Notes under the pieces: model-generated | Seen by the model: the letters and a program-made list of their open reading frames with translations, nothing else | Told to the model about the DNA's origin: nothing | Database searches by the model: none | DNA from: Liolophura sinensis | Taxonomy: Eukaryota; Mollusca; Polyplacophora; Chitonida; Chitonidae | Direction: 5' to 3' | Length of the DNA: 64,000 bases | NCBI RefSeq assembly: GCF_032854445.1 | Contig: NC_088306.1 | Coordinates: 20,865,764-20,929,763, forward strand | Shown here: in pieces, positions 1 through 64,000 of the stretch | How the letters are laid out: each line of letters begins with the position of its first letter | Position numbering within the stretch: position 1 is the first letter of the stretch | Translations under genes and position numbers: made by a program

Positions 1-1540
1 AGTCTAGGTGTCATGTGCACTGGTTGTGTGACAATCACGGCTTCAGTCTAAGTGTCACGTGCACTGGTCATGTGTAAATCACGGCTTCAGTCTAAGTGTC
101 AAGTGTTACAATCACGGCTTCAGTCTAGGTGTCAAGTGTGACAATCAAGGTTTCAGTCTAGGTGTCATGTGTACTGGTCGTGTGACAATCACGGCTTCAG
201 TCTGGGTGTCAAGTGCATTGGTCGTGTGACAGTCACGGCTTCAGTCTAGGTGTCACGTGCACTGGTCGTGTGTAAATCACGACTTCAGTCTAGGTGTCAA
301 GTGCAATGGTCGTGTGACAATCACGGCTTCAGTCTAGGTGTCAAGTGCATTGGTCGTGTGACAATCACGGCTTCAGTCTAGGTGTCAAGTGCACTGGTCG
401 TGTGTAAATCACGACTTCAGTCTAGGTGTCACGTGCACTGGTCATGTGTAAATCACGGCTTCAGTCTAAGTGTCAAGTGTGACAATCACGGCTTCCGTCT
501 AGGTGTCAAGTGTGACAATCACGGCTTCAGTCTAGGTGTCAAGTGCACTGGTCGTGTGACAATCACCGATTCAGTCTAGCTGTCACGTGCACTGGTCGTG
601 TGACAATCACGGCTTCAGTCTAGGTGTCAAGTGCACTGGTCGTGTGTAAATCACGACTTCAGTCTAGGTGTCACGTGCACTGGTCATGTGTAAATCACGG
701 CTTCAGTCTAAGTGTCAAGTGTTACAATCACGGCTTCAGTCTAGGTGTCAAGTGTGACAATCAAGGTTTCAGTCTAGGTGTCATGTGTACTGGTCGTGTG
801 ACAATCACGGCTTCAGTCTGGGTGTCAAGTGCATTGGTCGTGTGACAGTCACGGCTTCAGTCTAGGTGTCACGTGCACTGGTCGTGTGTAAATCACGACT
901 TCAGTCTAGGTGTCAAGTGCAATGGTCGTGTGACAATCACGGCTTCAGTCTAGGTGTCAAGTGCATTGGTCGTGTGACAATCACGGCTTCAGTCTAGGTG
1001 TCAAGTGCACTGGTCGTGTGTAAATCACGACTTCAGTCTAGGTGTCACGTGCACTGGTCATGTGTAAATCACGGCTTCAGTCTAAGTGTCAAGTGTGACA
1101 ATCACGGCTTCCGTCTAGGTGTCAAGTGTGACAATCACGGCTTCAGTCTAGGTGTCAAGTGCACTGGTCGTGTGACAATCACCGATTCAGTCTAGCTGTC
1201 ACGTGCACTGGTCGTGTGACAATCACGGCTTCAGTCTAGGTGTCAAGTGCACTGGTCGTGTGTAAATCACGACTTCAGTCTAGGTGTCACGTGCACTGGT
1301 CATGTGTAAATCACGGCTTCAGTCTAAGTGTCAAGTGTGACAATCACGGCTTCCGTCTAGGTGTCAAGTGTGACAATCACGGCTTCAGTCTAGGTGTCAA
1401 GTGCACTGGTCGTGTGACAATCACCGATTCAGTCTAGCTGTCACGTGCACTGGTCGTGTGACAATCACGGCTTCAGTCTAGGTGTCAAGTGCACTGGCCG
1501 TGTGTAAATCACGGCTTCAGTCTAGGTGTCAAGTCGAACA
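1..1540. repeat. Minisatellite array with 616-bp higher-order repeat
   Basis: The array is built from 44-bp units (core CGGCTTCAGTCTAGGTGTCA, followed by a GTGCACTGGTCGTGTG segment) and 33-bp units that lack the 11-bp CACTGGTCGTG part. The unit order repeats with a period of 616 bp: the stretch near 67 recurs near 683, and 382-579 recurs exactly at 998-1195. A shorter 242-bp step places a further copy at 1240. The array continues beyond the left edge of the window. Open frames inside it (such as 382-579) exist only because 44+44+44+33+33 is a multiple of three, so they are not genes. Confidence 0.95.
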
Positions 1541-2000
1541 TTCATATGCCTCTCACAAACTGTGAAGGGGAATTCCAAACGGGTATTCGTAAGGCCAGGG
1601 CTGTATATTCGTCGTGTTAAATTAGATCGCCACGTTGTCTATATGAACAGCTGCAATCAAAGCGCAGCTGAAATACATATTTGGATTATCGACAAATTAT
1701 AAAGTAGTAAACAAATCAATAAATAAATACCAGCAATTTGTTCATTCGCCGAGCTGTTTCATTTAAACAGAAATATATTTAAAATAATAAGACGCTCGTG
1801 AAGCGGTGTGCAAAAGTCTAGCGTTCGTTGAAAACCGCTAGTTTTCTACCTATTTACCTGTATGTCACCTGTTGGAAAGTTCGTCGGTTACTTGCCAAAT
1901 GTCGGTGGTTTCTCTCAGCAACTCCAATTACCTGCACACAATAACCTGACGCTCATTGTATAGAAGAGCAATTCTTGAGTATGACATAAAACAACAACCA
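1541..2000. other. AT-rich gene-free stretch
   Basis: I see no open frame with coding character, no repeat and no RNA gene here. Confidence 0.5.
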
Positions 2001-2228
2001 CACTCAAAAAATTAATCTGTTAATTTTAATTATGTTGTCTAATAATGCTAGAATATAATTTGTTATTACAACACAATATTCTGTTATAATCAACATAATA
2101 TCCTGTTAGTCTAATAGAATCGTGATGTTGAACTAATAGAATAAATGTGTTATATTCAACAGAACAATCTGCTGCAATAATATTACAGAATACATTCTGG
2201 CATCACTCAGACAACAGACTCTCTGTGA
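2001..2228. mobile_element. MITE (foldback family M1), copy a, right end truncated
   Basis: It begins with CACTCAAAAAATTAATCTG and continues through the internal motifs shared with the copies at 6000, 8319 and 39076 (CAACATAATATCCTGTTAG, CATCACTCAGACAACAGAC). The right terminal repeat seen in copy b is missing. No coding capacity, so it would be non-autonomous. Confidence 0.75.
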
Positions 2229-3089
2229 GAAAGAGAAAATGGCTATTAAACTACAGACTGTACGTCTGTTACGGCTGTAAGTCTGTTACAACCCATGATT
2301 AGAGGCCTTTTAAAACAGTGAACCCGGCAAATTAAAATATGATGATACATGTACATGTAAATGAAAAAATCATAAAGCTCACAAAATGGCCATAAAGGCT
2401 TTACATGATTGGTTCAATTATGTGTTTTTCTTTGACACATTATATCAAGATTTTTCAAGAATTTATTGGCAGAAGAAACCGAAGAGCCCGGATTAAACCA
2501 TGCATTACAAAAACTGCATTGTAAATTACATTCACAGAACTAAATGAAACCTACCCTTAACATATTAAGAACATCAAATATTTGCAGTCTAAATGTAAAA
2601 TGTTGAGGCCATCTTAATCATCACTTTCAAATCGGCTCGTTTCTAGAAATCTTTGACGTTTTTAATGCGACTCTTTTGCAATTTAAGGCCCTGTCACATC
2701 TAGGAAATAAGTTTCAACATAAGTCAAAAATTCCGAAATTATTCTCAATTCAACTTAGATCTACACTGTGTATCAAGGGAGAAAACTGTCGATTGTACAA
2801 GAGCAAATGGTAAAAGACACGTCTTCAGGTTAGTTCTATGTCATATTTTTACAAACATATTGGCACATTTTATGTCGTCTTGTAATTCTTCTCTTGTGTT
2901 GAAATCAGCACTTTCCATGTTCAGGTTTGCATTCAGCGATCGTCTGTCTTGCGAACACGCTCTGTCATTTACAACATCATCTTCTGTTCAATTACTTACT
3001 AAATTCTGCGACTCCCACCAAAGGACTTTAAAATGTCAGTTGTAGTCTATTTATTTCCATGATGTTCAAGTTGTAGGATAACTTTAAAC
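2229..3089. other. Intergenic, nothing recognised
   Basis: AT-rich sequence. The short open frame 2860-3045 has no recognisable domain and I do not call it a gene. Confidence 0.4.
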
Positions 3090-3745
3090 CAAAAGAAATG
3101 CAAAATTACGGGTGTGCTCGTGACCTGTCTGTGCTTCACTGTTTCAGACAGGAACAGGTCCTGAGTCCTATTTGTGTTTCGTGGATTCAGAGAGAATCTA
3201 AAAATTTCCACTTCATGACCTGTTCGTTTCACCACTTCAGACAGAATCAGGCCCTGTCTGCATCATTTCCTGTTTGTATCTCTTGACTTCAGAGAGAATT
3301 TGAACATTTCCAGTTGATGACCGTTTCTGTTTTTTCTCCGCCCCTTCAGACAGAAAGAAGTCTGGTCTAAACCATGTCCTGTTTGTGATTCGTAGCTCCA
3401 GACAGAATTTGAATATTTCCAATTCATGACCTGTTTGTGTTCCACCGCTTCAAAGAGACACAGGTCCTGTCTGCATCAGGTCCTGTTTGTGTTTCGTGGT
3501 TCAGACAAAATTCGACAATTTCCAGTCCCTGACCTGTTTGTTCTTCACCTCTTCCGTAAGAAACAGGTCTTGTCTAAATCGTGTCTTGTTTTGTGATTCT
3601 TGGCTTCAGGCAGAATTTGAACATTTCCAGTTAGAATCTTAATGTTCGTGCTTAACCGCTTCAGACAGAAAGAGGTCCTGACTACATCAAGTCCTGTTTT
3701 TACTTCATGCCTTCAGAGAGAATTTGATCATTTCCAGTTCATGTT
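3090..3745. repeat. Degenerate tandem repeat, ~105-bp unit, about 6 copies
   Basis: Each unit combines CTTCAGACAGAAACAGGTCC, a CCTGTTTGTGTTTCGTGG segment, GAGAGAATTTGAACATTTCC and CAGTTCATGACCTGTTTG. Units start near 3140, 3232, 3343, 3446, 3547 and 3657 and are strongly diverged from each other. Several overlapping open frames on both strands come from the repetition. Confidence 0.85.
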
Positions 3746-4201
3746 AGACTTTCTAACTGACTGCCTGTTACAACTGACTTGTTCTCTTCGTCTCCCAAGC
3801 GCACATGTATAAGGCCATATTTTGCACTTAGCAGAATTTCATTGTTCTGTTGGTCTTTGGGTCGTAATTCCTGTCTCAGCTGAGTTCATTTTGTCTTCCA
3901 AATACTCATGCCAGGCAGGCCAAAGTGCATATCGCGCACATAACACAATGTCTCAAATAATGGCTACCGTAGTCGTTTCAGGTTTTAACAGTACAAGAAC
4001 GCTTCACATCTACGTGGAATACGCGGCAGGTTTGTATATCGCTTTCCAGCCTTTCTTACTCCGATTTTAATAAGAAAATCCGGCGAGATTCAGACGCATA
4101 TTCTTCCTGACGCCAAATATAGCTTATGTGTGTCATTTGCTTAGTTGTCGCCCTTTGGTAAACAGCACATTGAAAACAATGGGTGTGCCAAATGTCAAAG
4201 T

Positions 4202-4636
4202 TCATATCCCAAGGTTAGGCGTCAGAGGTGAATGCCTCTGGCCCGTGACGTCAATCCACACCTTGCCGTGTCCTGAGTTTGTGACCTGCCCCCTGGCGGT
4301 GACAATTAGACATATGTCGTCGATCTTCGGAAGAGAATCTAAGAGAACTTTTCCGCTCGCCGTCACAATGGTGATATAAACAGTAGGTTTCTTGTGAGTC
4401 ACGGGGACGTCAACTCTCAAACATCCACCTGGTCGCAACATTTGAAACTCCATCTCGATTCTGTACCAATCTAGTTCTTTCCATTTCTCACTTCCCGTGG
4501 AGTTTTGGCGTTGAATTTTGGAGAAATCTTCGTCAAATGGTTTCCACGGGCACACAAACGGCTTGTCTCCATCGATTTTGACCCATACCTTTTCTTTATA
4601 TGCGTTTGCGATCTGCGTTGAGCACTTGGCGCCCAT
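4202..4636 (-). CDS. Small intronless protein with acylation-type N-terminus, unknown function
   Basis: A 144-residue single-exon frame starts at 4636. The N-terminus MGAKCSTQ fits a dual lipidation signal: Gly2 for N-myristoylation and Cys5 for palmitoylation. That would place the protein at a membrane, but this is inferred from the motif alone. The body is soluble and mixed, rich in W, K and V, with beta-strand-like alternation such as KVWVKIDGDK and TVYITIVTASGKVLL. There is no signal peptide or membrane helix. I do not recognise the family. Its length, even composition and lack of internal stops, in a region of otherwise short frames, argue that it is real. It could be a retrocopy or a member of a lineage-specific single-exon family. 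No promoter element was assigned. Confidence 0.6.
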   Translation of the reverse strand: MGAKCSTQIANAYKEKVWVKIDGDKPFVCPWKPFDEDFSKIQRQNSTGSEKWKELDWYRIEMEFQMLRPGGCLRVDVPVTHKKPTVYITIVTASGKVLLDSLPKIDDICLIVTARGQVTNSGHGKVWIDVTGQRHSPLTPNLGI

Positions 4637-4649
4637 CTTCTTTCAGCGA

Positions 4650-5800
4650 ACTTGGTAAGTGTAGCCTTGGAATGCTTGATAAAGTAAAATTGCGGCTAAA
4701 ATTTCTCATACTAGGTGAACTTCAGTAATCAACATCCATCACCTCGGTATTCGCAAAACTGTTCATGTTCTCTGGCTCTTGGCCTATTATCCTCTTCTCC
4801 AAAACTTGTCCCCGTTTTTCACCTATGTCTTCGTGTTGCAGCATGCCACACAAGTCATTATACTAAGCAAGGGGAATAATCCAAACTGAGGTGCGGCTGC
4901 GAATGCATTAAGCATTGCGAGCCTTTCACGCAATCAGGTTACCCTATCAGATCAAGTTAAGTATTCAACACGTCGCCTCCACGCTGTGAACTGAAGCTTT
5001 CATCACGTATTACACATTAATAATTAAACACAACGGGCCATATTCATTCTCACGCTGACTTTGTTCATATCCCTATATAGACGTATGTAGCCTAATGTAT
5101 ACAGGCTAATATTGTGATCTTCTTCAGACGTTAATATAACATTTTGATAAAGTGAAAATCCAGACCAGTTTTACAGGCTGTCAGCATTCCATTACACTCT
5201 AGAAATTACTCTGTTAAATTCACAGAATACTATATGTTGTTCCCACACACTGTTCTGTTACAAACGCCATCCCTGCTCTCTAAAAACGACTGGAAAATGA
5301 CGCAGGTATAGGCTACTCAGACCTGTAAGATAATAACACCTACACTTGTGTGTTCTAGGGGTACAAAACAGTGTGTACTAGAGGTACAAAACAGCGAGTA
5401 CTAGAGGCACAAAACAGTGTGTACTGCCAATACACATGTTTACACATGTACTCACCTTGTGTACCTCTGTTCTGCAATATTCAGTTTCATTAGTTATGAG
5501 TAGCTGCGGTACACTGTCGTTTATAGAGAGTGTGTCGGGATTCCAACACAATTCTTTTGTTGGTGTCAATGCCAAAAAAACGGAACATTTTTAACGCGAG
5601 ATGGATTGGATCGTGTGAATTTGAAAATTAATTTGAATTCGGTGAGCAGTCTGCTTGTGCTGTAGACTGGAATGTTCAGCAGTAATTTTTCACTCTGACA
5701 GGCATAGCTTCTTCTGGTCTTGTGCTCAAAATGTTAATGCCACGAAAACCCACGAGGCGATGCTGATATTACGTGTTTGTGTGATATGTTTGAATGGTGT
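4650..5800. other. Intergenic; short tandem repeat near 5356-5440
   Basis: About 3.5 copies of a ~27-bp unit containing GTACTAGAGGTACAAAACAG lie near 5356-5440. I see nothing else recognisable; the open frame 5378-5575 runs through this repeat. Confidence 0.5.
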
Positions 5801-5805
5801 GTCCT

Positions 5806-5863
5806 ACGCCGGACCGAAGAATATTGCACTTATACGACGACAAGCATCATGGTGGGAGGAACA
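5806..5863 (-). repeat. SINE-A fragment
   Basis: Diverged piece of the SINE-A core in reverse orientation (GAATATTGCACTTATACGAC, then AGCATCATGGTGGGAGG). Confidence 0.6.
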
Positions 5864-5999
5864 CATTCGAAAAATGCATGAACCAAGTTCCAATGCATTC
5901 AAATGAACACATTCGAAAAAATGTCCGGAAAAGTGTCCAAAACAAGCCATATCTTTACTGAAAATGGACGAAGCAGCCCTTCTCTCGAACTTGATCTGC

Positions 6000-6245
6000 A
6001 CTACAAAAATCAATCTGTTAATTTTAAGAGAAGGTCTGTTGTATGAGTCACGCCAGAATGTATTCTGTTATCACAACATAATACTGTGTCATATTCAACA
6101 TAATATTCTGTTAGTCTTACAGAATTAATAGAATAGATGTTCAATATTCAATAGAATAATCTGTTGAAACGGAAGAATACATTCTAGCATCACTCAGACA
6201 ACAGACGTTCTGTTCATTAATTAACAGATTAATCTTTGAGTGTAT
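6000..6245. mobile_element. MITE family M1, copy b, both ends present
   Basis: Left end AAAAATCAATCTGTTAATTTT pairs with right end TTAACAGATTAATCTTTGAG as a terminal inverted repeat. The interior matches copies a, c and d. About 245 bp, non-coding. Confidence 0.8.
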
Positions 6246-6373
6246 AACTTCTCACGATGAATCTGTGTGCTCCCAGTTTAATTCATGTTGATGTTAACAA
6301 AACGTCGTAAATTTGTAGCCTCCCCGAAAGTACCACCCGGGAACCAATGATCTGACAATCCGTTAAATATATA

Positions 6374-8051
6374 CAGTCCTGGAAAAAAGTTTGGAATATT
6401 GGTGAATTTCACACCATCTCCACGAAGAGCGTGGTTCGTTGCGTTCAGGTCAATAATCTGTCGATTGGTTTCACTTGGACTAGTCTCTATGATGCATTAT
6501 CAATAGTTTCCTCAAACCAAAACATTTCTAAATGTTATAGGAGACGAGTTTTTCACGATATTCTGAAAGCGCCACAAACAAGTGCAGAAATTCAGTGAAA
6601 CCCATGTATTTTATTACGAGCTGTAACTTTTATTCGATTGGAAATATGTCTACAATACTTGGTAAGTTAAATATGCAAAACACTAACAATACAGAAAATT
6701 AATTTAGTACTTGGTGTGCCCACCCCTCGCATTGTACAATGCGCGCACACGTCTTGGCATACTGGCAACTAAGGAAGTCAAAGTTTCTTCCGGTATATCT
6801 CTCCAGCAAGTGAGCACAGCACGAGTTAGTTCAGCCACGTTCGTGGGGCTTCATCCAGGTTATTCAACCCACGGGAAACTTCCGCCCACAAGTTCTCAAT
6901 TGGGTTCATATCCGGTGAAATGGCTGGCCACTGCATGTGCTCAACACCCTCCTGTTCCAGAAAATTCCGTATCAGTTCGGTCCGGTGCGGCATGGCGTTG
7001 TCGTCCTGATACACAAAGTTTGCCCTGAATTGTTGCCGAGCAAATGGGAGCATTATCGTTTCCAGAATCCGTTGATATTGGTGCTGGTTCATGTGTCCAT
7101 CCAAGACGTGCAGGTCGCATTTACCAGTGCTATGAAAAGCACCCCAGACGGTGACCCCACCGCCCCCGCCTTGGACTCTGGGCATGATGCAATCTTCGTT
7201 CAGAGCCTCGTGAGCCTGACGACGCACCATCACACGGCCATCTTCCCGGTAGACGACCAAACGAGACTCATCACTGAATATCACGTGTCGCCAGTGTCCC
7301 CACCTGCCAGTTCAGGTGTTCCGCGCCCAGGATAAGCGTGCCCTCGCGGTGTCGACGCTGTAGCAAAGGCTTCCTCTTAGGCCTCCTTACCAAATACCCA
7401 GCAGTCAACAGTCTGGATCGCACTAAGCGGGCTTGACACAGGAGTATTGGTAAATCTCATCCAGTCAGCGCGTATCTGGTTGGAACTCTTCGTACCGCCA
7501 TTGTGGCAAAGTCCTCACCAGATACCGGTCCTCTCTCTCGGTGGTCTTTCGTGGCCGACCAGACCTCGGTCTAGGCGTCGGCACACCCGTCTGTCGGTGT
7601 CGCTTAAAGATTTTGGAGACAGCTCCCTGAGTGACACCAAGAGCTGCTGCAATGTCCTTCTGTTTTGCTCCAGCCAGGCTCATACCAACGATACGGTTGC
7701 AGACTGCAGCACTCAGTTGACGTCTCATGATCACAGCAGTATTGTTGGAAACACTCTGGAGCACTGGCATGCCTTAACCGAGCTTTTATAAGAGTTACAA
7801 GGTTAAATTATAATCATGCCCTGCGTACATGACTTTTTCACTGAGAAATGGATGGTCATGCTTTGTCCCAACTGTAATTTTGCTCAGGTGACACAAGCAA
7901 TAATGGTGTGTATGAGCTGAAAGGGGACATAATCCACTACATTTTCCACCCAAACAAGAATGTGTGCATTCAATGTAAGGCGCACAAAAGTATGTTTCTG
8001 GTAAATGCTATCATCAGTGAAAACAATATTCCAAACTTTTTTCCAGGACTG
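6374..8051 (-). mobile_element. Tc1-type DNA transposon, 1,678 bp
   Basis: Terminal inverted repeats CAGTCCTGGAAAAAAG... and ...CTTTTTTCCAGGACTG (about 27 bp each) are flanked by the TA duplication typical of Tc1/mariner insertion (6372-6373 and 8052-8053). The transposase lies on the minus strand between them. The ends look nearly perfect, which suggests a fairly recent insertion, but the coding region is shifted out of frame. Confidence 0.92.
6711..7770 (-). pseudogene. Tc1 transposase, frameshifted (DD34E)
   Basis: The N-terminal part (7770-7465) holds the paired helix-turn-helix region: IVGMSLAGAKQKDIAAALGV, followed by the GRPRKTT linker. The catalytic part (7284-6826) carries SDESR (first Asp), YQDDNAMPHRT (second Asp) and NPIENLWAE (Glu), with exactly 34 residues between the second Asp and the Glu. 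The frame is lost between the two parts and again near 6840-6860. In the shifted frame the usual C-terminus (ELTRAVLTCWRDIPEE...) continues to a stop near 6711. At least two frameshifts make this copy inactive as it stands. Confidence 0.9.
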
Positions 8052-8124
8052 TAGTTGTGCCTCTTATCACGTAATAATACTATGGTAACTATGACCGATA
8101 TATGGTATGGATACTACAAGCGAT

Positions 8125-8134
8125 TAACCAAGAA

Positions 8135-8174
<40 letters not shown>
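8125..8174. repeat. (TA)n microsatellite
   Basis: About 25 uninterrupted TA dinucleotides. The open frame 8055-8312 reads through it and is not a gene. Confidence 0.9.
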
Positions 8175-8176
<2 letters not shown>

Positions 8177-8318
8177 TCTCCACTGTGGGAATCCACACAT
8201 GAGAGTGACTTACCTTTTGCTGGTTAATGCCTCCCACTTTTCACATATACCACGGCTGTTCGCTTTATGGGTGGAAAAAAACAGACTGCCCTCAGAAATC
8301 CACGGAACCTAAGAGATG

Positions 8319-8650
8319 TACATTAAAAATATGAATCTGTTAAATTTAACGGAAAGTCTGTTGTCTGAGTGATACTAGAATGTATTGTTATTATATTACA
8401 ATATTGTATGAGTGAATGCCCAGGGTTCAGCGTCGTATGTAACAATTTTGCAGTCATACGACGATGAAGGAGTCCTAAGAGGGCATGTCACATACAATAT
8501 TGTGTTATATTCAACACAATAAGAATCTTTATGTTGAATTAATAGAAAATGCGTTGTATTTAACTGAATAATCTGCTGTAATAACAGAATTTATTCTAGC
8601 ATCACTCAGGTAAGATTTTCTCTTAAATTTAACAGATTTTTGAATGTACT
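8319..8650. mobile_element. MITE family M1, copy c, containing a SINE-B fragment
   Basis: Left arm ATGAATCTGTTAAATTT and right arm AAATTTAACAGATTTTTGAA form the inverted repeat. The M1 interior is interrupted at about 8408-8495 by foreign sequence (see next feature). Confidence 0.75.
8408..8495 (-). repeat. SINE-B tail fragment nested in MITE copy c
   Basis: Matches the 3' part of SINE-B in reverse orientation (TAACAATTTTGCAGTCATAC, ACGATGAAGGAGTCCTAAGA), as in the copy at 51343. Confidence 0.7.
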
Positions 8651-9077
8651 GTAGTAAACTCTCTCATGTGTAACAGGTCAAACTCTTGGAGTGTATTCGA
8701 ATCGCTGTACCTCTGTTGATCCCACACAAGAGCGAGGTATCGAATGGCAAAGTGTAATACGAGATCACCGTTCTCGAACAAGATTTTCACTCGCCATTTC
8801 TCCAGGCTTTGAACCGGTGCATCAGGAACGATACTGCAGAGCCCTGTGCGCTCGTTTTGCAATTAAAACGCATTGCATAGATTAGTATACGTGCATAATA
8901 ACGCGGATTTATCTTCCACAAATTGTCGCAACAGTTATGTATTTGTGACCAATACATCACAAAAATCTGTCCAATTTTGGTGGTCAAGATTGTTTTTGAG
9001 AATATGACCTTGGATATTGTTTTATAGCTTGCTGGCGTGAACTGTGACTTGGGTATATGGATTACTTGTTAACGCAT

Positions 9078-9200
9078 TATCGCCTGGGCTCTGCCCGGTT
9101 CCCTCTCACCATAACGCTGGCTGCCGTCGTATAAGTGAAATATTCTTGAGTACCGCGTAAAACACCAATCAAAGAAAAGTAAATAATTAAATAATTATTA
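9078..9200 (+). repeat. SINE-A, 3' part
   Basis: Contains GGGCTCTGCCCGGTTCCCTC, the CACCATAACGCTGGCTGCC core, GAAATATTCTTGAGTACC and an A-rich tail. The tRNA-related head is missing. Confidence 0.85.
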
Positions 9201-9299
9201 CCCCATTAAGCATATGGTTACCGGAAATAGCACACATGAAAATTCACGGTATCGACGCTGACCGGATAAAGTTCAAAGAACCAAGAAACAAACAGAATC

Positions 9300-12200
9300 A
9301 AAGATAACTTAAAATATTTATTGGATGTCCTTCGAGATGTGTGACAGGCGGAATTCATTTAAGCACTGGAAGATATGCGTGCTTTAAATTTAAATCTCCA
9401 AAAGATTTAATACCAGCGTTTTCACAGTGGAAGGAACGTGAAGACGCTGTAACTCAAAGAGAGAGAAAGAAAAAAAAAAAAAACAGAAGAGAGAGAGAAA
9501 TTTAAAAAAAAATATGTCAAAATGTCCTTTGTCACAGTTTTGGAGATACCCAAGGAAAATGGAAGAAGACAAGATCCATCTTCACAAAACTTCCCACAAA
9601 ACTATAACATACAAACCTACGGACACACTTTCAATATAATTCGATATATATATTTATATACTCATACTTAACAAGGGACAGAAAAAAGCCCGACATGAGG
9701 GCCACCTTTGTACAGACATTTTTCAAATAAAAATAATATTGGCAGTGCCATAATATATATCTATTTTCAACCAATTGTTTTGAGATTTGCATTGACCTTT
9801 TTCTTTGTGATTTCCATCAAAATCTGGAAACACAACTTGGTTTGTAGCCTACATTTATTAAATCGCGATCGTCCATAATCTAAAATGCTTTTGCATCTCC
9901 AAATGGTAAGAATATTTGACTTTAACTTCTTCTCACCAGTACAAAAATGTTGTCAAACTTGGATACATCTACGTATACAAGTTTATAAATAGTGTCAAAG
10001 ATGGCCCCATGCTTTCTGCCACAGAAAACAAGCTTACAATTGTACAAGACTTTTCCATGTGCAATATACATATATACATAAGTTTGATGTCAAGCTATGA
10101 GCAGCTTTTTGAAATTCCACAAAAGCTGACACCTGCAACATAAAAGTGTTCTACAAAAGGAAAAAAAAAAATACATGTATTTATATAAAACATTTTCAAT
10201 CAAATTCTCGCAACTTTCAAATTTCTGATTTGAAGAAAAATCAGCAATCTTAAAATTTACGTACAGAAAAAAAAACTGTAAGAGAAGAAAGTGAATTATA
10301 TAAAATTAGTTTCTTAATTAGCCATTCTGACAAACTATTGATGCAGTCTGCCTCAGTTTACAGTAGTACAGGTTGCAGTTTTGGGTCAGCAGACAAACAG
10401 AGAATCAAAATTGCAAGAACACACTATTTCATCAGATTACACACATTTAATACAAGGCCACCAATCAAGTCAGGTCTATTACACAAACAAAGGTTAAACC
10501 ACATCCCATGTGTTGCGAGAACTTGGAGACAGATTTGCTGAGTCAGCACAATGTATTAATGGTCATATCCCTAAACTAGGACTGTCCACATAACTGCCAA
10601 CTAAAAAGGCTATGAGAACTAGTCTTTGTTTTCTGGAGATTTCAAAATACACATACAAAGTTTGCTGGAAAATGTACTGGCACTTCAGATTACATTTTCT
10701 AGGTATGGTATTCACCACAGCCTTGACTACTGTAAGATGAACAGATCTATAAGCGTTTTATTGACCAGCTTTTATAGGCACTTCAGACTGGAATAAAACT
10801 TCAGTTTTACCTGTAAGTTTACCTACTCCTCTTGTCAAAGCTTAGTATGGGGTATTTTAAACTGTAAACTGTCCAATACAGAAAAAATAACCTTGATGCA
10901 TGAAGAGCCAAGCTATTATGGATCTCTGAAGTTATTTATACCTTCAATGCCAAGAGACTTCACACCATTATTTTATTTAGATCATGGTTGAAATCTGAGA
11001 AATTTCCGCGCATGGCAATTTTAGATCACAGAATCATTACTTACAAAGTTTTCTGCACCAAAGTTTGCATTGACAGGTGACCAAATGGAGAAGCATTAAC
11101 ACTGGGCTGACATAACTGTCAACACCATTAACAATATTGTGAAAAGATGGTATCCTTCCAGAAATGTCATTTTTTAATTTTACACAATCTACACATACAG
11201 TAAATTAAATTAGAGTCTATGATTTACCCTATGACTTAAAAGTGGCAATACATAACAGTTGTAAAAAAGCAAATCAAAAAACCTTTACTACCAACTGGGA
11301 GAATTAGTTTTGCCAGCATTAGTGGTTCACTTGTTTATACTGTATAGCCTATAGGTTCAATGTTGTACTTCTGCAGATTTAGAATATGACCGATTTCTCC
11401 CCCCTGCCCCTCTCCCCCACCATCTCACTTCCCATTATAAAATGGGACACCTTAATAATAATCATATCGGTCTACAGTGTCCTGTGAACAATACATTACC
11501 AATGAAGAATTCGTGAGATTTCCACTGCATTTAAACCAGAGGCAGTAACAACTACCTCAATTTCTAGATAATGCGGTTTTAAAAACAGAAACAAAACAAA
11601 AAATTAGAAAACACACGACATATTATCCATCATAACCCAACAGGGCATCAGAGCATGGATCCAACACAACGGACACATCTCCATCCTCGAAATTGTCTCT
11701 TGTTATTTGATGCCAAAGCACAGCGGTACATCTCCATCCTCGAAATTGCCCCTTGTTATTTGATGCCAAAGCACAATGGTACAGCCATATACAGAGTTGC
11801 AGTCAAATGTGAAACCAGTGCACAGTCGAATGCTTTAGTTTTCATGAGTCTGTCTTAATATTATTGATAATCCTCTAATCAGTCACTCGACCAGAACACA
11901 TTTGTTCAGCCACTGCATTTTCTCGAAAAATCTCAGCAATGTTTTGAAATCTTGTTTTTTGACCGACACAAAAGTTGACTTCTGCTCTAGCCTGTCCCTG
12001 TGAAACTGCTCGGTGAACATCCCCCTTTGAGCAACATCCTGCAGCCAAATTCACCCTATACTGTCTGCATCAGGCTTTGCTAAGGAGTCACAAAACAAAC
12101 ATAAAAAAAAAAAAACACCTAAACACAACAAACTGGGTCCTTGACAATTTTGACACCATGACTCTGTGAAGTGTCCATAAAAAAAAATGTCCGAATCTGT

Positions 12201-12505
12201 CAAAACTGTCGAAATTTGCTTCACTTTCCGAGAGGGAAAACAGAATTTGACCAGTGCCCCCTGGTTATTTGATTGAAAGACCGGAGGTAGCTCTCAATAA
12301 TAGGAAGCTTTGAAAGCTGGGTCCGAGGGGTTGGGCCATACCAAAAGTAAATGCTTCCGTTTCGGATCCTTGATTAATTTTGTCGTTCATGGTGCGCAGT
12401 GAAGCCAAGTCTGTTGTGTCGGATATCAGTGCACACAAGGGTACAACACACCACCAACTGCTTCACTCGAGAACTCCTATATGCCATGCCACTTCGCAGA
12501 TCACA
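9300..12505 (-). other. Probable 3' UTR or downstream region of the importin alpha gene
   Basis: AT-rich sequence with almost no transposon sequence, downstream of the importin stop codon. That would fit a long 3' UTR, but no single polyadenylation site can be chosen; several AATAAA-type hexamers occur on the minus strand, for example near 10972 and 9310. A 49-bp direct duplication (ACATCTCCATCCTCGAAATT...) lies at about 11673-11778. Short open frames here have no coding character. Confidence 0.35.
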
Positions 12506-31146
<18,641 letters not shown>

Positions 31147-31759
31147 GATGGAATTTTCTTCTATAATTATTAAAATTTTCGTCGCTTTATGTTTCAAAAT
31201 GCCGGCCACCTCGATCCACTGTCCTTGACTGGGCTGAATGAAACATCGCTTTCTATTGGCCAACCCAAGACGAGGCCACAGGATCTCAAAGTATGTTTGG
31301 CAACATTTTGTAGTACAAAAGAGGATAATTATGTAAACATCATCTTCACGTATTTTATCTTCATTCTCTTAATAATATTTCATTGTGAATATTGATTTTT
31401 GGACCCCCAACTAGGCCCACAATGTTAAATCTGTCAATCCTTCAATACGAATACTTCAACCAATGGTATCCCTTCTAGCAAAACTTGTTTTCATCAAATG
31501 CGCCATTTCGTGTCTAGCCGCTTTTTCGTACCTGTGAAAATACGTAATTTTATTGCGAGCTTTCAAATAGCCACAAAGTCTCCACTCCTTCAACATAAAT
31601 GTGTTAAGTTTGCCAAAATATGACAGAAATTACCCATTGCCCTCCGCCAAAAACTTGGTTTCATTCTTAGTTAGTATCGCTTTTCCTTTTCCCGCGCTTT
31701 CGGAGAAAGCACGTGGTTGACATCTCTTATTTCCGTGTTATTCGGTCGGAGACAGGAAA
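31147..31759. promoter_or_regulatory. Head-to-head promoter region between importin alpha and EBPL genes
   Basis: Only 613 bp separate the two start codons, which point away from each other, so both promoters must lie here unless there are upstream non-coding exons. A CACGTG E-box palindrome lies at 31710-31715, inside a short GC-richer patch (TTTTCCCGCGCTTTCGG) about 50 bp before the EBPL ATG. No TATA box is evident. The bidirectional function is inferred from layout. Confidence 0.6.
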
Positions 31760-36349
<4,590 letters not shown>

Positions 36350-36550
36350 ATACACAAAGCTTTTTATATCAGAGGCAATCAGGCCCAGATCAAACTACTG
36401 TACAATATTAAAAAAAAGGATATTAATATTTAACTGGCCTGTATTTTTTGTGTGGCATAGCCAGTGTCATACCTCACGTGAAGGTTGACGTCCAGTAGCA
36501 ATTAAAGAAGTGTTTTCTTTTAGAGCAAAGAAAACACTAAAATAAAGTAT

Positions 36551-36979
36551 TTATCAGATGAAAGACCATTTAACACTGTCCATGAATGTAGTTTAATATG
36601 TTTATTTTTTTCAGAATGTTTCTACCCCACTTAAATGCATTTAAAACATAGGTTTCTGTGATGATCTGTTTGGACCCAGAGGGTATAAGTGACATCACAA
36701 CTATATTGTTGGCTTGGAATAGTTTGTTTCATGGCACATTTGTTGAATGCATTAATAGCTCTAAATGAAGATGCATTTTGAATGATGAAATATTGCAACA
36801 TATCTGTGTCTGTGGCAAAAGTTACGGAAGTGACGTAACTCATCACTGGTCCCAATATGATCAGAAAAGGCATAGTAGAAAGAAGTTTTAAGCATATTTT
36901 ACTATCTCGAAAAATGTTATAAAAGAAATAAATCTAACTATTTACCCAGGAAACTGTTGAATGGTCTTTCATCTAACAT
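36551..36979. mobile_element. Foldback element (MITE-like) downstream of EBPL
   Basis: Left arm CAGATGAAAGACCATTTAAC pairs with right arm GTTGAATGGTCTTTCATCT. About 430 bp; the short open frame inside has no coding features. Confidence 0.6.
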
Positions 36980-37042
36980 GAACTTCATGCTGGTGTGTTC
37001 TTTGCCTTTAACATAAATGTTGAGGGTGTTATCTTAAAATAA

Positions 37043-37315
37043 AAGAAGGCTAAAGCACAAAGTAAGGCTCATCATAAAGAAAACTGGAAACTATGCGTAA
37101 AAATACTTTCATTTATTTTCTCAGGCTTCTTCTGACGTCAGAGTTCCTAAGCTCTGATAGTATGCCCGTAATGCCCTCCGTAGAAGTCAAATGTTTGGGC
37201 GCCTTTAGCTCTTAACAAAAATCTAAAATAATAAGTGAAAGTATATTTATGCATAGTTTTAAGTGGTGTATCTCGTGATACCTACTTCGATTTTTAGAGG
37301 GCTTTTTTTTCATAT
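37043..37315 (-). repeat. Dispersed repeat, inverted relative of 55540-56240
   Basis: Shares TCTAAAAATCGAAGTAGG, GACCACTTAAAAC-like and CTGACGTCAGAG motifs with the block at 55540 when reversed. Contains a perfect TGACGTCA palindrome at 37134-37141. Confidence 0.6.
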
Positions 37316-38800
37316 ACTAGGGTACATATACTTGATGTGTCGAGCACAGAGTTTGCATGCATGACTAAAGCAGAACAACATGAGGTTGACGTTCCATTTT
37401 TGATGTTATTGACCATAAATTACAAAATTCACGACTTGTATCTTGAGTATAATAGAATCGGCGTGTAGGTAAATGTGAGGGATGGTCTCAAAATAGCACT
37501 GTTTGTATTGATCTCCGTCATTGTTTGATGAACATGTCCAGCACAGTAACAGAAAAGAGATGTTACGTTGTTGATGTCCTGCATGTGTGTTAATTATTAG
37601 GAATTGCCAAATTCATGACATTCACATGACTTTGTGTGTATTAGAATCAATGTTTAGTGAAATGTAATTAGCTGAAATTTTTATATTTATGTGTCTTTAA
37701 CCTGTAGGTTAGATCTTTGGTAGCCTTGATGCAAAATCTGAGTTAATCTAAATATTTGAATTAACTAAGAAGTTGTTTTTTGTGTCTATTTAGAAATATT
37801 CCAGAGCGAACCTCTGGAAGGAAAACCGACAGCAGTAGTTAAAAATGCCGTGTATGTTTTTGTTTCTATGTTATATATTTTCTTATATGTACATTTAAGG
37901 GAAAGAAAAAACTACTTTTATGTAGTAATGTATCATGCCAAAATTCCAAACGAATGATTGGAGACAAATTTTCGTTTCATATGCTAGAAATGTGCAAATT
38001 GACCACATAGGCAACTTTATATGCTTATGGAAAATTAGTGTGCGTGTGACTTATATAAATTTAGCCTTGGCAAGTAAATACTAGTAATATCTGGGACTAT
38101 AACACGAGTTATGATTGTTCCAGGTAAAACATACATAGAAAAGAGAAATCCCATGTAACTCCTGAAACTGAATTACCTCCCTTGGAATAATGCAGCGCGC
38201 TGTAATTTTTTTTTGTATACTACGTTAGTGTTCAAAGCTCTTTACACCTGTTAATAGGTCAGTGTTTCATTTGTTGGTGTGTTTTTTTTATAACAATGTC
38301 TATTATATACATGTACGCATGTGTATTTTTATGTGATTTCCAGATTTCGCTGAAATTTTGCTAGTGGACTTATAAATCGATGATTTGCTCAAAGTCGTAT
38401 TGTGTAGGTGCATTTACTGTCGAAAATTCAGCAAATTTTTACAGTTGGAAAATCTAGTCTCGATCTAACGTCAATTAAAGTATTGTCATAGACATTTTAT
38501 GGCTCAACAACTGCTGGTAATGGACTAGAATTCAACAAAAACAAGAAAATAAGTATGAAAAATGTCATATTTCGTTTTAGTTCACCGCATTCAGGAGTTC
38601 CCATCTTTTCATTGGTCATTTCTGGGGAAGTGGGACGAAATTTCTTGGGCAAGGTACGAGACTCCTACATCACGAGGCCAACATCAACGTGGAATTTGTA
38701 GACCTGCATTCGCTCGTTCTCGCTATTCATATTGGCCTTGGCGACAGTAAGCGTAGATCTTATATTCATTTATGACTTTATTTTCCTCTAATACATGGCG
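37316..38800. other. Intergenic, no gene assigned
   Basis: AT-rich. An open stretch near 38575-38750 is bounded by TTTTAG on the left and a GTAAGC-like sequence on the right, but its translation is not recognisable in any frame. Confidence 0.4.
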
Positions 38801-39075
38801 TGCAAGCCTGCAGGCCAGACCAGGGATTCAGAAGTTGGGGGTTCATCAGTAATTTGACAAATGTTCGTGGTTTGCCCCGGCTTTTACGATATCCGCCACG
38901 CCACCATTGTACAAGTGAAAAATTGTTAGTCGAATATGGCTCTAAATGATGAACAATTATTCAAGCAGTTAACCTTTGGTATGCGAAACAGTTCGTGGGA
39001 ACTTTCATGTCTTGCTTTTCTGCAACAGTTGCCCAAAAGGAAAACGTGTCGTTTCTACACGCCCTACAGCGCAGA

Positions 39076-39277
39076 TACACTCAAAAAAGTAATTTGATAA
39101 TTTGAAGTTGTCTGTTAGTTTAACATCCTGTTGGTCTGCGAGAATCTTCACGTTGAATTAATAGAATGTGTGTGCTGTGTTTAACAAAATCTGCTCTAAT
39201 AACAATGCATTCAGCTATCACTCACACAGCAAACTTTCTTTTAAATTTAACAGATTCATAGGCCTATTTTGAGTGTA
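39076..39277. mobile_element. MITE family M1, copy d
   Basis: TACACTCAAAAAAG on the left and TTTTGAGTGTA on the right; the interior matches the other M1 copies. SINE-B lies immediately downstream. Confidence 0.8.
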
Positions 39278-39285
39278 TTCACCGG

Positions 39286-39532
39286 CCCCAATAGCACAGT
39301 TGTAGAGCGTCCGCTTTGGGAGGGTCAATCTTGGGTCTCGTCACACCTAAGACCTTAAAAGAGAAAGTTGTGACTTCCTCGCTTGGCGTATCGGTGAAGC
39401 CGCACTAGATAAGAGAGCGGTGGAAATCCGTCCTGCAACAAGGAGGCACATTACGTGCACTCTAAGGATACCTTCGTCGTCATATGACTGAAAAATTGTT
39501 CAGTACGGCGTTAAACCCCAAGCACTCACTCA
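39286..39532 (+). repeat. SINE-B, full length
   Basis: tRNA-like head GGCCCCAATAGCACAGTTG and TAGAGCGTCCGCTTTGGG, B-box side TGGGTCTCGTCACACC, then the family body and tail (CAGTACGGCGTTAAACCCC, then CACTCACTCA). Best plus-strand copy of the second SINE family in the window. Confidence 0.88.
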
Positions 39533-39564
39533 TAATGATTCCTGATACCTAAACTACTTATCCT

Positions 39565-39720
39565 TCGAAACCGTGGCCGAGGGGCCCAGGAACCTCTCAC
39601 CAATGGGGTATCTGCGAGTCCAGCTCATGCTGGCTTTCTCTCCGACCGTAGGTGGGAAGGTCTTCCAGCAACGTGCGCATGGTCGTGGGTTTCCTCTGGG
39701 CTTTGCCTGGTGTCCTCCTC
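39565..39720 (+). repeat. SINE-A, tail-truncated
   Basis: GAACCTCTCACCAATGGGG, GTCCAGCTCATGCTGGC and GGTCGTGGGTTTCCTCTGGG; it stops before the CACCATAATGC core. Confidence 0.85.
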
Positions 39721-40452
39721 TCTGATGCCTTGTTGAATTCCAGACAAGCACTAAATGTAACAAGAAATTATTATAGTTTGTTAAATCTTTGAGAATTCTA
39801 ATTAAGTGTATTTCCGTGTATAGCAAGCTGGATCCTGTTTCAATGAGGAGCCATTCTGGATTTAGTACCCAAGAAGCGGTGTGTATGAAGAAATAGAGAA
39901 AGATCCCCTGGCGAGGAAAATTTACATAAGAAAAAAAAACAATAAAACGCCTTCCCAACTTTCTACATTCTGTTATATTCAAATTGCAGTTTCAAACTTC
40001 ATTATTTCGTTATTTTCCAGGAATATGAATATGAATGTCCACAGAGGTCTTTATATAGGATATGTGTTACCGGTAACAAAGGAGCATGTTACATACATGT
40101 CAAAACAGGCAGTGGTTCAGTTACATGGCATAATACATGTACAAATTGTGGCTTGGAACAAGGTCGTAACTGTATAAAGCCGTTAAGTAGCGAACAACAG
40201 ATTAATCAGTACCCGAGAGTGTCTATCCGCAGGGCGACTAGTGACAATGCGTCTTTATTAGCATCGAACGGATGCTAATAAAGCATGCGGATTATCTCTG
40301 ACATAAAATTTGTACACATACAATGAGTAATACATGGACAGCTGACATTAATCAGGCTGAAACTAAGGCCCGTGAATGGTGGACCAAAAAAGATGATTGG
40401 CTAAAATCACTACCTAAAAATTCGAAGACACAAGAGGAAACCCATCCAAAGG

Positions 40453-40455
<3 letters not shown>

Positions 40456-40511
<56 letters not shown>
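40456..40511. repeat. (TA)n microsatellite
   Basis: About 28 TA dinucleotides without interruption. Confidence 0.9.
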
Positions 40512-40512
<1 letters not shown>

Positions 40513-40559
40513 CAAACTCCTCCCATGACAAAATTATCCTGGCCTTCGATTATATCGCC

Positions 40560-42100
40560 TGCTCGGTCAGTTTGTATTTCACTTTCCAGTGAATTTCTCC
40601 TTCAGAGAGTCCCATATAGCATAACACATTGTTTTACAGTCAGAACTTTGTGGAGGTCATTCATCCTTCTTCATCAATTCTGGTGTAGCCTCCTCCAGAT
40701 GGGCCTGGGTTACCTTACTTGCGCGTGAAGGAGCTCCATCTTGCTGAAACACGTATTTTTGTTTCTGGGATAAAGACGCCTACAATCCGGGAGAAGATTG
40801 TCATCCAATAACTGAATGTAGCTTTCATTATTAACCTCGGTTCCATGCGGGTCAATAAAATGAATGTTTGTTCTGCCTTTCCAAGATCTTCCAGCTGAAA
40901 CCATTATGTCTTTGGAAAACAAAAAACTCAGAATTCTCATGATAAAGTCGAGAGGACTGAATGTCTCATTTCCGTTTCCCATAAACGCGATCGTTTTGGC
41001 GATATTTAGCTATCTAGTAGCGGTAATTCAAGTTACGGCAGCGAGTTTTTCTTTTCCCTCTAACATTTTGGTCCATCCTTGATACCCGTATCTTCTTGAA
41101 GGGCTTCGGCTCCAGTTCTTTCGCCATTCTTTGCACATAAGACTTGCTCACGTGTAGCTCGTTTACAATTTCCCTGACATTTGTGGCTCCCTGGGTTCTG
41201 CTCCTGTGATTGAATCAATTCCTCAACACGGTCCTTGTTCTCCTCCGTGAATCAGTTCCTCAACACGGTCCTTGTTCTCCTCCGTGAATCAGTTCCTCAA
41301 CACGGTCCTTGTTTTAGTCCGTGAATCAGTTCCTCAACACGGCCCTTGTTCTCCTCCGTGAATCAGTTCCTCAACACGGTCCTTGTTCTCCTCCGTGAAT
41401 CAGTTCCTCAACACGGTCCTTGTTTTCCTCCGTGAATCAGTTCCTCAACACGGTCCTTGTTCTCCTCCGTGAATCAGTTCCTCAACACGGTCCTTGTTCT
41501 CCTCCGTGAATCAGTTCCTCAACACGGTCCTTGTTCTCCTCCGTGAATCAGTTCCTCAACACGGTCCTTGTTCTCCTCCGAACATAGTCTTGGGTCTACC
41601 GCTGCCAATTTTACGTGCTACTGACCATGTAGTGCGTATTTAAACTATATTTACAGTCACATGACTCAACCCCTTGCCTGGAAATTCTTATACAATCTTT
41701 CTTCCACCCCTTGAAACAATTTCTCCTTGAAACAATTTTCAGTGCTAACTTTCATTTAAAAGCATGGCTTATTCTTCCAAACTGAAAGTTTGGACGGAAC
41801 TGATTTTAGATACAGACGACAATAGAAAAACTCAATACACTTGACAGCCAGTTAATTTTAGAATTACAATGGTTGACAGATGGCAACACCCGGCAGATGG
41901 CATGAACATGATGGTCACATTGCACAGCTCTGATACTTGTTTGAATTTGACAATGATCTCATAATACGAGACCAAAGTTTTCAATATTTTGCAGACTTGT
42001 TGATGATACCTTAAGGCAACTGAGTGAAAATTTTCAATGAATTCAATTCATCTTTCACTGAGAAAACACTTGTCAAAAAGTGGTTCACTTTTTTGGGACA
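40560..42100 (-). pseudogene. Decayed mariner/Tc1-superfamily transposon with transposase remains
   Basis: On the minus strand, 40982-40710 encodes a DDE-domain core (SFLFSKDIMVSAGRSWKG, HFIDPHGTEVNNESY, LLPDCRRLYP). In a shifted frame it continues into YVFQQDGAPS, carrying the second catalytic Asp. Upstream, around 41190-41060, is a helix-turn-helix piece (VREIVNELHVSKSYVQRM). Several stops and frameshifts separate the parts. CAAAAAGTGGTTCACTTTTT followed by TGGGACAG near 42075-42100 may be one terminal repeat; the other end was not found. A 37-bp minisatellite sits inside. Confidence 0.75.
41215..41585. repeat. 37-bp minisatellite (~10 copies) inside transposon remains
   Basis: Unit TCAGTTCCTCAACACGGTCC + TTGTTCTCCTCCGTGAA, almost identical between copies. 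It starts from transposase coding sequence (minus strand DRVEELI). 37 is not a multiple of three, so expansion destroyed the frame. Confidence 0.93.
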
Positions 42101-42529
42101 GCCGATATATTGTAAATGTTCGATAAAATTGTACTACAAAGCCTCAGGTGTAATCTTAGTGATTGTGTTTTTATTTGGATGATGGTTATGGCACAGGCAT
42201 ACATCGTGAAATGGTCAGTTATACCAAAATGTCTTCAAAACGTCGATTTTCGAATGGCCCATGGAGACATAAAAGTTACTGCATGCTATGTATTTGGTTT
42301 GTAGATAGGATATACACCTTTCTGCATCCTGACAACTGAACATAATCTTAGAAATAGGTCTAACCGAAACATCATGACCATAGTGTGTTTTCAATGTACA
42401 TACAATAAGAGCGAATACACAATACGTACGAATAAGCCAAACAACCGTTTCCAGTGCGCATGGCCGAGAATTCTTTCTGGTATGGGAAAAGCAACTCCAC
42501 GTGGCTACAACTGGCTGTCAATTACCTGG

Positions 42530-42650
42530 CAAAGGCCGGTCGTTTACACTGGGCTCTCTGGAATACTACAGCCAAAAACCTCCCCGCCATCATACGAGTG
42601 AAAAATTGTTCAACACCCCGTTAACCACCAACCAAATAGATAAATAAACC
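42530..42650 (+). repeat. SINE-like repeat tail (third family)
   Basis: GTGAAAAATTGTTCAACACC, CCGTTAACCACCAACC and AAATAGATAAATAAA. A relative of the fragment near 38866-38945. No tRNA-like head found. Confidence 0.5.
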
Positions 42651-43048
42651 AATTTGTAAATTTGTAAACAACTTCTGTGGTGGGAAATTCTTTAGCTTGC
42701 CAATGTTTCCATTCTTCCAAGTTCTCCACGTATGACATTTGTCATAAGCCTTTCACCATCATGTTGGGCCTACTGGTTTCTGGCATATATACCTCCCCTG
42801 AGCTGAAATCCCATGGCCCATTCATATTTGACAGGATCTTTAATAAAAAAAAAACCCCACTGGTTTGGGGCAAATTCATATCACCAGCCCTAATTCTTGT
42901 GAAAGTTATCTCCATCTGTTTCCATGTATTTTCGAGAAAAGACATTATCAATGTAAACAGCAAATATCTGAAATTGCACGTTACTTTAATTTAGCTCTGA
43001 TAAGTGGTGAGGGGCGGGGGTGGGTGAGTGTGGAGATATGGGTGTGTT

Positions 43049-43073
43049 GGGGAGCGGGGTTGGGGCTGGGGGG
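43049..43073 (+). other. G-quadruplex-forming motif
   Basis: Four G-runs with very short loops: GGGG-AGC-GGGG-TT-GGGG-CT-GGGGGG, within a wider G-rich tract starting near 43010. Confidence 0.85.
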
Positions 43074-43635
43074 TCGGAGTGTTAGTCAAGCCAAACGACA
43101 TACCGTTATAGTCATAAAAGACAACCGGACCAACCGTGAACACTGTACTTTGTTTATGTGTTTCTTTAAGATGTCTGTGTAGATTCAGTATTTGCGGCAA
43201 TAAAACAGTATAGGAACCTTTCACCCTTAGCTGGTGCTGGACAGCCATACAGATTCTCAGCTGGCCGCTCGTCCTGCAAGGAAGAATAATAATCTCCAGG
43301 AGAATGGGAAAGGCGCACATCCTGCCACATAACAAGAGTTGATCAGAAATTAGTTCTTATTTCATCCAACATTGCAGACAGCAGCCTGCTCTGCCACAGT
43401 TCCAATGGAAGCCATTAGTTTCCCGAAATTATATCTCCGACAGATCCCTCCAAACTTACAAACACGTTCCATTTCCTCGTCTAAGATTACTTTTCTCATA
43501 TTTCACCTCAACGATGTCCTTTACTTCCCTGTTCGCACAATGCAATTCACAGAGAATGTTTTTCGAGAGATCACTGAATCGTCCATGGTTAACATTTGTA
43601 GAGAGACATTCAAATTTATCTCGGCGGTATTCGCT

Positions 43636-43792
43636 ACATTTATTTATTTGATTATGCTGTAAGCAAGACTATTTGACTTATACGACATCAACAACATTAT
43701 GGTGGGAGGAAACCGGGCAGAGCCCGTGGAAATCCACGACGATGCGCAGGTTGCTACAGACCTTCCCACGTGCGACCGAAGAGAAAGCCTGT
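43636..43792 (-). repeat. SINE-A, head-truncated
   Basis: Reverse copy: TTTATTTGATTATGCTGTAA, ACATTATGGTGGGAGGAAAC, CAGACCTTCCCACGTGCG. Confidence 0.85.
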
Positions 43793-44122
43793 TGAGGGTC
43801 TTCGCTATATGTCGCAAGACTCGTCACTGAGTTTAAATTGGAAGCAAAGATTTTTACAAGGGGGTAGCAATATAAGAGACTACAGCATAGCGAGTACAAT
43901 CAGCAGAGCTTTGATGTTTGGAAATTGATCACACATTACCGGTGAAATCCAGTTAATTCTCTTCACTTAAAGTTTTATTCCAGCGACAAATGCTTAAAAA
44001 GCAACAACTTAGATGGGCCCATACCACCATAGATTAAGCAGAATTAGGTAAGAATGTTTTTTTTTTCATTGCCATTGTAGCATGAATGTATATGTATGTT
44101 TGGTTGGGACTTAACGTCGAAC

Positions 44123-44309
44123 ATAGTATCGCTGTGAGTTCAAGTACACACATGCTGGCTTCCTCTCTATCCATACGTGGGAAGATCAACAAGCAACTTG
44201 CAGACTCGTGGGTTTCGCCTTAGCTCTGTCCACTTTCCTCTAACCACAATCTTGGCCGCCGTGGTATAAGGGAAACATACTTGAGCTCAGTATAAAGCAT
44301 CAATCAATT
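44123..44309 (+). repeat. SINE-A, head-truncated and diverged
   Basis: CGCTGTGAGTTCAAGTACAC, ATGCTGGCTTCCTCTC, CCGTGGTATAAGGGAAACAT. Confidence 0.8.
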
Positions 44310-44544
44310 GTGGAGTATACGGCGTAAAAACACCAGTCAAACAAATTATATAAATAACATTTCGTACCTCTGAAAACTTCTGCGGAGCTACACGGAAACT
44401 CATTCCCCTTTCCCACAGTTAACCTTCAAGAATAATTGCTAATCGTTTTTGGTCTCGAAAAGAGTAAATGACTGAATGAATGAATACCTCTTGGTTGCCT
44501 ATCCTCGCTTTTTCTCGAGTTAGTCACTTCATAAACTGTTCAAT

Positions 44545-44672
44545 ATTTATTTATTTATTTGATTCGTGTTTTACGCCGTACTCAAGAATATTTCACTCAT
44601 ACAACAGCGGCCAACATTATGATGGGAGGAAACCGGGCAGAACACGGCAGTAACCCACGTCCATCCGCTTTA
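44545..44672 (-). repeat. SINE-A, head-truncated
   Basis: Reverse copy: TTTGATTCGTGTTTTACGCC, CAACATTATGATGGGAGG, CCCACGTCCATCCGCTT. Confidence 0.87.
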
Positions 44673-44789
44673 GGTCGGAAAGTTTACCATTTATCTGACA
44701 ACAGACGGCCGTTTACTCCAATATTTGTGACTCTTCTGATATTGCACAACATATTTACTTTATTTGAGGGCCAATACTCAGTTTATCAG

Positions 44790-45327
44790 AGCACGTGACA
44801 TGTCGAACCTGTCACATACACGTCAGGGAATTCCTTCTCACCCACGCGCTTGGCGGTCACCGTTAGTGTCCCAAGACTCACCTTGAAGTTAACTCCACAC
44901 TCTTAACTTCGCATGGAAATATCAGTTTTTTTTAAACAAGTCTGGACGTAAACTTTGACAAATCTTGCTTTGCGTCTGGTACCATATGTTTTCCGAAGTC
45001 TTGCTAAACGTCAACGCTTTCTAGGTGGTTAATCTATGTCACAAAAAGGGAGCTTCCGGTAATAATCTGATAATTATTTACGTCCAGTTTATGAATTTCC
45101 TGGTCTATGTCACTCATCTTCAGGTGTACCAGACCAGACTGACTATCCACATGGCTGACGTGTTCCTTGTGGTAGGCACAGAAAGTAACAACCTCGTCTG
45201 CCGACGCCAGGCAAAGCTGAACTCCCAACTGGGCGTTCTCACAAGAACGGATCTCAACCAACCACTACCAGCTTTGGAGTCGCACAGTTGGACGACCAAA
45301 GCTTCATCAGAGAAGTCAGTTCCCGTG
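44790..45327 (-). pseudogene. DapF-like pseudogene lacking both catalytic cysteine segments
   Basis: Remains of a third minus-strand copy. It starts within the segment SDEALVVQLCDSKAG, jumps from IRSCENA directly to QLGVQL (deleting the CGNGGRC region), keeps VTFCAYHKEHVSHVD...SGLVHLKMSDID and YQIITGSSLFVT, and later loses the block with the second cysteine (GETLACGTG). It ends in DVYVTGS-TCHV. Frames differ between parts. It sits about 270 bp downstream of the intact copy at 45596. Confidence 0.85.
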
Positions 45328-45595
45328 TCTGCTGAGTTCGTGTATTTATACCCACAGGAACAGAAGTGTTGAGCGTTTATGGCCTATTGATAACGTGTGA
45401 CTTTGAGACTGTTGGTCTTCCCTCGGCTCTTCTCCTGGCTGTCAATTCTCTTTACTTTGCTCCTGTCTTAAATGCTCACAGCGGGAATAACCCGTAATGA
45501 AACCGGTTTCGGATTTTCTCGACCGTAAAAATGCAACAGAAATTTCCACGTTTACCTTGTTAAATGATACTGATGCTGAGTTTTGATGCTCAGTT

Positions 45596-46435
45596 TCAAT
45601 ACAGCTCTCCGACCACACCGTCGAACACGTGACATGCAGGACCAATTAGATACACGTCTGAGAATTCCCACTCACCCATGCGTCTGGCCGTCACCGTCAG
45701 TGTCCCAAGACGTACTTTGACGTTAACTTTCACTGCCGTCGGTTCCGTGAACACTGACCGCTGACTTACCGTAACAAGCGCAGCGCCAGCGGCGCCAGTC
45801 CCACACGCCAGCGTCTCACCGTTGACGCCGCACTCGTAACTTCGCACTGAAATATTCCAAGGGGTTTCCCCGTTCTGGACGTACATTTTGTTAAATCCCT
45901 CGTCATCACTGACGTCATGTGTTAAACGGGTGTCGTCACCATCCTTCTGAACGTCAAAGCTCTCAAGGTCGTCCACGTACGTCACAAAGTTACAGCCGCC
46001 CGTATCGATCTGGTAGGTATTCTCATCAAGCTTACAGGCCATTCCCTGCTCAATATTTCTCAACTGAAGGCGCACGAGTCCAGAACCACTGCTAAGATGA
46101 CCGACGTGCTCACCGTCATAGGCCGTACAGAATGTAACGTCTTCGTTTGCTGACGCCAGGCCGAGCTGAACTGCGAACTTCACAGCACAACGTCCACCAT
46201 TCCCGCAAAACGACCCCAACCGCCCGTCGCTACAGTGATACACAAACTCAAAAGCACAGGAACTGTGCTCAGCGTTCTCACAAGAACGGATCTCGACCAA
46301 CCCGTCCGCACCAATCCCAGTTCTGGGGTCGCATAATCTCGCGATGAAAGCTTCTTTGGAGAAGTCATTCTCCCCATTTCTGTTATCCACAAAAATAAAA
46401 TTGTTCCCCAAAGCGTGGTATTTTGAAAACTCCAT
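45596..46435 (-). CDS. Diaminopimelate-epimerase-family protein (DapF-like), copy 2
   Basis: 279 residues, intronless, full length for DapF (about 275), two-lobed fold with one cysteine per lobe. In bacteria DapF epimerises LL- to meso-diaminopimelate for lysine and cell wall; animals lack that pathway. Visible motifs: start MEFSKYHALGNNF, GIGADGLVEIRSC, SFCGNGGRC (first Cys), TGGCNFVTYVDD (the TG-x-PH region of DapF, PH missing), YECGVNGETLACGTGA (second Cys), ending DVYLIGPACHVFDGVV. I chose the MEFSK start because it aligns with DapF and copy 1. An upstream in-frame ATG at 46471 overlaps a TATA-like TATATTTGAAG (46466-46475, about 30-40 bp upstream). It is more GC-rich than its surroundings. 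Catalytic cysteines are intact but substrate residues differ, so the reaction is uncertain. Confidence 0.92.
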   Translation of the reverse strand: MEFSKYHALGNNFIFVDNRNGENDFSKEAFIARLCDPRTGIGADGLVEIRSCENAEHSSCAFEFVYHCSDGRLGSFCGNGGRCAVKFAVQLGLASANEDVTFCTAYDGEHVGHLSSGSGLVRLQLRNIEQGMACKLDENTYQIDTGGCNFVTYVDDLESFDVQKDGDDTRLTHDVSDDEGFNKMYVQNGETPWNISVRSYECGVNGETLACGTGAAGAALVTVSQRSVFTEPTAVKVNVKVRLGTLTVTARRMGEWEFSDVYLIGPACHVFDGVVGELY

Positions 46436-46557
46436 GATGTTCTCAAAGTGTTTCTTAGATGTTGTCTTCAAATATAAGCGTATAGTACCAAGATGTGTTT
46501 GTACTCAGGTGTTAATCGCTTTGCGTGACGGTGCAACAACAACGATGTATAACGATG

Positions 46558-46583
46558 GTCTAGGCTAGGCTAGGCTAGGCTAG
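46558..46583. repeat. (GGCTA)n microsatellite
   Basis: Five tandem CTAGG/GGCTA units. Confidence 0.85.
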
Positions 46584-46699
46584 GTAACAGGACCTATATA
46601 GGCCAAACCTCTGACCGATAGGCCTACTCATTATTCAGAGAAATATTGTGTGGGACGGATAAAGACGACGTCTTTGACGGTTTTGTTTGAGGGTTGGTG

Positions 46700-48660
46700 A
46701 ATTCAGGTCAAACTTACATCTTTGCTGCGTTTTCCCTGTGAGTAGGCTGATATTCTCAAAATCTCTACTAGCACAGTATCCACAGGCAGAAAGCTCCACG
46801 CGATTTACGACTCTAATCAGTTATGTTAAGACATGTCTGGGACCGGCCTCAGGGCAACAGATAGTCATGCTGGGACTGACTGCCGCTTACACCAAACAAA
46901 ACAAACAAAATCGAGATATATGATAAATGATACAGACTTCGTTTTTTCTCAGAAACGTGCACAAAACTGTTAAATAATGATCTCAAAACCCCTATAATGT
47001 CCGTTGACTGGAAAACGGTATATAAGAAATTATATGACATTAGAAGTTGTTTCGGTGATATCTACGCTGCATGGCTTTATGCAGCTGACTTAATTGTAGG
47101 GGTTAGGTTTGTAGGTTAGGTTATATCTGGTATTCAGGCAGACAGACGTTTATCTTAATCCCAGATTATGCAATGTATACTATAAGTCGACCAAGTGATC
47201 GTGCATGGTCTCTTCTACGTTTGCACGCGTGCGTGGTACGGGAAATTTATTCTCCGTCACGGATAACATATACTAGGCAGGGATTGACCCATTTATAGTC
47301 AGCTGTTTAATTTTCATGGAAGCATTTCAATGACACTGTCTGTTAACCTTTACACACATGACTAAAACATCGTCATAATCTTTATACTACTCTCGATAAG
47401 CATGCTGAACAATCTTGTATAGCCTTCAGAAGAAAAATATGTTATTATAACTATAGAGTGGATAAATCCTATGTCGTATCGTATATGTCACAATGTGTTC
47501 ACGCGTATATTATACTCTCTGCTTTGTGGAGGTTTTCAGCTACGAAGAATAATTTTCCTCTACTACGCATGCGTAGAAACATAGGCGAGACGACGGTCAC
47601 TTGTCGTATTTACTGTAGCCTATATAATATATCCAAAGTTTACTAAAAGTTTACAGTTTACTAAAACCCGGATACTATAAAAATGGTATTGTTGCTACCT
47701 CGCTTGGCGCCCAGCGCTGAGAGGTTAGAGCAAGGAAACGGGACTGTTTGGCCCGATGTCAGTATAATGTGACTGGGTGTCATGTCTATTGTCTTCGTTC
47801 ATTTATTAACTAACACTAATTTACTGGTAGCACATGCAAGAGTGAAGTTTTGTTGTGTTATTGAGTCATAGAAGACAATTGTTTTGAAAACCCCTGCCTG
47901 AGCTTAGTCATAAGTTCGAAACCTGTAGTTGTAACCGTACTTGTATAAGTCATACAATATATAGTTTTATACATACACAAATATCTAAAGAGGCTACACC
48001 GGAGATATTTGGCGAAAAGGAAGTAAGCAGAAATCCAATTTTTTCTACTCTTTTAAACTAGAACAAATTATTACTTTCCACAAAAGATCAGTCCCGTGTG
48101 TGCGCATGTTATTGTTCACAATCAATAATAAAGTTCCTAAAACTTTGCATAGCTGGTATATAGCATTATTAATTTGAAAAACATTAGTATCATTTTAACA
48201 CTGTAGGCGTCTGACGTTAACGGAATGACTAATACTCTGCCTAGCAGTATAGCCTCTTTAATTTATTGCTCAGCAGGTGAAACTAACAAGTTACCTTAAT
48301 CTATGTACACCATAGGCAGGGTCAACTCAATGTTCTGGTTTCCGAAATGTATTAATTTATTCATTTGATTGTATTTTAACTTCATGCATATTGAACATTT
48401 TATTTTCACATATAAAGTATGGCGGCCCTGGAAAGTTCGATTTAAATCACGGACCTCTGGCACCTTTCTGACGCATATTCTCACGTGTGACGCACACATG
48501 TCTAGTATTAAACGTCTTCAACCAACGTTATATGAGTACGAGCATCGGCGTCGGCGTCGGCTCCTGTCACTACCCGTACTATCAGTGAGAACGTGGGAAT
48601 CCACAAATTCCCTGCCTAAGGTCGGGATTAAACCTGTACCTCATGTATAGTAGTAATTGA
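46700..48660. other. Intergenic between the two dapF-like genes
   Basis: No gene recognised. Near 47695-47790 (CTCGCTTGGCGCCCAGCGC, GCCCGATGTCAGTATAATG) there is a piece that resembles a dispersed repeat. Possible AATAAA hexamers for the upstream gene lie on the minus strand near 48354 and 48400. Confidence 0.4.
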
Positions 48661-48672
48661 CAAGAAAGTGGT

Positions 48673-49509
48673 TCAGGTGATCTCACGGACCACACCATCG
48701 AACACATGACATGCAGGACCAATTAAATAAACGTCTGAGAAGTCCTTCTCACCCAATCGCCTGGCCGTCACCGTCAGTGTCCCAAGACGCACAACGACGT
48801 TAACTTTCACTGACGTCGGTTCAGTGAACGCTGACCGCCGAGTTACCGTAACAAGCGCAGCGCCAACTGCGCCAGTTCCACACGCTAGCGTCTCACCGTT
48901 GACGCCGCACTCGTAACTTCGCATGGAAATTTCACAGTTGTTTTTGCCACAAGTCCGGACGTACACCTTGACAAATGCCTCTTTTCGTCTGAAATCATAT
49001 AATTTCCGAGTTTCATCACCGTCCTGTTGGACGTCAACGCTTTCTAGGTTGTCGACGTACGTTACTAAGGCACAACTGCCGGTATAAATCTCATAATTAT
49101 TGTTGTCCACTCTATGAATCCCCCGGTCTATATCCGTCATCTTAAGGTGTACCAGACCAGACTGACCATCCACATAGCCGACATGTTCTCCGTCGTACGC
49201 ACAGAACGTAACGTCCTCGTCTGTCGACGCCAGGCCAAGCTGAACTGCAAACTTCACAGCACAACGTCCTCCGTTCCCACAAAACCCTCCTACTCGTCCG
49301 TTACTACGATGGTAGACAAACTCAAAAGCACAGGAAGGATGCTGTGTGTTCTTACAAGAACGAATCTCGACCAACCCGTCCGCACCAATCCCAGCTTTAG
49401 AGTCGCACAATCTGGCGACTAATGCTTCGTCAGATAACTCATTTCGCATCTCTCTGTTATCCACAACTATGAAATTATTCCCTAAACCGTGGTACTTAGA
49501 AAACTCCAT
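48673..49509 (-). CDS. Diaminopimelate-epimerase-family protein (DapF-like), copy 1
   Basis: 278 residues, intronless and complete. Starts MEFSKYHGLGNNFIVVDN, then ARLCDSKAGIGADGLVEIRS, GGFCGNGGRCAVKFAVQLG (first catalytic Cys), TGSCALVTYVDN, MRSYECGVNGETLACGTGAV (second Cys) and DVYLIGPACHVFDGVV. Wording such as YHGLGNNF and GIGADGLVE is closest, from memory, to Bacteroidetes-type DapF. Compared with bacterial DapF, the Asn of NSDG is Arg (YHRSNG), PH of TG-x-PH is replaced, and the Arg of YERG is Cys. A TATA-like TATTTAAAG (49553-49561) lies about 45-50 bp upstream, giving a very short 5' UTR. Copy 2 lies 2.2 kb away on the same strand, so these are tandem paralogues. A role in amino-acid racemisation or epimerisation is likely; the substrate is unknown. 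Confidence 0.93.
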   Translation of the reverse strand: MEFSKYHGLGNNFIVVDNREMRNELSDEALVARLCDSKAGIGADGLVEIRSCKNTQHPSCAFEFVYHRSNGRVGGFCGNGGRCAVKFAVQLGLASTDEDVTFCAYDGEHVGYVDGQSGLVHLKMTDIDRGIHRVDNNNYEIYTGSCALVTYVDNLESVDVQQDGDETRKLYDFRRKEAFVKVYVRTCGKNNCEISMRSYECGVNGETLACGTGAVGAALVTVTRRSAFTEPTSVKVNVVVRLGTLTVTARRLGEKDFSDVYLIGPACHVFDGVVREIT

Positions 49510-49552
49510 AGCTCTTCCCGTTTTTCTGACTTTCTGGTTGCAAAGGAGTGCT

Positions 49553-49561
49553 CTTTAAATA
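49553..49561 (-). promoter_or_regulatory. TATA-like box of DapF-like copy 1
   Basis: TATTTAAAG on the minus strand, 44-52 bp before the start codon. Position and sequence fit an RNA polymerase II core promoter; the transcription start is not shown. Confidence 0.45.
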
Positions 49562-49794
49562 CCCTGTCGGAGTGGTATTTTAGTATGTGCGCCCTGACGT
49601 CAACGATGACCTAAATATCGCGCCGTGCGTGCTGAAACCACTATGAATATATTGACTGGCTGTGTTGTTCAGTTATCAGGGACACCAGGGCAATGGGGTC
49701 AGTACGGTAGGCACTGCGCGTCAAGTCTATTTTTGTGAGCTTATTTCTTGTGGTTCTTGTTGGTGTGGGGTGAAAAGGTCGTGTGTTAGTATTT

Positions 49795-50012
49795 CAGTTA
49801 TCCCACGGCGGTCAGCAATGTGATGAGAGCAAACCGGACAGAGCCCGGGGAAACCCACGACCACCAGCAGGTTGTTGGCGGACTTTCCCACGTACAGATA
49901 GAGTGGAAGTTAGCATGAGCTGGAATTTGAACTCACAACGACCGCACTGATGGTAGGCTCCTGGGTCATTGCGCGGTACTGGCGTGCTAACTCCCTCGAC
50001 CACGGAGGCACC
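49795..50012 (-). repeat. SINE-A, tail-truncated
   Basis: Reverse copy with CGGTCAGCAATGTGATGAGA, AGCCCGGGGAAACCCACGAC, GGCTCCTGGGTCATTGCGC and head CTCGACCACGGAGGC. Confidence 0.87.
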
Positions 50013-50275
50013 AGAATTTAGATAGACTGTTAAAATAAGTCTAACTGAGTTCAGCTCACAAAGAGGCGGTATTTCACCGGTTGGGTGTAAACATTTGCCA
50101 ATTACCAGATTGTCGTTGCTGCTCTGGTTATATTCTGTATGTTGTAGTATCTTATTATACCCATACTATCTTATATTCATAAGCATTTATTCTAAATGGT
50201 AAAGATAAAAATAGACAAATTTAGTGTTACATCAATGCCTTTCAATATTATCAATGTATGTTAAGAATACTTTAC

Positions 50276-50706
50276 GGTGAGCAGCGTTATGGTGGGAGGA
50301 AACCGGGCAAAACCCACGATTATCTGTAGAAAATGCGAATGAAGTTCCTGGAAAGCACGGAACACCGAAGTCATGCTGTCAAAGAAATAATTTGTCTTTA
50401 ATAAACCGCTAGGACAAAGATACATGTACTTTAACTTTGGCCAGAAGCGTAAATTTCATACCAGTGCCAAGAATGGGACACTGCCATATTGTCGCAGACT
50501 TGTGAAAACTCTGTATAGATTGGCATACTTTGCGGGATGCGATAAACCATAAGCAAGATACCCAATCCTTCCAATCCACCACCATTCGGCCCTAACGCAC
50601 TGGGGATTACATCTATGTTGCACACTTTCCTCCCACAATAATGCTGGCTGCCGTCGTATAAGTGAAATATTCTTGAGTAACACCAATCAAATAAATAAAT
50701 AAATCA
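50276..50706. repeat. Two SINE-A fragments
   Basis: Reverse fragment at 50276-50332 (GCGTTATGGTGGGAGGAAAC) and forward tail at 50625-50706 (CACAATAATGCTGGCTGCCG, ending AATAAATAAATAAAT). Confidence 0.75.
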
Positions 50707-50709
50707 TTG

Positions 50710-51330
50710 TAATTCACCCACTGAAAAGCCGGAAAGATGTTTGTATTACTTCCTCCGTCCGATAGTCAAACCACCGTCTACGTACATAAGTGACACTGGT
50801 TATTCCATAAACACACTGAAAAAAGTACGGGCACCATGCACTGGAGTGTACTTGAAGGGTCAAGATTTAAATGTTCGAAAGTTCTGGATATCAAATGCCA
50901 TCCCAAATCTACGGAAACATTCTCTAAGTGCACGTGGACTCAGCTCATCCCGTCGTGCTTCAAATCATTACTTAAAGGGGACTCGATCAGATATGCTGGA
51001 TTATGTAACAGTAGTGCCGAGTTTATTGATAAATTGGAAATATTTTAGTGTAAATTAAGACGCAGGATCTATCCTAACCGAGAAGTCTCTGACTTTTGCC
51101 GTATGATAGCTAACATAATAGACGGCGGTCACACTTGAAGCGTAAACCATAGGTGGCAGAATCTTCTATTTATACCTGTATATATAGCAAGGTATAAAAC
51201 TTCAATTCCAGGGACAGAAGCCCTAAGTTTACCTAATTGCATTTTGTCAGCTTTCGGTCGTACCTGGTTTGGTTGAGATTGAACCATTTTCCGTGTTTTA
51301 TGTGAAGTTATGTAAAGTGAGGGGTTATGA
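50710..51330. other. Intergenic, no gene recognised
   Basis: Overlapping open frames 50741-51058 and 50836-51048 have no recognisable domain. Confidence 0.4.
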
Positions 51331-51342
51331 CCCAGGCATTGA

Positions 51343-51676
51343 GTGAGTGCTTGGGGTTTAACGTCATACTTAACAATTTTTCAGTCATATGACGACGAAG
51401 GAATCCTTAGAGTGCATGTAATGTGCCTCCTTGTAGCAAGACAGACTTCCACTTTTCTTTTATCTAGTGCTGCTTCACTGAGATGCCTTACTGAAGGCAA
51501 GTAAGCCACCCAGCCCGAGCCATTATACTGATAGGAGTCAACCAGTCGTTGAACTATCCCCTTAACACTGAACGCCAAGCGAGGAAGTTACTACTTCACG
51601 TCTTAGGTGTGACCCGACCCAGGATTGACCCGAACCGACGCGGACGCTCTGTACCAACTGTGCTATCGAGGCCGGT
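51343..51676 (-). repeat. SINE-B, full length with 12-bp target-site duplication
   Basis: Reverse orientation: tail GAGTGCTTGGGGTTTAACG, body, then tRNA-like head ending TGTGCTATCGAGGCCGG. CCCAGGCATTGA flanks it at 51331-51342 and 51677-51688. Confidence 0.92.
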
Positions 51677-52349
51677 CCCAGGCATTGAAGCTATGTACTT
51701 TATGTTATATATTAGGTATAAACAGCGTTCGAACGATTCTGTCACCTATGACGTAAACCAACTCGCAGCAACACCTCGACTCTAACTCAAGTGAGGCCGA
51801 TCCCTTTCATCACAACATATAATCCGCATGCGAAATATTACATACTGGGTATATGCTAAAGAAGTATCGGCATATACTTCAGTCTGATAGAACTACATCT
51901 AATTTGTTTTCAGCTAAATTAACGATTGTGTAGGGAAGAGGGAAGAACTTGGAAAAATGATCTCCCGCACTAAGGTAATGTCACTGCATTGATTTAAGTT
52001 GACTCCTATTTTCATACCACCATTCGATCCTAACACACTGCACTTACACTTATGCTACACACTTGGAGCTCACGTACAAACAGCTGACGGCTTATAATAA
52101 TAATTTACCAAAGCATATATTTGGATTAACCAGGAATTATTGTCAAGAGGTACTTGAGAAAGGTCGGTGGTTTTCTTGAGGCTCGGTCGGTTTCCTCCAC
52201 TTCTTAAAGTCACTTCACTGGTACTAATTCGTCAATAGTATCGTGTTAAACCAAAATCAAATGGTTAACAAATGTCTTCTCTTGGCTCTTGGTTTGAAGA
52301 GTTGAGTATACACGTAGCAAGCAAATATTTATTTACGATCTTTACAATC

Positions 52350-52480
52350 TTATTTGATTGCTGTTTCACGCCGTACTCAAGAATATTTAACATATACGAC
52401 GGCGGCTAGTATTATGGCGAGAGGAAACCGGGCATATCCCAGGTTAAATCCGCGACCATCCGCAGGTTGTTTGCAGACAG
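52350..52480 (-). repeat. SINE-A, head-truncated
   Basis: Reverse copy: TTTGATTGCTGTTTCACGCC, GGCGGCTAGTATTATGGCG, CGCGACCATCCGCAGGTTG. Confidence 0.86.
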
Positions 52481-53186
52481 AAAGCAAATAAAACTCACAA
52501 CGACTCATTTATATGAAGATTTATTCTCGTGGTAAGCGATCAGTCGCTGGACAAAGAGGTTGTAGGCTCGTAAGTCACAAACTGTGCTCCTCTCCACACC
52601 CTGCATCTGGAAATCTTAGTTGTACCTAACTATTTGCTATATTGATTGTTACCTTATATTTTAATGTTGATTTAACTTATGTTTGTTCTTTCATTACGGA
52701 TGGAGAAAGATACGCTAAACTGGTGTGTACCAAACACTCTTTTGTAGCGGGGGATTATTCAGCCTAATGGCGGCATGTGATGCGCTGAGGATCTGGTTGC
52801 GGCCAGCGCTTCGCGGTTGATGAAAACGATGGCATCAATCTTAAAACTCGGCGAGGTGAGTGGACAGTCTAACTAACGTGCTGTGTCTGTTATTGGCTTT
52901 CAGAGAAGCTCTGCAGATGCAGATTCTCCCTATGTTCTGAAATCTGCAATCCAGGACGCCACTGTCATTTACCTTTTTGCCCACAATGGACTTAATTGTG
53001 ATACTAATGCTTATAGCAGAAAAAGGCTCGACGTACAAAGAAACAAAAAGCAGAGATACAGCAGAATATATTTCGAAGAAAACAATTCAGAAAAACTTCG
53101 CTTCTAGTTAGACCAGTTAAAAATGCAAAAGTAGGATACACAGAATGTGAAATGGGCCTCGAATCTTAAACCACCAGCATAGAACC

Positions 53187-54257
53187 ATGATGGACATTCC
53201 CGTGTCAAGCACTCCCTTCAACTTTACCAACTGTAGTACAAGCCTTCCTGAAGTCGCTCAGGCTGACCTCTCTGCTTCCTTGTGGCGTCAGATTTACGTG
53301 GTTTGTGTCTCTGTCGTGGCGACTGCAGCTAATCTTATCGTCATTGCCTGCTTGTGGCGGAACCCCAGTTTGGAGGCCACTGGTTTCTCTACCTACGCTG
53401 TCTCCATGGCGTTTACTGATTTACTGGTAGGTGTTGTACTTATGCCTTTTAGGTTCATTCGAATGTTATGGCCAGGGTGGTTCTTACTACTTCCTGCGTG
53501 TGTTGCATGGAAATTTTTGGACCATGGACTCATTTCTGTCTCTATGCTGCTCTATCTGGTTATGAGCTATGACCGGTACCGATGTGTAACAGCCCCACTT
53601 CAATACCGTTCTCAATTCCGGACAACCCGGATATTCCGGATATCCGTGTCCTTGTGGATAACAGGTTTTATCCTGTGGATACCGTACGTACTGCTAAAGG
53701 TATTTATCTATAGTGCGGACTCTTTTCAGACACGGTGCCCTCCGTTTACCTTCGGACCTAACGTTTTTGAGATAATCCAAATAACTGTTGCCTATTATAT
53801 TCCTATTCTGGTCCTCATAATAATGAATACCATTTTACTAAAGAGGCTGAACGTACGGACTCACGGATCAGGTACGCGAAAACCAACAACCGACAGCCGG
53901 CAGAGACCATCCAACATATCAACGGTGAGTGGCGTGATCGGACATCAATACAGACCTTGTACACCTGTGACGAGTGTGTCAGTGAAGATAGTGAGCAGAG
54001 GACATATGTCAAAGAAGGCCTCCCGTTATAAGATCGTCATCCTGACTGTGGTTTTCTGCGTGTTTTGGCTGCCACATTTCATCACGTGGCCTATAAACGG
54101 AATGTGTCGCACATGCGTGTCAGATGATATCAGGGACGATTTTGGATTCCTTACTTATGCACAATCCGCCATTAACCCGCTGATCATCATTTCCACAAGT
54201 ACACAAATTCGTTCCAAGCTATCACGTGCATGTGTTGTGCTCTCGCGGATAAAGTAA
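53187..54257 (+). CDS. Rhodopsin-class GPCR with amine-receptor features (paralogue 1)
   Basis: A 356-residue intronless seven-helix receptor. Alignment with the paralogue at 61557 supports the second Met (53190, MDIPVSSTPFNFTNCSTS) as start. NFT and NCS are N-glycosylation sites. TM1 has AANLIVIA (Asn1.50), TM2 FTDLLVGVV (Asp2.50), TM3 starts with Cys3.25, and an Asp (FLDHGLISVS) lies exactly 17 residues before the Asp of DRY, i.e. Asp3.32, the amine-binding position. It has YDRYRCV, a short third loop, FWLPHFITW in TM6 and AINPLII in TM7, where the usual NPxxY Tyr is Ile. The overall look recalls histamine, muscarinic or trace-amine receptors, but I cannot assign a ligand. A possible AATAAA is at 54478-54483. 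TTGCGGCCAGC near 52800 is shared with sequence near 60028 upstream of the paralogue. Confidence 0.9.
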   Translation: MMDIPVSSTPFNFTNCSTSLPEVAQADLSASLWRQIYVVCVSVVATAANLIVIACLWRNPSLEATGFSTYAVSMAFTDLLVGVVLMPFRFIRMLWPGWFLLLPACVAWKFLDHGLISVSMLLYLVMSYDRYRCVTAPLQYRSQFRTTRIFRISVSLWITGFILWIPYVLLKVFIYSADSFQTRCPPFTFGPNVFEIIQITVAYYIPILVLIIMNTILLKRLNVRTHGSGTRKPTTDSRQRPSNISTVSGVIGHQYRPCTPVTSVSVKIVSRGHMSKKASRYKIVILTVVFCVFWLPHFITWPINGMCRTCVSDDIRDDFGFLTYAQSAINPLIIISTSTQIRSKLSRACVVLSRIK

Positions 54258-54827
54258 ATGCAGATTGTTATAGAGTTGGCGTGATGGTTTTAGCACCAAA
54301 AGGAAATTTAACATCCCAAATGATCGGAAAAACGGCTAACAGAGAAGAATCGTATGAGTACGGTGGTCATCTTGTGCTAGTTCGCAATGGTGCAGATATT
54401 AAAATGACGCGGTTGCCAGCAACGCTTGGCGTTACAAGAACAAAATATCGCAGTTTGCTTTGAACAAACTATTCAGGAATAAACTATTCACCTTAAATTT
54501 ACTTTAGATTGGCATTGTCAAAACATGATATGTTTGCAGGGGTAAGTTTACATACAGAATTACACTGTTCTGTTCTGTGACCTGGAACTCGGTCTTGCCA
54601 TTCGCTACAAAAACCTGCAGTTTTTCCGATGGCATATCATGGATGTAAATGACCCGAACGTCACAAATGCACGGAAACCTGGAAGGAACATTCAATGGTA
54701 AAAGAAATCGCCAAAAAAGGCAGATGACGGGTGGCATTCACCGCCTTACTGTGAGATGCCTTGTACACCTCATGACCCTATGATATAATCTACTAAGGTT
54801 GACTAGAAATAACACTTGAATATCACA

Positions 54828-55000
54828 CATGCTAGTGTCCTGTCTGACCGTTTGTGGGAAAGTCTGCCACCAAACCTGTGGGTGGTCGTGGGTTTCCCCC
54901 GGGCTCTGCCCGTTTTCCTCCCATTATAATGCTGACCGTCGTCATATAAGTGAAATATTCTTGACTATGGCGTAAACACCAGTCAAATAAATAAATAAAT
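54828..55000 (+). repeat. SINE-A, head-truncated
   Basis: GGTCGTGGGTTTCCCCCGGG, CCATTATAATGCTGACCGTC, tail AAATAAATAAATAAA. Confidence 0.88.
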
Positions 55001-55539
55001 TGAATATCATGTTAACTTAACCGATAGAGTTTGTAAGTTAGGCAGTACAGCATGCAGTGTCACCTTTGCGTTGTGGCCTTGTCAGGACTCTCGCTAGCGG
55101 CTCCTCTGTATCTCCGCGTTGTTAACGTTGTTTTTTTTACATTTAATGCCACTGTACAACCTACCGTACGAGCTGGCTTGGTATTATTCATTTTATATGC
55201 ATAAAGCATGTCGGTTGCAGCCCCCTAGCTTGTGGTATTTGAGAATTTAATTCCCCAGTAGGATATCGACTAATAATTAAAATCATTAAGAGGCCGGCAG
55301 AGAGCTGATTTTTTTTCTTAAGTTAATCGCCATGAAGTAGAATGCCAGGAAACGTTGGCGTTTGGGGTAGAAAACACTCTGAAACAGGCTACGGTTTGTT
55401 GGGACTGATTGGTAACTCTGGATAAGAAGGTAGCTGGTTTCCCTATCGGCGTTGGCATATATTTACTGGTTCTCTCTGTGTAAAAGTTTTTCACAATAAT
55501 CTGTACCAGCGAGAGGCTTATTCCAGGCTAAGGGTTTCT

Positions 55540-56240
55540 CATTATTAAAGGAAAAGACCTCTAAAAATCGAAGTAGGCATCACTAAATAGACCACTTAAA
55601 ACAATGCATGAATATATTTCCATTTTTTTTTTAGGATTTTTGTGAAAAGAGCTAAAGGCGTTCAAACATTTCAATTCTAAGGTGGACTTTATGGACCATA
55701 CTGTCAGAGTTTCTGACGTCAGAGGAAGTTTTTCCAACTCTAATCACCAAACTAAATGTTGGAATTATTACCCTCTTTACCCCTGAGTAAAATATCACTG
55801 AAATAATGTTCTCAAAAATATCTTTCTTTTGGTGAACATCAGGGTAAAAAGGTGATGTGACGTCAGACTTCTTAGATACCGTCAATATGGCTCATAAAGC
55901 CCACCAAAAGGTGATGTGACGTCAGACTTCTTAGATACCGTCAATATGGCTCATAAAGTTTTTGGAAGTTTTTCCAACTCTAATCACCAAACTAAATGTT
56001 GGAATTATTACCCTCTTTACCCCTGAGTAAAATATCACTGAAATAATGTTCTCAAAAATATCTTTCTTTTGGTGAACATCAGGGTAAAAAGGTGATGTGA
56101 CGTCAGACTTCTTAGATACCGTCAATATGGCTCATAAAGCCCACCACAGTATTCAAATATCTGAATGCCTTAAAGCTCTCTTCAAAAATCTGAATAAGTA
56201 AATAAATTTATTTTTGCGCATAGTTTTCAGTTGTCTACAT
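55540..56240 (+). repeat. Dispersed repeat with an internal 240-bp tandem duplication
   Basis: The segment starting GGAAGTTTTTCCAACTC occurs at 55724 and again at 55964, with near-perfect identity for about 177 bp. A further partial copy of its end lies at 55910. Ends match 37043-37315 in inverse. Contains four perfect TGACGTCA palindromes (55714-55721, 55858-55865, 55917-55924, 56098-56105). Confidence 0.85.
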
Positions 56241-56285
56241 AATGAACCTTACTTCACATTTTATTTCTTTTACTTTTGGCGTATG

Positions 56286-56405
56286 ATTTATTTATTTGAT
56301 TGGTGTTTTACGCCGTACTCAAGCTTTAAGCATATGTCCTTATAATATTATAGTGAGTGGGTGAGTGAGTGAGTGAGTGCTTGGCGTTTAACGTCGTCTT
56401 TCCAG
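56286..56405 (-). repeat. SINE-A tail fragment followed by SINE-B tail fragment
   Basis: TTTGATTGGTGTTTTACGCC at 56286-56324, then a (GTGA)n tract and GTGCTTGGCGTTTAACGTC at 56352-56405. Confidence 0.75.
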
Positions 56406-56593
56406 ATATTCACAAAGGGCAGCAAACATTAATTAACATTATAGAGAACTGGATCCTTATTACTTATCATTCTATACCGCAGGAACAACTCCACAACTTA
56501 CGAGTGCATATAGACTGAAATATAATTCAATGTTCAGGTTAGGACATCCGAAAATCAGTTCCATCGAAGGAGCAGTCAGTGACGGGTGAAGAC

Positions 56594-57213
56594 ATGGAGT
56601 TTTGGGAAATAATTTTATATTTGTGGATAACCGAGAGAGGAGAGTTCTCTGAGGAAGGCTTTGTCGTCAGATTGTGCGACTCCAAAACTGGGATTGATTC
56701 GGACTGGTTGGCCGAGATCCGTTCTGTGAGAAGGCCCAGCACCGTCCCTGTGCTTTTGTTTATTTATTTATTCGATTGGGGTTTTATGCCGTTATACTGA
56801 TACGGATCAACCAGTTGTTGCACTATCCACTTCACGTTGAACGCTAAGCGAGGAAGTTACAACTTAGGTCTGACTCGACCCAGGTTTGACCCTGGATCTA
56901 CCGCTCCCGAAGCGGGCGCTCTACCAACTGTGCTATCGGGGCCGGTCCTGTGCTTTTGAGTTTGTGTACCACTGTAGCGACGGACGTATAGGAGGGTTTT
57001 GCGGGAAGGGTGGACGAAAAGTTACGAGTGCGGTGTCAGCGGCGATACGGAACTGACGCCATTGGCGCTGCGCTTGTCACGGTAAGTCGACGGTGTGCGT
57101 TCACTGAACCGATTTAACGTCAAAGTACGCTGTTGGTGACGGCCAAGAGCGTTGGTGAAATGGAATTCTAAGACGTGTATCTGACTGGTCTAACATGTCA
57201 CGTCTAGGATTCT
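56594..57213 (+). pseudogene. DapF-like pseudogene interrupted by a SINE
   Basis: Fourth family copy, on the opposite strand. It starts ATGGAGTTTTGGG, continues with GFVVRLCDSKTG, WLAEIRS and STVPVLL, then is broken by the insertion at 56759-56946. After it come FVYHCSDGRIGGFCG, a frameshift at the GNGGRC site, a large deletion to the ACGTGA-like remnant (frame shifted), and DVYLTGLTCHV at the end. GPCR-derived sequence follows within a few bases. Confidence 0.88.
56759..56946 (-). mobile_element. Chimeric SINE (SINE-A tail joined to SINE-B head) with 12-bp target duplication
   Basis: Reverse orientation: the (TTTA)n-TTCGATTGGGGTTTTATGCC part is the SINE-A tail; from TTATACTGATACGGATCAAC on it is SINE-B body and head, ending TGTGCTATCGGGGCCGG. 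CCTGTGCTTTTG flanks it at 56747-56758 and 56947-56958, so it inserted as one unit. Confidence 0.88.
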
Positions 57214-57215
57214 TA

Positions 57216-57914
57216 TATATCAGGTCAACTGCATTTTATTTACCTTTGGACCTAATGTTTTATTTATTTATTTATTTGATTGGTGTTTTACGGCGTACTC
57301 AAGAATATTTCACTTATACTACGGCGGCCAGCATTATGGTGGGGGGAAACCGGGCAGGGCCCGGGGGAAACCCACGACCATCCGCAGGTTGCTGTCAGAC
57401 CTTCCCACTTACGGCTGGAGAGGACTAATGTTTTAGAAGTAATCCAATTTACTGTAGCCTATTACATTCCCATTTTAGCACTTATTATAATGAACAGTAT
57501 TTTGCTATGGGCACTGAACACACGCATTCCCCGATCACAAACGTCAGCAGCCTACAGTCGGCGGACGCCAGCTGACATTTCAACGGTGGCTGACATCGAT
57601 GGGCATCACTCCAGGTCATGTGAACCTGTGACGAGTGGTGTCAGTAATTGGTGTGAACAGAGAACATGTGGCGAAGAAGAGGCGTTCAGGAATGGCCTCA
57701 AATTATAAGATTGTCCTCCTGGTGGTCGTGTTTTGTGTGTACTGCCATATTGCTCACGTGGCCTGCAAATGGACTGTGTCCCACGTGCTTCTCAGAAGAA
57801 ATCAAAGATATATTTGGATACTTTCCCAAAAGACAATCCATAATTAATTCGTTAAGTCCACAAATTCGTACCAAGCTAGCTCGCGCATGCACTGTGCATG
57901 TATGGACAAAGTAA
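57216..57914 (+). pseudogene. GPCR pseudogene (C-terminal half) interrupted by SINE-A
   Basis: Matches 62067-62609 of paralogue 2 from just before TM5 to the C-terminus. TM1-TM4 are absent. A SINE-A is inserted after GGACCTAATGTTTT. Later there are deletions and frameshifts: one in TM6 (between FCVYCHIAHVACKW and the normal reading) and another that removes the NPLIVICT part of TM7. It is joined directly to the dapF pseudogene end. Confidence 0.9.
57259..57424 (-). repeat. SINE-A inside the GPCR pseudogene
   Basis: Reverse, head-truncated: TTTGATTGGTGTTTTACGGC, GGCCAGCATTATGGTGGG, CAGACCTTCCCACTTACGGC. CTAATGTTTT is repeated on both sides. Confidence 0.92.
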
Positions 57915-59300
57915 ATACTTTCCTGGTAAGGGTTATCGTCATTCACTTGAGGTGTTCCATCACAGTTGTACACCTGATTAGCAATTACTTATGCGAACGA
58001 GGAGCTTGAGCCCCAAGGTCCTGTGTTACCCCTTACCAGATGTGTACCCGAGATCAAACACCTCAAGCGATTGCCGATAACCTACTGTGTTAATGACGCC
58101 ATGTGCTTCATTTTGCGTATTGTCCATTTTGCAGGATCATTCTTGTTGTATTGTAAGATAATAGCATTGGGCAGAAGATACCAAACCTTTTTAAATATCC
58201 ACACAACGACCCAGGCTGAGACACAAAATAAGTCGTTTTGTATCCCTAGAGGAAGACTTTTGGATGTTTCTGGTAGCATCAGTGTTAGACCAATAATATT
58301 TTTTAATGCCAATGACATTTTCTTAACTCACTGACATTTTCTCAGATGGAGTGCCCTAAATGGACAAAGTAATGTTCTACATGATAAATTGTACATATCA
58401 GAAATGGAAAGAGATTTGCAGCTTGTCGATTTTATTTTCTTACCACATAGTTAGGTGATTCCTGAGGATCATATATATATTGTTTATATTGGCTTTTTAT
58501 GAGCATTCTTTTGAGCTTTTCGTTGTAAGATATGGAAGAATACAAATGTTTAGACGTGCGACAATATGAAATGCTTAAATGCTTAAATGCTTTCATTCTA
58601 CGCACGATTCTCCCCAGGGGGATAAGGAAAGGACCTGGTGCGGTCAGGCGGAGAATCGGCCCCAGAGAGGTACAATAAAAAAAGTGCTAATTTCGAAATG
58701 CCAGTACAATTCAGTAAATTTCGGAATCACTAGTATAAGACTTGGTCGAAGAACTTATGAAAATTATAATGTCATAAAAGATATGGTTACTCAGTAATAA
58801 CATTCCAAAAATGTACTCTCGGTCAAAAACGTCAATTTTTCGTTTAAACGAGGCTATGTTTTTTTTATTTACGGTATGAAGATCAACGTTAACTAGAAAA
58901 AAGCCTTCCCTGAAACATTTATGTGTGTATTTCTACGTGCTGTCAAAGTATCATTTGTCTTCATATGTGAAACATAAACTTCATAATTTGATGATTTTTG
59001 TAATGTTTTAGCAAGTGTAAAATCTGTATTTTGTGCCACGATGTATCAGGCATCCCCCACAGTACACTGGACTAACAAAGTTGCTGCGGAGAAAAGGTTG
59101 CATATTGGGTAAAAGTACAAATCTTTGTGCCTCTTTTTTTTTTTTTCTTTCGAAACATTTTCTTTTTGGAATGAGTAAGGATGAAGGCCGTCTTGCATTG
59201 AATAAGTGTTATCATGGATTAGAATGGATAAGCTATGATTTTACGTAATATATGGCAACCATGGCGACTTCATACGTGGATTTTGGTTAAAAGCACATGT
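57915..59300 (+). repeat. Duplicated 3' flank of the GPCR pseudogene
   Basis: Colinear with 62610-63975 (for example GAGGAGCTTGAGCCCC, CGATTGCCGATAACCTACTG, GGCCGTCTTGCATTGAATAA). It includes the 82-bp block identical to 63265-63346. No coding frame. This is the older, un-maintained half of a segmental duplication. Confidence 0.9.
58592..58673. other. 82-bp block identical between the two duplicated flanks
   Basis: Identical base for base to 63265-63346. Contains a possible hairpin: GATTCTCC (58606-58613) pairs with GGAGAATC (58650-58657). It is GC-rich in an AT-rich setting. Function unknown. Confidence 0.6.
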
Positions 59301-61555
59301 GGTCTTTTAGCTATTATTAACCTTAACATGTTATGCTTAGGGGTGGGTCAAGACTGAAAGTGAATATTTGTTATATATTTATTTAACTGATTGGTGCATA
59401 ACTGCGTGGTCAAGAATTTTGCAGAAGTTTCATTTGCAGGGCAGCGATTTTCATAACTTTACAGTCTCTAACGCAAAAAGTAAAGAGATATTTTCAGTGT
59501 GACTAGAGCCGATTTTTTCGATTTTATAACCTATACATGGCTTCAGTGCATGGTTGGAGCCCTGTGGTTTTCATATGACAGGAACGGACCACTAAACAGA
59601 ACTGAAAAAAGAAGTAGCCTTACTAGTTTGTTAGTCTCGTCTCACTACTTGAGGCCCACAGTTTCTTGCACTGGGGCCGATTCCCCACCTTATCTTAACA
59701 GGTCCTTTGGAGAGTCTATGAAACGGGAAAGGTGCAAGTCTGTTCCGTATAGATGAAGAAGGAAAATGTTTGTTCTTGTGTGGAAAACGCCAATAACTGA
59801 AGTTCCGTTTTCTTTGGTAGTTTATATCAGAAAACACGGGAATCAATTCTCATCGTTATTATTTGAACTGATTTATAATTGTTGACTGACTGAATGTTTG
59901 CTTTGACATTACGGATACTTCTTCGTAAAAACAGAGACACGTAGGCCTAACTGAAGCGTTCCGACCACACCTGTGGAGCGGGAGTCCAGACAAGCCAGTG
60001 GTCAAAGACATTCTAGTGAATGTCTGGTTGCGGCCAGCATTGCTTTAGATGTATTAGGTAAAAAAAAACATGCCGTTATGTTAATTGAAATATATTTGAC
60101 GTTACTGGTTTAACTTTACAAGGTACAGTAATAGGTTCAAATATTTTAAAAGACATCCATGGCTGCGGTACTGCACAGGTGGCGTTAAGCCATTATTATT
60201 CACTCGTGATACTGGGACACTGTGACGACCATTGTGTGCGTTACCTTGCTGAACCATTTAACCAAAGACACAAGGATAACCAGAGCTAAAGAAACCACCG
60301 GGATTAGAATCAGTGCCTATCTCGGTGCGTCCGTCAGTCAATTTCCTTCTTCAATGGGGGAGATCAGTGAAATGTCTGACGAATTTAGTTAAATCTCACA
60401 AATTTCTTTTCGAAGAACCAAGGTCTCAACAGTCATTCCAAGACCGGCATCTCAAGGTGCAGGTCAGAACGCACAACCTGATTTACTCGGACGTTATGTA
60501 GAACTTACGAATATATGAAAAATAGGTGTGATATATCATCGGGACGGTCACATACATTTCTGGGTAAATTACATAAAGGGATATCTCTAGCTCAGTCTTC
60601 CTCTCTACGCAGGGATATAAGTTATGGGTCATATTCAACAAAAACGCACACCACTGAAGATGCGTTTTAGGAAATCTGACAACTGCTGCCCACAAAAGTA
60701 ATTCAACTAGTTTCTTGATATAAGGCGGAGGTGAGTTTTGAGGACCATTTAACACTGAGGACTAGACAGACTAATGCGGAAAACCATCTTGATACGAAAC
60801 ATTAATTACACCTTATCCAGGTCTGGCAGCAAATATGAAACTCAATGCTGATTGGCTGATAAACCTCCAAAAATATCAGATTGGGTTACCTTTTAATCTT
60901 CGTTTACCATAAAAGTAATGGAAAACATTACTATTGCAAATATTACATGCACTTAAATTCTGGATGTCAACTAAACAGGAGGGTTGACATCTTTATGCCA
61001 AATGAACGTGTTATTTGTTTCTCCATTGGTAATGTGTTTACATGAAAAGAAAGATGCCAGGATGGTGTGTACCGACAACTAATGTATAAAGCAGAGTAAG
61101 CAAGATATAGTTTATAAATAGCATGTGAATCTAGCTAAATAGTTGCTTACGACCAGAACTGTAAGGTACATATTGACCAGCAAATCAAACTTATATACGG
61201 ACCGTGAATTTGTCGACTGCGTCTGCTAGAACGTCTCTATGGGAATGGGTTAAGTTCTCCAGTTACAGCTTTCACTGAGCCGTATGTAAGGTGTGAAAAC
61301 AGATTTAAAACGTCTTGCAGATCGGGAAATATAGTTTGTGACCTTGCTTGATTCCTATATTGAAACTATCGGGTGCCTCCTTTCTTCGATGTTACCCATG
61401 GTAAGAGCTGGATATGACAGACGGAAACATAAGCAAAAGTCGGTTATGAACTAAACGACATTGGTTCTTCTCTGAGGATCACATGCGATAATACCTAGTT
61501 ATCAATTCAAGAAATTTGAAAGGTGTCAACACAAGAACCACAATCACAGATCTAT
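59301..61555. other. Intergenic upstream of GPCR paralogue 2
   Basis: A SINE-A tail fragment lies near 59370-59415 (TTTAACTGATTGGTG). TCTGGTTGCGGCCAGC at about 60022 matches a sequence about 400 bp before GPCR paralogue 1 and could mark a shared 5' region. Nothing else recognised. Confidence 0.4.
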
Positions 61556-61556
61556 C

Positions 61557-62609
61557 ATGGAGATTCCAGCGTCAATCACTCCCTTCAACTTCACCAACTG
61601 TAGCACAAGCCTTGCTGAAGTCGGTCAGACAAACATCACCCTGCGTCCCCTTTTCGCGATCTGTGTCTCAGTGGTGGCCACACCAGCTAATCTTATCGTC
61701 ATTATCTGCTTGTGGCGAGATCCCGGTTCGGAGGTTTCTGGCTTTTCTACCTACGCTGTCTCAGTGGCGTTCACCGATTTACTGGTAGGTGTAGTTCTCA
61801 TGCCTCTTAGATTCATTGGAGCGATTTTGACAACCTGGCCCTTTGGACTCGCTGGCTGCATTTTGTGGAGATATATCGATTTTGGGCTTATTTCTGTGTC
61901 CATGTTCCTCTTTCTGGCCATGGGTTACGATCGGTGCCGTTGTGTGACAGCCCCTCTACAGTATCGTTCTCACTTTAAGACAACCAAGGCGGCTTGGATA
62001 TCGGTATTTGTGTGGATAGTAGGCTTTGTTTTATGGACACCGTATTTATTACTGAAAATATTTATGCATCAGGTCAACTGCATTTTGTTTACTTTTGGAC
62101 CTAATGTTTTAGAAGTAATCCAATTTACTGTAGCCTATTACATTCCCATCTTAGCACTTATTATAATGAACAGTATTTTGCTATGGATACTGAACACACG
62201 GATTCCCCGATCACAAACGTCAGCAGTCAACAGCCGGCGGATGCCAGCTGACATTTCAACGGTGACTGACGTCATTGGGCATCACTCCAGGTCATGTGAA
62301 CCTGTGTCGAATGTGTCCGTAATAGGAGTGAACAGAGGATATGTGGCGAAGAAGAGGCGTTCAGGAATGGCCTCAAATTATAAAATTGTCCTCCTGGTGG
62401 TCGTGTTTTGTGTATGTTGGCTGCCATATTGCATCACGTGGCCTGCAAATGGGCTGTGTCCCACGTGCATTTCAGAAGAAATCAGATATATTCTTGGATA
62501 CTTTCCTTATGGACAATCGGCCATTAATCCGTTGATCGTTATTTGCACAAGTCCACAAATTCGTACCAAGCTAGCTCGTGCATGCACTGTGCATTTACGG
62601 AAAAAGTAA
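61557..62609 (+). CDS. Rhodopsin-class GPCR with amine-receptor features (paralogue 2)
   Basis: A 350-residue intronless receptor. Start MEIPASITPFNFTNCSTS aligns with paralogue 1; NFT and NCS are glycosylation sites. TM1 PANLIVII (Asn1.50), TM2 FTDLLVGVV (Asp2.50), Cys3.25 followed by YIDFGLISVS with Asp3.32, YDRCRCV (DRY as DRC), VNC in the second loop able to pair with Cys3.25, CWLPYCITW in TM6 (canonical CWxP) and AINPLIV in TM7, with Val in place of the NPxxY Tyr. The third loop is short, about 70 residues. Plasma-membrane receptor; ligand unknown, an amine is the best guess from Asp3.32. A truncated dead copy with the same 3' flank lies 5 kb upstream, so the family is duplicating locally. 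A possible AATAAA is at 63759-63764. Confidence 0.92.
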   Translation: MEIPASITPFNFTNCSTSLAEVGQTNITLRPLFAICVSVVATPANLIVIICLWRDPGSEVSGFSTYAVSVAFTDLLVGVVLMPLRFIGAILTTWPFGLAGCILWRYIDFGLISVSMFLFLAMGYDRCRCVTAPLQYRSHFKTTKAAWISVFVWIVGFVLWTPYLLLKIFMHQVNCILFTFGPNVLEVIQFTVAYYIPILALIIMNSILLWILNTRIPRSQTSAVNSRRMPADISTVTDVIGHHSRSCEPVSNVSVIGVNRGYVAKKRRSGMASNYKIVLLVVVFCVCWLPYCITWPANGLCPTCISEEIRYILGYFPYGQSAINPLIVICTSPQIRTKLARACTVHLRKK

Positions 62610-64000
62610 ATACTTTCCCGGTAAGGGTTTTCGCTATTCGCTTGTGGTGATTCATCCATTGTACACGTGATAAGCAATTACTTATGAGAACGAGGAGCTT
62701 GAGCCCCCAGGTCCTGTGTTACCCCTTACCAGATGTGTACCCGAGATCAAACACCTCAAGCGATTGCCGATAACCTACTGTGTTAATGACGCCATGTGCT
62801 TCATTTTGCGTATTGCCCATTTTCCAGGATCATTCTTGTTGTATTGAAAGATAATGACATTGGGCAGAAGATACCAAACTTTTTGAAATGTCCACACAAC
62901 GACCCAGGCTGAAACACAAAACAAGTTTTGTGTATCCCTGGAGGAAGACTTTTGGATGTTTCTGGTAGCATCAGTGTTAGACCAATAATATTTGTTCATG
63001 ACATGTTCTTAGCTCAGTGACATTTACTCAGATGGGGTACCCTAGATGGACAAAGACATGTTCTACATGAAAAATTTTACATATCAGAAATAGAAAGAGC
63101 TTTGTAGCTTGTCGCTGCTATTTTCTTAGCACATAGTGATTCCTGGTGGATTAATATATACTGTCTATGTTTGCTTTTTATGAACATTATTTTGAGCTTT
63201 TCGTTGTAAGATATGCCAGAATGCAAATGTTTAGATATGTGACATTAGGAAACGCTTAAATACGTTCATTCTACGCACGATTCTCCCCAGGGGGATAAGG
63301 AAAGGACCTGGTGCGGTCAGGCGGAGAATCGGCCCCAGAGAGGTACGATAAGAAAGTGCTAATTTCAAAATGCCAGTACAATTCAGTAAATTTCGGAATC
63401 AGTAGTATAAGGCTTGGTCGAAGCACACATGAAAATTATAATTTTGTAGAAGAGATGGTTGCTTAGGAATAACCCTTTAAAAATGCACACTCGATCAAAA
63501 GTGCAAATTTTTCGTTTAAACGAGGCACTGTGTTTTTTATTTACAGTATGAAGATTAACGTAAACTAGAAAAATATCTTTACTGAAAGTTTCTTCTGTGT
63601 TTTTTTTCTACGTGCTGTCAAAGTTTCGTTGGTTAACATTTGTCTTCATATGTAAAACAACAACTTCATACTGTGATGAGTTTCGTCATGTTTTAGCAAG
63701 TGTAAAATCTGTGTTTAGTGCCACGATCTGTCAGGCATTTTCCACAGTACACTGGACTAATAAAGTTACTGTGGAGAAAAGGTTGCATATCGGGTAAAAG
63801 TACGAATCTTTGTGCATCTTGTTTTTTATTCTTTGAAAACATGCTTTTGAATGAGTAAGGATGTAGGCCGTCTTGCACTGAATAAGTGTTATCATGGATT
63901 AGAATGGATAAGCAATGATGTTACGTGATATATGTCAACCATAGGGACATCATACGTGAATCCTGGCTGAGAGTACTGTTACGCGTAGAGGAAGTTTAAG
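62610..64000 (+). repeat. 3' flank of GPCR paralogue 2, copy of 57915-59300
   Basis: Likely 3' UTR in its first part. Colinear with the pseudogene flank almost to the window end; differences are mostly single bases and small indels. Confidence 0.85.
63265..63346. other. Partner of the 82-bp identical block
   Basis: Same sequence as 58592-58673, including the 8-bp hairpin arms, downstream of GPCR paralogue 2. Confidence 0.6.

What the first reader, a model, noticed from the sequence alone, without database searches (positions are those of the whole stretch)
45596..49509. Bacterial-type DapF genes resident and expanding in an animal genome
Two intact, intronless, full-length diaminopimelate-epimerase-family genes and two dead copies lie within 12.5 kb (44790-57213) of spliced animal genes. 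Animals have no diaminopimelate pathway, so horizontal acquisition followed by tandem duplication is the simplest reading. Contamination is unlikely: the dead copy at 56594-57213 carries an animal SINE with its target-site duplication and is joined to a GPCR fragment. Wording in the proteins (YHGLGNNF, GIGADGLVE) looks closest to Bacteroidetes-type DapF, from memory.
Basis: partly seen in the sequence, partly recalled or inferred. Interest (0 to 1): 0.85.

Follow-up and report, generated by a model that had tools for sequence, protein, structure and literature searches.

The report
Mollusc's borrowed, multiplied bacterial racemase genes
A mollusc chromosome carries a bacterial-type enzyme gene (DapF, used by bacteria for cell wall and lysine) that has multiplied in tandem and changed its substrate pocket, while one unchanged copy and a partner lysine gene sit elsewhere, hinting that an animal may make lysine from bacterial building blocks and has evolved new amino-acid-flipping enzymes.

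Summary
Confirmed, with one change of meaning. The two ORFs are intact, intronless DapF-family genes under purifying selection (NG86 dN/dS 0.27, bootstrap 0.18-0.38). They belong to a resident family in a 609-Mb mollusc genome: nine intact, two damaged and six dead copies, 14 of the 17 in a stretch of about 330 kb. A SINE with target-site duplication sits in one dead copy and in three of its four sister units; the fourth is a natural empty site. Contamination is excluded. The family branches with Bacteroidota-type DapF (99/99, second tree); grouping with plant DapF is rejected. Inside or beside Bacteroidota is unresolved (AU p 0.13-0.18). The expanded copies are probably no longer DAP epimerases: all nine intact copies keep the two catalytic cysteines, but eight lack N64, H159 and R209, which hold or line the far end of DAP. 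One copy on another contig keeps the whole set. The same genome holds a spliced diaminopimelate decarboxylase (LysA) gene; dapB was not found. Best reading: an old bacterial-type dapF, kept in one copy perhaps to salvage DAP into lysine with LysA, gave rise to a tandemly amplified family of cofactor-independent racemases for another, unknown amino acid. There are no expression or enzyme data.

The parts
45596..46435 (-). Intact DapF-family gene 1 (279 codons from ATG; the longer ORF runs to a TTG at 46471)
   Evidence: positions 64 and 209 are C, Cys73 and Cys217 kept
48673..49509 (-). Intact DapF-family gene 2 (278 aa)
   Evidence: position 64 R, 209 C; model pLDDT 92.7, pTM 0.91
49555..49561 (-). 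TATA-like element 52 bases upstream of the gene 2 ATG
   Evidence: consensus match only
46470..46476 (-). TATA-like element 41 bases upstream of the gene 1 ATG
   Evidence: consensus match only
44789..45231 (-). Dead DapF-family copy
   Evidence: G000:C12:20910552-20910994, pieces with stops; repeat family D4 with gene 2
56594..57219 (+). Dead DapF-family copy with stops, interrupted by a SINE
56759..56946 (.). SINE inside the dead copy, 12-base target-site duplications 56747-56758 and 56947-56958
   Evidence: natural empty site in L109
53187..54257 (+). Intact intronless rhodopsin-family GPCR ORF between DapF copies (host context)
   Evidence: PF00001 8.2e-33

Best explanation
A dapF gene of Bacteroidota type entered the ancestry of this mollusc long ago and became a chromosomal gene family. 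One descendant (C13:720k) kept every DAP contact tested and probably still epimerises LL-DAP to meso-DAP; together with the spliced LysA on C6 it could turn DAP taken from bacteria into lysine (salvage; no dapB was found for de novo synthesis). The other lineages, including both window genes, kept the two-cysteine cofactor-independent racemase machinery but lost conserved residues of the pocket for the distal end of DAP, and one of them was amplified in tandem on C12 together with neighbouring DNA in units of about 60 kb. These copies most likely racemise a different amino acid. Shown: residence, ancestry type, purifying selection between the older copies, residue changes, LysA gene. Inferred: enzyme activities, substrate, lysine salvage, expression.
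For: Families: both window genes above the TIGR00652 cut-off. Copies on 30-31 Mb contigs with animal genes and SINEs. Best bacterial match of the singleton 47% identity in a Bacteroidota genome, 148 of 148 sampled Bacteroidota genomes matched, against 34.6% for the highest-ranked non-Bacteroidota plasmid record (60 of 85 records listed). Bacteroidota-type rows plus the animal singleton 99/99 against 9 other rows; five animal rows one clade 97/81; grouping with Arabidopsis and Anabaena rejected, p 7.6e-15. Residues: N11, C73, G74, N75, E208, C217, G218, T219 kept in 9 of 9 intact animal copies; N64 and H159 are present in 85 of 85 Bacteroidota rows but in 1 of 9 animal copies; 209 is R or K in 85 of 85 but R in 1 of 9. 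The Dab racemase PddB has all of N64, N157, N190 and R209 substituted and takes no DAP (PMC8225329, passages). NG86 dN/dS 0.27-0.34 between the older array copies, bootstrap upper limits 0.38-0.43 for three pairs. Fold: the top six structural matches are DcsC and DapF entries, Z 31.9-29.3 over 254-256 residues. LysA: 351.8 bits against a cut-off of 297.9 for hand-joined exons, splice signals.
Against: No expression, activity or substrate data. Bacteroidota without the animal rows is not rejected as a clade; the animal branches are long (1.0-1.5). Outgroups are few and the genome-contig scan was biased by its patterns, one of them FCGNG[GS]RC. Window gene 1 still aligns with N at position 190, and gene 2 has R at position 64, which might replace R209. 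YN00 ratios are higher (0.33-0.47) than NG86. The five youngest copies show NG86 ratios from 0.20 to 1.10 on few changes, so some may be decaying. The intact C13:23156k copy scores under the DapF cut-off in two pieces, and so does C12:21122k in one. No DapL and no NlpC/P60 match was found, so no dedicated host release of DAP from peptidoglycan is shown.
Confidence: 0.6

Rival explanations
1. The array copies are still DAP epimerases with a remodelled pocket, amplified for dosage to work with LysA on dietary DAP.
For: Seven of the nine intact copies reach the DapF equivalog cut-off in the genome search, one of them only with its neighbours in the frame; catalytic residues and E208 kept; LysA present; R64 in window gene 2 could stand in for R209.
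Against: N64, H159 and R209 are lost in 8 of 9 intact animal copies and N190 in 7 of 9, while conserved in 85 of 85 Bacteroidota rows (209 as R or K); PddB with losses at 64, 157, 190 and 209 rejects DAP.
Confidence: 0.15
2. The expanded copies are pseudoenzymes or decaying duplicates without a selected catalytic role, carried along by segmental duplication.
For: Six dead copies, one TGA-bearing copy and one copy with an internal deletion exist; the youngest copies have weak constraint on few changes.
Against: NG86 dN/dS of 0.27-0.34 between the older copies, bootstrap upper limits 0.38-0.43 for the three pairs tested; both catalytic cysteines and the reactive-end set kept in 9 of 9 intact copies.
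Confidence: 0.2
3. DapF was already in the common ancestor of choanoflagellates and animals, or came by way of another eukaryote, and survived in this mollusc; no transfer from bacteria directly to molluscs happened. This concerns the route and can be true together with any reading of function.
For: [quoted passage not shown] AU tests leave it possible that the animal genes lie outside Bacteroidota.
Against: A clade with plant DapF is rejected; no other animal or protist sequence was examined here.
Confidence: 0.3
4. Bacterial contamination or assembly artefact.
For: Intronless genes; two units are 99.85% identical over 2 kb, so some copies could be assembly duplicates.
Against: Copies on contigs of 30-31 Mb, beside a GPCR gene and SINEs, with dead copies that share a SINE insertion and a natural empty site.
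Confidence: 0.02

Closest known systems
Horizontally acquired dapF and lysA of whitefly Bemisia tabaci (also dapB) and mealybug Planococcus citri (PMC4607527, passages)
   Same: Bacterial dapF resident in an animal genome, accompanied by lysA, serving the last two steps to lysine.
   Different: The whitefly dapF groups with Enterobacteriales and its lysA with Planctomycetes, and the genes complement a bacteriocyte symbiont; here a mollusc, Bacteroidota-type dapF, a multi-exon LysA nearest to chloroplast enzymes among solved structures, no dapB found, large tandem expansion and loss of the DAP pocket.
PddB, PLP-independent 2,4-diaminobutyrate racemase (PMC8225329, passages)
   Same: DapF relative with a two-base mechanism and substitutions at the same distal-end positions (64, 190, 209).
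   Different: Actinobacterial enzyme of a polymer pathway, Val at 209; substrate of the mollusc proteins unknown.
O-ureidoserine racemase DcsC (PDB 7vdy)
   Same: Top structural match of the model, Z 31.9, rmsd 1.9 over 254 residues, tied with DapF 9mro at 31.3.
   Different: 28% identity; bacterial D-cycloserine pathway; ranks below DapF entries in the sequence searches.
Bacteroidota DapF (for example marine Flavobacteriaceae)
   Same: Up to 44% and 47% identity to the singleton C13:720k over nearly its whole length; shared motifs TGSPH, NVNFV, TYERGVE.
   Different: Array copies have lost the distal DAP contacts.
Salpingoeca rosetta dapF of prokaryotic origin (PMC7971027)
   Same: DapF acquired by an opisthokont; other DAP genes also flagged there.
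   Different: Not compared in sequence; unicellular.

Membership tests
Diaminopimelate epimerase (DapF, TIGR00652) - window genes | Score above the equivalog cut-off 114.65 bits | tested here: met
   132.9 and 130.1 bits. In the genome search 8 of 13 rows are over the cut-off, one only with its neighbours in the frame; intact copies C12:21122k and C13:23156k are not
Diaminopimelate epimerase (DapF) - window and array genes | Two catalytic cysteines and reactive-end contacts (N11, C73, C217, G218, S/T219) | tested here: met
   9 of 9 intact animal copies
Diaminopimelate epimerase (DapF) - window and array genes | Distal DAP-binding residues N64, N190, R209 | tested here: not met
   8 of 9 intact animal copies lack N64 and R209, 7 of 9 lack N190 (window gene 1 keeps it); conserved in 85 of 85 Bacteroidota rows, 209 as R (64) or K (21); among 13 other rows only the Haloarcula protein departs at 64 and 209
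Diaminopimelate epimerase (DapF) - window and array genes | Epimerises LL-DAP | not testable with these tools
   needs an enzyme assay
Diaminopimelate epimerase (DapF) - singleton C13:720240-721067 | All catalytic and distal residues of Bacteroidota-type DapF | tested here: met
   152.2 bits TIGR00652
PLP-independent amino-acid racemases of the DapF fold (PddB, DcsC, CntK, HisR) | DapF fold with two catalytic cysteines and a changed distal pocket | tested here: met
   likeness in kind, not membership in any one of them
PLP-independent amino-acid racemases (PddB, DcsC, CntK, HisR) | Racemase activity on a non-DAP amino acid | not testable with these tools
   needs an enzyme assay
Diaminopimelate decarboxylase (LysA, TIGR01048) - G000:C6:34558500-34566000 | Score above equivalog cut-off 297.9 bits | tested here: met
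   351.8 bits for exons joined by hand, profile positions 24-387 of 417; single exons stay below the cut-off
Bacterium-to-animal horizontal transfer | Nested within the donor group with support | tested here: inconclusive
   Groups with Bacteroidota-type rows 99/99, but nesting inside them is not significant (AU p 0.182 and 0.128)
Bacterium-to-animal horizontal transfer | Physical linkage to host genes and repeats | tested here: met

The most novel reading that the evidence does not exclude
This mollusc owns an animal-specific, tandemly amplified family of cofactor-independent amino-acid racemases descended from a bacterial DAP epimerase, with a new substrate, while the unchanged parent copy and a spliced LysA let the animal make the essential amino acid lysine from the diaminopimelate of the bacteria it eats.
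Probability: 0.35. Interest if true: 0.85.

Novelty: new variant of a known kind. Interest (0 to 1): 0.63.

Why it matters
Animals are held to need lysine in the diet (PMC3287585 lists it among the nine human essential amino acids; passages). A mollusc with genes for both terminal enzymes of the DAP route makes a direct test possible: does labelled DAP become lysine in an animal in which the earlier steps were not found? The array adds a case of a bacterial-type enzyme that multiplied inside an animal genome and lost its old substrate pocket while selection kept its catalytic core. If the copies are racemases they would be a source of free D-amino acids, which molluscs are known to contain (recalled, not from a call).

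Tried and rejected
Contamination: rejected. A clade with plant or cyanobacterial DapF: rejected by AU test. Viral carrier: the window protein found no relative among IMG/VR contigs (2 stretches matched a pattern, neither a relative), and the three-row alignment found one partial relative, query residues 2-95. The NCBI label Saccharospirillaceae of L018 suggested a gammaproteobacterial hit, but its genome's phylum sample holds the same genomes as that of G002, so I treat it as Bacteroidota. De novo DAP synthesis by the host: dapB (controls 11 of 14) and the DapL model TIGR03542 gave no match; genes split into short exons can be missed. Release of DAP by NlpC/P60 peptidases: no match. I first took the C6 matches for ornithine decarboxylase; dropped. 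Papers: ten searches listed no report of DapF in a mollusc; the library holds open-licence papers only, and several lists were ranked by other terms and cut at 5 to 25 rows, so this is weak. Papers seen as passages: PMC7971027 (also section 11), PMC11602996, PMC8225329, PMC12039745, PMC4607527, PMC4878875, PMC5976621, PMC3287585; all others as search listings.

Limits of the counts: tree 1 used 5 of 9 intact animal copies, 40 of the 80 loci, L092-L105 and four PDB rows; tree 2 used 1 animal copy, the other 40 loci, six repeats from the first half, 11 of the 14 rows L092-L105 and four PDB rows, leaving out L099, L102 and L103 because of long branches. Its bootstrap had not settled (correlation 0.979). 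Two labels were my choice: L105, a faecal phage record without annotation, was put with Bacteroidota in both trees; L104, a Bacteroides plasmid DapF of the H. influenzae type, was called Bacteroidota in tree 1 but 'other' in the AU test, in tree 2 and in the residue counts. So not every Bacteroidota DapF is of the type discussed: plasmid copies of Bacteroides (29.5%) and Parabacteroides (27.5%) are far from the singleton. In the residue counts the 85 Bacteroidota rows are L012-L095 and L097, and the 13 others include L104 and L105. The damaged copies L008 and L009 were left out of the residue and selection counts.
Full report
What is there. Two open reading frames on the minus strand, 45596-46435 (ATG start; the mechanical ORF runs to a TTG at 46471) and 48673-49509, encode proteins of about 279 and 278 residues of the diaminopimelate epimerase family: PF01678 at 3e-22 and 7e-23 and the equivalog TIGR00652 at 132.9 and 130.1 bits against a cut-off of 114.65. 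The solved relatives are DapF of bacteria and a plant and the O-ureidoserine racemase. Two dead copies lie at 44789-45231 and about 56594-57219.

Host and genome. The window is C12:20865764-20929763 of an assembly of 609 Mb in 632 contigs. Molluscan-type haemocyanin domains (PF14830) occur eight times in a row on C8, 8 of 8 over the cut-off and in none of the 14 control genomes. That this domain marks molluscs is recalled knowledge. I take the host to be a mollusc; the species is not identified.

The family. The window protein finds 29 matches in the genome. Putting together, nine copies are full length and open: seven on C12 between 20.911 and 21.238 Mb (two in the window), C13:23156262 and C13:720249. 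C12:21002363 is open but lacks 30 residues including part of the CGNGGRC motif, and C13:23159418 has one in-frame TGA. Six dead copies remain: the two of the window and four sister copies near C12:20983.8, 21044.7, 21104.2 and 21222.9 kb. These recur about every 60 kb (one spacing near 119 kb), which marks tandem segmental duplication of a unit that includes neighbouring DNA, among it a broken GPCR piece.

Not contamination. The genes sit on contigs of 30-31 Mb, and an intact GPCR ORF lies between the window copies (53187-54257). The dead copy at 56594 carries a SINE (56759-56946) flanked by a 12-base duplication; three of four sister units have the same SINE and duplication, and the fourth (L109) has a single copy of the 12-mer and no SINE, a natural empty site. 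The units are 94.2-99.85% identical to each other or to the window. L107 and L108 differ by only 0.15%, so an assembly duplicate cannot be excluded for that pair.

Selection. Between the two window genes NG86 gives dN 0.181, dS 0.678, ratio 0.27 (YN00 0.33), bootstrap 0.18-0.38. Between the window genes and the five recent C12 copies the NG86 ratios are 0.28-0.34 (YN00 0.33-0.47). Among those five the NG86 ratio runs from 0.20 to 1.10 on few changes, so constraint on the youngest copies is unclear. Comparisons with the C13 copies are saturated at silent sites. TATA-like elements lie upstream of four of nine copies, 52 and 41 bases before the ATG in the window genes; seven of nine have a polyadenylation-like hexamer within 500 bases downstream, and window gene 1 and L006 have none. 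These are weak signs; expression is unknown.

Ancestry. With an alignment led by the canonical copy as query, the best 80 of 528 confirmed loci of the GTDB genome collection are all Bacteroidota by my reading of their titles, except one with a Saccharospirillaceae label whose genome falls in the same phylum sample as G002. In a sample of 148 Bacteroidota genomes, 148 matched, best 47% identity. Among plasmid records the highest-ranked match is Bernardetia (Bacteroidota, 35.7%) and the highest-ranked outside Bacteroidota is Neochlamydia at 34.6%; Bacteroides and Parabacteroides plasmid copies are more distant, 29.5% and 27.5% (60 of 85 records listed). An unannotated faecal phage record matches at 42.9%. 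In tree 1 (63 rows) the five animal rows form one clade (97/81) within the Bacteroidota-type group (89/97). In tree 2 (62 rows, three long outgroups left out) Bacteroidota-type rows plus the animal singleton stand against nine others with 99/99. A clade of the animal rows with Arabidopsis and Anabaena is rejected (p 7.6e-15). Bacteroidota without the animal rows is not rejected (p 0.182; p 0.128). So the source is Bacteroidota-type or something beside it. Many bacterial phyla and all other animals and protists are unsampled. The event is probably old, since the singleton and the array share only about 38% identity.

The active site. On an alignment of 107 proteins with H. influenzae numbering, the nine intact animal copies all keep N11, C73, G74, N75, E208, C217, G218 and T219, the two-base catalytic machinery and reactive-end contacts. 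The distal end differs. N64, H159 and N190 are invariant in 85 of 85 Bacteroidota proteins, and 209 is R in 64 and K in 21; among 13 other proteins only the Haloarcula one departs at 64 and 209. (Position 157 is S or T and position 44 is G in the Bacteroidota rows, so these two say nothing here.) The singleton C13:720k has N64, H159, N190 and R209. The other eight have lost N64, H159 and R209, and seven of the eight have lost N190 (window gene 1 keeps N). The damaged copy C13:23159418, read by eye with its stop shown, still has the ER pair and a GTNV motif, so R209 seems to have been lost more than once. In cyanobacterial DapF the residues that align with N64, N157, N190 and R209 bind the distal carboxylate, and the first also the distal amine (PMC12039745, passages). 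In the bacterial diaminobutyrate racemase PddB, by its authors' structural model, all four are substituted, and the enzyme accepts neither LL- nor meso-DAP (PMC8225329, passages). By analogy the expanded copies should not take DAP. Two cautions: window gene 2 has R at position 64, which might replace R209, and gene 1 keeps N190.

Structure. An AlphaFold2 model of gene 2 from 32 aligned sequences has mean pLDDT 92.7 and pTM 0.91. Foldseek ranks DapF first; VIA-align ranks O-ureidoserine racemase at Z 31.9 (rmsd 1.9, 254 residues), tied with DapF 9mro at 31.3. The fold is intact; it does not decide the substrate.

A partner gene. A search for LysA gave exon matches below the cut-off on C6. Reading that stretch showed a multi-exon gene with LysA motifs and standard splice signals at several exon borders (GTAAGT, GGTATGT, CAG). 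Exons joined by hand score 351.8 bits to TIGR01048 over profile positions 24-387 of 417 (cut-off 297.9). Among solved structures the two best are chloroplast DAP decarboxylases (365.6 and 363.8 bits), ahead of the next at 269.4. In a sample of Bacteroidota genomes 28 of 31 matched, best 41% identity (another program, so bits are not comparable). The origin of this gene was not worked out. dapB and DapL gave no match, so full synthesis looks absent, with the caution that split genes can be missed.

How it probably works. Inferred: the singleton converts LL-DAP to meso-DAP, LysA decarboxylates meso-DAP to lysine, and the DAP comes from ingested or resident bacteria. Whitefly and mealybug took up dapF and lysA in independent transfers (PMC4607527, passages), and in the whitefly the two supply the terminal steps that its symbiont lacks, which shows that the pair can be useful to an animal. 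The array enzymes would use the same cysteine pair on another amino acid. Which one is unknown.

Known or new. Transfer of dapF to opisthokonts is known (whitefly, mealybug, choanoflagellate), diaminopimelate decarboxylase is listed as a transferred gene in Anthozoa (PMC4878875, passage), and DapF-type racemases with other substrates are known in bacteria. What I did not find described is a tandemly amplified, pocket-altered DapF family in an animal, or a mollusc with both DapF and LysA; the searches behind this are listed under Tried and rejected and cover open-licence papers only.

Noticed in passing
L111 = G000:C6:34558500-34566000, minus strand: Multi-exon diaminopimelate decarboxylase (LysA) gene, closest to chloroplast LysA among solved structures.
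   Followed up: partly
L018 (CATLPG010000028.1): MAG labelled Saccharospirillaceae carries Bacteroidota-type DapF and falls in the same phylum sample as G002; the label looks wrong.
   Followed up: partly
L107 and L108 (C12:20983400 and C12:21044300): Two tandem units are 99.85% identical over about 2 kb: very recent duplication, gene conversion or assembly duplicate.
   Followed up: no
window 55724-55906 and 55964-56146: Perfect 183-base direct repeat, starts 240 bases apart.
   Followed up: no
window 61476-62609 and 57280-57914: A second long GPCR-like ORF and a broken GPCR fragment beside the dead DapF copy, related to the gene at 53187 by eye; the fragment is shared by the four sister units.
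   Followed up: partly
window 6826-7311: ORF that resembles a Tc1/mariner-type transposase by eye (recalled likeness, not searched).
   Followed up: no
window 34443-35156: ORF made of degenerate short repeats ([10 protein letters not shown]-like), probably a minisatellite.
   Followed up: no
L012-L095, L097: In 21 of 85 Bacteroidota DapF proteins position 209 aligns as K instead of R.
   Followed up: no
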